From Tautonia plasticadhaerens (GTDB lineage Bacteria > Planctomycetota > Planctomycetia > Isosphaerales > Isosphaeraceae), in assembly GCF_007752535.1 (NCBI RefSeq), contig NZ_CP036426.1:5952001-6016000 (forward strand): 64,000 nt of DNA, in the 5' to 3' direction. Of this stretch, positions 1 to 64,000 are shown piece by piece (positions within the stretch are counted from its first letter, which is position 1; every line of letters starts with the position of its first letter). Below the pieces are notes generated by a model. The model was given only the letters and a program-made list of their open reading frames with translations. It was not told where the DNA came from and did no database searches. The translations under genes were made by a program, and so were the position numbers.

Positions 1-1
1 C

Positions 2-46
2 AAGGCAATCCCTGCGCTCTTCGACGTGGAGGATGACGACGCATGA
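2..46 (+). CDS. C-terminal end of an upstream gene (partial)
   Basis: An open frame enters from the left edge and ends at TGA 44-46. It reads as a short acidic tail (IPALFDVEDDDA). Such a tail is typical of a genuine protein end, but it is too short to identify. The gene would lie directly upstream of the CBS/DISARM genes on the same strand, where a DISARM methylase or drmD/drmE would be expected. That identity is only a guess. Confidence 0.3.
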   Translation, partial: KAIPALFDVEDDDA

Positions 47-149
47 TCCGGGCCACCGGGAATACCGTCCCATCCCCTCATCATCTCCGTGCCAGACTCG
101 AAGTCTTGATCTTTGGCGACCTAGCGGGATGGGGAGGTCTCACGCTCGC

Positions 150-923
150 ATGAGTTCCAGGAAGCCCCGAGAACACTCTTCAGCTCAGACCTGCAATGCA
201 GTGATGCTGGGCATGTTGCGTGACGCCCGAGCCTTGGTGCATCGGAATGCGGAGTCATTCCATGAGGCTGCGGCGATCCTCGAACACGTTGGGCAAATGC
301 ACGAAGGAGTCGTCAAAGATGGGTTGGGTGGCTACAAGGCCACGATCTGCAATCTGGCTCGACGAGCGCCGGTAATACAGAGCGAACGCATCGAAGCCCT
401 GTTCGATACGGTAAAAAACGCCCGGAATGACTCCGTTCACTCGGGGGACTTCATTCGACACCATGCCATTCGCCTCGTGGAACTGCTCTTGGTGCTTGAG
501 GAAGGGTTGTCGATGTCTGCGAAGATTGCCGAGGACTTGATGGTTCGGAACCCGACGACCGTTGAACCCTGGCACAACATCGCCGCCGTCCGCCGGGCGA
601 TGCTCGGAAACTCCTACTCGTTCTTGCCGGTCCGGGACACAAACGGCGTCTGGAAACTGCTCTCCGATGTCGCTGTCGTGAAGTACTTGAGGCCAGCCGA
701 CAACTCCGGGAACAAAAGCCTACGGAACAAACTGCTCGGGAAGCCGCTGAACGAGATCCTCGAAGCAGGCGACATCGAATTGACGGAGTGCAAGTGCTAC
801 GCTCCGAACAAGAACATCGGAGACATCAAGAAAATCATAACCATGCTGCCTGCGCTGATCGTCGAGAAGGATGGCAATAAGGAACGCCTCGTGGGAATCC
901 TGACGGCCTTCGACCTCCTGTGA
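150..923 (+). CDS. CBS-domain protein with N-terminal HEPN-like region
   Basis: The C-terminal half (from about residue 131) is a CBS-domain pair, read from MVRNPTTVEPW, the SFLPVRD strand and the terminal VGILTAFDLL. CBS pairs usually bind adenine nucleotides and gate a partner domain. The helical N-terminal half contains RNDSVH (R92 to H97 with this start), which fits the R-x4-6-H active-site motif of HEPN ribonucleases; this assignment is inference. A start at ATG 150 is chosen because GGGGAGG lies upstream. ATG 33 would overlap the preceding gene tail and lacks spacing for a ribosome site, and ATG 129 is also possible. It lies 87 bp before drmA on the same strand, so it may be an accessory of that operon. 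Confidence 0.6.
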   Translation: MSSRKPREHSSAQTCNAVMLGMLRDARALVHRNAESFHEAAAILEHVGQMHEGVVKDGLGGYKATICNLARRAPVIQSERIEALFDTVKNARNDSVHSGDFIRHHAIRLVELLLVLEEGLSMSAKIAEDLMVRNPTTVEPWHNIAAVRRAMLGNSYSFLPVRDTNGVWKLLSDVAVVKYLRPADNSGNKSLRNKLLGKPLNEILEAGDIELTECKCYAPNKNIGDIKKIITMLPALIVEKDGNKERLVGILTAFDLL

Positions 924-1010
924 AACCGGCGGCGGGAACCACGCCGCCTTCAAGCGTTTGGGGCCTGCTCTATCGACCATCTGGCAAGAAAGATCGCCTG
1001 CGAGGAACTC

Positions 1011-4000
1011 ATGAGTCAGTCCACACCGCCCCCCTCCCATCACCAGCTCCGGGCCGAACTCGAAGCCATGGTCCTGGGCGACCTGCTCGGCCCGGCCGGG
1101 GACGAGGATGAGGAGCTGACCGAACGCACGGTGCGGGACCGCTACCTCGTCGGCGTGCTGGCCCCCAGCCGAGCCGCTCCACCCGCCGCCCGGCCCCCGG
1201 CGGAGGACGACGAGGACGAGGACACCCCCCTGATCCCCGACGAACTCTCGGAGGGGGGCAGCGACTCGGCCGACGACGGCACCACCGACGCCGACATCCC
1301 GGTGGCCCAGGCCCACCTGCCATCCTCCTTCGGCCTGACCTTCTGCGTCGATGACGGCGAGCCGTCCATCCGGGTCGCCGCCTCCTGGGGCCAGTACCGG
1401 CGGGAGAAGCGGGACGACCGGGAGGACCACCGGGGCAACCCGCTGCGGGTCTGGAAGCGGTATCCCAGGGGCGGCGTCGTCGAAGTCCCGCTGGCCGACG
1501 GCCCGGTCCGGCCGACGGCCCCCGACCCCCTGTTCCCCGACATCACCGTCCAGGGCCAGGTCCGCAGGCGGGACGGCCACTTCGCCGTCACGCTCTTCCT
1601 CGTCAACGCCCAGGAGGAGGGCCGCCCCAAGGACGAGTCCCACGTCTTCCAGCCGAAGCTCGTCGTCACCGGCGCCGGCGACCGGGCGATCTTCCGCAAG
1701 CGGGGCGCCGTCGGCCCGAACGACGACCTCGAAGAGCGGCTCACGGCGATGCTCTACCGCCGCCACGTCGAGTTCGCCGTCGGCCACGGCGTCAGCGTCC
1801 ACGCCGAGGTCGCCGACGGCTCGCCCGGCACGGCGTCGAGGATCGAGACCGAGGTCGTGCCGAGGCACGAAGTCCCCCGCACCGCCCCGCCCACCGAGGA
1901 CGACGCCGACGAGAACCCCGCCTTCGGCAGGCTCGCCGGGCTGGCCCTCGACATGAGGACGCTGGCCGAGGCCGACGCCAAGAAGCTCCCGGCGATGCTG
2001 GCCCCGCTGGTCGCCGCCTACCGGGACTGGATCGACCGGGAGGAGGCGAAGCTCGACGACCCCGCCGAGGGCCTCGCCCACTTCGGCGATGCCGGCCGGG
2101 TCGCCATCGACAACTGCCGCCTGACCCTCAAGCGGGTCGAGGAAGGGCTGCAACTGCTGGCCGACGACCGGCAGGCGTTCGAGGCGTTCGGCTTCATGAA
2201 CCGGGCCATGTGGCTCCAGCGGACGCACACGATCTCCTCCGAGCGGGTCCGGCGGGGCGAACAGTTCGAGTTCGAGAAGGACGTTGACCTCCCCGAGAAC
2301 CGGAGCTGGCGGCCGTTCCAGCTCGCCTTCATTCTGCTCAACCTGCCGGGCGTCACCCGGCTCGACCACCACGACCGGGGCGTCGGCCCCGAGGCCCTGG
2401 CCGACCTCCTCTTCTTCCCCACCGGCGGCGGCAAGACCGAGGCGTACCTCGGCCTCTCCGCCTACACCATGGCCCTGCGGCGGTTGCAGGGGACGGTCGC
2501 CGGGCGGGTCGGAGAGGAGGGCGTGGCCGTCCTGATGCGGTACACGCTCCGGCTGCTGACCATCCAGCAGTTCCAGCGGGCCACGGCGCTGCTCTGCGCC
2601 TGCGAGTCGATCCGCCGCAAGGCCCTGGAACACGGGGACGCCCGCTGGGGCAAGACGCCCTTCCGCATCGGCCTCTGGGTCGGCCGCCGCACCACGCCGA
2701 ATCGCACCGACGACGCCGTGGAGGCGATCAAGCAGGCCCGAGGCAACCAGTTCGTCGGCGGGGGCGTCGGCACGCCGTACCAGCTCACCACCTGCCCCTG
2801 GTGCGGCAGCGCCATCGAGGCCGGCAAGCACCTCGACGCCAAGCCGTATCCCCACGGCCCGGCCCGCACGATCACCTACTGCGGCGACAAGTTCGGCCAG
2901 TGCCTCTTCAGCCGCCGCCAGGCCGCTGACGAGGGCCTGCCGGTCGTCGTGGTGGACGAGGAGATCTACCGGCGGCTGCCGACCCTGCTGATCGCCACGG
3001 TGGACAAGTTCGCCCAGATGCCGTGGAAGGGCGAGGTCCAGATGCTCTTCGGGCGGGTCACGGGCCGCTGCGAGCGGCACGGGTTCAAGTCGCCGGAGAT
3101 CGTGGACTCCACCTTCCACCCCCGGTCGAACATGGGGCTCCCCTCGGCCCGGCTCGTCGAGCACCCGCCGCTCCGCCCGCCCGACCTGATCATCCAGGAC
3201 GAGCTGCACCTGATCAGCGGCCCGCTCGGCACGCTCGTCGGCCTCTACGAGACGGCGATCGACGACCTTTGCACCTGGGAGGTGGGCGGCAAGAAGGTCC
3301 GCCCCAAGGTGATCGCCTCGACGGCGACGATCAAGAACGCCGACGTGCAGGTGCGGAGCCTCTTCCTGCGGACGGTCAACGTCTTCCCGCCGCCGGGCCT
3401 CGACGTGCGGGACAACTTCTTCTCGGTCCAGCGGAAGCCCTCGGCGGAGGAGTTCGGCCGCCTCTACCTCGGGATCTGCGCCCCCGGCCGTCGCCTCAAG
3501 GCGGCCCTGATCCGGGTCTACGTGGCCCTCCTCTGCTCGGCCCAGTCGCTCTACGAGAAGCACGGCAGGGCGGTCGATCCCTGGATGACGCTCGTCGGCT
3601 ACTTCAACTCCATGCGGGAACTCGGCGGGATGCGCCGCCTGGTGGACGACGACGTATTCACCCGCTGCCGCAAGCAGGACCGCCGTGGCCTGGCGAAGCG
3701 ATTCTTCAACGGCGAGTACCTCGGCGAGCTGACGAGCCGGATGCGGTCGGAGGACATCCCGCAGACGCTCGACCGGCTGGAGGCCGTCTTCGACCCGGAG
3801 CTGGAGGAGCGGCGCAAGGAGGCGTTCAAGACCAAGGACTACAAGAACATCCCCAAGAAGCCGCTCGACGTGCTGCTGGCCACGAACATGATCTCCGTCG
3901 GCGTGGACGTGAAGCGGCTCGGGCTGATGGTCGTCGCCGGGCAGCCCAAAGCGACCGCCGAGTACATCCAGGCCACCAGCCGGGTCGGCCGGAGCTTCCC

Positions 4001-4607
4001 CGGCCTGGTCGTCACCGTGTTCAACTGGGCCAGGCCGAGAGACCTTTCGCACTACGAGACCTTCGAGCACTACCACTCGACGTTCTACAAGCACGTCGAG
4101 CCGCTCTCGGTGACGCCCTTCTCTCCCGGTGCGTTGCAGCGGGGCCTGGCCGGGCTGCTCGTCTCGATGGTCCGGCTGCGGGGCACCGAGTTCAACGCCA
4201 ACGAGACCGCCTCCCGGATCAGCACGAGCAACCCCTACGTCCAGGACGCCATCGAGGCGATTGCCCGGCGGGCCGAGTTGATCGGCGACGGCTCCAAGAC
4301 CGGCGACTCCTGCCGGGCCGAGCTGCTGGCCAAGGCCGACCTCTGGCAGGCCGAGGCCCAGAACGACACCGGAGGCCGTGTCCTGACCTACACCGAGCCT
4401 TACGGCCCGGACGGGCCGAAGAAGGGGACGACCGTCAAGCTCCTGCACAGCCCCGGCATGGACCGCTGGCAGGAGTTCACCTGCCTCAACTCGCTCCGGG
4501 AGGTCGAGCCGGGCGTCAAGTTCATCGTCAGCGACGGCGGCCTCGACGAGGTGAACGCCAGGGAAGCCGAAACGACCCCGGAAGGGGCCGGGGAGGTGAC
4601 CGCATGA
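1011..4607 (+). CDS. drmA: DISARM helicase DrmA
   Basis: This is a 1198-residue superfamily 2 helicase. Walker A is PTGGGKTEAY near residues 470-480, the DEAH-box equivalent is IIQDELHL near 725-733, and motif III-like STATI follows. The C-terminal helicase domain carries ATNMISVGVDV (about 957-967) and QATSRVGR (about 987-994). A Cys pair (TCPWCGS) and a nearby YCGDKFGQC suggest a metal site. The overall form and the order helicase, DUF1998 protein, PLD protein match the drmA-drmB-drmC core of DISARM, an anti-phage system in which DrmA and DrmB form a DNA-binding complex on unmodified invading DNA. Its TGA overlaps the drmB ATG (ATGA), indicating translational coupling. A GAGGAA ribosome site lies just before ATG 1011. 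Confidence 0.88.
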   Translation: MSQSTPPPSHHQLRAELEAMVLGDLLGPAGDEDEELTERTVRDRYLVGVLAPSRAAPPAARPPAEDDEDEDTPLIPDELSEGGSDSADDGTTDADIPVAQAHLPSSFGLTFCVDDGEPSIRVAASWGQYRREKRDDREDHRGNPLRVWKRYPRGGVVEVPLADGPVRPTAPDPLFPDITVQGQVRRRDGHFAVTLFLVNAQEEGRPKDESHVFQPKLVVTGAGDRAIFRKRGAVGPNDDLEERLTAMLYRRHVEFAVGHGVSVHAEVADGSPGTASRIETEVVPRHEVPRTAPPTEDDADENPAFGRLAGLALDMRTLAEADAKKLPAMLAPLVAAYRDWIDREEAKLDDPAEGLAHFGDAGRVAIDNCRLTLKRVEEGLQLLADDRQAFEAFGFMNRAMWLQRTHTISSERVRRGEQFEFEKDVDLPENRSWRPFQLAFILLNLPGVTRLDHHDRGVGPEALADLLFFPTGGGKTEAYLGLSAYTMALRRLQGTVAGRVGEEGVAVLMRYTLRLLTIQQFQRATALLCACESIRRKALEHGDARWGKTPFRIGLWVGRRTTPNRTDDAVEAIKQARGNQFVGGGVGTPYQLTTCPWCGSAIEAGKHLDAKPYPHGPARTITYCGDKFGQCLFSRRQAADEGLPVVVVDEEIYRRLPTLLIATVDKFAQMPWKGEVQMLFGRVTGRCERHGFKSPEIVDSTFHPRSNMGLPSARLVEHPPLRPPDLIIQDELHLISGPLGTLVGLYETAIDDLCTWEVGGKKVRPKVIASTATIKNADVQVRSLFLRTVNVFPPPGLDVRDNFFSVQRKPSAEEFGRLYLGICAPGRRLKAALIRVYVALLCSAQSLYEKHGRAVDPWMTLVGYFNSMRELGGMRRLVDDDVFTRCRKQDRRGLAKRFFNGEYLGELTSRMRSEDIPQTLDRLEAVFDPELEERRKEAFKTKDYKNIPKKPLDVLLATNMISVGVDVKRLGLMVVAGQPKATAEYIQATSRVGRSFPGLVVTVFNWARPRDLSHYETFEHYHSTFYKHVEPLSVTPFSPGALQRGLAGLLVSMVRLRGTEFNANETASRISTSNPYVQDAIEAIARRAELIGDGSKTGDSCRAELLAKADLWQAEAQNDTGGRVLTYTEPYGPDGPKKGTTVKLLHSPGMDRWQEFTCLNSLREVEPGVKFIVSDGGLDEVNAREAETTPEGAGEVTA

Positions 4608-6475
4608 GTCTCTCCAGCCACATGAGGAGGTCGGAGGTCGGGGAGGTCCGGCCCAGCCAGGCCCTCACGACGTTCGGGGTCGGTTCGCTGGTCGATCTGC
4701 CGAACCTCTCGGTGCTCGTCATGGGCCTGGACGACTGGCAGGCCGCCCACGCCACCGAGATCGCCGAGGAGCGGCTCCTGCGCTCGGCCCGGTCGATCCT
4801 GGGGCCGCAGGTGTCCCGGTTCCTGACGCCGCCTCGGGGGGAGGAATCCCAGGGGTCGCAGACGAACTGGTTCGACGAATCCCGCCAGATCGGCGTGCCG
4901 GTGGCCCCGTTCCCCCGCTGGATGGTCTGCTCCGGTTGCCGCCTCCTGGCCCCGATCAGCTCCGGGCTCTTCGAGCCGAAGACGCCAGCCTATAGGCCGG
5001 ACAAGGCGAGCTACACCCATACGTGCAATAATCACAGAAACAATAGGATCGGGACGCATCTCGTCGTCCCCGCCCGCTTCATGGTGACCTGCGAGCACGG
5101 CCACCTGGACGACTTCCCCTGGATCGAGTTCATCCACCAGGGCTCGATCGACTGCAAGGGGCTGCTCTACCTCTACGAGGTCGGGGCCAGCGGCGAGGCC
5201 CTGGACGTGGAGGTCAAGTGCGACGGGTGCCAGACCCGCCGCCGGATGGGCCAGGCGTTCGGCCCCAACAACCGCACGTCCATGCCCGCCTGCCGGGGGA
5301 GGCGGCCCCACCTGCGGGACTTCGACCCCGGCGGCTGCGACCAGGAGCACGTCAAGCCGATGCTCCAGGGGGCGTCGAACCTCTGGTTCCCCATGCTGAT
5401 CTCGGCTCTGTCGGTCCCGCAGGCCACCGACGATCTCGGCAGGCTGGTGGAGGAGAACTGGGTCGTGCTGGAGAAGGTCACCAGCGCCGAGGTGCTCAAG
5501 GCGTTCCGGCTCATCGGCCAGCTGAAAGACCTGAACAAGTACGGCGACGAGCAGGTCTGGGAGGCGATCCAGAAGAAGGCCGAGGGGACGGTCGAGGAGC
5601 CCGACGACCCGGCCGACCTGAAGTCGCCCGAGTGGCGGGTCTTCTCCAACCCGTCGAAGGCCAAGGAGAGCCGCAGCTTCAAGCTCCGCCCGGTGGAGCC
5701 CCCCGCCGACTACGCCGCCTCGTTCGAGAAGGTCGTCCTCGTGGAGAAGTTGCGTGAGGTCCGGGCGCTCGTCGGCTTCACCCGCCTCGTGTCGCCACGG
5801 GACTTCGACAGCCCCGCCGAAGTACCCCCGGAAAACCGGGGGAGGCTCGCCCGCAGAGACCCGGCGTGGCTGCCCGCCTGCGAGACCCGGGGCGAGGGAA
5901 TCTTCTTCCAGTTCTCCGAGCCAGCGATCGGGGCTTGGGCCGGGCGGAACCACGCCTTCGAGCGGGAGTTCGAGCTGGCCCACCAGGCGTGGCGGATGGG
6001 CAAGGGCCTCGACCCGAACACGGGCTACCCCGGTATCCGCTACGTGTTGCTGCACACGTTCGCCCACGCCCTGATCCGCCAGCTGGCCATCGAGTGCGGC
6101 TACACCAGCGCCTCGATCGCCGAGCGGATCTACTCCAGGAACCCGGCCGACGGCGAGCCGATGGCGGGCGTGCTGATCTACACCTCGGCGCCCGACAGCG
6201 AGGGGACGCTCGGCGGCCTCTGCGCCCTGGGCGAGCCGGACAAGCTCGGGCGGCACATCCGCCGGGCCTTGGAGAAGATGGGGCTCTGCGCCTCCGACCC
6301 GCTCTGCTCGGAGCACCCGGCCGGGGGCGGCGAGAAGCTGCACGGGGCGTCCTGCCACGCCTGCTCGTTCCTGCCTGAGACCTCCTGCGAGCGGGGCAAC
6401 AAGTACCTGGACCGGTCGGCGCTGGTGCCGACGGTCGAACGGGCGACCCTCTCCTTCTTCAGGCCCGAGCCATGA
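4604..6475 (+). CDS. drmB: DISARM DUF1998 protein DrmB
   Basis: The protein has 623 residues. The C-terminal DUF1998 domain is recognisable from YVLLHTFAHALIRQLA (about 479-494), the YTSAPDSEGTLGGL segment and the cysteine-rich end CHACSFLPETSCERGN. Further Cys motifs (CSGC near 109, CEHGH, CDGCQ) probably bind zinc. In DISARM, DrmB partners DrmA and is required for defence. It overlaps drmA and drmC by 4 bp each (ATGA), so the three genes form one coupled unit. A small AT-richer patch around 5020-5050 (HTCNNHRNNRIG) uses AAT, AGA and AGG codons unlike the rest of the gene. Confidence 0.87.
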   Translation: MSLSSHMRRSEVGEVRPSQALTTFGVGSLVDLPNLSVLVMGLDDWQAAHATEIAEERLLRSARSILGPQVSRFLTPPRGEESQGSQTNWFDESRQIGVPVAPFPRWMVCSGCRLLAPISSGLFEPKTPAYRPDKASYTHTCNNHRNNRIGTHLVVPARFMVTCEHGHLDDFPWIEFIHQGSIDCKGLLYLYEVGASGEALDVEVKCDGCQTRRRMGQAFGPNNRTSMPACRGRRPHLRDFDPGGCDQEHVKPMLQGASNLWFPMLISALSVPQATDDLGRLVEENWVVLEKVTSAEVLKAFRLIGQLKDLNKYGDEQVWEAIQKKAEGTVEEPDDPADLKSPEWRVFSNPSKAKESRSFKLRPVEPPADYAASFEKVVLVEKLREVRALVGFTRLVSPRDFDSPAEVPPENRGRLARRDPAWLPACETRGEGIFFQFSEPAIGAWAGRNHAFEREFELAHQAWRMGKGLDPNTGYPGIRYVLLHTFAHALIRQLAIECGYTSASIAERIYSRNPADGEPMAGVLIYTSAPDSEGTLGGLCALGEPDKLGRHIRRALEKMGLCASDPLCSEHPAGGGEKLHGASCHACSFLPETSCERGNKYLDRSALVPTVERATLSFFRPEP

Positions 6476-7263
6476 CCCCGGAGCGGTGGATCGTCGAGGC
6501 ATCCTACGCCCTGGCGTGCGGCCTGCCCGGCGGCACGGTGGAGGCGCTGGCCTCGGCAATCCTCGCCTGCCCGGCGGGCTCGCTGCGGTCCGAGGTCGCC
6601 CGGCGGATCGCCCACCACGAGCACCGGGATCTGGCGCTGGCCTTCGTGGACCGGTGGCGGGAGGAGTCCGGGGAGATCGACGCCCGGACGGTCGCCGTGG
6701 CGATCCAGACGGCGGCCCATGCGGAGCGGGCACATCGGGATTCGCAGTCGGTCGAGCCGATCTGGACCGGACCCGACGCCGGGGTCGTGCCGTTCCGCCG
6801 CACCGAGCAGGCGATCCTCCAGGTGCTCGACGCCGCCCGGACCCGAATCACGCTGGTGAGCTTCGCCGTTTACAAGATACCCAACGTGGCGAAGGCCCTC
6901 GTGAAAGCGGCGGGCCGGGGCGTCCGGCTCACCGTCGTCGTGGAGACGCCCGATCGGATCGAGGGCCAGGGCGAATACAGCACGATCCGGGCATTGGGGC
7001 AGGAGGTGGCGGGCTGCTCCACGGTCTATTTCTGGCCCCAGGAGAATCGCACCGTCGGGGAGAACGGCAAGGTCGGCATCCTGCACGTCAAGTGCGCCGT
7101 GGCCGACGGCGAGTGGATGTTCCTCTCCTCGGCGAACCTGACCCGGCAGGCGTTCACGATCAACATGGAGCTGGGGATGCTCGTGCGGGGCGGGTCCATG
7201 CCGAGTCGTGTGGAGCGGCAGTTCGACCAGCTCGTCCACGACGGGCACCTCAGGGAGATCTGA
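6472..7263 (+). CDS. drmC: DISARM phospholipase D-like protein DrmC
   Basis: The 263-residue protein has one PLD/HKD motif, HVKCAVADGEWMFLSSANLT, with the catalytic histidine near residue 205. The region before it (ITLVSFAVYKIPNVAKAL) is the usual PLD strand-helix segment. A single motif implies dimerisation or a degenerate first half. The N-terminal ~95 residues are helical and not assigned. It is coupled to drmB through ATGA. DrmC is the third member of the DISARM core and is often dispensable in tested systems. Position and family agree well. Confidence 0.85.
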   Translation: MTPERWIVEASYALACGLPGGTVEALASAILACPAGSLRSEVARRIAHHEHRDLALAFVDRWREESGEIDARTVAVAIQTAAHAERAHRDSQSVEPIWTGPDAGVVPFRRTEQAILQVLDAARTRITLVSFAVYKIPNVAKALVKAAGRGVRLTVVVETPDRIEGQGEYSTIRALGQEVAGCSTVYFWPQENRTVGENGKVGILHVKCAVADGEWMFLSSANLTRQAFTINMELGMLVRGGSMPSRVERQFDQLVHDGHLREI

Positions 7264-7278
7264 AGCGATTGCAAGTTC

Positions 7279-7917
7279 GTGGAGGGTCGATCTCACCGGT
7301 CTTGGAACATCGGAGCCAGCCCGTTGGACATCCCCAGCCTAAAATGGCGCCGCATCTCGCCCGGCTGGTATCAGGCCGAGCTTCAGTCCCCCACGGGCAC
7401 GACGAAGCTCTCGATCGAGCGACAGACGAGGTTCAAGATCCACCACTGCCGGATCGACTATCCCGACGGGACACGCTGGACAAGCGATCGGGATTCCCTC
7501 GACAAGGCGAAGTTCGCCTGCGAGTGGCAGCTCAACGAGGACGTGGAGTCCAAGCTGGGCTGGAAGAAGTCGGATTACACCGAGATGATCCAGCGGGTCA
7601 CGATCCACCCCGGCAGCGAGGCGAGCGTCGGACCGGTCGTCGATGCCCTGAAGGGCCTCGGGTTCGCCGAATCCGAGATCCGGGTGCTGCGACTCGGCGA
7701 GGGCGACTCCATCGACCGCATCCTGGCCTATCGGGATGATTCCGTCGATGGCCCTCCGGGCAGGCTCGACTTCGAGAGAAGCTCGGACCTGTTCGAGGAG
7801 ATCTGGAGTCGAGTCGGCTACGTCCGCATCCAGCTGGACCTGTTCCGCAAGGGCGGAGAGACCATCAGCGGACCGAGCCTGTTCGAATGGATCGACGACA
7901 GGAAGACCGACGGCTGA
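7279..7917 (+). CDS. hypothetical protein downstream of drmC
   Basis: This 212-residue protein of unknown function starts at GTG 7279, 15 bp after drmC. It is soluble, with an N-terminal beta-rich part (RRISPGWYQAELQSPTGTTK; IHHCRIDYPDGTRW) and a C-terminal helical part ending IDDRKTDG. No catalytic motif was recognised. The tight spacing and shared strand suggest co-transcription with the DISARM genes. It could be a system-specific accessory or regulator, but the sequence does not show which. Confidence 0.6.
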   Translation: MEGRSHRSWNIGASPLDIPSLKWRRISPGWYQAELQSPTGTTKLSIERQTRFKIHHCRIDYPDGTRWTSDRDSLDKAKFACEWQLNEDVESKLGWKKSDYTEMIQRVTIHPGSEASVGPVVDALKGLGFAESEIRVLRLGEGDSIDRILAYRDDSVDGPPGRLDFERSSDLFEEIWSRVGYVRIQLDLFRKGGETISGPSLFEWIDDRKTDG

Positions 7918-7990
7918 AGGTGCCGAACCCTCCCTTGACACTCGTCGCCGAGTGCTGGGCTCATCACCACCGCACCAGGATTGAGAAACT

Positions 7991-9748
7991 ATGTATCAGA
8001 CCGGCGGCACCATCAGGGAGACGCTCCAGGCCATCCAGCAGACGAAGTTCGTCCTCCCGGCGATCCAGCGGGAGTTCGTCTGGAAGCCGGAGCAGATTGC
8101 CCGCCTCTTCGACAGCCTGATGCAGGGCTACCCCTTCGGCACGTTCCTGTACTGGAACGTCGATCGCTCGAACAGCAGCAGGTACAAGTTCTACGCCTTC
8201 GTCTGCAACTACCACGAGCGTGACAACCCCCACTGCCCGCAGCTCCCCGTGTTCCACGAGACGGACCTCAAGGCCGTCCTCGACGGCCAGCAGCGGCTCA
8301 CGGCGCTGAACATCGGCCTCTGCGGCTCGATGGCGTGGCGACTCCCCTACAAGTGGAAGAACAACCCGAACGCCTACCCGGTCCGACACCTGTACCTCGA
8401 CCTTCTGGCCGACGAGGGCGGTGCCGACGAGGGCGGGATGGAGTACCGCTTCGAGTTCCTCACCGAGGAGCGTGCCGGCTCCGCCATCCCAGGAGAGTGC
8501 TGGTTCAAGGTCGGCGACATCCTCGGGATGCAGAGCGGGCCGCCGATGCTGAGGTGGCTCAACGAGCGACTGCCGCAGGAGAGGCTGGACCGGGCCTTCT
8601 CCACGCTCGACCAGCTCTTCCAGGTCGTCCACAACCGGAACCTGATCTCGTACTACGAAGAGAAGAGCCAGAACCTCGACAAGGTGCTCAACATCTTCAT
8701 CCGCATGAACAGCGGCGGGACGGTCCTCTCGTACTCCGACCTGCTGCTGTCCATCGCCGTCGCCCAGTGGTCGGGGGACGCCCGCAAGGAGATCCACACG
8801 CTCGTCGATGAGCTGAACGACACGGGCGAGGGGTTCGCCTTCTCGCAAGACCTCGTGCTCAAGGCGGGCCTCATGCTGGCGGATATCGGCAGCGTGGGCT
8901 TCAAGGTGGAGAACTTCAGCCGGGAGAACATGCAGGCCCTCGAAGGTAAGTGGCCCGAGGTGAAGCGGTCCCTCAAGGTGGCCGTGCAGCTGCTGGCCGG
9001 CTTCGGCTTCCACGAGAAGTCGCTGCGGGCCGACAGCGCCATCCTGCCGATCGCCTACTACATCAACCGCCGAAATCTCGATGGTCACTACGTCACGAAG
9101 GGCGGCTTCGCCCACGACCGTGAGGCGATCCGCACGTGGCTGATCCGCAGCCTGCTCAAGGCGTCGGGCATCTGGGGGAGTGGTCTGGACACGCTGCTCA
9201 CCGCCATCCGGGAGGTCATCGCCGAGCACGGGCAGGACGGCTTCCCGGTGGAGAAGCTCCAGGAGGCGATGGCCAGGCGGGGCAAGTCCCTCATGTTCGG
9301 CGACGAGGAGATCGACGAACTCGTCGAGATGCGGTACGGCGACAAGCGGCTGTTCGCCCTGCTGACGCTCCTCTTCCCGTTCGTGGACGTGACGAACCAC
9401 CACTTCCACATCGATCACGTCTTCCCCCGGTCCCGCTTCACCAGGGCGAGGTTGCAGAGGGCGGGTGTGCCCGAGGGCGACATCGAGGCGTTCAAGGAGA
9501 TGGTGGACTGCCTGCCGAACCTCCAGCTGCTTGAGGGAGCGGAGAACGTCGAGAAGCAGGCCGCAATGCCGTCGGAATGGATCAGCGGGTCGCTCTCGCC
9601 GACCTCCCGGACGAACTACTGCGACAACCACCTCCTCGGCGAGCTGCCCGAGTCGATCGCCGGGTTCCGGGAGTTCTACGAGGCCCGGAGCTGTGCCCTC
9701 CGCTCCCGGATCGTGAATATCCTCGGAGCGAATGCCGCCGAGCCCTGA
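7991..9748 (+). CDS. DUF262/DUF1524 GmrSD-like nuclease
   Basis: The protein has 585 residues. The N-terminal DUF262 domain has FVLPAIQREFVW and the diagnostic nucleotide-binding motif LDGQQRLTAL (about residues 98-107). The C-terminal DUF1524-type HNH nuclease is seen as HIDHVFPRSRF followed by NLQLLEG. This is the architecture of fused GmrSD, a type IV restriction enzyme of modified DNA, and of several anti-phage proteins such as BrxU and SspE relatives. It lies 73 bp after the hypothetical gene downstream of drmC. A type IV nuclease here would complement a DISARM system that attacks unmodified DNA. The substrate is not deducible from sequence. Confidence 0.8.
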   Translation: MYQTGGTIRETLQAIQQTKFVLPAIQREFVWKPEQIARLFDSLMQGYPFGTFLYWNVDRSNSSRYKFYAFVCNYHERDNPHCPQLPVFHETDLKAVLDGQQRLTALNIGLCGSMAWRLPYKWKNNPNAYPVRHLYLDLLADEGGADEGGMEYRFEFLTEERAGSAIPGECWFKVGDILGMQSGPPMLRWLNERLPQERLDRAFSTLDQLFQVVHNRNLISYYEEKSQNLDKVLNIFIRMNSGGTVLSYSDLLLSIAVAQWSGDARKEIHTLVDELNDTGEGFAFSQDLVLKAGLMLADIGSVGFKVENFSRENMQALEGKWPEVKRSLKVAVQLLAGFGFHEKSLRADSAILPIAYYINRRNLDGHYVTKGGFAHDREAIRTWLIRSLLKASGIWGSGLDTLLTAIREVIAEHGQDGFPVEKLQEAMARRGKSLMFGDEEIDELVEMRYGDKRLFALLTLLFPFVDVTNHHFHIDHVFPRSRFTRARLQRAGVPEGDIEAFKEMVDCLPNLQLLEGAENVEKQAAMPSEWISGSLSPTSRTNYCDNHLLGELPESIAGFREFYEARSCALRSRIVNILGANAAEP

Positions 9749-10041
9749 TCTCGATGCCCGGAGCCAGCCATACCTTCTGGTCCGTGGTGACCCGCCGATC
9801 GGACCGGTCAAGATATACCGTCGCTGGCCCGAGGCATTTGTTTCAAGTTTGCACGAAGTGTAGACTGCATGGCCGCATCACGCTCGATCCGGGATGAGGG
9901 CGTCAGGGATCGGGATTGATCCCCGACCACCGCTCCTTGAGGGACGCACAGGACGGCGATCGTGATGTAAGCCGAACATCCATCTTTAATTGCTAGATTC
10001 GGTGTTGTTGTTCAACTCCCGGTCGGCGAGGAATTCTCTCT
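9749..10041. other. intergenic region before parA-like gene
   Basis: This is 293 bp with no supported gene. It is locally AT-richer towards the end (about 9978-10012), as expected for a promoter of the ParA-like gene. No confident -35/-10 pair or operator was recognised. Confidence 0.4.
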
Positions 10042-10938
10042 ATGCCTCCCATCGTCGTGAGCCTGATCAATCTCAAGGGCGGCGTGGGCAAGACCACGAC
10101 GACCGTCCAACTGGCCGAGTGCCTGGTGTCCGAGTACGGCAAGCGGGTCTTGGTCATCGACCTGGACCCGCAGACCAATGCGACGATATCACTGATCGAG
10201 GAAGAGCGCTGGGAGGAACTCGACGACCAGGGCCTCACGATCTTCCAGCTGTTCCAGGACAAACTCGACGGCACGAGTGTTTTCGACATCCGCAGGGCGA
10301 TCCAGAGAGGGGTCTCGAATCTCGGCCTCGACGGCCTCAGCCTCCTGCCATCCAGCATCCGACTGATCAACGTCCAGGATCGCATGAGTGAGATCCCGGT
10401 GAAGCTGGGGTATGCGATCACCCCGATGGAGGTGCTCAAGGCGGCCATACACGATGTCCCAGGACAATTCGACTACGTGCTGATCGACTGCCCCCCGAAT
10501 CTCGGATTCATCACCCGAAACGGGATCGAGATCAGCGATTACTTCTTCATTCCGACGATCCCCGACACTCTCTCGACCTACGGCATCCCCCAGATCGTCA
10601 AGTCGATCGAGCAATTCAGCAGGGAGCGTCCGCTGCTCAAGATCCGTTGCCTCGGCTTGGTCGTGACCAAGTTCTATTCCCGGTCGGAGGCCCATGTCCG
10701 AGGAATCAACAACCTGCCGGCCCGGTTCACGAGGGTATTCGCCAAACTGGGCCTCCCCCCGGCCCCCATCTTCAAGACCGTCATCCCGCTCGCCAACACG
10801 TTTGCCGACGTTCCCCTCACCGACAATAAGCCGAAGAGCTTCAAAGAGAAGTATGGCCGGTCGAGGTCGGGAGACCGCTACCTCTACCAGTACGTCATCG
10901 ACCTGACGAAGGAGTTCATGGATCATGCGGGGCGATGA
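10042..10938 (+). CDS. ParA/Soj family partition-type ATPase
   Basis: The 298-residue protein has a deviant Walker A, NLKGGVGKTTT, with signature lysine K12 and catalytic K17. It also has the LVIDLDPQTNAT motif and the ParA Walker B YVLIDCPPNLG. ParA ATPases bind DNA non-specifically and move or position cargo with a partner protein. No parB-like gene follows. Instead an overlapping small acidic-tailed gene (10925) is a candidate partner. ParA-like ATPases also occur in defence islands and integrative elements. Which role applies here is open. Confidence 0.8.
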   Translation: MPPIVVSLINLKGGVGKTTTTVQLAECLVSEYGKRVLVIDLDPQTNATISLIEEERWEELDDQGLTIFQLFQDKLDGTSVFDIRRAIQRGVSNLGLDGLSLLPSSIRLINVQDRMSEIPVKLGYAITPMEVLKAAIHDVPGQFDYVLIDCPPNLGFITRNGIEISDYFFIPTIPDTLSTYGIPQIVKSIEQFSRERPLLKIRCLGLVVTKFYSRSEAHVRGINNLPARFTRVFAKLGLPPAPIFKTVIPLANTFADVPLTDNKPKSFKEKYGRSRSGDRYLYQYVIDLTKEFMDHAGR

Positions 10939-11494
10939 TCGGGAGACCCTGAAGGCCCTGGAGATGAAGCTGGGCGCCTTGGTCCGCTGCGTGGTGAAGA
11001 AGGCCCAGGACGATCCGCAGTTCGCCGAGCAATTACAGGAGATCCTCCTCTCCGACAAGCTCAAGGCGGGCCTCAAGGAGAGGAAGCCCGCCGAGACGAA
11101 GCCCACGTTCAACCCCGTCTCGCAGCTGCAGGCACATGGACGTGACGGCTTGATTCGCATGCTGGACGGCATGCCGACATCAGATTTGTCGGGCGTCGTT
11201 CGTTTACAGCGAATCATCAAAGGTAAAGCGGCCAAGTCCCTGGACCGATCGGCGCTCATCGAGGCGATTGTCGCCTATTCGGAGAGGTCGCTCAGCCAAG
11301 GATCGGCATTTCTGAGAGACAGGGGAGGTGAAGGAGCAGCTGGTTCGGATGATCCGGCGACGGAGGCGTCCGAGATGCTTGGCAAGGGCGGCATGCCCGA
11401 GGTCGGGCCGCATGCCGAACGACAGCCAGGCAGAACTGAGCCTTCGGCCGAATCGCCATCGGTGGACTCCGCTGCTGAATCAGACAAGGACTAA
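10925..11494 (+). CDS. hypothetical partner of the ParA-like ATPase
   Basis: This 189-residue protein starts inside the end of the ParA-like gene (14-bp overlap), which suggests translational coupling and a functional pair. The N-terminal ~130 residues are charged and helical (VKKAQDDPQFAEQLQEILL; DRSALIEAIVAYSERSL). The last ~60 residues are low-complexity and rich in Glu, Ser, Ala and Pro. There are no membrane segments and no recognised domain. Confidence 0.6.
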   Translation: MRGDDRETLKALEMKLGALVRCVVKKAQDDPQFAEQLQEILLSDKLKAGLKERKPAETKPTFNPVSQLQAHGRDGLIRMLDGMPTSDLSGVVRLQRIIKGKAAKSLDRSALIEAIVAYSERSLSQGSAFLRDRGGEGAAGSDDPATEASEMLGKGGMPEVGPHAERQPGRTEPSAESPSVDSAAESDKD

Positions 11495-11506
11495 CTCGAC
11501 ACCGAC

Positions 11507-11701
11507 GTGAAGCGACACGGCTTTGGAGGGCGATGGAACTACCTCGCCCGGTGGTGCTTCCTAGACAAGCGGAGTTCGAGGCGCCGCTGGTGGGACTACG
11601 TGACGACCAGGGTCGTCGGGGACATCCCGGCGAGGGAGATCAGGCTCAAGGCGGTCCGGGAGAGCCTCGAAGCCGAGACGGGGCGCCTGGGCCTCGGCTG
11701 A
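11507..11701 (+). CDS. small basic protein
   Basis: A 64-residue Arg/Trp-rich protein starts at GTG 11507, 13 bp after the previous stop on the same strand. It reads as a plausible small DNA- or RNA-binding protein (WNYLARWCFLDKRSSRRRWW). No family was recognised. It is weakly supported because it is short and has no clear ribosome site. Confidence 0.35.
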   Translation: MKRHGFGGRWNYLARWCFLDKRSSRRRWWDYVTTRVVGDIPAREIRLKAVRESLEAETGRLGLG

Positions 11702-11731
11702 GGGATCGCCCCAGGAGATCGTGAGGGATCG

Positions 11732-12544
11732 ATGCGAGACGACTTCACGAGGCCAACGATCGAGACCCTCGCAAAGCGGGTCGGGCAACGTTGCTCGAAC
11801 CCCTCGTGCCGGAAGGCGACGAGCGGCCCGCACAGCGAGCCGTCGAGGTCGGTCCTCGTCGGCGTGGCGGCCCACATCACCGCAGCCTCCGCCGGCGGTC
11901 CCCGATACGATCCTTTGATGAGTTCGGATGACCGAAAGGGAATCAGGAACGGCATCTGGCTCTGCCAGTCCTGCGCCAAGCTCGTGGACAACGACGAGGG
12001 GAGATACACGAAGAGCCTGCTCCTCCGGTGGAGGCGGGACGCCGAGCAGGAGGCCCTCCAAGAGATCGAATCCACTTCGGGCGGGAGGAGCCCCTCCGAC
12101 CTTGACGCCCTGAAAGAGTACAGCGCCCAGTTCGACCGGGCGGCGCTACAGGATGCGCTGAAGAGCTGCGGGAGCTACAAGAAGTTCGCCGAGTCGCTGG
12201 GCGATCTGATCAGCCTCCTGAACACGGGGACTGTCCAGGGTCGGACGCTGACCAAGCGGCGGGCCGACTTCACCGATCCTGCGTGGCGGATGCTGCTCGA
12301 AGCCCTGTACCACGAGTTGAGGAATCTGCGTGGTCTCTATACCTCACTCGTCAGATTCGGGGAGATCGACGAGGAGAGATGCACCTGCGGGTTCAGGCAG
12401 CACACGATGTACCATGACTTCGAGGCGAGGAAGCAGGCGGTGACCGACCGACTCAACGCCGTCTTGGCCGAGGCCGACCTCCCGGCAATCAAGGGCGTGT
12501 GGAGCGGTGCGACGGCGATTCCGTGGAAGCCGAAGTCCCAATGA
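11732..12544 (+). CDS. HNH-like zinc-binding protein
   Basis: The 270-residue protein has an N-terminal CSNPSC pair, AAHITAASAGGPRYD, and a second pair in GIWLCQSCAKLVDND. This is the pattern of an HNH-type nuclease fold often annotated next to restriction or abortive-infection genes. The C-terminal 150 residues are helical (HELRNLRGLYTSLVRFGEID) with a CTCGF motif and no known domain. It follows the ParA-like cluster on the same strand. Catalytic activity is likely but not proven, because the central His/Asn positions are only approximately matched. Confidence 0.65.
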   Translation: MRDDFTRPTIETLAKRVGQRCSNPSCRKATSGPHSEPSRSVLVGVAAHITAASAGGPRYDPLMSSDDRKGIRNGIWLCQSCAKLVDNDEGRYTKSLLLRWRRDAEQEALQEIESTSGGRSPSDLDALKEYSAQFDRAALQDALKSCGSYKKFAESLGDLISLLNTGTVQGRTLTKRRADFTDPAWRMLLEALYHELRNLRGLYTSLVRFGEIDEERCTCGFRQHTMYHDFEARKQAVTDRLNAVLAEADLPAIKGVWSGATAIPWKPKSQ

Positions 12545-12560
12545 ACTGGGAAGGTGGACC

Positions 12561-12911
12561 ATGGCGAAAACCAAGTCGAAGCCGCCGTCCCCCTTCGCCG
12601 GTCGCTGGCGGATCACCTCGATGAGCGCCTGGGATCAGGACTTCGTTGACGAGGAGGAAGAGGGCTACTTCGAGTTCGACGGCGAAGGGAGCGGCGAGTT
12701 CCACTTCGGCTATGTCCACGGGAGCATGGACTGCCGACCGGGGACACGGGAGGGCAAGCCGGCCCTCGAATGCACCTGGGACGGCAACGACGAGATGGAC
12801 CCGGCGCAGGGGCGGGGCTGGGCCGTGGCGAGCGGCGACGAACTCCACGGGATGATCGTCTTCCACAGCGGCGACGAATCGGAATTCCGGGCGACCAGGA
12901 AGGGACGCTGA
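12561..12911 (+). CDS. hypothetical acidic beta-barrel-like protein
   Basis: The 116-residue protein starts at ATG 12561, 16 bp after the HNH-like gene. It contains FAGRWRITSMSAWDQDF, an acidic DEEEEGYFEFDGEGSGEF stretch and alternating short strands such as HGMIVFHSGDESEF, which resembles a small ligand-binding barrel. It is a conserved-looking hypothetical protein with no assigned function. Confidence 0.6.
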   Translation: MAKTKSKPPSPFAGRWRITSMSAWDQDFVDEEEEGYFEFDGEGSGEFHFGYVHGSMDCRPGTREGKPALECTWDGNDEMDPAQGRGWAVASGDELHGMIVFHSGDESEFRATRKGR

Positions 12912-12974
12912 CCCGTGACGACGGCCATCGGATGCTAGGGAGCACAAGCCCGAGGGATGATCCTGGAGGAAGTG

Positions 12975-13676
12975 GTGGCGAACGATCAAGGAAAGGATGG
13001 CCGAACTTGCCTACCAGGACCGACCCCGAATTCCGTGCGGGCCTCCGACGGGAGGGTTGTGACCGTGCCGGAGGGCTGGGTTTTCCTGCCGCCAGGGGAC
13101 GCCGGGCTCACCCGCCGGGTCAAGGCCGCCGGGGACCACTGGGTCGTGCAGGAGAAGGTGGGCCGCAGGATGTTCTACAGGGGCGTCTGGGCGTCGTCGG
13201 CGACGATCGATCGGATTCGTGCCGAACTGGAGGCCGAGCGTTCAACCGAGGGCTACGCCAAGCGGAAGGAGGCGGCCTCACGTCGCCGAGAGGTGGACCA
13301 GGCCGGGTACGTTGAGGATTTCCACGGGGCGGTGCTTGCGTTCCTCGCCTTCCACCCTGGTCACGCCGACCTGGCCGACCGCCTCGCACGGGCGGTCACT
13401 GAGCACGCCACGCCGGTCGGCAGCGGCACGGTCTCCCGGACGGAGCGAATCCCCGTCGAGCAGAGGGCCGAGGCCGCCGTGATCGCCTGGATGCGGCACC
13501 GGACCACCGGCTACGACGGCATGGCGATCCCCACGGTCAAGGGGAAGCGGCGGGAGGTCCGCCGGATGCTCGCCCGGCGGTCGCAGGAGTTGTTGCAGCG
13601 GTATCGCCGGGGAGAGCCGGTCGGGGTTGACTGCCCGCTGAAGAAGGCGCTGGTGCCGAGGGCGGGAGCCGGATGA
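12975..13676 (+). CDS. DUF2293-containing protein
   Basis: The C-terminal half matches DUF2293: TERIPVEQRAEAAVIAWMRHR, then TTGYDGMAIPTVKGKRREVRRML, and a basic helix ending LLQRYR. The N-terminal part has a beta-rich segment (VTVPEGWVFLPPGDAGLTRRVK). GTG 12975 is preferred over ATG 12957 because GGAGG sits about 5 bases upstream of it. DUF2293 proteins are uncharacterised, and a nucleic-acid role is suggested by the basic end. Confidence 0.7.
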   Translation: MANDQGKDGRTCLPGPTPNSVRASDGRVVTVPEGWVFLPPGDAGLTRRVKAAGDHWVVQEKVGRRMFYRGVWASSATIDRIRAELEAERSTEGYAKRKEAASRRREVDQAGYVEDFHGAVLAFLAFHPGHADLADRLARAVTEHATPVGSGTVSRTERIPVEQRAEAAVIAWMRHRTTGYDGMAIPTVKGKRREVRRMLARRSQELLQRYRRGEPVGVDCPLKKALVPRAGAG

Positions 13677-13677
13677 G

Positions 13678-14022
13678 ATGAAGGGGGCTGAGATGGCGGC
13701 CGACCGCTTCGAGCAGCAGATCCTCGACCGCCTGTCGGGCCTCGGAGAGGTCACCGCCCGGCCCTTGTTCGGGGGCCACGGCCTGTACTGGCGGGACACG
13801 ATCTTCGCCATCGCCTACGGGGGTCGGCTCTACCTGAAGGTGGACGAGGGCTCCAAGGGCGACTACCTGGCCAGGGGCATGGGGCCGTTCCGCCCCAACG
13901 AGCGGCAGACCTTGAAGTCCTACTACGAGGTGCCGCTCCAGGTGCTCGCCGACCCCGAGGCCCTGCTATCATGGGCCAAGGAGACGATCCGGGCCGGGCA
14001 ATCCTCGTCGAGGCCAGGTTAA
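13678..14022 (+). CDS. TfoX N-terminal domain protein
   Basis: The 114-residue protein matches the TfoX N-terminal family: VTARPLFGGHGLYWRDTIFAI, YLKVDEGSKGDY and the YYEVPLQVLADPEALLSWA end. Proteins with only this domain are small and not known competence regulators. The start follows the previous stop by one base; an internal ATG at 13693 with GGGGG upstream is an alternative start. Confidence 0.75.
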   Translation: MKGAEMAADRFEQQILDRLSGLGEVTARPLFGGHGLYWRDTIFAIAYGGRLYLKVDEGSKGDYLARGMGPFRPNERQTLKSYYEVPLQVLADPEALLSWAKETIRAGQSSSRPG

Positions 14023-14100
14023 GGGCGGTCGCTCGTCTTGTACCTCCCGAGCGGTTGGGGCGGGCCTCGGCGGCCTCTCAGGATCACCAGGAGTGACTCG

Positions 14101-15090
14101 ATGGCCCGGAAGAAGCCCAGCAGCCCCGGTGATCCGCCCCCCGCAAGTATGACCGACGCCGCCGGCATGCTGGCAACCTTCGCAGCGGGCGTCCTGGCGC
14201 AGCCGGAGAGCCGCTCCCTTGCGGCCGACCTGAAGCTCGGCCGCTCCGAGCGGGCCGTCATCGCCGGGGCTCCCGGCCTGGATGTGGGCTTGAAGGAGCA
14301 GCTGGACATCCCCTCGACCGCCACGAAATCGATCCCCTTCACGATGGACGAGCTGGCCCGCATCTGCCTGGCCCTGTCCGAGGCCCTGCTCGACGCCGAG
14401 GGCCGGGACGCCGTGAAGCTGCTGAAGGTGACCGGCAAGGTCACCGACCGGCTGAACCAGGCCATCGACGAAGTGGAGCAGGCCGGGAAGCCCCAACGGG
14501 CCGCCCCGAAGTCACAGAGGACCACGCCGAAGTCACAGGCTGCCAAGGCGGCGGGCTCCGTCTACCAGCTGAAGGTCACCCTCAAGGACATCCGGCCGCC
14601 GGTTTGGCGGCGGTTGCTTGTCCCCGACTGCTCGCTGTCCATGCTCCACGAGGTCATCCAGGTGGCGATGGGCTGGGAGAACTACCACCTCTACGACTTC
14701 GAGGTCGGCGGCGAGCATTACACCGACCCCAGGGGGATGGCCGACCTGGACATGGAGGACGCCAGCAGGGCGAGGCTCGGCCAAGTCGCCCCGGAGGCGA
14801 AGGCGAAGCTCCGCTACACCTACGACTTCGGCGACAACTGGCAGCACGAGGTGCTCGTCGAGAAGGTCGTGTCGCCGGAGGAGGGGATGACTTACCCGGC
14901 CTGCATCGACGGCAAGCGGGCCTGCCCGCCGGAGGACTTGGGCGGGCCGTGGGGCTACATGGAGTTCGCCGAGGCCATCCGAGACCCCGAGCACGAGCAG
15001 CACGAGGAGTTCCTGGAGTGGCGGGGGGAGTTCGACCCCGAGGCGTTCGACCCCGACGCCGTGAACAAGAACCTCCGGCGGCTGCGATAG
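14101..15090 (+). CDS. plasmid pRiA4b Orf3-like protein
   Basis: The protein has 329 residues. The C-terminal ~180 residues show the pRiA4b Orf3-like (IS1096 TnpR-like) fold: YQLKVTLKDIRPPVWRRLLV, MGWENYHLYDFEVGGEHY, YTYDFGDNWQHEV and PEDLGGPWGY. This family is common in accessory DNA and has no settled function. The N-terminal ~140 residues are helical and specific to this protein. ATG 14101 is chosen because the upstream extension lacks similarity to the domain. Confidence 0.75.
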   Translation: MARKKPSSPGDPPPASMTDAAGMLATFAAGVLAQPESRSLAADLKLGRSERAVIAGAPGLDVGLKEQLDIPSTATKSIPFTMDELARICLALSEALLDAEGRDAVKLLKVTGKVTDRLNQAIDEVEQAGKPQRAAPKSQRTTPKSQAAKAAGSVYQLKVTLKDIRPPVWRRLLVPDCSLSMLHEVIQVAMGWENYHLYDFEVGGEHYTDPRGMADLDMEDASRARLGQVAPEAKAKLRYTYDFGDNWQHEVLVEKVVSPEEGMTYPACIDGKRACPPEDLGGPWGYMEFAEAIRDPEHEQHEEFLEWRGEFDPEAFDPDAVNKNLRRLR

Positions 15091-15290
15091 CGAACCGCCC
15101 GTCACAAAGGAGCACCCAGAGGCCCGCCGGCTCCCCCGAGAACGAGGTGATCAGCCGGGCAATCACCGTTGTCGGAACAGCCAGCGGAGAGCCGTGACGC
15201 CGGTCGGGGCAGGCTACGACTCGATCCCCGCCGTGCAGGGGCCTCCTCATCGGCGGGCACGAAGACCACGGCTGCAACCGACACGTCGCA

Positions 15291-15860
15291 TCAAAGGACC
15301 ATGCCGGGATCGATCGCATCGAGCGTCCACACGAGTTCTCCCAGCAGCCGGAACTGGCTGTCGATTTCGTGTGCTTCCTGGGCTACATCTCGTCCGTCAA
15401 ACAACAGCATTAAATAATGCGTACACGTGGCTTTCCTCAGTTCGTCTTCTGTAATAAGGAGGTATCCGGCCAGAGTCCTCATCATGTCAGCGAGTTTGTC
15501 TTTCAAGGACTGGACCGAGCCGATCAATTGTTGACGATCAGAAGCAAGGTCTCCTCCACTCCCGGCAGGGTCACAGAGCTGCGGCCGGTCCCGAGTTGGG
15601 AGACCGTTGGAGTCCCCGAGTGTGGCCCAGAGATCGATCCCCTGCTGCACCCTCATCCTGGCCTCACGCCTCGATGAGAATGACCCGGCGACACGGGACC
15701 AATGGCCTGGGCCATCCTGAACGATGAGGCACCAGCCCTCCTCGTCTCGGACGATCTGGACCTTGGCCAGCGGGTCGCTTGCCGGGCAGTCGCACTGATT
15801 CCACGGCTCGCCGAACTCGGGGCCGGGGGAGTGGGTGGCGTTGCTGAATTTGCACGTCAT
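15291..15860 (-). CDS. hypothetical protein
   Basis: A 189-residue protein starts at the ATG at 15860, which gives MTCKFSNATHS. The open frame extends further upstream but reads as non-coding. The body looks protein-like (WCLIVQDGPGHWSRVAGSF; HYLMLLFDGRDVAQEAHEID), with a helical middle. There is no recognised domain. It is the first minus-strand gene after a run of plus-strand genes, and its base composition is lower in GC than its neighbours. Confidence 0.5.
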   Translation of the reverse strand: MTCKFSNATHSPGPEFGEPWNQCDCPASDPLAKVQIVRDEEGWCLIVQDGPGHWSRVAGSFSSRREARMRVQQGIDLWATLGDSNGLPTRDRPQLCDPAGSGGDLASDRQQLIGSVQSLKDKLADMMRTLAGYLLITEDELRKATCTHYLMLLFDGRDVAQEAHEIDSQFRLLGELVWTLDAIDPGMVL

Positions 15861-16183
15861 GTTGATTGCCTTCCTTGGCCTTTGTTGTGCCGCCTTCCTG
15901 GGCAGCCGACCTATTCTAATATCGAAAAACTTACAATACAATAACTGCATAAATTTTGACGAAACCCCACATGGTGTGTCCATGTCGGGATCGCCCGTTC
16001 GACGATCCGAGAGGTTGCCCTTCCGGGTGATATCCGCCTCGCAATCCTCCATCCGTCACCAGCCGACCAGATCGAGCCCCCATGGACATCTCCATCGTCA
16101 CCGCCCGGCGAGGTGCAGGTGGAGTACCACGATTCCATTTGCGAACTGAAAGTGGAATACTCCATCAGTCCTCCCCCTCAACA

Positions 16184-16584
16184 TCAACGTCCGGCTTGAG
16201 AGACCGGCGCCCGCAGCGGCATCGGCCATCTCCCCTGGGCGAGCGTCCTGGCGTGCCTCGACGCCTCACCGACCATGGAGAACCCGACGACCCTTCTGTC
16301 GTCCACGAAGACGTAGGCAATACGCCCAGCAGGCCCGGCCTGCGGCTGCCGTCGATCTCCCTGGGCAGCCGTGCCAGGTACTTGGCGATGCCCAGCCGCT
16401 CGGCAAGCTCCGGCGGCATCACGGTGTCGGGCGGGAAGTAGACGACCCGATCGCCGGGCTTCAGGGCCAACGCCTTCTGGACGATGACCTGCCATCCCTT
16501 CACCGTGACGAACTCCAGGGCATCGGCGTTGGGGTGCGGGTGGACGGCCTTGACCTCGCAGACCTCGACGACCAGCGTGCTCAT
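16184..16584 (-). pseudogene. Truncated, frameshifted Rnl5-type RNA ligase
   Basis: The first ~83 residues match the N-terminal OB-fold of DRB0094-type RNA ligases (EVCEVKAVHPHPNADALE, KPGDRVVYFPPDTVMP, YLARLPREIDGSRR). After that the frame is lost. A second frame continues with a ligase-like GRIAYVFVDDRRVVGFSMVGE until the stop at 16184. The catalytic lysine domain is absent, so this is a remnant that cannot ligate RNA. Family lengths are usually above 300 residues. Confidence 0.65.
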
Positions 16585-16769
16585 CGGCTCCGTGCCTCCT
16601 CGTCCGGGCGATGCGGGACTCCTCCCATCGGAGGCGTCATGCGGCGGATCGGTTCGGGGTCGTCCGGGGTGAACGGACGCCGGTCGTGGTATCCTACCGA
16701 TCCGTCCGGGATCACGGGACCGATGACGGCTCCCGTCCCAGACGAGCCGAAGCTACGAGAGGCGGATTC

Positions 16770-17246
16770 ATGAACAGCATCGTCCTGCGTGCGGGCGAGG
16801 GCCGGACGGTCTGGGTCGTCGGCGACCGCTACACCATCAAGGCCGGCGGCGAGGAGACGGGCGGAGCCTTCGCCCTGGTCGAGGCCATCTTCCCTCCCGG
16901 CGGCGGACCGCCGCCGCACATCCACCGCCGGGAGGACGAGGCGTTCTACGTCCTGGAGGGCGAGCTGGCCTTCCACGTCGATGGGCGAGACATCGCCGCC
17001 GGGGCCGGCTCCTGGGTCACGCTCGCCAAGGGCAGCCTGCATCACTTCAAGAACGTCGGCGACCGGCCCGCACGGATGCTCATCGTCGTGACGCCCGCCG
17101 GGCTGGAGCGATACTTCCTGGAGGTGGGTCGGGCGGCGAGCGACGAGGACGGCGATGCGGTCGCTCCCACGCCCGAGGACATCGAGAAGCTCGTGGCGGT
17201 CGCCCCGCAGTACGGCATCGAGATCCGGGTGCCCGAGCCGGCCTGA
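16770..17246 (+). CDS. cupin-domain protein
   Basis: The 158-residue single-cupin protein has the first metal-binding motif in PPPHIHRREDEAFYVLEGEL and the second around LAKGSLHHFKNVGDRP. This is the small bicupin-like fold of quercetinase-type or sugar-related enzymes. The substrate is not deducible. ATG 16770 lies at the start of the conserved strand. It is followed 41 bp later by a deaminase gene on the same strand. Confidence 0.75.
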   Translation: MNSIVLRAGEGRTVWVVGDRYTIKAGGEETGGAFALVEAIFPPGGGPPPHIHRREDEAFYVLEGELAFHVDGRDIAAGAGSWVTLAKGSLHHFKNVGDRPARMLIVVTPAGLERYFLEVGRAASDEDGDAVAPTPEDIEKLVAVAPQYGIEIRVPEPA

Positions 17247-17287
17247 TCCCCGTGGTGATCATCGCCTCATTCGCCGGAGGACCGACC

Positions 17288-17743
17288 ATGGCCGAGCCCT
17301 CACTCCGAGACCCGTTCATGCAGGCGGCGATCGACGAGGCGAAGGCCGGGCTCGCCGAGGGTGGCATCCCCATCGGCTCGGTCCTGGTCATCGACGGCCA
17401 GGTCGTCGGCAGGGGCCACAACCGCCGGGTGCAGCGGGGCAGCGCCATCCTCCACGCCGAGATGGACGCCATCGAGGCCGCCGGGCGGCTCAAGGCGAGC
17501 GGCTACCGGCGGGCCACCCTACACTCGACGCTCAGCCCGTGCGACATGTGCTCGGGCACGGCCTTGCTCTACAAGATCCCGAGGATCATCATCGGCGAGA
17601 ATAGGACGTTCCGGGGGCCGGAGGACTACCTGCGGTCACGGGGCGTCGTCCTGGAGGTGCTCGACCACCAGGAATGCGTCCGGCTGATGGAGGAGTTCAT
17701 CCGGGCCAGGCCCGACCTCTGGGATGAGGACATCGGCGAGTAG
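17288..17743 (+). CDS. cytosine/nucleoside deaminase
   Basis: The 151-residue zinc deaminase has HAEMDAIE (zinc His and catalytic Glu) and SPCDMCSG (two zinc cysteines). The length and RTFRGPEDYL region resemble yeast-type cytosine deaminase (FCY1-like), which converts cytosine to uracil for pyrimidine salvage. tRNA adenosine deaminase is a less likely alternative. ATG 17288 gives the normal N-terminus (MAEPSLRDPFMQAAIDEA). Confidence 0.8.
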   Translation: MAEPSLRDPFMQAAIDEAKAGLAEGGIPIGSVLVIDGQVVGRGHNRRVQRGSAILHAEMDAIEAAGRLKASGYRRATLHSTLSPCDMCSGTALLYKIPRIIIGENRTFRGPEDYLRSRGVVLEVLDHQECVRLMEEFIRARPDLWDEDIGE

Positions 17744-17793
17744 AAGGGCAGTCTGGTGTCCGCCTCACGTCTGACGGATACGATCGCTCGGGC

Positions 17794-19080
17794 ATGTCCG
17801 CAAGCTCAAGTTTGCCTGAATGCCCAGATGGAGAGAACGAGCGAGGAGCTGACGGGCTGGCCGGACTTGACGATGACGAAGTAATCGAGTGTTCGGGTGA
17901 CGAAGAGGACTGCATGATGGGCGACTTCTTCGGGAAGAAGCGGGACTGGTCCAGGTACAAGGACTTCATCCTCGGCTACTACCTCGAACCCTACGTCCCC
18001 AAGGTCAACACCCTGAAGAGGCCCATCCTGGTCGTCGATTGCTTCGCCGGGCGGGGGGAGTTCGGCGACGGGCAGCCCGGCTCGCCGGTCATCATCGGCT
18101 CGACCATCGAGAAATGGCGGGCCAAGGGCGTCCCGATCCGGGGCCTGTTCATCGAGGCCGACCCCGAGAACTATCGCTACCTCGTCGCCGTGCTCGACCG
18201 ATACGGTGAGCATGCCGAGCCCCGGACCGGCACCTTCGACGAGCACCTCCCCGAGATCGCCGCCCTGGCCCGCAACCACACCGTCTTCCTCTACGTCGAT
18301 CCCTACAGCGTCCGGGGCCTGGTCTTCGACCGCATGAAGGCGGTCTACGACCAGATCCGCTCGTCGAGTTCCAGCGTCGAGGTGCTGCTGAACTTCAACT
18401 CGGCCACGTTCATGCGGTGGGCGCTGGCGGCCTTGCAGCGGCACCAGGACATCCCCGCCGAGACGGCCGACGAGCCGCTCGACCAGCTCGAAGACGCCTC
18501 GGCCGGCCCCGTCGAGCTGGCCACGCTCGACGCCATCGCCGGGGGCGATTACTGGAGGGCCATCGCCCTCGACCCGGACCTCGACTTCCCGCAGAAACTC
18601 GGCCGCCTCACCTCGGAGTACATGGGCCGGATGCTGCCGTCGTTCCGGTACGTCGCCAGCTGCGCCATCAAGGCGAAGTATCACCACCGAGTCCCGAAGT
18701 ATCACCTGATCTATGCGACCCGCCACGAGGACGGCCTGGAGTTGATCAACGACGCCATGTGCAAGGCCCGGCGTGAGTTCCTCGGGGCCGAGTTCACGGA
18801 GGGGACGCTCTTCGACCTCACCCCCGATGAGGAGGTGCCGGACCTCTCCGAGCTGCGGAAGGGCCTCCTCGCCCTGGTCCCCGAGGACGGTCGCCTCTCC
18901 CGAAAGGCCCTCCGGCTCAGGGGCCTCCTCGCCCACTTCGGGCGGCACGAAATCAAGGACCACAACGCTGCGATCGGCGACCTGCTCAAATCCGGCAGGC
19001 TTCACAGCGACACCGGCAAGGCCCGCATCAACGACAACGTGCTCCTGGCCAGGGCGCCGTTCATCCCACCGAGGCCCTGA
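17794..19080 (+). CDS. three-Cys-motif partner protein TcmP
   Basis: The protein is 428 residues from ATG 17794. The recognisable family starts at DFFGKKRDWSRYKDFILGYY, followed by a methyltransferase-like glycine loop VDCFAGRGEFGDGQPGSP and the central VFLYVDPYSVRGL. TcmP proteins typically sit beside a cysteine-motif Gp37/Gp68 (DUF5131) protein, as here. The upstream 40 residues are acidic with several cysteines, so ATG 17914 is an alternative start. Its 3' end overlaps that of the neighbouring minus-strand gene by 20 bp. The biochemical role of the family is unknown. Confidence 0.75.
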   Translation: MSASSSLPECPDGENERGADGLAGLDDDEVIECSGDEEDCMMGDFFGKKRDWSRYKDFILGYYLEPYVPKVNTLKRPILVVDCFAGRGEFGDGQPGSPVIIGSTIEKWRAKGVPIRGLFIEADPENYRYLVAVLDRYGEHAEPRTGTFDEHLPEIAALARNHTVFLYVDPYSVRGLVFDRMKAVYDQIRSSSSSVEVLLNFNSATFMRWALAALQRHQDIPAETADEPLDQLEDASAGPVELATLDAIAGGDYWRAIALDPDLDFPQKLGRLTSEYMGRMLPSFRYVASCAIKAKYHHRVPKYHLIYATRHEDGLELINDAMCKARREFLGAEFTEGTLFDLTPDEEVPDLSELRKGLLALVPEDGRLSRKALRLRGLLAHFGRHEIKDHNAAIGDLLKSGRLHSDTGKARINDNVLLARAPFIPPRP

Positions 19081-19921
19081 CCGTCGCCGAGGCGGGGAGC
19101 CGGCGGACCCGCAGGCCGGCGGGCCACTCGTCCCAGTCGCCCGCATGGCCGTCGGCGAACTTCAGCCGCCGCCCGCCCTCGACGACGTGCGAGCCCAGCT
19201 GCTTCAGAAAGTACGGCACGCCCCGCTCGCCGCATCGATCGATCAGGGACTCGGCCCAGGCGATGTTGAATGGCCGGGCGCTGCGGCCCGACTCGCCGCC
19301 CTGGATCACCCAGTCGATCCGGGGCAGCCAGGCCGACAGGTCGATGGCCTCCACCTGCGGCTCGACGGAGAGGAACCGGACCGTCCGCTCGTCGCCGACC
19401 CGGACGAGGTGCCGGATGCGGCACGTGGTTGCCTGCGACGTGACGCTGGTGCCCGCCCACAGGTTCTCGGGCCACTCGATCGCTTGATCGTCGAGCCAGC
19501 CCGAGAACTTCGCCATCCGGTCGGGCCGCTTGGTCAGCCAGAGCCAGCGGTGCCGACGGCCCCGCTCGCCGATCACATTCGGGATGATCTCGTCCCGCAG
19601 GAAATCGAAGGGCACCGCCGCCGAGAGCGAGTCGCTCATGTCCGAGACGAAGATCAGCCGGGGCATCCCGTCGAGCCAGGGCTTGTCGGCCCTCCGCTTC
19701 CCCGCCAGGTCCGACCAGCCGCACGCCTCGGCGACCCGGCCGGGGAAGGGGGTGACTTCCTCGAACCGGGGCGCATAGCCGGGCGTGACGCCGCCGAAGC
19801 GGACGTGGAGCGTGCCGGCGTAGCAGGTCTTCCGCTGCGCCCCCCAGATCTCGCAGCCGTCGCAACCCATCGTCGGGTTGACGGTCGAGTCGCACCACTG
19901 GATCTTGGTCTTGCTGCTCAT
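19061..19921 (-). CDS. phage Gp37/Gp68 (DUF5131) family protein
   Basis: The 286-residue protein has the N-terminal KIQWCDSTVNPTMGCDGCEI, a three-cysteine motif resembling a radical SAM or Fe-S site. Family blocks RLIFVSDMSDSL, HRWLWLTKRPDRMAKF, LWAGTSVTSQ, RFLSVEPQ and WVIQGGESG follow. The adjacent TcmP gene supports this call. The family appears in phages and integrative elements and may modify nucleic acids, but its reaction is unknown. Confidence 0.82.
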   Translation of the reverse strand: MSSKTKIQWCDSTVNPTMGCDGCEIWGAQRKTCYAGTLHVRFGGVTPGYAPRFEEVTPFPGRVAEACGWSDLAGKRRADKPWLDGMPRLIFVSDMSDSLSAAVPFDFLRDEIIPNVIGERGRRHRWLWLTKRPDRMAKFSGWLDDQAIEWPENLWAGTSVTSQATTCRIRHLVRVGDERTVRFLSVEPQVEAIDLSAWLPRIDWVIQGGESGRSARPFNIAWAESLIDRCGERGVPYFLKQLGSHVVEGGRRLKFADGHAGDWDEWPAGLRVRRLPASATVRASVG

Positions 19922-20005
19922 GAGTCGGATGGCCCCTTGTCAGTGTACATTTTGCCAGAACGTCCACGGCTTGTCCATCTTGCCGTGGTCGTCCGGGGAA
20001 CCCAT

Positions 20006-21196
20006 TCACGCCACGTCGGACCGCCTCTCGGGGAGGGCGTCGTACCGAGCCCTCCAGGGCGGGGACAGGCGACCGAGGAGGGCTTGGAACTCGGCCTCGG
20101 ATCGCTTGGTGACCATGGTCCAGACCTTGAGCACCATGGAACGGGAGGGTTTCCTGAAGCCCTCGGCGTCCTCGATCAGCTCGTGGACATAGGCAGTCTC
20201 CGGGTCCGGGGCCTGCTCCTCGGCCGAAGCGGCGGTCCGCTTGTCCGGGAGGGCCTGATATTGCCGCTGCATCTCCTCGGGCAATTCCTTCAGGCGGTCG
20301 TAGAACGCCGTCTTCTTCTTCTCGCTGAACGCCATCCAGCCTTCCACCACCGCTTCCTTGCTCACTCCGGCCTCGGCCGCTTCCTCGATGAGGTCCACGA
20401 TCCGGTCCTGCTCCAGGTGCTTGCGGTCCTCTCGGTTGATCGCCGGGGCGGGCGAGAAGTGATCCTGCAAGCTCGAAACGACGAGATGCCTCCAGTGGAG
20501 CTTGACCTCGCCCCGTTTCCACTGGATGTAGTCGCTGATGGCGTGCTTCAGGAGCCGGAGGTCGAGCTGCTGCTGGGAGTGCTCGCACTCCGAGATGATG
20601 AATTCGCAGATCTCTTGCCGCTCCTCCAGATCGACCTCGTAGCAATCGACCACCTCGGCCAGGTGCCGCAGCATCGCCACCAGCTCGCTCGTGGTGGGGC
20701 GGAAGTGGTACGTGCGAATCCGGCCCTGGAGCGCCCGGAGCACCGGCATGTTCGCCAGCCGGACGTTGTTCGTGATGACGACCGAGCCGGTGAACTGGCA
20801 TCGCTCACGGCCCTTGGACTTGACGTTGGAGATCGTCCTGACGTTCCTCCCCGTCTCGGGGTCGATGCGCCCGTCGCCGCAGAGGTGCAGGAGGATCTGC
20901 TGCGACAGCCGGTCCTGCACCAGCATCGGGTCGTCGTCGATGAAGAGGATGTGGTCGGGGAAGTCCCTCGCCAGCTCGTACAGGCCGACCGGGGTGCATT
21001 TGCCCTCCAGCTTGCGGTAGCTGCGGATGCCCCGATCCTGGGCCTCTTCCAGCGTCCTCTCGATGCTGAAGGTCTTCCCGACCCCCGTCTCGCCCCAGAC
21101 GTAGTTCCGCTGGCGTGAGACCCGCCGCCAGTACCGCTTCCACCCGTGGGTGGCCGCTGAGGGCCTGGAATCCGTCCTGCCCGATCTGGCCTCCAT
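20006..21196 (-). CDS. AAA-type ATPase of a mobile element
   Basis: With ATG at 21196 the protein has 396 residues. Walker A is WGETGVGKTFSIERTL and Walker B HILFIDDDPMLVQ, with sensor-like SVVITNNVRL. The C-terminal 200 residues are helical with EKKKTAFYDRLKELPEEMQRQY. It is clearly related to the ATPase at 28694-29653 (shared GLYELA / GLYCLL, LDLRLLKHA / LDLRAMNKA blocks). Its start shares the CATG at 21194-21197 with the divergent primase gene; the open frame extends 93 bp further upstream. It may be a helicase loader or transposition/replication ATPase; the role is inference. Confidence 0.65.
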   Translation of the reverse strand: MEARSGRTDSRPSAATHGWKRYWRRVSRQRNYVWGETGVGKTFSIERTLEEAQDRGIRSYRKLEGKCTPVGLYELARDFPDHILFIDDDPMLVQDRLSQQILLHLCGDGRIDPETGRNVRTISNVKSKGRERCQFTGSVVITNNVRLANMPVLRALQGRIRTYHFRPTTSELVAMLRHLAEVVDCYEVDLEERQEICEFIISECEHSQQQLDLRLLKHAISDYIQWKRGEVKLHWRHLVVSSLQDHFSPAPAINREDRKHLEQDRIVDLIEEAAEAGVSKEAVVEGWMAFSEKKKTAFYDRLKELPEEMQRQYQALPDKRTAASAEEQAPDPETAYVHELIEDAEGFRKPSRSMVLKVWTMVTKRSEAEFQALLGRLSPPWRARYDALPERRSDVA

Positions 21197-23990
21197 GAAC
21201 CACCCCTCCGGCGTGGTCACGACCTGGAGGGCGGCACTGGAGGGGGGCCAACGGGCGTGCAGGGTGGTTGCAGGACACCCGCTCAACATCTACTGCTCGG
21301 CGAACCCCAGATCCCGCCACGGCGGGTCGTCCCGGAATGATGTCCGGCTGGCCCGCTGCCTGTTCTCGGACCTGGAGCACATCGGCGTGGAGGCCGCCGT
21401 GGAATCGGCCCTCGGTGCCGGTCTGCCGCCCCCCACGATGACGGTGGGTTCCGGGCACGGGGTCCACCTGTATTGGAGGCTCCTTGAACCGATCATCGAC
21501 CTGTCCCTGTGGACGGTGATCCAGAAGCTGCTCATCCGGGCCTTGGGCTCCGACCCCGGCATCCACGACCCGGCCAGGGTCATGCGACTGCCTGGGTTCA
21601 TGAATGTCAACGGTGACCCGGCCCCGGCGACGATCGCCGAGGCCGATCCCTCCCGGCGGTACGAGCTGGACGAGATCCTGTCGGCCTTGCCGCCCCTGGG
21701 ACCGTCCCCGGAGCTTCCCGGCCCGGCGAGGTCGGCGTCCCCGGCCGCAAAGACGTTTCCTTTATTCGGTGAAGAACACCAGACGAATCTCCAGGCCCGG
21801 ATGACGGCCTATCTGGAGGAAGTAGAGCCCCCCTCCGACGGCGAGCGAAACATACGACTCTTCGGCCAGGCCGCCCGGCTCGTGGAGAAATACGACCCCG
21901 AGGAGGACGATCTCCTGGCCGCCATCGGGATGCTCAACGCCCGCACCGCCGAACCGCTGGATGACAGCGAGGTCGATCGAGTCGTCCGCAACGCCTACCG
22001 TCACGTCCACGCCAAGGGGATGCCTCGGGGGACGCTGCTCAACGTCGTCCACGAGCCATACCAAGAGCCGGAGGGGGAGATCTTCTCTCTCGCCCGGCTC
22101 AGGGAGTCACTCGCCGAGGCCCGGCTTGAGGGCCTCGGGAAGCCCGGCTCCGTCTTCTACGACGGCTCGATGACCGGCGTGGGCAAGTCAACGGCGGACC
22201 GGGCTGCGATGCTCGAAGCGGGCAAGAGCCTGACCGTCCTGCCCACCCACCACGCCTGCGAGGAGCTGGCCCAGGCACTCGCCGGGGCCGGGCTGGACGC
22301 CGCCTCCTACCCGCCCATCGACGCATCGACCTGCCGGAAGTTCGAGTCTGATGGCGGCTCCGGGGAAGCCCGTATGGCACTGGACGCCGGCCTGAACGTC
22401 GGCGAGGCCGTCTGCCCGGATTGCCCGCACCAGCGGTCCTGCGAGTACCAGCGGCGACGGGAACGGGCACGAAACGCCGCCCACGCCGTCGCCACCCACG
22501 CTCGGGCCTCCAGCGGCGGGTTCTCCATCGCCGAGGGCAGGCCCGTCGTCTTCATCCACGAAGACCCGCTGGCCCTGCTGCGTCCCATGGTCAAGGTGAC
22601 GGCCAGGCCCGTCGGCCCGCAGGCGTCCCACGTGGATCACCTGCGTCAGGTGGTCCGGCTCGCCAGGGCCGCCGTGGAGGTCTCCGAGCAGTTGGGCGAC
22701 GTGCAAAAGGTGGTATTTACCCGCCACCTGGCCCGGTCCGCTCAGGGACTCGTCGTGGAGCTGGAAGATCAAGCCGTCGTCGAACACTTCCGAGCCGCCG
22801 AGCGGGACGGGGCGAAGTCGGAATTGCCGAGGGTGAGGGCGATCCCAAGCAAGGAGCCGATCCGGCGACCGGAACGCTGCGACTACCTGCTCTACCGTGC
22901 CATGCGAGCCTCGGGCATCGACCCGGACAGGGACGCCCTGCGCCTGGCCCTGGCCCACGCCTGCGGGGAGCTGGCCCACCTCTGCGTGGTCGTCGAGGAC
23001 ACGTACACGAAGGCGAAGGACGGGGAGACCGGCGGCAGGCGGGATTACCACAAGGCGCTGGTCGGCGTGTGGAAGGTCGATCCGCCCGAGGGGGCCGTCG
23101 CCTGGTTCGAGGACGCCACCGGCGACCGGGCGCTCCTGGAGGAGATGCTCGGGCGGCCCGTCCAGGACCGCACCCCCGCCGGGAGGCCGGAATATCGAGT
23201 CCCGCCCGTGCAGTACACGTCGGCGGACGTGACCCAGAAGACCTCGGAGAACGTCGTCCGGGGCCTCGTCCGGGGCCTCATCGCCGGGCATCCCGACGCC
23301 CGGAAGGTCGGCGTGATCACGCACCGGGGCCACCTGGCGGCGCTGGAATCGCTGGAGCCGTCCTGGTCGAGTCGCATCGCCCGCAAGGAGTACTTCCGCT
23401 CGGGGAAGGACCGGGCCAGCAATTCATGGATGGACTGCGACCTGATCCTGGTCCTCGGCACTCCCCGTGTGCCCCCCGCAGCCGTGCGGGACTGGCTTGT
23501 TCGCACCGGGCGGATCGACGCAGCCGGCAAGGACGGGGGCTGGGGAAATCGCCGCTGGGAGGGGAAGGCGGCGGAGGGGTCGCTGATCCGGGTCGATGGG
23601 CACGGCTACGCCGACCCGTCGTGGCGATCGATGAACAACTCGTTGGTGAGGGCGTCCCTGCTCCAGGCGGTAGGTCGGGGGCGAGGCGTCACCGAACAGG
23701 GCGTCCCCGTCGTGGTCGTCAGCGACGAGAACCTGGGCCTGCCCCTCTCGGCGATCCCCGTCCCGGAGATCAAGGACTCCGAGGCCCGTACCTTCTCGGC
23801 CTTCCGGGAGCTAACGGCAATAAACGCTAAATATGATATTGTAGGAGAAATTGCCGTTACGGCCGCCGAGCTTGCTCGACACCTGGGTGATGTCAAGGAA
23901 CGGCAGGTACGCAATCACCTCACCCATCTCACCCAACTGGGTCTGCTCGCCAAGAAGGGGGAACGGGGCGGTTGGACGCTGGCACGGTGA
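21195..23990 (+). CDS. replication protein: primase, helicase-like and winged-helix domains
   Basis: Domain 1 (first ~200 residues) is a RepB/AEP-type primase, seen in LFSDLEHIGVEAAVESAL, TMTVGSGHGVHLYWRLLEP and IHDPARVMRLPGF. The middle holds a P-loop (DGSMTGVGKSTAD) and a cluster CPDCPHQRSCEYQRR like the Fe-S cysteines of XPD/DinG-type helicases. A later VLGTPRVPP/GRGRGVTEQG region resembles helicase motifs. The C-terminus is a winged helix (ELARHLGDVKERQVRNHLTHL). It probably replicates the element. GTG 21150 is an alternative start. The gene is head to head with the ATPase gene. Confidence 0.7.
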   Translation: MNHPSGVVTTWRAALEGGQRACRVVAGHPLNIYCSANPRSRHGGSSRNDVRLARCLFSDLEHIGVEAAVESALGAGLPPPTMTVGSGHGVHLYWRLLEPIIDLSLWTVIQKLLIRALGSDPGIHDPARVMRLPGFMNVNGDPAPATIAEADPSRRYELDEILSALPPLGPSPELPGPARSASPAAKTFPLFGEEHQTNLQARMTAYLEEVEPPSDGERNIRLFGQAARLVEKYDPEEDDLLAAIGMLNARTAEPLDDSEVDRVVRNAYRHVHAKGMPRGTLLNVVHEPYQEPEGEIFSLARLRESLAEARLEGLGKPGSVFYDGSMTGVGKSTADRAAMLEAGKSLTVLPTHHACEELAQALAGAGLDAASYPPIDASTCRKFESDGGSGEARMALDAGLNVGEAVCPDCPHQRSCEYQRRRERARNAAHAVATHARASSGGFSIAEGRPVVFIHEDPLALLRPMVKVTARPVGPQASHVDHLRQVVRLARAAVEVSEQLGDVQKVVFTRHLARSAQGLVVELEDQAVVEHFRAAERDGAKSELPRVRAIPSKEPIRRPERCDYLLYRAMRASGIDPDRDALRLALAHACGELAHLCVVVEDTYTKAKDGETGGRRDYHKALVGVWKVDPPEGAVAWFEDATGDRALLEEMLGRPVQDRTPAGRPEYRVPPVQYTSADVTQKTSENVVRGLVRGLIAGHPDARKVGVITHRGHLAALESLEPSWSSRIARKEYFRSGKDRASNSWMDCDLILVLGTPRVPPAAVRDWLVRTGRIDAAGKDGGWGNRRWEGKAAEGSLIRVDGHGYADPSWRSMNNSLVRASLLQAVGRGRGVTEQGVPVVVVSDENLGLPLSAIPVPEIKDSEARTFSAFRELTAINAKYDIVGEIAVTAAELARHLGDVKERQVRNHLTHLTQLGLLAKKGERGGWTLAR
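23812..23859. repeat. perfect inverted repeat with AT-rich loop inside primase gene
   Basis: TAACGGCAAT (23812-23821) and ATTGCCGTTA (23850-23859) are exact inverted copies separated by 28 bp that are strikingly AT-rich for this DNA. It lies at the boundary between the helicase-like region and the winged-helix domain of the replication gene. It could be a binding site or an origin-like element embedded in coding sequence. Confidence 0.6.
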
Positions 23991-24316
23991 CCGAGGCGGT
24001 CCTGGACCGAGCCCCTCGGGCCTCTTTCGCCGCACTTCGCCCCGACGCACCGGGGCCTTGATCACCCGATGCTTGCGGCATTCCCAGTCTCGCAAGACGA
24101 TCAGGGCCACCGGGCCAACTCGCTATCCCGATCGCCATCCACAGCCTTGGAGCGGATGGTGAGTGAGGCATCGAGGTCATAGCGGTTATCAACGGGCGGA
24201 TCGATCCGGCTTTCCGACTTTCCGGCGATTATCAACCGATTGGCGACGAGCCCCGGTTGATAACGATGGCTGAAAGGCGGGCCGGGTGCTGATGCGGCCC
24301 CCGGCCCGCCCCGTGC
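23991..24316. repeat. intergenic region with GTTATCAAC repeats
   Basis: This 326-bp region lies between the converging replication and methyltransferase genes and has no gene. It carries GGTTATCAAC (24184-24193), GATTATCAACC (24227-24237) and the inverted GGTTGATAAC (24255-24264). A fourth partial copy, GGTTGATAAT, is at about 25199. Spaced short repeats next to a replication gene could be iterons or operators. Confidence 0.5.
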
Positions 24317-25168
24317 TCACGCCCCGACGAGCCACGAATCCATGCGGCGTCGGTACTCGGCCTGGGCGTCCCGCATCCGCCGCAGGGCCAGATGATAATA
24401 GGGCTCGTGGACCTCGAACCCGAGGTGGCGGCGGTGGTTCAGCAGGGCCATCTTGCACGTCGTCGCCGCCCCGCAGAAGGGGTCGAGGATGAGTTCGCCG
24501 GGGCGGGACCAGGAGACGATGTGCTCCAGGGCCATCTTCTCGGGCATGAGCGCCGGGTGGCCCTTGAGGGCGTAGTGGTCCTTCGTGGAGACGTTGCGGC
24601 CCACGGCGTAGCTCCATACAGCCCCCCGGACGCCGAAGGCTGGGACTGTCTTCGCTCCACCTGCCTTCTCCAGGAAGCCGTCAGTCCGCCGCTTGGTGAA
24701 GGCTTGAGTTTTGCCTGCGTGGCGATTCGGTCGGTCCCGGAGGAGTTGTAGGGTCTTCGGCTTACCCTTGGAGAGGATGATGGCGTATTCGAGGGGATGG
24801 CCGTAGCGGTTCCTCCCCGGCCAACGGCAGCCGATCCGATCCATCACCATCGTGTGATGGAGCCGGAACCCGACCTCCTGGAAGTAGAGCCGCTGTCGGG
24901 AGCTGTCGCCCGTCTCCCCCTTGCCTCGGGGGGCCTGCTCCCGGACGACCCAGACGACCACGCCGCCCGGCTTGGTCAGCCGGAACAGCTCCTCGGCGAC
25001 GGCCCGGAACTTGGTGAAGTCGAAAGCCTGCCCCCCGTAGGTGCGGATCTCGCCGTAGGGCGGCGAGGTCAGGGTCATGTCGATGCAGCCGTCGGGCAGC
25101 CGCCGCATCCCATCGACGCAATCGCAGCGGATGATCCGGTCGAGGTACTTCGGTGCCGTCTTCTTCAC
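24317..25168 (-). CDS. beta-class DNA methyltransferase 1
   Basis: The 283-residue protein has catalytic motif IV TSPPY (residues 34-38) before SAM-binding motif I DPFCGAATT (about 229-237), the beta-class order. The SPPY form is typical of N4-cytosine or N6-adenine methyltransferases. The central variable part (about 125-215) would be the target-recognition region. It starts at GTG 25168 with a GGAG upstream. It is the last of three tandem paralogues sharing the C-terminal RRMRDA(Q/H)AEYRRR block. No restriction endonuclease is adjacent. Confidence 0.85.
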   Translation of the reverse strand: MKKTAPKYLDRIIRCDCVDGMRRLPDGCIDMTLTSPPYGEIRTYGGQAFDFTKFRAVAEELFRLTKPGGVVVWVVREQAPRGKGETGDSSRQRLYFQEVGFRLHHTMVMDRIGCRWPGRNRYGHPLEYAIILSKGKPKTLQLLRDRPNRHAGKTQAFTKRRTDGFLEKAGGAKTVPAFGVRGAVWSYAVGRNVSTKDHYALKGHPALMPEKMALEHIVSWSRPGELILDPFCGAATTCKMALLNHRRHLGFEVHEPYYHLALRRMRDAQAEYRRRMDSWLVGA

Positions 25169-25225
25169 GATTGGTTCTCCAGGTTGATGGTGTCGGGCAG
25201 GTTGATAATGGCGGAGCTTCCACGC

Positions 25226-25250
25226 CCCTCGGGGGCCAGTCCCCCGAGGG
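25226..25250 (-). terminator. GC-rich hairpin between methyltransferases 1 and 2
   Basis: CCCTCGGGGG (25226-25235) pairs perfectly with CCCCCGAGGG (25241-25250) across a 5-nt loop. It follows the stop of methyltransferase 2 and precedes methyltransferase 1. There is no U-tract, so it may be a weak terminator, attenuator or RNA-stability element. Confidence 0.5.
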
Positions 25251-25277
25251 CTTCACGGCCACGACTTGCAGCTCGGC

Positions 25278-26129
25278 TCAGGCCCCGAGCAGGTCGGTGT
25301 CCAGGCGGCGTCGGTACTCGGCGTGGGCGTCCCGCATCCGCCGCAGGGCGATCTGGTGGTACTGCGGGTTGATCTCGAAGCCGAGGTAGCGGCGGTGATT
25401 GAGGAGGGCCATCTTGCAGGTGGTCGCCGCACCGCAGAACGGGTCAAACAAGAGGTCGCCCGGATTGGACCAGGACAGGATGTGGTCCTCGGCCATCCGC
25501 TCGGGCATGAGGGCCGGGTGGTCGAAGGCGTAGCGGTCCCTCGTGGTCGTCCGGCCCCCCGCCGGGTAGGTCCAGACCGCCGAACGGACGCCGAGGGCCG
25601 AGATCGGCCTGCCCTTCACCGACGGCAGCGGGCGCTCCCGCTGGGCCAGCGGCCGGGGGGCATCCGTGTAGACCAGGCCCGCCTGACGGTTGGGCTTGTC
25701 CCGGAGCAGGTTGACGGTCCGGGGCCTGCCCTTGGACAGGATGAAGGCGTACTCCAGCGAGTCGCCGTACCGGACCCTGGCGGGCCACCGGCTGCCGGAC
25801 CGGGCCATGATCATCGTGTGATAGACCTTGAAGCCGACCTCCCGGAAGAAGAGCTTCTGCCGGGCGCTGGTGCAGCTCTCGCTGTGATCCCCGATGCCGT
25901 CGGCGACGACCCAGGCGACGACACCGCCGGGCATCGTGATGCGGTGCAGCTCCTGGGCGACGGACCGGAAGGTCTCGTCGTCGAATGTGTGTCCGCCGTA
26001 GGCCCGGACGTGATCGTAGGGCGGGCTGGTGACGGTCAGCGGGATGCAGTCGCCGGGCAGCGTCCGCATGCCTTCCACGCAGTTGCCCAGGACGATTCGG
26101 TCGATCAGGCTCAGGTCGCTCTCGTTCAT
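25278..26129 (-). CDS. beta-class DNA methyltransferase 2
   Basis: The 283-residue paralogue starts at ATG 26129 (MNESDLSLIDRIVLG). It has motif IV VTSPPYDHV near residues 32-40, RPNRQ-like KPNRQAG in the middle and motif I DPFCGAATT near the end. The C-terminus RRMRDAHAEYRRRLD is nearly identical to the two neighbours, while the middle differs, suggesting distinct target sequences. An upstream in-frame extension to 26201 crosses a hairpin and is not used here. Confidence 0.85.
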   Translation of the reverse strand: MNESDLSLIDRIVLGNCVEGMRTLPGDCIPLTVTSPPYDHVRAYGGHTFDDETFRSVAQELHRITMPGGVVAWVVADGIGDHSESCTSARQKLFFREVGFKVYHTMIMARSGSRWPARVRYGDSLEYAFILSKGRPRTVNLLRDKPNRQAGLVYTDAPRPLAQRERPLPSVKGRPISALGVRSAVWTYPAGGRTTTRDRYAFDHPALMPERMAEDHILSWSNPGDLLFDPFCGAATTCKMALLNHRRYLGFEINPQYHQIALRRMRDAHAEYRRRLDTDLLGA

Positions 26130-26172
26130 GGATAGCCTCGTTTCATTCGGTGAAGACGAACCCTCTACGTCT

Positions 26173-26193
26173 CCTCGGAGTCCATCTCCGAGG
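26173..26193 (-). terminator. hairpin between methyltransferases 2 and 3
   Basis: CCTCGGAG (26173-26180) pairs perfectly with CTCCGAGG (26186-26193) around a 5-nt loop. It lies downstream of the stop of methyltransferase 3 and upstream of the ATG of methyltransferase 2. It parallels the hairpins in the other two gaps of this gene row. Confidence 0.45.
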
Positions 26194-26222
26194 GGCCTCA
26201 CTGCGACGACGGGGTGACCGGC

Positions 26223-27122
26223 TCAGGCCCCGGCGAGCCAGGCGTCGAGCCGCCTGCGGTACTCGGCGTGGGCGTCCCGCATCCGCCGCACGGCGAGCCG
26301 GTAGTACGGGCGGTGGGCCTCGAATCCGAGGTAATGCCGGTGGTTCAGCAGCGCCATCTTGGCGGTTGTGCCGCTGCCCAGGAACGGGTCGAGGATGAGG
26401 TCACCGGGCCGGGACCATGAGACGATGTGGTCCGTCGCCATCGCCTCGGGCATCAGGGCCGGGTGCTCGAAGGCGTACCGATCACGGGTCGTGCCCCCGA
26501 AGCCGGCCAGGTACTCCCAGACCGGCCCCTTGAGGCCCATGGCTGGGACCGTCTTGAACCGGGGCGACATCCGCTGCCCACCATCCCGACGCCTCGCTCG
26601 GTACTGGTAGAGCTTGCCGGCGTGCTTGTTCGGCCTGTCCCGGAGCAGGTGGACCGACCGGGGGCGTCCCTTCGAGAGCACGAAGGCGTACTCGACCTTC
26701 CCGTAGTGGTTGACGCCGAACCAGCGGCCTCCCGTGCGGGCCATGACGAGGATGTCGTGGAGGCGGAAGCCGATCTCCTGGAAGTGGAGGGCCTGGCGGA
26801 AGCTCGTCCCCGTGTGGCCTCCCCTGATCTCGTCGGCGACGACCCAGACGACGACACCGCCGGGCATCGTGACCCGCCACAGCTCTCGGGCGACCCGCCC
26901 GAACGTCTCGTGGTCGAACCGGTGCCCGCCGTACACCCGGTGGCCGTCGTAGGGCGGGCTGGTGAGCGTCATGGGGACGCAGCCGTCCGGCAGCATCTCC
27001 ATCCCGGAGACCGCATCGACGCAGCAGATCCGGTCGGTAAACTCCCCGCCCTCCACGATGGCGGCGCCGGGCGGGGCCTCCGGCACGTTGGTGGCAACTC
27101 CCGACACGTCGGACTCGAACAT
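26223..27122 (-). CDS. beta-class DNA methyltransferase 3
   Basis: The 299-residue paralogue starts at ATG 27122 with GGAGG just upstream. Motif IV is TLTSPPYDGH and motif I is LDPFLGSGTTAKMALLNHR, with a conventional FxGxG here rather than the FCGAA of the other two. The C-terminus RRMRDAHAEYRRRLD is shared. The N-terminal 35 residues are extra relative to the paralogues. It is the first of the three in transcription order. Confidence 0.85.
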   Translation of the reverse strand: MFESDVSGVATNVPEAPPGAAIVEGGEFTDRICCVDAVSGMEMLPDGCVPMTLTSPPYDGHRVYGGHRFDHETFGRVARELWRVTMPGGVVVWVVADEIRGGHTGTSFRQALHFQEIGFRLHDILVMARTGGRWFGVNHYGKVEYAFVLSKGRPRSVHLLRDRPNKHAGKLYQYRARRRDGGQRMSPRFKTVPAMGLKGPVWEYLAGFGGTTRDRYAFEHPALMPEAMATDHIVSWSRPGDLILDPFLGSGTTAKMALLNHRHYLGFEAHRPYYRLAVRRMRDAHAEYRRRLDAWLAGA

Positions 27123-27236
27123 GACTCCACCTCCAGGTTGAGTGACGAAGATCCCGACCGAGGCACCCAGCACGCCCGACGGCCTCGCCAATACGACGTA
27201 TGTCATAGGGCTGGTGGCACGGCGAGCTGACCGCCG

Positions 27237-27255
27237 CCCCCCGACCGTCGGGGGG
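27237..27255 (-). terminator. hairpin before methyltransferase 3
   Basis: CCCCCCGA (27237-27244) pairs with TCGGGGGG (27248-27255) across a 3-nt loop. It lies between the stop of the DUF3102-like gene and methyltransferase 3. This is the third such hairpin in the row. Confidence 0.45.
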
Positions 27256-27281
27256 AGGAGTCGCTCGGAGGAGCTGCCGGG

Positions 27282-28106
27282 TCAGGCGGCCTCGGCCACC
27301 GGGGCGACATCGCCCTTGATCCGCAGGAGCGTGGCCATGGCCCGGTCGATCAGGGCGTGGGCCTCGTCGCCCAGGTCGCCGCCCCGGATGTCCCGCTCCA
27401 GGGTCTCCAGCCGCCGAGCGATGATCAGGAGCGTCTCTGTCGCCGGGGGCGTGGTCGGGTCGGCCTGGGGCTCCTCCACCTCCCCGTCCTGGCCCGCCTC
27501 GGACAACTCCGGGCCGGGGGCCGTGGCGGACTCCTTGCCGTCCTGATCGGAAGCCAGCCGGAGGTCGAGCGACTGCGGGGGCGTGTCCTCGGTGGAGGCC
27601 GGGCTGCCCGACAAGGGGGCCGTGCCGACCGCCTCGGGGGCCTCGCCGCCCCCGGCATGGCCCTGCTGCGGCTGCACCTGCTTTGGCTTGGTGATGCCGT
27701 ACTTCTTGAGGGCCTGGGTGCGGGTCAGCCCGGCGACCGCCTCCTCGCCCTCGGCCTCTTCGTAGAGGCGGATCGCCTGCCAGGCCGAGGTGATCGAAAT
27801 GCCGTTGTCCCTCTGCCAGCGGGTCCAGGCCCGATTGCCCTTGCCCTTGAGCTTCTTGCGGGCGCACCAGAGCGCCCGACCGGCCCGGTAGAAGGTGACC
27901 GTGGAGCGTCGGGCCAGGCCCACCGCCTCGGCCTGGAGCTGGCGGGAGTCGCCGATCTCCTTGCTGGCGATGGCCGCCAGCTCCTCCAGGGTCATCCCTT
28001 CCAGGGCCGCCAGCCCCGAATCTTCACGATCCGAAGAAATCCTTCCGTCGATCGCCCGCCCCTCGCACTCACGCCCGTGCCCACCAGTACTGGAGTTGTT
28101 CACCAT
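27282..28106 (-). CDS. DUF3102-like DNA-associated protein
   Basis: The 274-residue protein starts at ATG 28106 (GGAGG upstream). The core is TFYRAGRALWCARKKLKGKG then WTRWQRDNGISITSAWQAIRL. That matches DUF3102-like plasmid/ParB-related proteins, in which a helix-turn-helix-like region follows a long helix. The N-terminus is low-complexity, and the C-terminal ~120 residues are acidic, Pro-rich linker ending in a helix. It heads the row of methyltransferases, so it may regulate or target the element. The open frame extends upstream through repeats but is unlikely to be coding. Confidence 0.6.
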   Translation of the reverse strand: MVNNSSTGGHGRECEGRAIDGRISSDREDSGLAALEGMTLEELAAIASKEIGDSRQLQAEAVGLARRSTVTFYRAGRALWCARKKLKGKGNRAWTRWQRDNGISITSAWQAIRLYEEAEGEEAVAGLTRTQALKKYGITKPKQVQPQQGHAGGGEAPEAVGTAPLSGSPASTEDTPPQSLDLRLASDQDGKESATAPGPELSEAGQDGEVEEPQADPTTPPATETLLIIARRLETLERDIRGGDLGDEAHALIDRAMATLLRIKGDVAPVAEAA

Positions 28107-28122
28107 CGCCCTACCTCCGGGA

Positions 28123-28500
28123 TTCGAGCCCGTCGTGGGGTCACTCGCCCCGCCGACGGTCGTGCCCGGTGGTGTCATCCCCTCTCGGTGAGCTGTGGTC
28201 CCAGTCGTGATCCCCTCGCATCCCGTCCCGCTGTCGTCGCTGCTCATGTTGCGAACCATCGTCCGTCCCTCCAAGGTTCGAGCCCGTCGTGGGGTCACTC
28301 GCCCCGCCGACGGTCGTGCCCGGTGGTGTCATCCCCTCTCGGTGAGCTGTGGTCCCAGTCGTGATCCCCTCGCATCCCGTCCCGCTGTCGTCGCTGCTCA
28401 TGTTGCGAACCATCGTCCGTCCCTCCAAGGTTCGAGCCCGTCGTGGGGTCGTTCGCCCCGTCCGACGGTCTAACCCGGTGGTGTCAATGCTCATTGGCGA
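28123..28500 (-). repeat. 154-bp tandem repeat, two copies plus partial third
   Basis: Unit boundaries at 28123, 28277 and 28431 give a 154-bp period. Two copies are essentially identical and the third is partial and diverging. On the minus strand each unit contains GGAGGG followed by ATG and codons resembling the start of the DUF3102-like gene (MVRNMSSDD versus MVNNSSTGG), plus the GGTGGTGTCA element. The period is not divisible by 3, so it is not an in-frame protein repeat. It looks like a duplicated leader/promoter segment. Confidence 0.8.
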
Positions 28501-28555
28501 GTCGTGATCCGAGTTGCGATCTTGCAGCTCTCGATCGTGAAGGCGGGCCGTGCCC

Positions 28556-28576
28556 ATTCTTCACTCGGTGAAGAAT
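28556..28576. promoter_or_regulatory. palindrome in 28.5-28.7 kb gap
   Basis: ATTCTTCAC (28556-28564) and GTGAAGAAT (28568-28576) form a perfect 9-bp inverted repeat around TCG. A related TCGGTGAAGA string also occurs near 26146 and 21768. The 193-bp gap 28501-28693 holds no gene. The site may be an operator or a short hairpin after the ATPase gene. Confidence 0.45.
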
Positions 28577-28668
28577 CGGCATCATGTCGCCCCCGGTGTC
28601 ACGCCACGCTCGTCGCCACTGGCGGGGTGTGGCACCAGCACGCCCGGTCCCGCTTGCACATTTGCGGA

Positions 28669-28691
28669 GTTGCAAAGTGCAAAACTGCAAC
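28669..28691. promoter_or_regulatory. nested GTTGCA/TGCAAC inverted repeats
   Basis: GTTGCA (28669-28674) and TGCAAC (28686-28691) are inverted. Inside them TTGCA-AAG-TGCAA (28670-28682) is another palindrome. The site sits directly after the stop of the ATPase gene at 28694. Regulatory-protein binding or a hairpin is possible. Confidence 0.35.
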
Positions 28692-28693
28692 GC

Positions 28694-29653
28694 CTACCCG
28701 CCGGAACGATCGAGGTCTCGCTTGCGACGGTAGAGCGAATCGGGGCTGCTCCCCACAAGCCGATTCCACTCTGCATCCCGCTGGGCCTTGTCGTCGGGGA
28801 ACCGCTCGAACAGCTCTTGGGCGACCTTTCGCTCCCTGGCGAGCCGGGCGGCCCGCCCTTCGTGCCTGGGCCGGTCCTCGCCCACGAGCCTCTTCAGGCT
28901 CGACCGCACCAAGTCCTGCCAGGTCCGGTTCGCCTTGCCATGGAGGTCCAGGCGGTAGTCCTGCCACGCCTTGTTCATGGCCCGCAGGTCGAGCCGGTGG
29001 TCGCAGGCACGGGTCTCGGCGATGACGAACTCGGCGACTTCGAGGCATTCTCCCGGCGACACGTCCTCGAAGCCCTTGAGGGCCTGCGACCTCATGAAGG
29101 CGGCGATCATCTCGTCGCTCGGCTCGTGCTCCAGCCGGGCGACCCGGCTGGCCACGGCGTCGGCCAGCGGGTCACGACCCAGCGGCAGGTTGCTGATGGC
29201 GATGACGCCTCCGCTGAACTCGAACGACTTGCGCTCGTCCCTGGTCGTGTAGGTGACGGTGCGGCCCTGGCCCGGCCTGCCGCCGAGGGCGGCCATGAGG
29301 ATCTGGAGGGCGGCGTCCTGGCCGAACAGGGTATGGATATCGTCCAGGACGACGACGTGCTCGGGGTGCTCCTCCAGGAGGCAGTAGAGCCCCATCGGGC
29401 TCATCCGGCTGTTGCGGTACGTCCACGGCGTATCGAGCCGCTCCAGCGTCTCATGCACGGTGAAGGTCTTCGACGACCCCGGCCTGCCGACGAGGTAGGC
29501 CCCGGCCTGATAGCGGTCGGCCACGCTCCGGGTGCGGTCCCGGATCAGGTCCAGCATCGCCTCGAACTCGTCGAGGCATGCCCGGTCCTCCTCGGAGAGG
29601 ATCAGGGTCCGGCCTGACTGCGTGATGATCTCGCTGCTCGTCGTCGTGCTCAT
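28694..29653 (-). CDS. AAA-type ATPase, paralogue of the 20-21 kb gene
   Basis: The 319-residue protein has a P-loop LVGRPGSSKTFTVHETL, in which Ser replaces the usual Gly before Lys, and Walker B HVVVLDDIHTLF. FSGGVIAISNLPL follows as a sensor region. The second half is helical with a basic, charged end (EGRAARLARERKVAQELF). Its similarity to the ATPase at 20006-21196 marks a pair, one near each end of the replication/methylation block. It is the first gene of the minus-strand row leading to the methyltransferases. Whether the altered P-loop still hydrolyses ATP is unclear. Confidence 0.65.
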   Translation of the reverse strand: MSTTTSSEIITQSGRTLILSEEDRACLDEFEAMLDLIRDRTRSVADRYQAGAYLVGRPGSSKTFTVHETLERLDTPWTYRNSRMSPMGLYCLLEEHPEHVVVLDDIHTLFGQDAALQILMAALGGRPGQGRTVTYTTRDERKSFEFSGGVIAISNLPLGRDPLADAVASRVARLEHEPSDEMIAAFMRSQALKGFEDVSPGECLEVAEFVIAETRACDHRLDLRAMNKAWQDYRLDLHGKANRTWQDLVRSSLKRLVGEDRPRHEGRAARLARERKVAQELFERFPDDKAQRDAEWNRLVGSSPDSLYRRKRDLDRSGG

Positions 29654-29952
29654 CGGCCCTCCTCTGTCTCTGGATTTGTCCCACCTGACGACCCGCCCGG
29701 TGGTGTCAGCCGACGTAGACCGGCTGCGATCCCAGTCGTGATGTCCCCAGGAAGGGTGGGGCGAATCGACCGCCTGAATCCCCGGCGTATCGACTGTCCG
29801 ATCCGTGAGGCGGTCGCCCCCTTCACGGCCTGCCCGGTGGTGTCAGTCCCTGCCGACGGGTCGTGGTCCGAGTCGTGATCCGCCCCCTGGCCACGCCGCC
29901 GGGGGTCGATTACGATGGGTGAGTTCACGAGGCTCGTGCGAGGGGCCGTTCG
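29654..29952. promoter_or_regulatory. divergent intergenic region with two GGTGGTGTCA elements
   Basis: This 299-bp region lies between the minus-strand ATPase and the plus-strand XRE-like gene. It contains CCCGGTGGTGTCA at about 29697-29709 and 29833-29845. Each is followed about 15-20 bp later by a pair resembling GTCGTGGTCC and AGTCGTGATCC. The same composite element occurs three times at 28.15-28.52 kb, so five copies mark the control regions of this cluster. Confidence 0.55.
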
Positions 29953-30378
29953 ATGGAGAACGAGCGGAAGTGGCGGAAGATCCGGTTCGCCAGGCACCTG
30001 AGCGGCCTGATCAAGGGCACGGGGCTGAGCCGCACCCAGTTCGCCGAGCGGGCGAAGGTGCCCTTCCCCTGGCTCCAGCGGGCCACGACCGAGGGAATCA
30101 CCCGGTTGGACTGCCGGGGCCGAGAACACCTGGACAAGATCGCCCGATGGTTCGGCGTCAACGATGTGGACCGGCTCTGGGACCGGGACTTCGTGGCGCC
30201 GCCGCCCTGGAACACGAGGGAGGCCCGAGCGGGCCGGTTCGCCGAGGACTTGAGGCGGCTGGTCCTCGAACGGGGCGAGGACGCCGAGCCGGTCAGGACC
30301 GTGCTGAGGCTGATCCGGGAGGCCGGAGGGCCGCAGGACGAGGATCGACACGACGTGGAGACCGCCGCCCACGCCTGA
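29953..30378 (+). CDS. XRE-like helix-turn-helix regulator
   Basis: The 141-residue protein has a helix-turn-helix region LIKGTGLSRTQFAERAKVPF then WLQRATTEGITRL, and IARWFGVNDVDRLW as the last core helix. These features resemble XRE/Cro regulators. It is divergent from the ATPase gene and preceded by the repeated control elements, so it is a candidate regulator of this cluster. Its 3' end overlaps the methyltransferase on the other strand by 86 bp. Confidence 0.65.
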   Translation: MENERKWRKIRFARHLSGLIKGTGLSRTQFAERAKVPFPWLQRATTEGITRLDCRGREHLDKIARWFGVNDVDRLWDRDFVAPPPWNTREARAGRFAEDLRRLVLERGEDAEPVRTVLRLIREAGGPQDEDRHDVETAAHA

Positions 30379-31231
30379 TATAGAGGCTGTCGGTCATCGG
30401 CAGGGCGGCCTCGCCGTTGAGTCGGTCGAAGGGGCTGACACCGTTGTCGAGCAGCAGGTGCTCGTCGTAGAGGTCGTTCGGCACGTCCACCGTGCGGTCC
30501 TCGTCCCCGAGGAAGCCGTTGAGCGACAGCAGGGAATCTCCCCGCTGGCCCCGAAGCCAGGCGAAGAACTCCGGGAAGTCGATCATGCCGGAGTAGTACT
30601 TGCCGTCCTCGTTGAGATACGGCGGGTCGAGGTACAGGAGGTCGCCGGGAGCCGACGAGACCTCCCGGTAGTCCCGCACGGCGAAGCGGACCGGCCTGGT
30701 CCCCAGCCTACGCCACCAGTCCGCCAGGACGGCCTCGACCGTCTCGGGGTCCATCCCCGGCCTGGCCCCGTGGAAGCCGGAGTTGAACAGGCCGTCCCGG
30801 TTGAAGCGGACCAGGCCGTTGCGGCAGGTCCGCAGGAGGAAGAAGAAGAGGTAGGGGTCGCCGGTGCGATTGAACCGGTCCCGGACCTCGTAATAGCGGG
30901 CCTTCCCCTGGGATCGGAGCGTGGCCCAGCCCTCGGCGTACTTGCGGACCAGGCCGTCAGGGTCGTCCCGGACGACCTGCCAGAGTTCGATCAGCGACAC
31001 GCAGGTGTCGCCGCACTCGATGCGATCGACTTGGATGTCGCTGCCGAGCAGCTCGTAGAGGACGGCCCCGCCGCCGAGGAAAGGCTCCTGGTAGGTGGCG
31101 ATCCGGCGGGGGAAGTGCTCGACGATCCGCCTGGCCTGACGCCGCTTGCCGCCCGTCCATTTGACGAGGACGTGCTGGAGGTGGGTCTTCTCGCTCGGCT
31201 CGGGATCGTCCGCTCTCCCCATGGGGAGCAA
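30293..31231 (-). CDS. D12-class (Dam-type) DNA adenine methyltransferase
   Basis: The 312-residue protein shows alpha-class order. SAM motifs KWTGGKRRQARRIVEHFP and EPFLGGGAVLYELL come first, then catalytic LLYLDPPYLNEDGKYY near residues 188-203. This is the Dam family that methylates N6 of adenine, often in GATC, although the target here cannot be read from sequence. Its C-terminal ~25 residues overlap the XRE-like gene and look like readthrough. It lies between the integrase and the regulator. Confidence 0.85.
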   Translation of the reverse strand: MLPMGRADDPEPSEKTHLQHVLVKWTGGKRRQARRIVEHFPRRIATYQEPFLGGGAVLYELLGSDIQVDRIECGDTCVSLIELWQVVRDDPDGLVRKYAEGWATLRSQGKARYYEVRDRFNRTGDPYLFFFLLRTCRNGLVRFNRDGLFNSGFHGARPGMDPETVEAVLADWWRRLGTRPVRFAVRDYREVSSAPGDLLYLDPPYLNEDGKYYSGMIDFPEFFAWLRGQRGDSLLSLNGFLGDEDRTVDVPNDLYDEHLLLDNGVSPFDRLNGEAALPMTDSLYIRRGRRSPRRVDPRPAALRPPGSASARS

Positions 31232-31284
31232 CTCCGTTGGCGGGATATGAGGCGGGGCCGCTCAAATCATCCCAAGATCGTTCC

Positions 31285-32781
31285 TCACAGGTCCGCCGAA
31301 TCGCCCCGATCCGCCGGCTGGATCTGCGTGATGACCTGCGAGCGTAGCCACGCCAGCGCCTCGAAGAAGATCTCCTCGGACGGCGTAACGTAATGTTTCT
31401 CCCCCAGCGACTTGGGCGAGTGGGCCAGGAAAAAAGGGTAGAACCGGCCGTAGTCCTTGTGCTTCTCCAGGATGTCGGCGGAAGTCTTCCTGAAAACCTT
31501 CAGCGGCTTGTCGATTCCGACCCGCTTGCGGAGGTTGCGGTACGCCTGGGCGATGAGGTCGTATCGGTCGAGGTCGCCGTCGGCCGCCGTATACTTGACC
31601 AGGGGGTTGCCGTCGTCCGAGAGCAAGACCCTCTCCCCGTGCCGGTTCCCGAACCGGGCGAGCAACTCCAGCGTCTCCGGCCACAGCTGGTAAGTGACCA
31701 CCAGCCCGCCCTTTCGCCGCTTGCTCCGCCTCCTGGTGATGACGCCCCGCTCCCAGTCCACCTCCGACGGCTTCAGGTCGCTGATGTCCGACTGGTACAT
31801 CCCGCAGTTCAGCATCAGCAACAGGAACAGCCTGGTCCGCTCCGAGTACCCGTCGCACCCCTCCAGGAGCCGACGCACCTCGTCATTGGTGAAGCGGGGG
31901 ATCGCCTTCGGCGTGTCGTCGAAGGTGAAGTCCCGTGACCGGATGTTCCCCGGAAGTGGGATCAAGTCCAGCTCCGCCATCCGGCTGATGAAGTTCCTTG
32001 CGGCCCCGAAGAGGGACCGGGCATACGCCGCCGAGAACCGGCCCGACCCGATCTGGGCACAGAGCCATCCGTGGTAGTCCCGCAGCCTGGGGGCGGTGAC
32101 CTCGGCGATGTCGGTCCCCGGCCTGATCCAGTCCCGGAAGACGGCGACGTTCCGCTCATAGGCGTCCACCCGACTCGCCGAGATCTTCCCTGCGACGTGG
32201 CGGGAGCGTTGGAGACGCACCCATGCCTCCACCTGGCCGCCGACCGTCCGCTCCGGCGGGGCGGGTTCCGGCCCGATCTCCTCCACGAGCCGGCGGAGTC
32301 GCTGCTCCCGGTATTCGGGGGCCATCTCGCCCGAGAACCCCTGACTCAGCACCAGGCTGATGACGTGGGCCGGGATGCCCTCGCCCGCCTCCAGCCGGGC
32401 GAGGGCCGTAGCGGAGGAAGGGGTTGCGGCGGCCCCCGGCGGCGGAACCGCCCCTTCCACGCTGGCTCGGTCGAGGATCTCCAGCACCTTGCGGGCGGCG
32501 TCACCCTGCTGCTCCAGGCGGCGGAGGTCGCCGATGGAGTAACGCCCGGCGATGTCCCGGATCGTGGCCGAGGCCGGATCGAGGGGCGTGGCGGTCGGCC
32601 GGGATCGGGTCTCCAACTCCGACTCCCTGGCCTGCCACCAGGCATTCGCCGCCTGGTAGCTCGCCTCCTTCGTGGGCTCGACCCCCAACTGTCGGCAGGA
32701 GACGGAGTAGTTCTTCCCCCGGTGCCACTTCATCCACCCCCGGCGGGCGGGCACCCAGGTCATGAGGTACGTGCGGGGCAT
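31285..32781 (-). CDS. tyrosine recombinase/integrase
   Basis: The start at ATG 32781 (MPRTYLMTWVPARRG) is chosen because a homologous remnant at 63 kb begins at exactly this Met. The SAM-like N-terminal domain is around WIRPGTDIAEVTAPRLRDYH. The catalytic domain has RTRLFLLLMLNCGMYQSDI, where an Arg/Glu pair is usual, then FRKTSADIL, PFFLAHSPKSLGEKHY as the R/H/Y region. Motif spacing is unusual but typical of planctomycete integrases. It probably moves the 1-33 kb element. Its upstream DNA carries a TTGTAAA cluster. Confidence 0.8.
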   Translation of the reverse strand: MPRTYLMTWVPARRGWMKWHRGKNYSVSCRQLGVEPTKEASYQAANAWWQARESELETRSRPTATPLDPASATIRDIAGRYSIGDLRRLEQQGDAARKVLEILDRASVEGAVPPPGAAATPSSATALARLEAGEGIPAHVISLVLSQGFSGEMAPEYREQRLRRLVEEIGPEPAPPERTVGGQVEAWVRLQRSRHVAGKISASRVDAYERNVAVFRDWIRPGTDIAEVTAPRLRDYHGWLCAQIGSGRFSAAYARSLFGAARNFISRMAELDLIPLPGNIRSRDFTFDDTPKAIPRFTNDEVRRLLEGCDGYSERTRLFLLLMLNCGMYQSDISDLKPSEVDWERGVITRRRSKRRKGGLVVTYQLWPETLELLARFGNRHGERVLLSDDGNPLVKYTAADGDLDRYDLIAQAYRNLRKRVGIDKPLKVFRKTSADILEKHKDYGRFYPFFLAHSPKSLGEKHYVTPSEEIFFEALAWLRSQVITQIQPADRGDSADL

Positions 32782-32790
32782 GGTCACCAC

Positions 32791-33220
32791 CCGGCTTGCG
32801 TCGGGGATGACTGTACAGGTGACCGGAAGGTTTGTAAAGGGATTTGTAAAGGAGAGGGGCGAGCAAAGGGGAGGGGCTTTACAAAAACCTCAAAAAACAC
32901 CGACAAATTCGATATCAAGCGGCATTTCCAGTGCCGCACCTTCGGCCTCTCGGTCACCTCTCCGTGTCGCGAAAACCCTGATCTTACAGTGACTTGGATC
33001 AATCTTCCTTGTAAACCCAGGCGGACCTGGGAGAATTGTAAACCGGAGGTTCGCTTGAGCCCCTACTTTACAGGCACCCTGAGAAAAATTCCAGTATTTA
33101 CCCCCTAGCTGCCAGTAACCATAAGTCTTTTGCATCATGCACTGATGAATGCCGAATCTTCGAGAAGCCAGAAGTCGCCGCATCGCTCGATCGCGGACTT
33201 CGATGATGAAGTGCATGTTA
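32791..33220. promoter_or_regulatory. region upstream of integrase with TTGTAAA cluster
   Basis: This 430-bp AT-richer region has no gene. TTTGTAAA occurs at 32831-32838 and 32843-32850, TTTACAAA at 32878-32885, TTGTAAAC at 33009-33016 and 33036-33043, and TTTACAG at 33067-33073. These repeats lie directly upstream of the integrase and may be recombinase/excisionase arm sites or operators. The region may also include an attachment site, but no tRNA or direct repeat was found here. Confidence 0.5.
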
Positions 33221-34524
33221 GTGCAACTTCGTTTCTGTAATTTCCCGGCCCAGCGGCGGGTCAGTCCGGCTCCATCGTCAGGTACCTGCGGTTCGTCTCC
33301 CACTCCTCGCTGATCTCCATGGCCACGGCACTGACGAGGCGCAGCGCCGACGCCTCGTTGGGGAACGGCCCCGCCACCCTCGTCCGCCGCTTGGGCTCCT
33401 CGTTCAGCCGCTCCAGCATGTTGATCGTCCTCAGTCGACGCCGGTGCGACGGCGGCGGGGCGAAGGCCGCCAGCCCCTCCGGCACGTTCTGCTCCAGCCA
33501 CTCGGCCGGCCTCGGGGCCCTGGCCCGATGCCTCTTCACAGCGATGTCGAGTTGCCGCTCGACCTCGGCCCGATACGGGGCGTCGAAGGCCGCCCGCGGG
33601 CTCGCCACGACCTCCTCCCGCATCGAGGGCCTGGGCGCGAAGGCCATGGCGTTCTCGATCAGGTGGAACTGACACCGCTGGCGCAGCACGCCCGTCGGCC
33701 GGGCGGCCGGCGCCTCCTTCGACCCGGCGTGGTCGTCGGCGACGACGAGCTTCACGCCGTGCAGGCCCCGGCCCGCCAGCGAGGCGAGGAAGCCCCGCCA
33801 GAGCGCCTCGGCCTCCGACGGCGAGACGCTCACGCCGGGGATCGACCGCTTGCCCCGCGGGTCGATGCCGATGGCCACCAGGACCGCACAGGAGCGGGCC
33901 CTGGCCGCCGTGCCGGACTTGCTCTTAGCGGGCGTCCAGGATCAAGTAGGGTGTCTCGCCGATCGGCCGGGCCCGCCACTTCTCCAGTTCCCCGTCGAGG
34001 GCCTCGGCGGCCCGGCTGACCTGCGAGCTTGTGACCTCAAGGCCGCGGGGCTTCTCCGTGATGGCGGCGACCTCCCTGGTCGAGACGCCCTGCACGTCCA
34101 TCTCGGCCACTGCCAGCTTCAGGGCCCGCTCGCTCCCGATCCCCTTCCCCAGGGCCGAGGGGTAGGACTCGACGCCTCGGGTCTGGGGGACCTCGACGGT
34201 CAGCGGTCCGATCCGGGTGTGGAACGGCGGGGTCCTGAACCCGTTGGCGTGGCCGGTGCGGTGCTCGGACCGCTGGTAGGGTGCGGCCACGAGGGCGTGG
34301 GCCCGCTCGACCATCATGACCTCGTTGAGCAGGACGGTGACGGCGGAGGCGAGGCCGTCGCAGCCGTGCTCGGCCAGCAGTTCCGCGATCTGGTCCAGGG
34401 CGGTCGTCGGCATCGGGCGGGTCATCGTCGGTCGGCCTCCTTGGTGTTGGTGGGCACCTCCCAAGGGAACCGGCGGTGGCCCGCCGCTTCGAGACCGGGC
34501 GAATTTACAGAAGAGATGATGCAC
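33221..34524 (-). mobile_element. degenerate IS256-family insertion sequence
   Basis: This is a 1304-bp element bounded by imperfect terminal inverted repeats. The left end begins GTGCA at 33221 and runs through TTTCTGTAATTT. The right end reads GTGCATCATCTCTTCTG on the reverse strand from 34524. No target duplication is evident. It contains a broken mutator-type transposase. Confidence 0.7.
33261..34425 (-). pseudogene. IS256 (mutator) transposase, broken by stop and frameshift
   Basis: The N-terminal part starts MTRPMPTTALDQIAELLAEHG and continues EVPQTRGVESYPSALGK to YLILDAR, then a TAA stop. The usual DARYEKVR follows one codon later, and a frame change is needed to reach VAIGIDPRGKRSIPGVSVSP. 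The rest (LHGVKLVVADDHAGSKEA; RCQFHLIENAM) is the catalytic region, ending at 33261. Both a nonsense and a frameshift mutation indicate an inactive element. Confidence 0.75.
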
Positions 34525-34609
34525 TACCATGGAAAAGGACCGCGTACGTCTCAACAATTGCCGGATGTAAGCGGCCGGAACATTCCAATGTCACCGGAAG
34601 GATAGCGCC

Positions 34610-37600
34610 ATGAGCGCCGGCGGTACGGACCAGGTCGGGGGAACACTCCCGCGTCCATACGGCGACGAGGAGCTCGGGCGGCTCTTCCCGGGCGAGAGCG
34701 AGCTCGCGCGGCGGATGCGCTCCTTCGACTGGTCGGCCTCCGACCTCGGCCCGCCCGGTCGCTGGCCGGAGAACCTGCGGACCGCCGTCAGCCTCTGCCT
34801 CACTTCCCGCTTCCCCATCCTGATCTGGTGGGGGCCGGACCTGGACGTCCTCTACAACGACGCCTACATCCCGTTCCTCGGCGGGGCCAAGCACCCGAGC
34901 AGCCTCGGGCGGCCGGGGCGGGAGGTCTGGGCCGAGATCTGGGACACCATCGAGCCGATGCTCGAGGGAGTCCTCCGCACGGGGGCGGCGACCTGGTCGG
35001 ACGACTTCCTGTGCTTCATCGATCGGCACCTCCCGCGTGAGGAGGTCCACATACGCTTCACGTACGGCCCGATCCTCGCGGCCGACGGCCGCACGGTCGA
35101 GGGCGTCTTCTGCCCCTGCACCGAGATCACCGACGAGGTCGTCGGGGCCAGGAGGCTGGAGACGCTCCGCAAGCTCGGCGCCAAGTCGCCGGAGTCGCGC
35201 TCCGTCTGGGCGGCGTGCGACGAGGCGGCGCGGGTGCTCTCGGGGGACCCGCACGACATCCCGTTCGCGGCCATCTACGTCCTCGACGAGGAGGGCGACC
35301 GCGCGAGCCTGGTCGCCTCGGCCGGCCTGCCCGAGGATCATCCGCTCCCGCCCTGGGCGTCGCTGGCCGCGGGCGATGCTACCCCCTGGCCGCTCGCCGC
35401 CGTTCTCCGCACCGGGCGGGCGGAGGAGGTCCAGGACCTGCGCCGGCTCGCCGGGCCTCTCCCCGGCTCGCCCTGGCCGGAGCCACCGAGCCGTGCGGTG
35501 GTCCTGCCGATCCCCGCCCCGAATCATGGCGGACCGGCCGGCCTGCTCGTCCTGGGCATCAGCCCGCGCCGCGTGTGGGACGCCCCCTATCGGGCCTTCT
35601 TCGACCTCGTGGCCGGTCAGATCGGCACGGCGCTGGCCAACGCGGGGGCGCATGAGGCGGAGCGACGCCGGGCCGATGCGCTGGCGGAGGTCGACCGCGC
35701 GAAGACGGCGTTCTTCTCGAACGTCAGCCACGAGTTCCGCACCCCGCTGACCCTCATGCTCGGACCGGTCGAGGACGCCCTCGCCGACGCGGACGGGCCG
35801 CTGACTCCGGGCCAGCGCGAGCGGCTGGAGACGGCCCACCGCAGCGGGCTGCGGCTGCTGAAGCTGGTCAACACCCTGCTGGACTTCTCGCGGATCGAGG
35901 CGGGCCGGGCCCGGGCGTCATACGAGCCGACCGACCTGGCGGCGCTGACCGCGGATCTCGCCAGCAATTTCCGGTCGGCCTGCGAGAAGGCCGGGCTGCG
36001 GCTCGTGGTCGACTGTCCGCCCCTGCCCGAGCCGGTCCTCGTGGACCGCGACATGTGGGAGAAGGTCGTCCTGAACCTGGTCTCCAACGCCTTCAAGTTC
36101 ACCCTCGAGGGGGAGATCGTCATCCGCCTCGGGCCCGTCGGCGGCGCGGTGGAGCTGTCCGTCCGCGACTCCGGGACCGGCATCCCGGCCGGGGAGCTGC
36201 CGCGCATCTTCGAGCGGTTCCACCGGGTCGACGGGGCGCGCGGCCGGACGCACGAGGGGACCGGGATCGGCCTGGCCCTCGTCCACGAGCTGATCCGGCT
36301 CCACGGCGGCTCGGTCCGGGCGGAGAGCACCCTCGGACGGGGCAGCACGTTTGTCGTGTCGGTCCCCCTGGGCAACGCCCATCTGCCCGCCGATTCGGTC
36401 GGGGCGTCCCGCCCGCCGACGGCCACCGCGGTGGGGGCGACCGCCTTCGTCGAGGAGGCGCTCCGCTGGCTGCCCGATGAGGAGGCCTCCCACGCGTCCC
36501 CGAGCACCGCCGGTGACGCACGCGGGGCGTCCCCGACGGCCCGCTCGGCCCCGAAGTCGTCGGGCCTGGGCCCCGCCCCCGAGGGAGGGGATTCGCGCCG
36601 GCCTCGGATCCTCTGGGCCGACGACAACGCGGACATGCGCGACTACGTCCGCCGGCTCCTGGAATCGCGGTACGAGGTGGAGGCCGTGCCGGACGGCGAG
36701 GCGGCCCTGGCCGCGGCCCGGGCGCGCCCGCCGGACCTGGTGCTCTCCGACGTGATGTTGCCGCGACGGGACGGCTTCGGCCTCCTGGGCGCGCTGCGGG
36801 CCGACCCCCGGACGGCCACGATCCCCGTGATCCTGCTGTCGGCGCGGGCCGGCGAGGAGTCGCGCGTGGAGGGCCTTGAGGCCGGCGCCGACGACTACCT
36901 GGTCAAGCCGTTCGGCGCGCGCGAGCTGCTGGCCAGGGTGCACGCCCACCTGGAGATGGATCGGCTCCGCCGGGAGGCGTCGCGTCGCGAGCAGGCGCTG
37001 CTGGAGGAGACCCGGGCGGCCAAGGAGCGCCTCGAGGCCGTGCTCCGGAGCATCAGCGACGGGTTCATTGCCCTCGACCGCGACTGGCTCTACGTGAGCG
37101 TCAACGATCGGGCCTGCGAGAGCATGGGGATGCGCCGGGAGGAGATCCTGGGCCGGAGGATCTGGGACCTCTACCCCGACGCCGTCGGCACGCGCTTCGG
37201 AGCCGAGCTGCGGCGTGCCGCCGCCGGGCGAGAGACCAGGGTCTTCGAGTACCACGACCCGGGGCGGGACCGCTGGTACGAGAACCGGGCGTACCCGTCG
37301 GAGGACGGCCTTTCGATCTTCTTCGCCGAGATCACCGGGCGCAGGCGGGCCGAGGCGGAGCGGGAGCGGCTCGCCCTGCTCGTCGAGAACAGCAACGACT
37401 TCATCGGCATCTGCGACCTCCGGGGGACCCCGACCTTCGCCAACCCGGCGGCCCTGCGGATGGTCGGCCTCGACAGCCTCGAGCAGGTGGAGGGCTCGGC
37501 GATCGGGGCGTTCTTCTTCCCGGAGGACCGGGCGTTCGTCATGAACGACCTCGTCCCCCGGATCATCCGGGAGGGCCAGGCGAAGGCCGAGATCCGGTTC

Positions 37601-39418
37601 CGCCACTTCGTGACCGGCGAGCCGATCTGGACGCTCTTCTCGGCCTTCGCCGTCTCCGACGCGAGCGGGCAATTGGTGGCGCTGGCGACCGTGAGCCGCG
37701 ACGTCACCGAGGAACGCCGCGCCCGCCTGGCGCTGGCCGAGAGCGAGGCGCGGCTCGCCGCCGAGCTGGCGGTCATGAAGCGGCTCCAGGAGCTGAGCAC
37801 CCGGCTGGTCAAGCACGGCGACGGGGCCGGGCTCCTGCCGGAGATCGTCGATGCCGCGATCGGCATCACGGCCGCCGACATGGGGGACGTCCAGCTCTAT
37901 GACGTGACGTCCGACTCGTTGCGGATCGTGGCCAGCCGCGGATTCGGGCCCGAGGACCTCGAGGTTTTAGCGGTCATCCGCCGGGGCGAGAGCACCTGCG
38001 GCACGGCCCTCGAGCGCGGCGAGCGGGTGGTGGTCGGTGACGTCACCGCCAGCCCCATCTTCGACGGCAATCCCATCCTGGGTACGATCCTCGCGGCCGG
38101 CATCCGGGCGCTCCAGTCGACCCCCCTGATCAGCCGGTCGGGCCGGCTCGTCGGCATGCTGTCCACCCACTATCGCTCCCCGCGATCCCCCGCCGGGCGG
38201 GACCTGCACATCCTCGACCTCGCGGCCCGCCAGGCCGCCGACTGGATCGAGCGGACGCAGGCCGAGGCGGCCCTGCGGGAGAGCGAGGCCCGATTCCGCA
38301 ACATGGCCGACCACGCCCCGGTGATGATCTGGGTCACGGACCCCGCGGGGGCCTGCAACTACCTGAACGAGCGGTGGTGCCATTTCACCGGCACTTCCCC
38401 GGGGCAGAGCTTCGACCTCGGCTGGCTGGACGCGGTCCACCCCGACGACCGCGAGATGGCCGGCTCGGCCTTCCGGGCCGCGAACGCGGGGAACGAGACC
38501 TTCCGCGTGGAGTACCGGCTCAGGCGACACGACGGCGCGTACCGTTGGGTCATCGACTCGGCCGCCCCCCGGTTCGCGCCGGATGGCGCGTACCTCGGGT
38601 ATATCGGCTCGGTCCTCGACGTCACGGACGAGAAGCGGGCCGAGGAGGAGATCCGCCGGGCTCGCGACGAGCTGGATCTGCGGGTCCGCGAGCGGACGGC
38701 CGCGCTGTCGGAGGCGCTCGCGGCCCTCGGGCGGCAGGAGGAGGTCCGCAAGGAGCTGCTCCGGCGGGTCGTGACGGTCCAGGAGGACGAGCGGCGGAGG
38801 ATCTCCCGCGAGCTGCACGACCAGATGGGCCAGCAGCTCACGGCCCTGATGCTCCGCCTGCAGCTGGCCAAGGACGCGGCGGGCGAGGACTCCCCCCTCC
38901 GGGAACCGCTCCGGTGGCTGGAGGGCCAGGCCGCCCTGATCAGCCGGGACGTCCATCGCGTGGCCCTGGAACTGCGCCCCCCCGCGCTCGACGACCTCGG
39001 CCTCCCGGAGGCGCTGGCGCAGTACGCCGACGAGTGGACGCGGCGGTCAGGGGTCGCCGCGGAGCTGAGGGTCAACGGCCTCGTCGAGGGGCGGCTGCCG
39101 CCGCTCGTCGAGACGACGATCTACCGGGCGGTCCAGGAGGCGATGACCAACGTCCTGAAGCACGCCGGGGCGACCCGCGTCTTCGTCACCCTCAACCGGC
39201 TGAAGGATTCCGCCTCGGTCATCATCGAGGACGACGGCAAGGGCTTCGACGGCGAGGGGGCGATGGAATCCGACACCCGAGCCCGGCTCGGCCTGATCGG
39301 CATGAGGGAGCGGGTGGCGTTCGCGGGGGGTACACTGGCGATCGAGTCGAGCCCGGGGGCGGGGACCAGCGTCCTGATCCGCATCCCGCTCCCGTCCCCC
39401 GAGGAGGGGCAACGATGA
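34610..39418 (+). CDS. hybrid sensor kinase with two histidine-kinase cores
   Basis: The 1602-residue cytoplasmic protein has no membrane segment. Order: PAS-like (about 67-180), GAF-like (180-345), HisKA with SHEFRTPLTL (H374), HATPase (DSGTGIPAGELPRIFERF near 520), receiver domain with D714 (LVLSDVML). It continues with PAS (808-911), PAS (924-1037), GAF (1061-1221) and PAS (1227-1341). A second kinase core of the HisKA_3/NarX type has ERRRISRELHDQMGQQL (H1403) and an HATPase (EDDGKGF near 1540). The gene overlaps the LuxR-type regulator by ATGA, which should receive phosphate from the second core. The coexistence of two kinase classes in one chain is unusual. Confidence 0.85.
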   Translation: MSAGGTDQVGGTLPRPYGDEELGRLFPGESELARRMRSFDWSASDLGPPGRWPENLRTAVSLCLTSRFPILIWWGPDLDVLYNDAYIPFLGGAKHPSSLGRPGREVWAEIWDTIEPMLEGVLRTGAATWSDDFLCFIDRHLPREEVHIRFTYGPILAADGRTVEGVFCPCTEITDEVVGARRLETLRKLGAKSPESRSVWAACDEAARVLSGDPHDIPFAAIYVLDEEGDRASLVASAGLPEDHPLPPWASLAAGDATPWPLAAVLRTGRAEEVQDLRRLAGPLPGSPWPEPPSRAVVLPIPAPNHGGPAGLLVLGISPRRVWDAPYRAFFDLVAGQIGTALANAGAHEAERRRADALAEVDRAKTAFFSNVSHEFRTPLTLMLGPVEDALADADGPLTPGQRERLETAHRSGLRLLKLVNTLLDFSRIEAGRARASYEPTDLAALTADLASNFRSACEKAGLRLVVDCPPLPEPVLVDRDMWEKVVLNLVSNAFKFTLEGEIVIRLGPVGGAVELSVRDSGTGIPAGELPRIFERFHRVDGARGRTHEGTGIGLALVHELIRLHGGSVRAESTLGRGSTFVVSVPLGNAHLPADSVGASRPPTATAVGATAFVEEALRWLPDEEASHASPSTAGDARGASPTARSAPKSSGLGPAPEGGDSRRPRILWADDNADMRDYVRRLLESRYEVEAVPDGEAALAAARARPPDLVLSDVMLPRRDGFGLLGALRADPRTATIPVILLSARAGEESRVEGLEAGADDYLVKPFGARELLARVHAHLEMDRLRREASRREQALLEETRAAKERLEAVLRSISDGFIALDRDWLYVSVNDRACESMGMRREEILGRRIWDLYPDAVGTRFGAELRRAAAGRETRVFEYHDPGRDRWYENRAYPSEDGLSIFFAEITGRRRAEAERERLALLVENSNDFIGICDLRGTPTFANPAALRMVGLDSLEQVEGSAIGAFFFPEDRAFVMNDLVPRIIREGQAKAEIRFRHFVTGEPIWTLFSAFAVSDASGQLVALATVSRDVTEERRARLALAESEARLAAELAVMKRLQELSTRLVKHGDGAGLLPEIVDAAIGITAADMGDVQLYDVTSDSLRIVASRGFGPEDLEVLAVIRRGESTCGTALERGERVVVGDVTASPIFDGNPILGTILAAGIRALQSTPLISRSGRLVGMLSTHYRSPRSPAGRDLHILDLAARQAADWIERTQAEAALRESEARFRNMADHAPVMIWVTDPAGACNYLNERWCHFTGTSPGQSFDLGWLDAVHPDDREMAGSAFRAANAGNETFRVEYRLRRHDGAYRWVIDSAAPRFAPDGAYLGYIGSVLDVTDEKRAEEEIRRARDELDLRVRERTAALSEALAALGRQEEVRKELLRRVVTVQEDERRRISRELHDQMGQQLTALMLRLQLAKDAAGEDSPLREPLRWLEGQAALISRDVHRVALELRPPALDDLGLPEALAQYADEWTRRSGVAAELRVNGLVEGRLPPLVETTIYRAVQEAMTNVLKHAGATRVFVTLNRLKDSASVIIEDDGKGFDGEGAMESDTRARLGLIGMRERVAFAGGTLAIESSPGAGTSVLIRIPLPSPEEGQR

Positions 39419-40065
39419 CCAGGATACGCGTGCTCCTGGCCGAGGACCACGCCATCGTCCGCGAGGGCCTCCGGGCATTGCTCGACGCCCAGCCCGATCT
39501 GGAAGTGGTGGGCGAGGCGGCCGATGGCCGCGAGGCGATGGACGCCGTCAAGGCGCTGGGGCCCGACGTGGTGGTCATGGACATCTCGATGCCCGGCCTG
39601 AATGGGGCGCGGGCCACCGAGGCGATCCGGCGGGACTGCCCCGGGACGCGGGTTCTCGCGCTGACCATGCACGAGGACAAGGGGTATCTCCGCCAGCTCG
39701 TCCAGGCGGGCGCCTCTGGCTATCTGCTGAAGCGGGCCGCGTCGCAGGAACTCATCCACGCGCTGCGCGCGGTCGCGGCGGGCGGGACTTATCTCGATCC
39801 GGCGCTGGCGGGCGATGTCCTCGTGGGCTTTGCCGGCAAGGTTGCGGGCCGGGGCTCGAGGCGGGAGGACGAGCTGAGCGAACGTGAGGCGGAGGTGGTC
39901 CGGCTGATCGCGCGGGGCTTCAGCAACAAGGAGATTGCGGCCCAGCTCGATCTCAGCTCGAAGACGGTGGAGACCTACAAGGCCCGGTCGCTGGAGAAGC
40001 TCGGCCTCACGAGCCGGTCGGACCTGGTGAGCTACGCCGTGCAGCGGGGCTGGATGGACGTCTGA
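39415..40065 (+). CDS. LuxR/NarL-type response regulator
   Basis: The 216-residue protein has a receiver domain with acidic pocket E10/D11 and phosphoacceptor D56 (VVMDISMPG). A LuxR C-terminal helix-turn-helix follows: ELSEREAEVVRLIARGFSNKEIAAQL then SKTVETYKARSLEKL. The ATG overlaps the kinase stop, so translation is coupled. The NarL-type DNA-binding domain matches the HisKA_3 core of the kinase. Targets are unknown. Confidence 0.9.
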   Translation: MTRIRVLLAEDHAIVREGLRALLDAQPDLEVVGEAADGREAMDAVKALGPDVVVMDISMPGLNGARATEAIRRDCPGTRVLALTMHEDKGYLRQLVQAGASGYLLKRAASQELIHALRAVAAGGTYLDPALAGDVLVGFAGKVAGRGSRREDELSEREAEVVRLIARGFSNKEIAAQLDLSSKTVETYKARSLEKLGLTSRSDLVSYAVQRGWMDV

Positions 40066-40459
40066 GCCGGCTGTCAGCGGGCGCCCCAGGCCGGTTTCCT
40101 GCCAATCCCGATCCCGCCCCGCCTCGTGCAACCGGTCGCCTCCGCCTGATCCCCGAGCGGAGAGCCCGGCCCGTGCCGCGCCGCCGCGGCATCCGCTGCG
40201 GGACTGAGAGGGCTGGGCGGCGGCGCGGCCGGGCGGGGCATTCGGCCGGGCTCGTGTCATCCACGGTCCTACAACATTTCTCGGAAACTGCTGACGCCCT
40301 GGGGCGGCGCGACGGCCCGCGGATCGCAGAGAACTCGGCCCTGTGTCGGACATCCCGTGTCTCGCGACCGCGGGGGATCGAGCGGGACGCGTGACGACAC
40401 CGGACGATTCGGGGGCCGCAGGCCGCGACATTCCACCAGGATTTCACAACCGGTGCGTC
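40066..40459. other. intergenic region after the regulator
   Basis: This 394-bp region has no supported gene, repeats or clear terminator. Short frames here are GC-rich shadows. Confidence 0.3.
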
Positions 40460-40896
40460 ATGAAAGCATTCGCTCTGGCATGGCTCCCCTACGTCCTTGC
40501 CCTGGCCCGGATGCCGTCGCCTCGACTGCGTGAGCGTCGACACCCTGGTCGACGCCCGCATCGACGACTCCCGGGTGGCGAGCACGGTCCAGGACCACGG
40601 CGAGAAGGGCCGTCCGACGGCCTGGAGTCGGACGACCGGGGGCGGATCTACGCGACGAACGACGAGCAGAATCTCGTGGTCCGCCGCTCGCCCGACGGCC
40701 GTTTCGAGACGCTGGTCCACGACCCGCGCGTGCTCTGGCCGGATACGCTGTCGGTGGCCCGCGACGGGCACCTCGACTTCACCTCCAGTCAGCTCCACCA
40801 CCAGGCACGCGATCACGAGGGGAAGGACCTGCGGCAGAGGCCGTACGTGCGCTTCGCGTCAAGACCGCCGACGGGCCGGTGCGGCTGACTCGCTGA
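40460..40896 (+). pseudogene. gluconolactonase/royal-jelly-like protein remnant
   Basis: The frame from ATG 40460 reads a signal-like MKAFALAWLPYVLALA. The conserved segments DDRGRIYATNDEQNLVVRR and FETLVHDPRVLWPDTLSVARD are in this frame. The preceding part (VDTLVDARIDDSRVASTV) and the end (RVKTADGPVRLTR) are in other frames. At least two frameshifts are needed to join them. The family is SMP-30/MRJP-like beta-propeller, and the propeller is mostly missing. Confidence 0.55.
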
Positions 40897-41029
40897 GGGA
40901 CGCCGGGAGCCGGCATGACTCGCGGGCGTAACGAACCCCCAGGAGCCCGGGGGGGGACGCGTCGATGTGACCGACTTGACACCAATGGATCGCGGGGCGG
41001 CCCCGGGAGCCCCGTCGGGAGGAGGAGAC

Positions 41030-41824
41030 ATGGCGACGACGAATGTGCTGTTCCGGGAAACTCCCGTGACGACGGGCGGGACCCGGCACCTCTCCCTGAG
41101 GGAGGCGGGTCGAAGGACGTCGGGGGCCAACGTCGGCCAGGCCGAGCGCGTCGCCTCGGCGGCCCTCGGCGGGACGTTACTCCTGCTCGGGCTCGGCCGG
41201 CGTTCGCTCGGCGGGGCGGCGGTGGCCGCCCTCGGCGGCGGGCTCGTCTACCGGGCCGCCACCGGGCACTGCCATCTCTACGAGGCGCTCGGGGTCGACA
41301 CCGCCGCCGACCGCGGGGCGGCGGCCGGGGCCTCGGAGGACTCCCCGGAGGCGGTGGTCGCGATCACGATCGGCAAGCCCGCCGAGGACCTCGAACGCCT
41401 CTGGCGCGATCCGCGGACCCTGACGCGGATCACCTCCGGGTTCGCCGAGGTGACGCCCGCGGGCGACGGCCGCATGCGCTGGAAGGTCCGGGGCCCGCTC
41501 GGGCGGGACTTCGAGTGGGACACGCAGGTCGTCGAGGACCGGCCGGGTTCGGGGCAGCGCTGGCAGTCGGTCGACGGGGCGTCCCTGCCGAGCGAGGGTG
41601 AGATCCACTTCCGCCCCGCGCCGGGCGACCGGGGTACGGAGGTCACCCTCCGCATCCGCTTCAACATGCCGGGCGGGGCCCTCGGCCTGGCGGCCGCCAA
41701 GCTCCTGGGCTTCGTGCCCAAACTGTTCGCCGAGCGGGCGATCCACTACTTCCGGGCCCTGGCCGAGACGGGCGAGATCCCCACCACCGAACGGCAGCCG
41801 GCCGCACGCGCCGACACCCGCTGA
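41030..41824 (+). CDS. DUF2892-SRPBCC fusion protein
   Basis: The 264-residue protein starts at ATG 41030 with GGAGGAG upstream. Residues ~30-80 form two hydrophobic helices (VASAALGGTLLLLGLGRR; GGAAVAALGGGLVYRAATGH) typical of DUF2892/YgaP-TM. From about residue 105 a SRPBCC (cyclase/dehydrase-like) ligand-binding domain follows (VAITIGKPAEDLERLWRDP; FRPAPGDRGTEVTLRI). Seven bp before an alcohol dehydrogenase, it starts a probable operon. It may be a membrane-anchored lipid or stress protein. Confidence 0.75.
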   Translation: MATTNVLFRETPVTTGGTRHLSLREAGRRTSGANVGQAERVASAALGGTLLLLGLGRRSLGGAAVAALGGGLVYRAATGHCHLYEALGVDTAADRGAAAGASEDSPEAVVAITIGKPAEDLERLWRDPRTLTRITSGFAEVTPAGDGRMRWKVRGPLGRDFEWDTQVVEDRPGSGQRWQSVDGASLPSEGEIHFRPAPGDRGTEVTLRIRFNMPGGALGLAAAKLLGFVPKLFAERAIHYFRALAETGEIPTTERQPAARADTR

Positions 41825-41831
41825 GGAGGAC

Positions 41832-43007
41832 ATGCCGATGCGAGCGCTCTACTGGAACGGCGTGAACGACCTGCGGGTCGGGACCGTCCCCGACCCGACG
41901 ATCGTCAACCCCCACGACGCCATCCTGAAGGTGAGCCTCTCGACCACCTGCGGCTCGGACCTGCATTTCATCGACGGCTACCTGCCGACCATGAAGCCCG
42001 GCGACGTCATCGGCCACGAGTTCATGGGCGAGGTGGTGGAGACCGGCCCCGAGGTCAGGAAGGTCAAGGTGGGCGACCGCGTGGTCGTCCCGTCGTTCAT
42101 CGTCTGCGGCGAGTGCTGGTACTGCCAGCACCAGCTCTTCTCGCTCTGCGACAACACGCACCCGAAGCCCGAGCTGCAGGTGCCGATGTTCGGCTACGCG
42201 ACGGCCGGCATCTACGGCTACACCCACGCCTTCGGCGGCTACGCCGGGTCGCACGCCGAGTACGTCCGGGTGCCCTTCGCCGACAACGACTGCTTCCACG
42301 CCCCCGAGGGCGTGCCCGACGACCAGGTGCTCTTCCTCTCCGACGCCGCCCCCACCGGATACATGGGCGCCGACTTCTGCAACATCCAGCCCGGCGACAC
42401 GATCGCGGTCTGGGGCTGCGGCGGCGTCGGTCTCATGGCGCAGCGGAGCGCCTACCTGCTGGGGGCCGAGCGGGTGATCGCCATCGATCGCCTCCCCGAG
42501 CGGCTCCGGCTGGCCCGGGAGAAGTGCGGCTCCGAGACCATCAATTACATGGAAGTCGACAGCGTCGTCGAGACGCTCAAGGAGATGACCGGCGGCCGCG
42601 GGCCCGACGCCTGCATCGACGCCGTGGGCATGGAGGCGCACGGGACCGGCATCCAGCACGCCTACGACAGCGTCAAGCAGGCGCTGCACCTCCAGACCGA
42701 CCGGGGGACGGCGCTGCGCGAGGCGATCATGGCCGTGCGCAAGGGCGGGATCCTCTCGATCCTCGGCGTCTACATGCTGATGGACAAGTTCCCCATCGGC
42801 GCGATCATGAACAAGGGGCTCACCGTGCGGACGGCCCAGCAGCACGGGCAGAAGTACTTGCCGCGCCTGCTGGAGCACGCGGCGAAGGGGGAGCTCGACC
42901 CGTCGTTCCTGGCGACGCACCGGTTCTCGCTCGAGGACGGGCCGCGCGGCTATGCGATGTTCAAGAACAAGGAGGACGGCTGCGTCCGCTCGGTCTTCGC
43001 GCCGTGA
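41832..43007 (+). CDS. zinc-dependent alcohol dehydrogenase 1
   Basis: The 391-residue medium-chain dehydrogenase has the catalytic-zinc region [13 protein letters not shown] and GHEFMGEV. The structural-zinc Cys4 motif is [15 protein letters not shown] (C-x2-C-x2-C-x7-C), and the nucleotide loop is WGCGGVGLM. The long form resembles glutathione-independent formaldehyde dehydrogenase-type enzymes; the substrate is not certain. It is tightly linked to the SRPBCC gene and followed by a related dehydrogenase, which suggests a detoxification operon. Confidence 0.85.
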
Positions 43008-43030
43008 CGGACGCGCCTTGCAGCCCTCGG

Positions 43031-43051
43031 ACGCCTCGCGGCCCGAGGCGT
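43031..43051 (+). terminator. hairpin after alcohol dehydrogenase 1
   Basis: ACGCCTCG (43031-43038) pairs perfectly with CGAGGCGT (43044-43051). It lies 23 bp after the dehydrogenase stop and 25 bp before the next start, without a U-tract. It may be a partial terminator or an RNA-stability hairpin. Confidence 0.4.
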
Positions 43052-43076
43052 ATCTCAAGCACCATGGGGGCAGAGC

Positions 43077-43523
43077 ATGAACGAGATGAACGTGGCTCGC
43101 GGGCTGGGGTGGTTCAGCCTCGGCCTGGGCCTGGCCGAGATCGTGGCGGGCCGGGAGATCGGCCGCACGCTCGGGATGGAGGACCGCACCTGGCTGATCC
43201 GGGCCTACGGGATCCGCGAGATCGTTTCGGGCGTCGCCATCTTCTCGCAGGACACGCCCCGGGCCGGCGTGTGGTCGCGGGTCGCCGGAGACGTCCTCGA
43301 CCTCGCGACGCTGGCCTCGGCCTGCACGGACGACAACCCGAAGCGCGCCAACGTGGCCGCGGCCATCGTGTCGATCGCCGGGATCACGTGGGTCGACTAC
43401 TGGTGCGCGAAGCGGCTCCACAGCGGCCGGCCGCACGCGTCCTACCGCGTCCATCAGCAGTATGTCGCCGACGGGCCGAGCCGCCGCAACGCCTCGGGAG
43501 AATTCCCGGCGGCCCACCGGTAG
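43077..43523 (+). CDS. small membrane protein
   Basis: The 148-residue protein has hydrophobic helices near the N-terminus ([16 protein letters not shown]) and centre ([19 protein letters not shown]), plus [12 protein letters not shown]. It resembles conserved membrane proteins found beside SRPBCC and dehydrogenase genes. The polar C-terminal tail ([19 protein letters not shown]) is probably soluble. It shares the operon orientation. No function is assigned. Confidence 0.65.
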
Positions 43524-43636
43524 GCGCTTCCGGGGCCGCCCCCGCCGGGGTCAGACCGGGCTTCGGCCGGTGCGGCGGCCCACTCGCCAGCGGCGATCAC
43601 CCGAACTCCGAGGCCCCCAACACGAGAGGAGCACCC

Positions 43637-44806
43637 ATGAGGGCCATCTGCTGGCACGGCAAGAGCGATGTGCGCGTCGACACGGTCCCCGACCCGAAGA
43701 TCGAGGACCCGCGCGACGCGATCGTCCGGATCACCTCCACCTGCATCTGCGGCTCCGACCTGCACCTCTACGACGGCTACATGCCGACGATGGAGGCCGG
43801 CGACGTCCTCGGCCACGAGCCGATGGGCGTCGTCGAGGAAGTCGGGAAGTCGGTGACGAAACTCAAGCCGGGCGACCGCGTGGTCGTCCCGTTCACGATC
43901 TCCTGCGGGACCTGCTGGTTCTGCGAGCGGCAGCTCTACTCGCTCTGCGACAATTCGAACCCCAACGCCGAGATCGCCCGACAGGCGATGGGCCAGTCGC
44001 CGGCGGGCCTCTTCGGCTACTCGCACATGCTCGGCGCCTACCCCGGGGGGCAGGCGGAGTACCTCAGGGTGCCCTACGCCGACGTCGGCCCGGTGGTGAT
44101 CCCCGACGGCATCCCGGACGAGAAGGTCGTCTTCCTCTCCGACATCTTCCCGACCGGATACATGGCCGCCGAGCAGGCTCAGATCGAGCCGGGCGACGTC
44201 GTCGCGATCTGGGGCTGCGGCCCGGTGGCGCAGTTCGCCATCCGCAGCGCCTGGATGCTCGGGGCGGGTCGGGTCGTCGCCATCGACCGGGTGCCGGAGC
44301 GGCTGAAGATGGCCCAGGACGGCAAGGCCGAGACGATCAACTTCGAGGAGAAGGACGTCTACGACACCCTGATGGAGATGACCAACGGCCGCGGGCCGGA
44401 CCGCTGCATCGACGCCGTGGGGGCCGAGGCGCACGCCGGGGGCAGCCTCGACGCGGTGATGGACAAGGCGAAGGCGTCGGTCGGGCTGGCCACCGACCGG
44501 CCGCACACGCTCCGCGAGGCGATCATGTGCTGCCGGAAGGGTGGCACCGTCTCGATCCCGGGGGTCTACATCGGGTTCCCCGACAAGGTCCCGATGGGCG
44601 CCGCGATGAACAAGGCCCTGACCTTCAAGATGGGCCAGACGCACGTCCCGAAGTACCACAAGATGCTCCTCGGGAAGATCGAGGCCGGCGAGATCGACCC
44701 GTCGTTCGTGATCACGCACGAGGTGCCCCTGGAGAAGGGGCCCGAGATGTACAAGACGTTCCGGGACAAGAAAGACCACTGCATCAAGGTGGTCCTCAAG
44801 CCCTGA
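43637..44806 (+). CDS. zinc-dependent alcohol dehydrogenase 2
   Basis: The 389-residue paralogue of the upstream dehydrogenase has [23 protein letters not shown] and structural-zinc [15 protein letters not shown]. The nucleotide loop is WGCGPVAQF, with Ala in place of the last Gly of GxGxxG, which may affect cofactor binding. GAGGAG lies upstream of ATG 43637. The two copies probably differ in substrate. Confidence 0.85.
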
Positions 44807-44901
44807 GCACCCGGAGTTGCGACGCGCGGGGGCGGCTCCCGGCCGCCCTTGCGATGGGAGGAGTTTCCGAACCGAGGACGGGAGAGAAGGGAGGGAGGAG
44901 G

Positions 44902-45594
44902 ATGGACAACAGGCGGAGGGATGGCGCCATGTTGGTGTGGTTGTCGAGCCTGGCGGTGCTCGCCGTTGGCGCGGGCCCCGGGCGCGCGTCCGCCCAGGAC
45001 GCGCCGGGCACCGAGCGCAAGCCCGCCGGCATGACGGTCGCGATCCTTGTCGCCGACGCGTTCGAACAGGTCGCGTTGACCGGCCTGCGCAAGGCGCTCG
45101 ACGCGGTCGGGGCGAAGACCGTGCTGGTGGCCCCGCACCCCGGCCAGGTCCGGGCCTGGAACCTGGCCAACTGGGGCGACATGTTCGACGTGGACCGCCC
45201 GCTCGGCCAGGCCCGGGCCGAGCAGTTCGACGCCCAGCTGCTCCCCGGCGGCGTGGGCAACACCGACCTGCTCCGGGTCAACGGCGACGAGGTGAAGTTC
45301 GTCCGGGCGTCCTTCGACGCCGGAAAGCCGGTCGCTTCCATCTGCCACGGTCCCTGGTCGCTCATCGAGGCGGGGGTCGTGAAGGGCCGGAGGATGACCG
45401 CCTGGCCGTCGCTGAAGACCGACCTCCAGAACGCCCGGGCGACCTGGGAGAACAAGGAGGCGGTGACGGACAACAACCTCGTCACCAGCCGGATGCCGGC
45501 CGACATCCCGGCCTTCAACCGACACATGATCGACCTCTTCGCAGCGGGCAAGCCGGGCACCGGTTCTGCCCCCTCGGGTACCGCTCGCCGGTGA
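44902..45594 (+). CDS. secreted DJ-1/PfpI family protein
   Basis: The 230-residue protein has an N-terminal signal-like segment (MLVWLSSLAVLAVGAGPGRASAQ is hydrophobic and ends at an AQ-D cleavage-like site). The PfpI core has DAFEQVALTG (acidic residue) and SICHGPWSLIEAG (catalytic Cys in the nucleophile elbow). Members act as glyoxalase/deglycase or protease-like stress proteins. It probably works outside the cytoplasm. It is followed by a second paralogue in the same orientation. Confidence 0.8.
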   Translation: MDNRRRDGAMLVWLSSLAVLAVGAGPGRASAQDAPGTERKPAGMTVAILVADAFEQVALTGLRKALDAVGAKTVLVAPHPGQVRAWNLANWGDMFDVDRPLGQARAEQFDAQLLPGGVGNTDLLRVNGDEVKFVRASFDAGKPVASICHGPWSLIEAGVVKGRRMTAWPSLKTDLQNARATWENKEAVTDNNLVTSRMPADIPAFNRHMIDLFAAGKPGTGSAPSGTARR

Positions 45595-45857
45595 GCCGTG
45601 TGGATGGAAAATCCTCTCCGGCCGGTCGGGCGATCCGACCGAAGCGTAATCAGCAATATCCCCTCAGCAGAGTCGCGTTTGCAGCGCTCCGGGCGGCTGG
45701 CTCGGTGGGTTCAGACTCCCCGACCGCACGCCTGCGCGATCACACACCGTCCGTCGTCCTGACCGTGACACGCCACCGCCTCGGCATACGCGTTGCCCCC
45801 AATCGGCTGCGCGCAGTGCCAACGCGCGGCGCGTTCAAACGACAAAGGAGCAGACTC
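45595..45857. other. gap between the two PfpI genes
   Basis: This 263-bp region has no supported gene. It is lower in coding signal than its neighbours and may hold the promoter of the second PfpI gene, but no clear elements were seen. Confidence 0.25.
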
Positions 45858-46688
45858 ATGCTGCTGGACCAAGCACGACGATTGTACCGGGGCAAACCGC
45901 TCGCTGGTCGGCGAATCGCGATGCTGGCGACCGACGGGTTCGAGATGGTCGAGCTCGTCGTCCCCGCCGCCGCCATGCGGCTGGCTGGCGCGACGGTCGA
46001 CGTGATTTCCATCCACCCGGGCCGGATCCGCGGGATGAACCTCCACGAACCGGCCAGCACGGTGGGCGTCGACCTGACGCTCGACCAGGCCGACCCGGCC
46101 GAGTACGACGGGCTCCTGATCCCCGGCGGGTTCGTCAATCCCGACCTCATGCGGCAGTCCGCCGGCGCGCGCGCGTTCGTCCGCGCGTTCGGCGAGAGCG
46201 GCAAGCCGATCGCCAGCCTGTGCCACGGTCCCTGGGTGCTCGCCTCGGCCGGGCTCCTGGAGGGCCGGCGTCTGACGTCCTGGCCCGGGCTCCGCGACGA
46301 CCTGGTCAACGCCGGCGCCACCTGGCTCAATCAGCCGCTCGTCCACGACGGCAACCTCGTGACGAGCCGCGGCCCGCAGGACCTCAAGCCGTTCGTCGCC
46401 GCGATCACGCGGCTGTTCGCCGGGGCCGACCGGGAGCTGGAGCAGGAGTTCCCGTCGTCCCGCGCGACGCAGTCCTCGCCGCCACCGGACGAGCCGCCGC
46501 GCCTGGTCGTCGACGTGATGCGCTGGATGCCCAAGCCCTCGGTGCGCACCATCCTCGGCCTGGCCGTCGCCGCCGTCGCCGTCTCCCTCTACCTCCGTCG
46601 ACGACAACTGGGCGTGCGGTCCCTGGCGGCCCCTGCCGCCGAGAACGCGCGGCCGTCGTCGCCGGGTCGATTCGCGCTGAGCCGGTGA
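45858..46688 (+). CDS. DJ-1/PfpI family protein with C-terminal anchor
   Basis: The 276-residue protein starts at ATG 45858 after AAAGGAG. The PfpI core has DGFEMVELVVPAAAMR and SLCHGPWVLASAG with the nucleophile Cys. Unlike most family members it has a ~70-residue C-terminal extension. This ends in a hydrophobic helix (TILGLAVAAVAVSLYL) followed by RRRQLG, consistent with a cytoplasmic domain anchored to the membrane. The N-terminus has no signal peptide. It may protect against aldehydes at the membrane. Confidence 0.8.
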   Translation: MLLDQARRLYRGKPLAGRRIAMLATDGFEMVELVVPAAAMRLAGATVDVISIHPGRIRGMNLHEPASTVGVDLTLDQADPAEYDGLLIPGGFVNPDLMRQSAGARAFVRAFGESGKPIASLCHGPWVLASAGLLEGRRLTSWPGLRDDLVNAGATWLNQPLVHDGNLVTSRGPQDLKPFVAAITRLFAGADRELEQEFPSSRATQSSPPPDEPPRLVVDVMRWMPKPSVRTILGLAVAAVAVSLYLRRRQLGVRSLAAPAAENARPSSPGRFALSR

Positions 46689-46979
46689 CGGCGCGGCGGA
46701 AAGTTCGCCGCCAAAGCCGCGACCCGCGGCCGCTGCATCGGGTATGAGCGATCATGAGTCGGAAGGCAGGGGGAGGGGCAAACGGATATTCCGGTATCCC
46801 CGTCCCGAGCAGGCGGCCGTGGGCGGAGCACCGAGAAGCTCAGCGGGCCCGGCTTAATCCAAGCCTCGATGACCATTTGGCCACGCGGCCGGGGTCCGCT
46901 GGGGCGCGGGTCCTGCCGGGCTCAGCTTCAATCCGCGCGCCGGGCCCGGCTCGCCGCCGGCTCGGCGCCGCCACCGGAT
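46689..46979. other. intergenic region
   Basis: This 291-bp region has no supported gene; short frames here are GC-rich shadows. Confidence 0.25.
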
Positions 46980-47202
46980 TGATGAGCACCACATTATGCA
47001 GGAGGTCCACGCGGCCGTCCACGCCGCGGGGCAGACCAGGAGGGCGAGTTGCGACACCTTCGTCCTGCACCTCCCGGAAGCCGACTCCGACGTCCGCGCC
47101 GTGCAGCAGGTGCTGTGCCACCGCGACGTCTCCACGACAATGAACGACAGCCACGTGCTCCTGCGCGGTGGCTGCATCGTCATCCCACTGGACCGGCTAT
47201 AA
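46980..47202 (+). pseudogene. C-terminal remnant of a tyrosine recombinase
   Basis: The frame EHHIMQEVHAAVHAAG and RRASCDTFVLHLPEADSD is followed by VRAVQQVLCHRDVSTTM and SHVLLRGG...IPLDRL. This matches the catalytic end of IntI/XerC-like integrases (HETVLQRAVK..AG; CHTLRHSFATHLLE; VQELLGHRDVSTTMIYTHVL). Key residues of the RHSFATH block are degraded and the N-terminal part is absent. It is a decayed recombinase, perhaps an integron-type integrase. Confidence 0.5.
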
Positions 47203-47633
47203 CGCATCAGGGATCCAGGCGCCCCTCCCGTCGTCCGACCCGAAATGCGGTCAGTATGCCGAAGCGCAAAGCGCGTCGGTCCGAAACGCCGCGGGCCGAT
47301 TACACCGACGCAGGTCGGGATACTGGATTCGGCCGGGGCGATTGCGCCGTCCGCCGCGATGGGAGTCGCGCGAGGAGCCCGAGCACGCGATCCTTCGCGG
47401 AACGCGCACCGTCTTTGATCATGTGGCCGCGGTCCCCTCGGCAGGCCTGGATCAAGCCCTGCTGGGGAGCGAATATCGAGGCACGTGCCCGGACGGCTCC
47501 GCTCGCAAGTCAGCCGGACCATCTCCGGGTCGAGGCCGAACCTCGGTGAGGGTGGGCCGCCGGCCCGACGATCCGTCTCCGATCCTCGTCGGACCCCAGT
47601 GGACGACGACCCCCGCGTCCCGGATCCCAGATT
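47203..47633. other. intergenic region before sigma factor
   Basis: This 431-bp region has no supported gene and no recognised terminator or promoter. It presumably includes the promoter of the sigma factor gene. Confidence 0.25.
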
Positions 47634-48287
47634 ATGGAGACCAGCAAGGTGGCCAACCCGAGCGACACCGACGACCTCCTCCGCCGCGCCCTCGATGGCG
47701 ACGAGGCCGCCTTCGTCGCGCTTTTCGACGCCGCGCGCGACCGCCTCCGCCGCATGGTCCGCCTGCGGCTCGACCGCCGGCTCTCGGGCCGTGTCGACGA
47801 GTCCGACGTGCTGCAGGATGCCTACCTAGAGGCCCGCAGGCGTCTGGCCGACTACGCCCGCGACCCCGGGACGATGCCCGTCCACCTATGGCTCCGCCTA
47901 GTCACCGGTCAGACGCTGACCGACCTGCACCGCCGCCACCTCGGGGCCCGGATGCGCGACGCCGGCCTGGAGGTCGCACTGCACCGCGGCGCCCCGCCGG
48001 CGGCCAGCTCGGCCTCGATGGCGGCCCAACTATTCGGCAAGATGACCAGCGCCTCGCGGGCCGCCATCCGGGCCGAGCACGCCGCGATCGTCCAGGAGGC
48101 GCTCGACGGCATGGACGCGATCGACCGCGAGGTCCTGGCCCTGCGACACTTCGAGCACCTGAGCAACGCCGAGGTGGCCCTTTCGCTCGGCCTGACCCGG
48201 ACGGCCGCCAGCAACCGATACATCCGGGCGTTGAAGCGGCTCAAGGAGATCCTGTCCTCGGTCCCCGGCCTGGGCGATCCCCTGTAG
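47634..48287 (+). CDS. ECF RNA polymerase sigma factor
   Basis: The 217-residue protein has region 2 (LFDAARDRLRRMVRLRL, VDESDVLQDAYLEARRRL) and region 4 with HLSNAEVALSLGLTRTAASNRYIRAL. The region order and the AYLEARRRL form are typical of planctomycete extracytoplasmic-function sigma factors. It lies 54 bp before a Ser/Thr kinase gene on the same strand. Such sigma/kinase pairs are common in planctomycetes, where phosphorylation is thought to control the sigma factor. Confidence 0.82.
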   Translation: METSKVANPSDTDDLLRRALDGDEAAFVALFDAARDRLRRMVRLRLDRRLSGRVDESDVLQDAYLEARRRLADYARDPGTMPVHLWLRLVTGQTLTDLHRRHLGARMRDAGLEVALHRGAPPAASSASMAAQLFGKMTSASRAAIRAEHAAIVQEALDGMDAIDREVLALRHFEHLSNAEVALSLGLTRTAASNRYIRALKRLKEILSSVPGLGDPL

Positions 48288-48341
48288 CGCCTGCCTGAGG
48301 ACGGCCCGAAATGCCGCCGGACCCGGCGGAGGAACACGTCG

Positions 48342-51300
48342 ATGGACCAGCTCGACGAATCGCGGAACCCGGTCGAGGCCCTGGCCGAGGAGTTCATCGA
48401 GCGTCGGCGTCGCGGCGAGCGGCCCTCGCTCGAGGAATACGCCACGCGGTACCCCACCCTGGCCGTCGAGATCCGCGACCTGTTCCCGGCGCTGGCGATG
48501 ATAGAGGACCTCGGCGAGGACGCCGCAGCCGCCCCCGCCGACGGCCGGGCCGACCGGGGCACGGACGGCGGCCACCGGCCGACAATGCTGGGCGACTACC
48601 GGATCCTCCGCGAGATCGGCCGCGGCGGCATGGGGGTCGTCTATGAGGCGGTGCAGGAGTCGCTCGGCCGGCACGTGGCCCTGAAGATCCTGCCGACGCT
48701 GAGCCTGGCCGAGCCGGTGCAGCTGGAGCGGTTCCGCCGCGAGGCTCGGGCGGCGGCGAAGCTGCACCACACCAACATCGTGCCCGTCTTCGGCGTCGGC
48801 GAGCACGGCGGAGTGCACCACTACGCGATGCAGTACATCGCCGGGCAGCCGCTGGACGAGGTGCTGCGCCAGCTCCGGTCTCTCCGCGGGTGCGACCGCC
48901 GCGAGGAGGCCGACGCCCCGCCGGCGTTCTCGACGCTCGCCCATGGCGCCGGCGAGGCGCCCTCGGCCCTCGACTTCGCCCGATCGGTCGCCAGCGGTCG
49001 GTTCGCGTATGATCGCGGCAGAGAAGCGGGCGAGGAGGTGCCCCCGGCGCCGATACCCCGCCCGGACGGCGACGCCACGACGAGCCTGGCGATCCCTCGG
49101 CCCCAGGGCGGGCCGGCGTCGGCCCTGGGCCCGCCGACGCCCCCCGGATCGTCCTCCCCGGCCGCGTTCCCGGGGCGGGGGGACCTCTCGGGTATCGAAT
49201 CGGACTACCGCCTGTACTTCGGGAGCGTGGCCCGGATCGGCATCCAGGTCACCGAGGCGCTGGCCCATGCGCACGAGCACGGCATCCTGCACCGCGATGT
49301 CAAGCCGTCGAACATCCTGCTCGACGCCGGGGGCCGCGCCTGGGTGACCGACTTCGGGCTGGCCAAGTCCGAGGGGGACGCGCTGACGAACACCGGTGAC
49401 ATCGTCGGCACGGTCCGCTACATGGCGCCCGAGCGGTTCCGGGGCGTCTCCGACGCCCGGGGCGACATCTACGGCCTCGGTCTGACGCTCTACGAGCTGC
49501 TCGCCCTGCGTCCGGCGTTCGACGGGGCCGACTGCATGCGGCTGATCGAGCGGATCGGCAACGTCGACCCTCCCCGCCCGAGGTCCATCGACCCGCGCGT
49601 GCCGCGAGACCTGGAGACGATCGTCCTGAAGGCGGTCGAGAAGGACCCGGCGTGCCGCTACGCGACGGCCGCCGCCCTGGCCGAAGATCTGGGGCGTTTC
49701 CTCGAAGACCGGCCGATCGCCGCCCGCCGCGCCAGCCAGGCCGAGCGTGCCTGGCGGCTCTGCCGGCGTAACCCGGTCATCTCGGGCCTGGCGTCGACGG
49801 TCGTCGCCATCCTCTCCTTCCTGGCCGTCGCCGGGCCGATCGTCGCGGTCCGGCAGGCGAACCTGGCCGCCTCCGAGTCCGAGGCCAAGCGACGCGCGCT
49901 CACGGTGGAGCATCAGACCCGACTGGCCCTCTACGCCTCCGACATGAAGGTCGCCCATCAGGCCTGGGAGGACGGCGACTTCCGTCGCCTGCTCGACCGG
50001 CTCGACCGTCATCGACCCCGGCCGGGTGATGCGGAGGACCTTCGTGGCTGGGAGTGGTACTACCTCTACGAACGCTGCCGGAGGGGCCTTGAGACGCCTC
50101 GCATCGACCACGGCGTCCCCCTCTGGGCCGTCGCCTATTCTCCCGACGGCTCGACCCTCGCCCTCGCCGACGCGGACGGGGTGGCGACGCTCTACGACGC
50201 GGATACCCGGCGGCGCCTCCACATCATCGATGCCCATGCCAGCTGGATGCAAGGGATGGCCTTCTCGCCCGACGGCGGACTCCTGGCCACCGGGACCGAG
50301 GACCGGACGATCCGATTCTGGGCCGTCGAGGCCGGGACGCTCGCCAAGGGCCCCATGACGACGGGGGACGTCGAGTCCTTCGCCTTTTCGCCCGACGGCA
50401 AGCGGCTCGCCGTGATCGGGCATGGCGGCCTCGGAATCTGGGACGTCGATGCCGAGGTGCTCCTGAGCCCCCCTGACGGTCCCGGATGGCTGGAGGGAGT
50501 CCATGCCGTCATGTATGCTCCCGGCGGCGCGGTGCTCGCCGCGGCGCAGGGCGCTCATTCCGTCGCGCTGCTCGATGCGAACTCGGGAGAGCGGGTGGGC
50601 GGGCACGAGGGGCACGAGGCGCGGGTCCTGTCGCTCGCCTTCTCGCCCGACGGGGCGACGCTGGCCACCGGCGATGCTGAGGGCCTGGTCGTGCTCTGGG
50701 ACGTCGCCTCGGCCGAGCCCCGCACGACGCTCGCCGGGTCGGCGGACCCCATCTGGGCCCTCGCCTTCTCGCCCGACGGGGCGACGCTGGCCTCCGGCGG
50801 CGGCAACGGTGTCGTCACGCTCTGGGATGCGGCGACCGGGCGGCGGGTCGACCGGCTCGTCGGGCACGGCGGTGCGATCATGGCGCTCGACTACGCCCCC
50901 GACGGCGAGGTCCTGGCCTCCGGCGGCGGCGACGGCACGATCAGGCTGTGGGCCCTCTCACACGCCCGGACGGAGGAACTCCTCGAGCCGAGCTACGACG
51001 ACTCCCATTCGGGGGGACACCCCCAGGTCGCGGCCTTCTCGCCCGACGGCGCGATCCTCGCCCTGGGCGTCGGGTCGCCGGTAGGCGACTACGGGAGCCT
51101 GGACCTTATTGATCCGCGTTCGCTGGAGCCGATCGACGCCGTGAAGGACCACACCTGCTGGACGGCCGGCTTCTCGCCCGACGGCACGACCCTCGCCGTG
51201 GGAGGGCAGGAGCTGATCTTCTGCGACCTCCGCTCGGGCCATCGGCGGGCCATCCTCGACCCCCACGGCGGTCGGGTGATCACAGCCGGGGGTTCCCACT

Positions 51301-52685
51301 ATCACCCCGTCGCGATCCGGGACCTCGGATTCTCGCCCGGCGGCACGACGCTGGCGACGGCCGGCAAGGACCGCACGGCGAAGCTCTGGGACGTCGCCTC
51401 CGGCTCATGCCTGGCCACCTTCCCCCTCGCGGCCGAGGCCCACGCCGTCGCGTTCTCCCCCGACGGCGAGACCCTGGCCACCGGGGGTGTCGGCACCGAT
51501 GCCCTGACGCTCTGGGACGTGGACACCCAGGCGCGACGGGCCCTGCTCAAGGACGCCGGCATCCGGGACGTTGCCTTCTCGCCCGACGGCGCGATCCTCG
51601 CCTCGGCGCACGAGGACGGGACGATCATGCTCTGGGATGCCGCCACCGGCCGACGGCGAGCGACCCTCAAGGGGCACACGGGCTGGGTCCTCTCCGTAGC
51701 GTTCGCGCCCGGCGGCAGGACCCTCGCTTCGGGGGGCTGGGACGCCACGGTCCGGCTCTGGAACCTGGCGACCGAGGAGGAGCTATTCACCCTGAGGGGA
51801 CATACCCAATCCGTCACCGAGGTCGCCTTCGCTCCCGACCGCACATCGCTGGTCTCGACCAGCACCGACGACACCGCCCGCGTCTGGAGGGCGGTGGTCG
51901 TCGGAGGGGCCGGTCCCTCCGGCCCTCCCCCCCTACTCTCGATCCCGGGATCGGACGCGGAGCCGTACGTGATCGAAGTCAGCCGGACGGACGACGCACC
52001 GGTCGCCGACGGCCACATCGAGCCGGGAGAGTACGGCGGCCCGACGATCGCGTTCGACTTCGCGGAGGATCGCAATCCCGGCCGGGTCCTGAACTGGAAC
52101 CGGACGAGGACCAAGAGCCCGGAAGACCTGAGCGTCCGTTTCTCCTCGGCCTACACGCGGGACGCACTGTTCCTGGCTTTCGAGATCCGCGACCAGTCAA
52201 TCGATGCCGACGGGCCCGACGAGCCGAACTCGTTCCCATGGGAGAACGATTCGGTCGAGGTCCTGATCGACGGCGACCGCACCTCGAATGACCTCTGGTG
52301 GGGCGACCGCATCGGCAGCCGGGAGGGCTTCCAGGTCATCGCGGATGCGCTCGGGGCGCAATTCACCGCCTCATTCGCCGACGATCTCTCCAACGGAGAC
52401 TGGACGGCCAAGTCGGTCCTCGTCCCGGGCGGCTACGTCATCGAGTTCGAGATCCCCCTCGCCCGGATCGACACGCGGGACGGCCCCGAGACCGTCCCGG
52501 CCGCGGCCGGCTCCAAGCTGCGCTTCAACATCGCCGTCAACGACGTCGACGACCCCGAGGCCGAGTTCCGCGACCAGGTCTTCCTCTGGTCGGAGCACCC
52601 GGAGACCCTCCCCCTGCCGTTGGGGGCGTCACACTTCGGCCTCGGCGAGGACGCCTGGCCGGTCGTATTGAGGCTGGCTCCCTGA
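48342..52685 (+). CDS. Ser/Thr protein kinase with WD40 repeats and CBM9-like domain
   Basis: The 1447-residue protein has an N-terminal kinase domain: glycine loop EIGRGGMGVVYEAV, K115 (HVALKIL), catalytic HRDVKPSN (D319) and DFGLAKSE (D337). A Pro/Ala-rich insert of ~100 residues splits the kinase before the HRD loop. A transmembrane helix lies around 478-506. Residues ~590-1180 carry repeated FSPDG...LWD WD40 units. The last ~240 residues resemble a CBM9/DOMON-like domain (VEVLIDGDRTSNDLWWGD; FNIAVNDVDDPE). The kinase would be cytoplasmic, with the propeller and binding domain outside. It is linked to the ECF sigma gene. Confidence 0.85.
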   Translation: MDQLDESRNPVEALAEEFIERRRRGERPSLEEYATRYPTLAVEIRDLFPALAMIEDLGEDAAAAPADGRADRGTDGGHRPTMLGDYRILREIGRGGMGVVYEAVQESLGRHVALKILPTLSLAEPVQLERFRREARAAAKLHHTNIVPVFGVGEHGGVHHYAMQYIAGQPLDEVLRQLRSLRGCDRREEADAPPAFSTLAHGAGEAPSALDFARSVASGRFAYDRGREAGEEVPPAPIPRPDGDATTSLAIPRPQGGPASALGPPTPPGSSSPAAFPGRGDLSGIESDYRLYFGSVARIGIQVTEALAHAHEHGILHRDVKPSNILLDAGGRAWVTDFGLAKSEGDALTNTGDIVGTVRYMAPERFRGVSDARGDIYGLGLTLYELLALRPAFDGADCMRLIERIGNVDPPRPRSIDPRVPRDLETIVLKAVEKDPACRYATAAALAEDLGRFLEDRPIAARRASQAERAWRLCRRNPVISGLASTVVAILSFLAVAGPIVAVRQANLAASESEAKRRALTVEHQTRLALYASDMKVAHQAWEDGDFRRLLDRLDRHRPRPGDAEDLRGWEWYYLYERCRRGLETPRIDHGVPLWAVAYSPDGSTLALADADGVATLYDADTRRRLHIIDAHASWMQGMAFSPDGGLLATGTEDRTIRFWAVEAGTLAKGPMTTGDVESFAFSPDGKRLAVIGHGGLGIWDVDAEVLLSPPDGPGWLEGVHAVMYAPGGAVLAAAQGAHSVALLDANSGERVGGHEGHEARVLSLAFSPDGATLATGDAEGLVVLWDVASAEPRTTLAGSADPIWALAFSPDGATLASGGGNGVVTLWDAATGRRVDRLVGHGGAIMALDYAPDGEVLASGGGDGTIRLWALSHARTEELLEPSYDDSHSGGHPQVAAFSPDGAILALGVGSPVGDYGSLDLIDPRSLEPIDAVKDHTCWTAGFSPDGTTLAVGGQELIFCDLRSGHRRAILDPHGGRVITAGGSHYHPVAIRDLGFSPGGTTLATAGKDRTAKLWDVASGSCLATFPLAAEAHAVAFSPDGETLATGGVGTDALTLWDVDTQARRALLKDAGIRDVAFSPDGAILASAHEDGTIMLWDAATGRRRATLKGHTGWVLSVAFAPGGRTLASGGWDATVRLWNLATEEELFTLRGHTQSVTEVAFAPDRTSLVSTSTDDTARVWRAVVVGGAGPSGPPPLLSIPGSDAEPYVIEVSRTDDAPVADGHIEPGEYGGPTIAFDFAEDRNPGRVLNWNRTRTKSPEDLSVRFSSAYTRDALFLAFEIRDQSIDADGPDEPNSFPWENDSVEVLIDGDRTSNDLWWGDRIGSREGFQVIADALGAQFTASFADDLSNGDWTAKSVLVPGGYVIEFEIPLARIDTRDGPETVPAAAGSKLRFNIAVNDVDDPEAEFRDQVFLWSEHPETLPLPLGASHFGLGEDAWPVVLRLAP

Positions 52686-52694
52686 CCCGATTCG

Positions 52695-52720
52695 CCGGGT
52701 GGGCCGTCGGCCCGACCCGG
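52695..52720 (+). terminator. hairpin after the kinase gene
   Basis: CCGGGT-GGGCC (52695-52705) pairs with GGCCC-G-ACCCGG (52709-52720) with one bulged G and a 3-nt loop. It lies 10 bp after the kinase stop. No U-run follows, but the stem is strong. Confidence 0.5.
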
Positions 52721-52913
52721 CATCCCGGCAGTGTGCCGGCGGGCGATGAGTGCTTGATGGACGATCGGACCGGCTCTGAGGGGGCGCATCGACGAGTCCG
52801 GTTGCGCGGACCTGATCCGGAGCGGAAGCCTCTTGCGAGGGGCGACGGGAGCGGTGCGCGTGGACCTGATGTCGACCTTGATTGGGCCCAACTGCCCGAG
52901 GGGAGCGTCTGCC

Positions 52914-53909
52914 ATGCCGAATGAGATCGATCGATCCGAGCTCGTCCGGACGATCGGGGCTCGCTTGATGTCACCGAGGCTGGCGATCGTGCTTGCGGGG
53001 CTCGTCCTCGCCCGCTGCTGCCTGCCGGCGCCTCGGTCGCAGGGCACCGACCCGTCTCAGCGGGCCGCCTTCCGGCTGCACGACGGTGTGATCCGGGCGA
53101 TGGACGCCTCGGCCGACGGTCGGGTGCTGGCCGCGGTCGGGGGCGACTCCGCCCGGCTCTGGGACCCGATCACCGGCCTGTCCCCTGCCCCGCCCCTGGT
53201 CGGCTCCGGGCCGCCCAACTGCGTGGCGCTATCCCCGGACGGGGGGACGCTCGCACTGCCCGGGTGGGACTACGCGATCGAGCTCCGCGACGCCGCCACG
53301 CTGCGTCCCCTCGCAACCCTCCGGGGGCACGACGCCCTGATCACCGCCCTCGCCTTCGCACCCGACGGTCGGGCTCTCGCCTCCGGGAGTCGCGACGGGG
53401 AGATCATCCTCTGGGACCCCTCCACCGAGGTGCCCCGGGCGACCCAGCTCGGCGGCGACCGGAGCGTGGTCGCCCTAGCCTTCGCCCCCGACGGCCTCGT
53501 CCTGGCATCGGGAAGCAGCGACGGCGCGATCCGGCTCTGGGATGTCGATTCCGGCAGGCTGCGCGTGGCCTTCGGCGGGCACGTCGCCATGTGTCTGGCC
53601 TTCGGCGCCGACGGTCGGACCCTGGCCTCGGCCGGCTTCGATCGGCTCGTGCGGCAGTGGGACATCTCGACGGGGCGGCTCCGCTCGGCCTTGCGGGGGC
53701 ATGGCAGCCCGGTGATGTCAGTGTCCTATTCGCCGGACGGGCAGACGCTGGCCTCCGGCGATGATCGCGGTGCGATCCGTCTCTGGGAAGCGGCGAGCGG
53801 ACGGCCGCGAGTCGAGTTCCGCGGCCACGAAGGCGGAGTCGTCTCCCTGCGGTTCGGCGCCGACGGCAGGAGTCGTCGCTGTCCGAGGCGCCGTGGAGCA
53901 GGTAGATGA
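52914..53909 (+). pseudogene. WD40-repeat protein truncated at a rearrangement
   Basis: From ATG 52914 the frame has an N-terminal hydrophobic segment (LAIVLAGLVLARCC), possibly a lipoprotein signal, then WD40 units with repeated LAFAPDG...LASGS...LWD. The last genuine unit stops at FGADGR near 53868. The remaining codons (SRRCPRRRGAGR) are antisense to an esterase and not WD40. The 3' end was lost at the same point where the neighbouring minus-strand gene lost its own, so the junction is a rearrangement breakpoint. Whether the shortened propeller works is doubtful. Confidence 0.7.
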
Positions 53910-54429
53910 CAGGGTACGTGCCATCCCCCTCCTCGTATCCGGGAGGGGTGTAGACATGCATCCGCCGGGGACGGCCGAGCGTCTCCGAGCGGTACGTCAC
54001 CTCCGCCACCGCGCCGTGAGGGACGTCCCGCGTGTCGGAGAGGTCCGACCCCGGCACGACGACCAGGCTCCACGCGGTGCCGTTGGACTGGCTCGTCGCC
54101 GGGTTCTCCGGGTCGACTACGGGAACGCCATCCACGTCGAACCGATACCGATACGCCCCGGCGGGCACGGGGCCGAGGTTCAGCTCCCAGACGCCCTCGC
54201 CGTCCCTCTGCATCGCCCCCTCGTCGGGGATGCCCGGGATGTCGCCGCCGACGAGCCGCACCGCGTCGGCCGAATCGGCCCGGAGGCGGAATGTCACGCG
54301 CCGGTCCTGCTGCACATCCGGCGAGGCGGGCGGCGGGGGCTGCCTCTCCTCCTGAGCCTCCGTCGTCACGGCCCACCTGGACGGGGCGAGCACCAGGAGC
54401 ATCACCCAGGCGGTGGTTCGTCGATTCAT
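53871..54429 (-). pseudogene. esterase truncated at a rearrangement
   Basis: The start at ATG 54429 gives a signal-like MNRRTTAWVMLLVLAPS. An E-set/CBM48-like domain (VTFRLRADSADAVRLVGGD; GVWELNLGPVPAGAYRYRF) follows. The esterase core begins with RRMHVYTPPGYEEGDGTYP and VIYLLHGASDSDDS, then ends at the breakpoint near 53870, before any catalytic Ser/His. It resembles enterochelin esterase / feruloyl esterase-type proteins. The loss of the catalytic half makes it non-functional. Confidence 0.75.
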
Positions 54430-55153
54430 CGCACTTCTCCCTCTGGCCAGGTTAACGGGCGCCTCCGATCCGGCCTCATCCGACCGGAGAGGCCGGGGGC
54501 CTCCGGACAAGCGATGCTACCACGGCATCCCGGCCTGGGGGATCAGCCTCCGACCGACCGGTGCCGGCGGGAGATCACGGCGTCCCCGCCGGCCGGGACG
54601 CGGATGAGGCCGAGTTCGCCGAATCCGTCCGCCTTCGGGACGACGAGACAGCGGCCGGCCCCCGGGCAGCGGGCGGACGGGTGGCACAAATGGGCCTTGA
54701 TGTGGATGACGCTGGAACTGCCTGTGCTCCGGTCCGTCCCGGTATCGATAGAGCCCGTGGCATCCGATCGACGACAAGCCGGGCCTGACCGCTGGTCGCA
54801 ACGGACCCATTCCGCGGTTCGCTCGACCGGGGCGTTCGCCCGTTTAGCGCGGTCCCATGTTGATTGGAGCTCCCGGTCAGCGGCGATCGGACTGATCCGG
54901 GTCCGCAGCCCGGCCTGGCAACGACTCCGATCGTAACCCTGTCGACAGCACCTTCCTCCGCCGAAACCCTGGACCTGGGCACCCATCCCGGGTCCAATTC
55001 GTGTCCCGGGAAGCGGATCCAGACGCCGAAGGCGAGCTCTGCAACCTCCGAGATCCCCCGATCGAGCTCATCAGAATCGACGCAACCACCTTCCGCCGCA
55101 GAAGAAGCGAGCACGCGACCTTCGGTGATATCCCTTCGAACGTAAGGTCCCCC
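54430..55153. other. intergenic region
   Basis: This 724-bp region has no supported gene. Frames on both strands are rich in Arg/Pro and look like shadows. No strong hairpin or repeat was seen. Confidence 0.3.
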
Positions 55154-56188
55154 ATGACCGGACGCAGTAACGCCTCCCTGCTCCGCATCGCCGGTCCCTC
55201 CGGCCGCGCGCTCCCGCTGGAGTCGGGCAGGACCTACCCGCCTGGGACGCGGGTGGAGGTCATGACGGGCCGCTTACGGGCGCGTGTGGCCACGGACGGC
55301 TACGTCTCGGGGATCGCGGGCGGCTCGTCCCTGGACAGGTGGACCGGGGCCCGCGACCTGGGCTTCGGGCTGGATGTCGTCGACTTCCTGCTCGAGCCTG
55401 CACTCGAAGGGGAGCCGATCCCCGGAGGGCAGTATCACTTCGGGGACCTCGTGCACGGCGACATTGTCAGACGGTATGTCGAGGGCCCGCAGATCTGCAC
55501 GCAGTCGAGGCGGCTGGCGCCGACGGTCTTCGTCGGCGAGGGCTTCGCGGCCGTCCGGCTACGCCACGAGTGGACGGTCGCCTACCCGCCGCACGAGCGG
55601 GCGGGATCGGCCTGGGAGCAGATACTGATCCTCCCGGAGAGGGAGCGGGTCTTCCTGGCCGCCGACCGGGCGACGACGGTGGCCAAGTTGCCCTGCCTGT
55701 CCCTGCGGATCGACCTGCCGGGGCACATCAAGCACCGGGGCGGTAAGGGGTTCGAGCACGTCTAACTGAGCTACCACGACCCGGAGACGCTTCCCTCTAC
55801 GGAGTTCGCCGCCGGCTTTCCGCCCATCGCGCGGTTCCTGTACCGCTGGGGCGAAGCCCCGCCCCCGGAATGGTTCATCCGGGACTACCAGGTCCCTGAG
55901 GGCCCCTGGACGGCGGGGATGACGCTCAACCCGGCGGACGTGTACCAGGCGTGGTGCCACCAGCGCGGCTACGTCTGCCTGATCCAGGAGATCGGCGGCC
56001 GTCTGACGCGGCCCGGCGACACCTTCGGCGCCGCGTACGTCGTCGGCTGCTTCGACGACTTGGACGCCATGGAGCGGGCCTACGACAGCCATCGCGGGGC
56101 CAGCGGCTGGGCGCTCGACGGCCCCGCCGGACTACCGACGGGGTATCGGGGGGTGGATGGGGACGGGTCGGGGCCGGACGATCGATGA
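55154..56188 (+). pseudogene. unknown protein interrupted by in-frame TAA
   Basis: From ATG 55154 the frame reads a plausible enzyme or sugar-binding-like protein (LLRIAGPSGRALPLE; LGFGLDVVDFLLEPAL; VAKLPCLSLRIDLPGHIKHR) up to a TAA at 55763-55765. The same frame continues without a break (LSYHDPETLPSTEFAAGFPP, LNPADVYQAWCHQRGYVCLI) to TGA at 56188, so one codon has become a stop. The family was not recognised. Readthrough is possible, but a nonsense mutation fits the eroded surroundings better. Confidence 0.6.
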
Positions 56189-56299
56189 CGGGGTTACCGG
56201 GCGATCGGCTTGCCAGCTCCCGGCACCCGGGCGGACGCGACAGCCATCCGGGTCCCTGTCGCTCCTGACCAACCTGACGAACGCAACGTGGAGCCCCCC

Positions 56300-56578
56300 A
56301 TGCTCACCCGCCGCGACCACCTCCGACTCCTGCCCTCTTCGGCCCTCTTCCCGGCCACCTCGCGGGAGGCCGCCGAGGCCGGCTTCGTGAGGGTCGATAC
56401 CCATGTCCATATCCATCAGGACGCCCCCGAGCTGGTCGCCGCCCTGGGGGAGTCGGGGTGGCGGGGGCTCGACATCGTCATCTGCCCGGCCGTCGGCGAC
56501 GAGCCGTTCGACCTCGAGGCGAAACTGGAGGCGACCCGGCGGGTCGCGCAGCGGAGCGGCGGGGTCGTTGCCTCCTAG
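56300..56578 (+). pseudogene. amidohydrolase N-terminus cut by IS630
   Basis: ATG 56300 starts MLTRRDHLRLLPSSALFP, a Tat-like start with RRDHLRLL. FVRVDTHVHIHQDAPELVAAL, with the HxH metal motif of amidohydrolases, and a GLDIVICPAVGDEPF strand follow. The gene ends abruptly at the IS630 insertion (TA at 56576-56577). The remainder was not found after the element, so the 3' part is lost. Confidence 0.65.
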
Positions 56579-57802
56579 TGAAGCGTCACTCGCTGATTTT
56601 CGGGTAAAATGACCCCCCTTGTCCGGCCGCATCGTGGCTCGCCGGGGGGGTTGCCATGGCAAAGAAGTACGTCCTGAAGCTGACGGCCGAAGAGCGGGCC
56701 GAGCTGGCTCGCCTGGTCCGCAAGGGCAACATCGCCGGCTGGAAGGTGCAGCGGGCTCAGGCCCTGCTCAAGTGCGACCAGGGGCCCGACGGGCCGGCCT
56801 GGCCCGACGCGAAGATCGCCGAGGCGTTCGGCGTCACGACCCGCAGCCTGGAGTCGTGGCGCAAGCGGGCCGTCGAGCACGGGCCGATGGCGCTGCTGCA
56901 GCGCAGGCCGCGGACCCCGTCGGCGGTCCCCAAACTCGGCGGCGAGAACGAGGCGCGGTTGACGGCCCTGGCCTGCTCGCAGCCGCTCAGGGGCCTGGCC
57001 CGCTGGTCGCTCCGGCTGCTGGCCGAGCGCCTGGTGGAGTTGGAGGTCGTCGCGGCGGTCTCGCACGAGACCGTCCGCCGCTCTTTGAAAAAAGCGCGCT
57101 GAAGCCGTGGCTCAGGCGGATGTGGTGCATCCCGCCGGAGCAGGACGCGGCCTTCGTCTGCCAGATGGAGCAGGTCCTGGAGGCCTACCGGCGCCCGTAT
57201 GATCCGAGGCGCCCCGTCGTCTGCATGGACGAACAGCCCAAGCAGCTGATCGCCGAGGCGCGGCGGCCATCGCCGGCGGCGCCCGGACGCCCGGCCCGGG
57301 TCGACTACGAGTATGTCCGCGAGGGGACCTGCACGGTGTGGATGTTCGTCGAGCCGCTGGCCGGCTGGCGCGACGTGCGCGTGACCGAGGCGAAGACGGC
57401 CGTGGACTGGGCCCACCGGGTGCAGCGGCTGGTGGACGACCCGCGCCACGCCGAGGCCGAGCGGATCACGCTGGTCTGCGACAACCTCGTGACCCATTCG
57501 CTGGCGTCGCTGTACAAGGCGTTCGAGCCGGCCGAGGCCTTGCGGTTGGCGCGGCGACTGGAGCTGGTGCACACGCCGAAGCACGGCAGCTGGCTGAACG
57601 TCGCCGAGATCGAGCTGTCGGTGTTGACGCGGCAGTGCCTGGACCGGCGCATCGCGGTGCAGGACGAGGTGGCCGGGGAGGCCGGCGCCTGGGGCGAGCG
57701 CCGGAACGCCAAACAGGTGGGCGTCGAGTGGCACTTCACCACCGAGGACGCCCGGATCAAGCTGAGGCACCTCTACCCGAAGATTAACGAGTGACGCTTC
57801 AC
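56578..57802 (+). mobile_element. IS630-family insertion sequence
   Basis: This 1225-bp element has matching terminal inverted repeats. The left end begins GTGAAGCGTCACTCG and the reverse complement of the right end begins with the same 15 bases. It is flanked by TA on both sides (56576-56577 and 57803-57804), the target duplication expected for IS630. It inserted into the amidohydrolase gene. Confidence 0.85.
56656..57794 (+). CDS. IS630 transposase, two frames joined by frameshift
   Basis: The first frame (56656-57102) encodes the helix-turn-helix part: IAEAFGVTTRSLESWRKRA and RGLARWSLRLLAERLVELE. The second frame, entered by a -1 shift, encodes the DDE catalytic domain: VVCMDEQPKQL (D), ITLVCDNLVTHS (D) and GSWLNVAEIELSVL (E). 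The overlap contains a run of six A (57088-57093), a typical slippage site for IS630 elements, so the two frames are probably one transposase made by programmed frameshifting. Alternatively the gene is broken. Confidence 0.8.
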
Positions 57803-57853
57803 TAGTGCAGGTCCAAGGATGATCCTTTGCGGGCCGATCGTCGTAGGAGTGGT

Positions 57854-58363
57854 ATGGTCCCACCTCTCTTCGTCCGACCGCTGACCCCCGACGAGCATCA
57901 GGCGATCCGGGCCGGCCCCCGCTCGCCCTCGGCCTTCACCCTGCGCCGCTGCCGGATCCTGGCGGCCAGCGCCGAGGGCCTCAAGCCCTCGCAGATCGCC
58001 CCCCGGTGTGGCCGCCCGTCCCAGACCGCCCGCAACGCCCTGCGGGCCTTCGCCGCCGAGGGCACCGACTGCCTGCGCGAGAAGTCCCACCGCCCCGCGT
58101 CGGCCCGCCCCGGGATCGACGACGCCGGGTGCGAGCGGCCGCGGGCCCTGCTGCACCGCAGCCCCCGCGACTTCGGCGAGCCGACCTCGTTGTGGACCCC
58201 GGAGCCGGCCGCCGGGGCGGCCTTCGCCGAGGGCCTCACCGCCCGGCTCGTCAGCGGGGAGGCGATCCGCCAGGCCCTGGAGCGCCTCGGCGTCGGCTGG
58301 AGACGGGCCGAGGACTGGATCACCAGCCCCGGCCCCTCATATCTGCGCAAGGAGAGAGCATGA
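57854..58363 (+). pseudogene. truncated IS630-type transposase
   Basis: The frame from ATG 57854 starts MVPPLFVRPLTPDEHQAIRA. It continues FTLRRCRILAASAEGLKPSQIA and the helical SQTARNALRAFAAEG, then ALERLGVGWRRAEDWITSPGP near the end. This is the N-terminal helix-turn-helix half of an IS630-type transposase. The DDE half is absent, and a stop follows at 58363. It is a different element from the intact one upstream. Confidence 0.65.
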
Positions 58364-58432
58364 AGGCCGGAGCCGTTCGGGAGGCAGGCTTGAGCGAGTG
58401 ACACGCTCGTCCCCTTCCCGGAGACCTCGGCC

Positions 58433-59656
58433 ATGACCACCACCACCAAGAAGAAGGTCCGCTTCGTCCGCCCGAACTCCTCGACGTCCTCGACGCCCCG
58501 CCTCGACTCCGGCGAGACGGCCCACGTCGGCGTCGACGTCCACAAGGCCAGCCACCACGTCGCCGTCGTCACCGACCTGCGGGGCCTCGTCGCCTCCCGG
58601 ACCCCGCCCGCCGACCCCGAGTCGCTCAGCGAGCGGCCCAAGCCCATCGGCTCGCAAGTCGCCCGGGTCGTCTACGAGGCCGGTCCGACCGGCTTCACGC
58701 TGGCCCGACGGCTCAGGTCCTCCGGGCTGCGAGCCGGGGTGATCGCCCCGTCGAAGACCCCCACCATGCCGGGCCCCGAGGCCGAGAGCGACCGGCTCGA
58801 CCGCCGCAAGCTGGCCGTCTTCGCCCGGAAGGGGCCGCTCCAACCCGTGCGCGTCCCCGAGGAGCGGGAGGGAGCCGACCGCCGGGTCCTGCGGCTGCGT
58901 GAGCAGCTGGCCCGCAAGCTCCGCGCGGCCCAGCAACAGGTCCAGGCGTTCCTCCTCCAGCATGGCATCGCCGAGCCGGCGGGGCTGACCCGCTGGACGG
59001 CCGCGTCGGTCGACGCCCCTCGCCGGCTGGAGCTGACCCCCGAGCCGCGGCTCCGCCCGGACGTGATGCTCGACGAGCGGCAGCATGATCGGGAGCGGGT
59101 GGCCCGCGCCCCCCGACGCCTGGAGGAGTCGGCCGGGGCGGGCCGCCATCGCGAGACGGTCGCGACGCCGCGGACGGCGCCCGGGGTGGGGCCGATCACG
59201 GCGATGACCTCCCGCGTCGAGCTGCACGACCCGGCCCGGTTCCGCGACGGCGGCCAGGTGGCGCGGGTGATCGGGCTGGCGCCGCAGGTCTCGCAGGGCG
59301 GCCCGACGCGCCGCGAGGGGCGGCGGCTGAAGTCGGGCAACGCCCGGCTGCGGACGGCGCTCGTCGAGGCGGCCCGGAGGTGGGTCGCCGGCGATGAGGC
59401 GGCGAAGGCGCGATACCGCCGGCTGGTCGCCACGACCGGCAACGGCAAGAAGGCCATCGCGGGGATGGCCCGGCGTCTGGCGATCCTGCTGTGGCGGCTG
59501 AGCCTCAGCGGTGAGCCCTACCGGGCGGCCGCCTGGCGGCCCGGCCCGGCCCCGGCAACCCCGGAGCGGCCCGGTTCGCGGCCGCGACCCCTGCCCGAGC
59601 GACCGTCGAGTGGGGCAGGACGACCCCGAGCCAGTGAGGATCTGCGAGTGAGGTGA
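58433..59656 (+). CDS. IS110-family transposase
   Basis: The 407-residue protein has a RuvC-like DEDD N-terminus (HVGVDVHKASHHVAVV; VVYEAGPTGFTLARRLR; ESDRLDRRKLAVFA). The C-terminal transposase_20 part has TAPGVGPITAMTSRVELHDP and RREGRRLKSGNARLRTAL with the Ser of serine-recombinase-like IS110 enzymes. The C-terminal ~40 residues are Pro/Arg-rich. Element ends were not resolved because IS110 elements lack clear inverted repeats. Confidence 0.8.
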   Translation: MTTTTKKKVRFVRPNSSTSSTPRLDSGETAHVGVDVHKASHHVAVVTDLRGLVASRTPPADPESLSERPKPIGSQVARVVYEAGPTGFTLARRLRSSGLRAGVIAPSKTPTMPGPEAESDRLDRRKLAVFARKGPLQPVRVPEEREGADRRVLRLREQLARKLRAAQQQVQAFLLQHGIAEPAGLTRWTAASVDAPRRLELTPEPRLRPDVMLDERQHDRERVARAPRRLEESAGAGRHRETVATPRTAPGVGPITAMTSRVELHDPARFRDGGQVARVIGLAPQVSQGGPTRREGRRLKSGNARLRTALVEAARRWVAGDEAAKARYRRLVATTGNGKKAIAGMARRLAILLWRLSLSGEPYRAAAWRPGPAPATPERPGSRPRPLPERPSSGAGRPRASEDLRVR

Positions 59657-59827
59657 CCGCGTCGCGCCCCCGGCGGGCTGAGGCCCGCGGAAGAAGAGGG
59701 CGGCCCTCGTTCGCGATCGCAGACCCTAACCCGTGCCCCGAGCACGAAGAGCAGGCCGATCCTCCCACGCCTCGGGCTCCGCATCTCGCCCCTTGACAAC
59801 CGGCCTCATAGCAGGGGGATCCCCAGC

Positions 59828-59953
59828 GCCGGTGATCACGCTGCCTGCCATCCGGCGAGCGTTGCAGCGCCTGCTGGCGCCGGTCAGCCGACACGACTGC
59901 GCGTACTGCCGGCCTTGGATCGCCCACAGCGAATCGAAGCTAACGGAGTAGCA
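59828..59953 (+). mobile_element. right-end remnant of an IS701-family element (copy 1)
   Basis: The segment encodes the tail PVITLPAIRRALQRLLAPVSR and DCAYCRPW and ends CTAACGGAGTAGCA. It is the same as the end of the next element (copy 2), so only the right ~126 bp of this copy remain. It abuts a CTAA target site at 59954-59957. Confidence 0.65.
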
Positions 59954-59957
59954 CTAA

Positions 59958-61402
59958 TGCTACTCCGTTAGATCCTACGAACTGTTGGGCGGCCCGGTTC
60001 GTACCACAGGGTATGAACCGCACCAACACCCCCGAACTTGCCCCCGACGTCCTCGACCGGCTGGCCGACCACGCCGCCGGCTTCCGCGACGACTTCAACC
60101 GACCCCGCCAGGCCGCCTGGTGCGGCGTCTACCTCCGCGGGCTGATCACCGACGGCGACCGCAAGAGCGCCGAGCCGATGGCCGCCCGGGTCCCCCTGCC
60201 CGAGGATCTGGAGGTCTCCGACTCCGACCAGGCGCTGCAGCAGTTCCTCGGCCAGAGCACCTGGGACGAGCGGGCGGTCCTGAGACGCTACCGCGCCACG
60301 ATGGCGGCGAAGTTCGCCGACCCGGCGGGGATCTTCGTGATCGACGACACCACCTTCCCCAAGCAGGGCGAGCACTCCGTCGGCGTCCAGCGGCAGTACT
60401 GCGGCGCGCCGTGCAAGAAGGCCAACTGCCAGTGCGCCGTCAGCGTCCACTACGTCGCCCCGAGGGGCCACTAACCGCTGGACATGCGGCTCTACCTCCC
60501 GGAGAGCTGGCTGGGAGATGCGAAGCGGTTGGACAAGGCCAGGGTACCCGAGGACCAGCGGCGTCCGCTGACCAAGGGCCAGATCGCCCTGGAGCTGCTG
60601 GACCGGGTCCGCTCCGAGGGGCTGCCGGGCGGGCTGGTGGTGGCCGACAGCGGCTACGGCGTCTCGGGGCCGTCCCGCGACCGCCTGGCCGAGCGCGGGC
60701 TGCATTACGTCGTCGGCGTCACCGACGAGATGGTCGTCTTCACCGAGCAACCGCGGTGGGTCGCCCCGGCCGCCGCCACCGGCGGCCGCCCGCAGAAGAG
60801 GCCCCGGCTGGCCGAGGGCTCGCCCCGGCCGGTGAGCCTGAAGGAGCTGGCGGCGCGGACGCCGCGGCGGAAGGTCACCTGGCGGGAGGGGACCAAGGGG
60901 CCGATGTGGGGCCGCTTCGCCTGGCTGCGGGTCTGGCCGGGCCAGGGCTGGTCCACCGGGCAGTGCGCCGGGACCGCCCCGATCCGGCTGCTGATCGAGG
61001 AGCAGGCCGACGGCAAGCTCAAGTACGCCTTCAGCGACCTGCCGGCGGACACCAGCCGCCTGCGGGCGGTGCGGCTGTGGCGGAGCCGCTGGCCGGTGGA
61101 ACTCGGCTACCAGCAGATGAAGGAGGAACTCGGGCTGGACCACCACGAGGGCCGCTCCTGGCGGGGGTTCCACCACCACGCCTGCCTGGTGATGCTGGCC
61201 TACGGCTTCCACACCCTGGAGCAGCGACGAGCCCGCCGGGGTCGGTCCCGGCCGGGCAAAGAGGGGGGCGCCGAGCGCCCGTGATCACGCTGCCGGCGAT
61301 CCTCCGGGCGCTGCAACGCCTGCTGGCGCCGGTGAGCCGGCCCGACTGCGCGTACTGCAGACCCTGGCTCGCCCGCGGCAAATCGAAGCTAACGGAGTAG
61401 AA
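59958..61402 (+). mobile_element. IS701-family element (copy 2)
   Basis: This is about 1445 bp. Ends are TGCTACTCCGTTAG at the left and CTAACGGAGTAGAA at the right, which are inverted. CTAA flanks both sides (59954-59957 and 61403-61406), as expected for the YTAR target of IS701. The internal transposase is broken. Confidence 0.75.
60013..61400 (+). pseudogene. IS701 transposase with nonsense and frameshift
   Basis: ATG 60013 starts [20 protein letters not shown]. The DDE-type core includes [20 protein letters not shown] (first Asp) and GLVVADSGYGVSG. At 60472-60474 a TAA interrupts the frame (APRGH then stop), where TAC/TAT would give continuous sequence to SWLGDAKRLDKARVPED and onwards to about 61284. 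The tail PVITLPAILRALQRLL lies in another frame. Two lesions point to an inactive copy. Confidence 0.75.
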
Positions 61403-61406
61403 CTAA

Positions 61407-62906
61407 TATTACAGCGCAGGTTCCCTCGTCCTACTTTTCACGCCGCGCTGGCGCAGCACGGCGAGCCGCCGCTTGCGGTGGCTGGCGGCGGCCCGCCGGT
61501 TCCGCTCGCGGCGCCACGCCGACCACCGCAGGATCTCGCCGACGTCCCACGCCCACACCTCCAGCAGGTGAGTCAACAGGGCACGCACCTCCGGCACGCT
61601 CATCTGCGACGCTTTTCCCCCCCAGCCGCACCCGCTGGAGCACCAGGAATGCCAGGGCCAGCATCGACAACGCCGTGTGGTGATGCCAGCCGACCCAGCC
61701 CCGGGTCTCGTACTCGTCCAGGCCGCATTCCCCCTTGGCCGACTGGATGTCCTCCTCGATCGTCCACCGCGTCGCCCGGACCTGCGCCAACTTCGACAGC
61801 GGGACCTCCGCCGGGGCGTGGGAGCGGTGATACTTCAGCTCCGGCTCCTGCCCCAGCGACCGACGCACAAGCAGCCGCTCGCGCGGGCCGGGCAGGCCCC
61901 CTTCGCTGAACCAGGCCCACAGCTCGGCGTATTCGTAGACCCGCGGCCCCTGACTCCCCTCGGCCACCGTCAGCCGGCGCCAGGCCGTCGCCGGCAGGGC
62001 GGCGACCACCTCGTCGACACGCTTCGCCTCCCCGACGACCAGCGGCTGGGTGCACGGGCGTCCGCGCCTCGGCCTGGGCCGCTCCTCGGGCGGGATCACC
62101 CGCGGCTCGCCGGTCCAGACCCGGGCATCGGCCGAGCTGTCCAGCACGTACCGCTTGCCGAGTTGCCGGACGCCCTGCACGAAGGTCGGGCTGTCGCCGT
62201 AGACGCCGTCGCCGCCGACCCAGCGGAACGGCACCCCCTCGGCGACCGCGTCGGCGGCCATCGCCAGGGCCAATTCCGGCTTGGTGCGGAAGATCACGCC
62301 GGCGGGCACCCCGGCCTCCTCGCGGCGTTCGCCGTCGCCGGCCCACTCCTCGGGCAGGAACAGCCGCCGATCGAGGAAGGTGTGGCCCTTGGCCGAGCAG
62401 TAGTCGGCGAAGACGGCGACCTGGCAGTTGTCGGTCCGCCCCAGCGTGCCGGAGTACTGCCGCCTGACGCCGACGGACTTGGTCCCCTTCTTGGGGAACC
62501 CGGTCTCGGCGGCATTCCAGGCGGCGTCGTCATCGGCCAGCAGCTCCAGGACCGCGCCGCGCATCTGCCTGAGGATCGCGCCATCGGACCAGGCGCCGGT
62601 GCTGATGAAGGCTTGCAGCGAGCGCACCGGGCCGCCGCTGGTCGCCTGGGCGATGTTCTCGATGCTGCGACGCTCGCCGCCGTGGAGCAGCCCCTGGACG
62701 AAGCGGCGTGCGTGGACCTGATTCTCGTCGCGGCCGAAGAGGGGGGCGAAGCGGTCGAGGAAGCGGTCGAGTTCGGGCTTGAGGGCCAGGAGTTGGTGTT
62801 CGTCCACGAGCGATCGCCTCGGGAGGTCCGGCGGGACTCACGAATGATCGCTCTTGTACCCGAAGCCATCGCGGCGTAGAAGAGCAGACCGCCCTGCGCT
62901 GTAGTA
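61407..62906 (-). mobile_element. third IS701-family element
   Basis: This is 1500 bp between TATTACAGCGCAGG (left) and CCTGCGCTGTAGTA (right), an imperfect inverted repeat. It is flanked by CTAA at 61403-61406 and 62907-62910. The left CTAA is the same as the right target site of copy 2, so the elements share a site. It is of a different IS701 subtype from copies 1 and 2. Confidence 0.78.
61431..62807 (-). CDS. IS701-family transposase
   Basis: ATG 62807 starts MDEHQLLALKPELDRFLDRF. The DDE-type region contains AAETGFPKKGTKSVGVRRQY and FRWVGGDGVYGDSPTFV; WTIEEDIQSAKGECGLDEYE has the last acidic residue. After LALAFLVLQRVRLGGK the frame passes a run of seven C (61617-61623 on the plus strand), and the expected tail (MSVPEVRALLTHLLEVW) lies in another frame. 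The C-terminus is thus frameshifted, either a mutation or slippage at the homopolymer. The catalytic part is intact. Confidence 0.8.
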   Translation of the reverse strand: MDEHQLLALKPELDRFLDRFAPLFGRDENQVHARRFVQGLLHGGERRSIENIAQATSGGPVRSLQAFISTGAWSDGAILRQMRGAVLELLADDDAAWNAAETGFPKKGTKSVGVRRQYSGTLGRTDNCQVAVFADYCSAKGHTFLDRRLFLPEEWAGDGERREEAGVPAGVIFRTKPELALAMAADAVAEGVPFRWVGGDGVYGDSPTFVQGVRQLGKRYVLDSSADARVWTGEPRVIPPEERPRPRRGRPCTQPLVVGEAKRVDEVVAALPATAWRRLTVAEGSQGPRVYEYAELWAWFSEGGLPGPRERLLVRRSLGQEPELKYHRSHAPAEVPLSKLAQVRATRWTIEEDIQSAKGECGLDEYETRGWVGWHHHTALSMLALAFLVLQRVRLGGKSVADERAGGACPVDSPAGGVGVGRRRDPAVVGVAPRAEPAGRRQPPQAAARRAAPARREK

Positions 62907-62910
62907 CTAA

Positions 62911-63062
62911 GCCTTCCACCAACGGTTAGCGACCTGCCAGGAGCCCTGCTTGGTCGGTTCGGCGCCGAGTTGTCGGGCCGAGATAGTGTAAAGCTTCCCA
63001 CGGTACTTCTTGTATCAACCCTTGCGGGCGGGAATCCACGACATCAGGAGCTTGTGTGGCAT
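62911..63062 (-). pseudogene. N-terminal remnant of an integrase related to the 31-33 kb gene
   Basis: ATG 63062 reads MPHKLLMSWIPARKG, then TGA, then YKKYRGKLYTISARQLGAEP and TKQGSWQVANRWW, ending at the IS701 element. It aligns with the start of the intact integrase (MPRTYLMTWVPARRG; KNYSVSCRQLGVEPTKEASY). The Trp of the intact copy is replaced by a stop here. The C-terminal bulk is missing because of the IS insertion. Confidence 0.75.
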
Positions 63063-63088
63063 GGTCTGCAAACCGTTTTTGCTGACCG

Positions 63089-64000
63089 TCACGGATTTTG
63101 GGGGGTAGCCGAGCGGTATCCGCCGAGGGAGGCGGAGATGAGCAGGTTCTGGAGCCAGTCGTCGTGGTAGCGATGGCCGTTGTGACGTTCGGCGGGGCAT
63201 CGCCATCCCTCGTTTGCTCTCGCGACGGCCGGGTGCCAGGGGGCATAGTTCGCCAGAAGCGCCCAGGCCCGGCCGTGGAGTCGGCAGGCGGCAGGTGAGC
63301 CATGTAGGTGCTGGCCGCGGTCGAAGTCGCGGTTCATCCCGCGCATCATCCGGTCCAGCATGTTGCTCGTGCGGTGGCCGCCGGGGTGCGCGTACGCCGT
63401 GGCGTATTCCTTCGACCGGCCGCACAGCTTCTCGACCTGCTCCCGCAGCCACGCCGACATCGCCTGCCGCCGGGCCCATTCGCGCAGCCGCCGCAACCGC
63501 TGCGCGAAGCTCCGGCGCGACGGCGCGTGGTACGATTCCCAGACCCGCTTCGACAGCTCCCGGAACGGCTCGCTCAGCTTGCCCCGACTGCGGATGTCCA
63601 GCCAGCCATGCAGGAAGCAGCGGAGCAGCACGACCAGCGGGAACAGCGTCAGCCACGCCTGATGCGTCGCGGCCCAGCCGTCGACGCTCACCGTCCGGGG
63701 CGCAAACTGCGGCTCGACGTCGCGGCCCTCGGCCTTGAGGACGCCGTAGGCGTCCGTCAGCTCGGCGGCCCCGGCCGACGCGGCCGGCTCGACGCCCAGG
63801 ACGCAGCCGTCGCCGACGGTCGTGGCCAGGTAGACCTTCTCACCGTCGATCGTCTGGTGATGCTCGTCGGCCAGGAGGTGCTCGGGCAGCCGGGCCCGTC
63901 GCACGGTGGTCCCCACGATGCTCGACCGGCCCAGGCCGCACGTCAGCCGATACCAGGACATCGGGTCGCGGCCGAAGACGCGGGCCAGGGCCCAGAACGG
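63089..64000 (-). CDS. transposase-like protein, partial
   Basis: The frame runs off the right edge and ends at 63089. It contains a DDE-like set: HQTIDGEKVYLATTVGDG, TVSVDGWAATHQAW with Asp, LLRCFLHGWLDIRSR, and a later HRTSNMLDRMMRGMNRDF resembling the last catalytic region of several transposases. The family was not assigned. It may be a complete gene starting beyond the window, and its upstream codons (PFWALARVFGRDP) are already in frame at the edge. No ends are visible. Confidence 0.65.
   Translation of the reverse strand, partial: PFWALARVFGRDPMSWYRLTCGLGRSSIVGTTVRRARLPEHLLADEHHQTIDGEKVYLATTVGDGCVLGVEPAASAGAAELTDAYGVLKAEGRDVEPQFAPRTVSVDGWAATHQAWLTLFPLVVLLRCFLHGWLDIRSRGKLSEPFRELSKRVWESYHAPSRRSFAQRLRRLREWARRQAMSAWLREQVEKLCGRSKEYATAYAHPGGHRTSNMLDRMMRGMNRDFDRGQHLHGSPAACRLHGRAWALLANYAPWHPAVARANEGWRCPAERHNGHRYHDDWLQNLLISASLGGYRSATPQNP

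Follow-up and report, generated by a model that had tools for sequence, protein, structure and literature searches.

Three tandem beta-class DNA methyltransferase paralogues on a tRNA-integrated mobile element of Tautonia plasticadhaerens

Phage orphan methyltransferases of the phrog_67 family (with matches among cyanophages and phages of Anabaena, Bacillus and Enterococcus) are of the same family, size and motif order as the three genes described here (M1, M2 and M3) and, like them, lack a restriction gene in those neighbourhoods that were read and are annotated, but they occur nearly always as one gene per record, whereas here three tandem paralogues lie beside an integrase on a chromosome. 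Several target sequences are served in one element by the multispecific phage methyltransferases, in which a single protein carries several recognition regions, whereas the present locus has separate genes with one region each. That phages and mobile elements carry orphan methylases is already known; in the Bacteroides fragilis group the 'roving' methylases are orphans of type II, borne by mobile elements and prophages, and their duplicates are described as near-identical copies (PMC10333322), in contrast to the diverged tandem paralogues here. The closest solved relative by sequence is the N4CMT of the rotifer Adineta vaga (8s9m, 8s9n and 8s9o), a captured bacterial m4C methylase that has the SPPY motif in common with the trio at about 22-27% identity and that, according to PMC8885841, carries a chromodomain fusion.

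Diverged tandem methylase trios were not found in the literature searched, which is no proof of absence, and the trio represents a local elaboration of a feature already familiar in phages and other mobile DNA. If its three targets differ, it would offer a simple natural case of a mobile element widening its modification repertoire by tandem duplication, as well as a clean paralogue set for learning how the very short beta-class recognition region specifies its site. Planctomycete methylomes seem little studied.

Anatomy and family of the three methyltransferases

The window analysed here is a stretch of 64,000 nucleotides of the T. plasticadhaerens chromosome, and all coordinates refer to it unless the genome is named. 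The trio and the hairpins between its members are as follows.

24317..25168, minus strand: M1, beta-class amino-methyltransferase, 283 aa, GTG start, motif IV TSPPY, motif I DPFCGAATT (PF01555, E 6e-27)
25278..26129, minus strand: M2, beta-class amino-methyltransferase, TSPPY, DPFCGAATT; likely ATG at 26129, ORF opens at 26201 (PF01555, E 3e-28)
26223..27122, minus strand: M3, beta-class amino-methyltransferase, TSPPY, canonical DPFLGSGTT; likely ATG at 27122, ORF opens at 27206 (PF01555, E 6e-27)
25226..25250, unstranded: perfect hairpin with 10-bp arms in the M2/M1 intergenic space
26173-26193, unstranded: counterpart of this hairpin with 8-bp arms in the M3/M2 intergenic space

The gene anatomy, family, intact motifs and mobile setting of the trio are established here, as is, with moderate support, a common origin of its members. 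All three genes are co-directional with open and intact reading frames in the ORF list, their proteins score 95.5, 99.7 and 95.5 bits (M1, M2 and M3) against the Pfam profile PF01555 (N6_N4_Mtase; curated cut-off 26.7), and they share 57-61% pairwise identity over whole proteins, which rules out a likeness by chance. Three tandem beta-class paralogues at 24317-27122, as proposed in the initial annotation, are thus confirmed, as are the other sequence features that it described: TSPPY ahead of motif I in each gene, a nearly identical C-terminal block (RRMRDA[Q/H]AEYRRR) in all three, and a motif I that reads FCGAATT in M1 and M2 and FLGSGTT in M3. Only its wording that the genes stand without a restriction enzyme needs qualifying (see below). 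In terms of motif labels, the order in M1-M3 is IV (TSPPY), recognition region, X and then I, which is the beta-class order. Strong copies in the host genome are limited to M1-M3; a further six proteins match only weakly, none better than E 9e-17.

The best PADLOC model for M1, M2 and M3 is the orphan methyltransferase (E 1e-65, 3e-68 and 2e-61), their best PHROGs match is phrog_67, DNA methyltransferase (E 2e-38 to 8e-44), and the nearest PDB entry by sequence is the bdelloid rotifer cytosine-N4 methylase 8s9n (E 2e-18), followed by TTHA0409 and CcrM. An AlphaFold model of M3, built from 19 sequences and with a mean pLDDT of 81, matches the beta-class methyltransferases MboIIA, CcrM, RsrI, PvuII and rotifer N4CMT at Z 22-25 (beta-class matches over residues 27-294 at Z 24-25), with rotifer N4CMT as the top Foldseek match; since these matches cover adenine and cytosine enzymes alike, the fold cannot settle the target base. 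The catalytic motif SPPY, present in all three proteins as TSPPY, is the motif of most bacterial N4C-methyltransferases and is needed in rotifer N4CMT (PMC8885841). Judging from this motif and the nearest solved relative, M1-M3 are probably cytosine-N4 (m4C) enzymes, with uncertainty about the base because, in the same source, the PF01555 domain is described as having switched repeatedly between 6mA and 4mC.

With the GAATT variant, M1 and M2 lack the second Gly of FxGxG, which might lower the activity of these two enzymes. It is present in 6 of the 45 aligned rows, namely M1, M2, L011, the first gene of L012, L014 and L036, and we therefore rejected the idea that it is a unique or dead motif. 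Its presence in four other loci implies that it is probably not a sign of decay, and in the L011 and L014 stretches the GAATT gene is the sole match. Such persistence suggests that proteins with this variant are functional.

The mobile element and its defence genes

Between the trio and the right end of the element lie further cassette genes, repeats and an attachment site; a weak attachment-like sequence lies on the other side of the trio.

24068..24094, unstranded: 27-nt sequence weakly resembling an attachment site, 85% to that of L049 (E 0.008 and 0.002)
27282..28298, minus strand: co-directional gene without a Pfam family, true start probably internal (homologues in L011 and L049)
28109..28521, unstranded: direct repeats with a 154-nt unit and a 65-nt family, the latter with more copies at 29679-29880 (repeat search)
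28694..29653, minus strand: ATPase-like protein of phage family phrog_1250 (PHROGs; relatives near methyltransferases in L013 and L051)
29953..30378, plus strand: small protein, putative regulator (relative beside the integrase in L049)
30293..31231, minus strand: D12-class (Dam/DpnM-like) adenine methyltransferase (PF02086, E 2e-26; nearest DpnM, 2dpm)
31285..32790, minus strand: tyrosine integrase, 501 aa (Pfam, PHROGs; 59% identical to the L049 integrase)
32920..32965, minus strand: right attachment site, nt 1-44 (5' half) of tRNA-Ser(GGA) in a 46-nt repeat (tRNA search)

The D12 gene is the Dam-type enzyme previously noted at 30.3-31.2 kb. Homologues of the 27282-28298 gene directly precede a methylase in L011 (E 3e-23) and in L049 (E 5e-12), where the methylase gene is interrupted by unread bases; the gene itself matched no Pfam family, and among its counterparts only that of L013 was assigned to one (DUF3102). 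For the upstream gene and the primase-like gene of L047, homology to window genes was not found. Direct repeats lie upstream of both the 27282 and the 28694 genes, with an exact 13-mer occurring five times, and the protein at 29953-30378 is also related to the N-terminus of the D12 methyltransferase of L047.

By direct repeats within the window we could not find attachment sites, and the right end was located by a tRNA search, for which the query came from the same-genus genome G042, where an integrase relative (48%) adjoins an intact tRNA-Ser(GGA). In the own genome, this search located the intact tRNA at C1:5874200-5874289, a fragment of nt 1-44 at genome positions 5984920-5984963 (window 32920-32963) adjoining the integrase, and another of nt 1-39 (95%) at genome positions 6016565-6016603. 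The 46-nt direct repeat is perfect relative to the intact tRNA site at C1:5874246-5874291, and a half-tRNA in such a repeat beside an integrase places the right border at 32.9 kb. The cassette thus sits on a tRNA-Ser(GGA)-integrated mobile element, as evidenced by the integrase, the half-tRNA and the 46-nt repeat. Candidates for the left border are the intact tRNA, which would give an element of 110.7 kb, and the weakly matching, possibly decayed attachment site at 24068-24094, which would give one of about 8.9 kb. Islands at the same tRNA span 32.3 kb in G033 and 94.5 kb in G042, the latter with its 3' part displaced. The G033 island shares with the present one the integrase (59%), the small regulator-like gene, the upstream gene and a methylase. 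Also common to both are the N-terminal domain of the anti-restriction protein ArdC (71% over 127 aa) and an AAA protein (56%). No capsid, terminase or portal gene was among the 25 of 42 families listed for 31 of the 62 left-side genes called, or among the 19 proteins of the window compared with PHROGs, and no transfer genes were identified.

The claim that the trio lacks a restriction enzyme holds for its immediate surroundings, as Pfam, PADLOC and PHROGs revealed no restriction endonuclease among the nine proteins scanned at 21.1-32.8 kb. However, the same island contains DISARM genes, of which three lie in the window.

1011-4607, plus strand: drmA of DISARM, same island
3023-6475, plus strand: ORF that contains drmB of DISARM, same island
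6472-7263, plus strand: drmC of DISARM, same island

Together with drmD and drmMI just left of the window, they complete the set that defines class 1 DISARM (drmD, drmMI, drmA, drmB and drmC), at a distance of 17 kb from M1. Further island members include a PF01555 protein at L092:7085-8491 and an ArdC fragment. Considering DISARM and this fragment, the absence of restriction is a property of the cassette and not of the island. Similarly, the four modification genes previously counted in one element (M1-M3 and D12) are all present, but four is an undercount because DrmMI and another PF01555 protein occur there too. Matches to a PLD_Helicase/HmaA-type helicase, HmaB, HmaC and GajA were detected in the G033 island, and one type IIG match was found in the G042 island (36 scanned of the 48 proteins called at 200 aa or more). 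No restriction system was identified against which the marks would protect.

Origin of the trio and divergence of its recognition regions

Matching loci were found in genome contigs (14) and viral contigs (10), and phage relatives at 160 places in 157 phage records. Eight phage loci were read, seven of which are annotated; none of the seven has a restriction enzyme, and one neighbour is a putative VRR-nuclease. Own genome included, matches were present in 3 of 45 genomes of the order (E 1e-30) and in 8 of the 392 sampled from the phylum (E 1e-40), while the three other genomes of the genus that were searched had no relatives of M1-M3 (E 1e-30) and genus-level synteny comparison gave scattered partial matches only. 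Side-by-side pairs of matching genes occur elsewhere in planctomycete G196 (L047) and in L012.

For phylogenetic analysis, L021, L025, L029, L031 and L048 (near duplicates or a fragment) were left out before the 45-row alignment, and the 42-row tree additionally omitted L023, L036 and the second match of L015; L010 and L012_1058 (~680 aa) were trimmed to 285 aa, and L014 and L048, apparently one contig (G033) as their match scores are identical, were counted once. In the tree the trio forms a single clade (support 83/84) within which M1 groups with M3 (96/82), and the G196 tandem pair forms its own clade (100/100). These results provide moderate support for a common origin of M1-M3 and imply that the genes were probably amplified in place, so that the triplication suggested at the outset may be understood as a local amplification, and that tandem amplification occurred more than once.

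The initial annotation had also pointed to a different middle in each gene and had proposed aligning the central regions. In aligned rows, the region between motifs VIII and X is the least conserved part in all three pairs, with 37-46% identity compared with about 62-67% elsewhere. However, such divergence is usual in this family: among 62 pairs (not mutually independent, L036 and L049 being left out) with 60-70% identity elsewhere, the recognition region fell below 0.50 in 56 and reached 0.55 or more in 6. A contrasting pair, L010 and L012_1058, is 91% identical in the recognition region and 81% elsewhere. The trio values (0.37, 0.45 and 0.46) lie within the group below 0.50 but near its top, so that targets could overlap. 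M1-M3 thus resemble enzymes with different targets, but low identity in this region is the family norm at such distances, so that three different target sequences are plausible.

Synonymous codon identity differs between the two parts of the genes. With the three pairs pooled, which are not independent, 254 of 379 same-residue codons outside the recognition region are identical (194.7 expected; 141/212 against 109.6 and 113/167 against 85.1 in the two flanks), compared with 42 of 78 inside it, hardly above the 38.2 expected. This lends weak support to the possibility that core and recognition region had different histories. Recent conversion of whole genes was rejected, as 94-101 of 147-157 same-residue codons are identical per pair, moderately above the 75-79 expected.

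Possible roles of the amplified set

We lean slightly towards the explanation that the trio is a tandemly amplified orphan beta-class set on a mobile island, with diverged targets, which shields the element from restriction. One ancestral methylase of a phage or mobile element would have been copied twice in place. The copies would have retained the catalytic core and changed in the short recognition region, so that up to three sequences are most likely targeted, to which the D12 enzyme would add a fourth. The amplification may thereby have widened the modification repertoire, and the marks would most likely shield the DNA of the element upon entry into a new cell or on encounters with other restriction systems. 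Hiding from restriction is the best reading of the putative role of these genes, although many methylases of mobile genetic elements are silent (PMC10333322), which counts against a functional shield.

It is also conceivable, though unlikely, that the methylases are no shields but regulate the element epigenetically, through its copy number, its excision or the transcription that starts in the repeat-rich 28.1-29.9 kb. The upstream gene without a known family is co-directional with a methyltransferase here, in L011 and in L049, direct repeats precede two cassette genes, and in L047 the D12 methyltransferase carries a fused regulator-like domain; on the other hand, regulation should need fewer than three diverged paralogues, and phage relatives sit among replication, nucleotide or structural genes. 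We see a small chance that the copies are redundant or partly dead, with one target for all or with M1 and M2 inactivated through GAATT. The loss of the second Gly of motif I in these two proteins would agree with this, as would the 37-46% identity and common scaffold that the recognition regions still share, whereas the intactness of all three genes, the recurrence of GAATT in L011, L012, L014 and L036 (the single match on the L011 and L014 stretches) and a synonymous identity above expectation outside the recognition region and hardly inside it argue against it. The chance appears slim that M1-M3 are modification halves of a dispersed restriction-modification system whose restriction part is elsewhere in the host or the island, DISARM included: DrmD, DrmMI, DrmA, DrmB and DrmC do share the island, and of the other islands at this tRNA, that of G033 contains Hma-type and GajA genes and that of G042 a type IIG enzyme, but the DISARM set already includes a methylase, DrmMI, 17 kb separate the trio from drmC, and the nine cassette-side proteins scanned include no endonuclease.

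More broadly, and rather doubtfully, a shielding set of this kind might exemplify planctomycete islands as evolvable methylase arrays, in which tandem amplification of one orphan phage-type methylase would recur in place, the core would be held and the recognition region left free, and a single element would gather several specificities and defeat several restriction systems at once. In the three genomes compared, tRNA-Ser(GGA) emerges as a candidate preferred insertion site of defence and anti-restriction islands in this planctomycete group.

Defence genes at tRNA-Ser(GGA)

Related integrases together with defence genes were found in tRNA-Ser(GGA) islands of three planctomycete genomes, namely that of T. 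plasticadhaerens (G000) and two others (G033 and G042), which suggests that this tRNA gene is likely an integration hotspot.

tRNA-Ser(GGA) islands and their defence genes
G000, C1:5874200-6016603: DISARM
G033, C134:17660-49985: Hma-type and GajA
G042, C56:20292-114924: type IIG

In T. plasticadhaerens, a degenerate integrase piece (window 62907-63068) and a second tRNA-Ser half (genome C1:6016565-6016603) are relics of an earlier insertion at the same site. A Mutator-family transposase, broken into two ORFs (window 33261-34557), also lies near the attachment site.

The island that carries the three tandem methyltransferase genes (M1-M3) contains a complete class 1 DISARM system (DrmD, DrmMI, DrmA, DrmB, and DrmC), which lies partly in L092, immediately left of the window, and is followed by a HEC-05 candidate defence gene.

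Defence and candidate defence genes of the T. plasticadhaerens island
L092:11889-18363 and window 1011-7263: DISARM set
window 7991-9748: HEC-05 candidate defence gene, after the DISARM set
window 17794-19921: gene 17794-19080 and adjoining DUF5131 gene

Both members of the last pair are candidate defence genes according to PADLOC, and the product of gene 17794-19080 resembles a three-Cys-motif partner protein. On what appears to be a single contig of G033 (L014/L048), a DUF5131 gene 71% identical to that of the window and a weaker relative of gene 17794-19080 are both located near a methyltransferase gene.

Repeats around the methyltransferase genes

Direct repeats of 154 and 65 nt (window 28109-28521 and 29679-29880) contain five copies of the exact 13-mer CCCGGTGGTGTCA, which occurs nowhere else in the window; these repeats are possible operators or an origin. 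Between M1 and a convergent primase-like gene, GTTATCAACSG occurs three times (window 24185-24264), with one copy mismatched and two inverted.

Fused relatives of M1-M3

At two loci, relatives of M1-M3 (L010 and the second gene of L012) are fused to an extra stretch containing DPPYG, which looks like a second methylase domain. These fused relatives come from a MAG labelled Nealsonbacteria, which is perhaps mis-binned.
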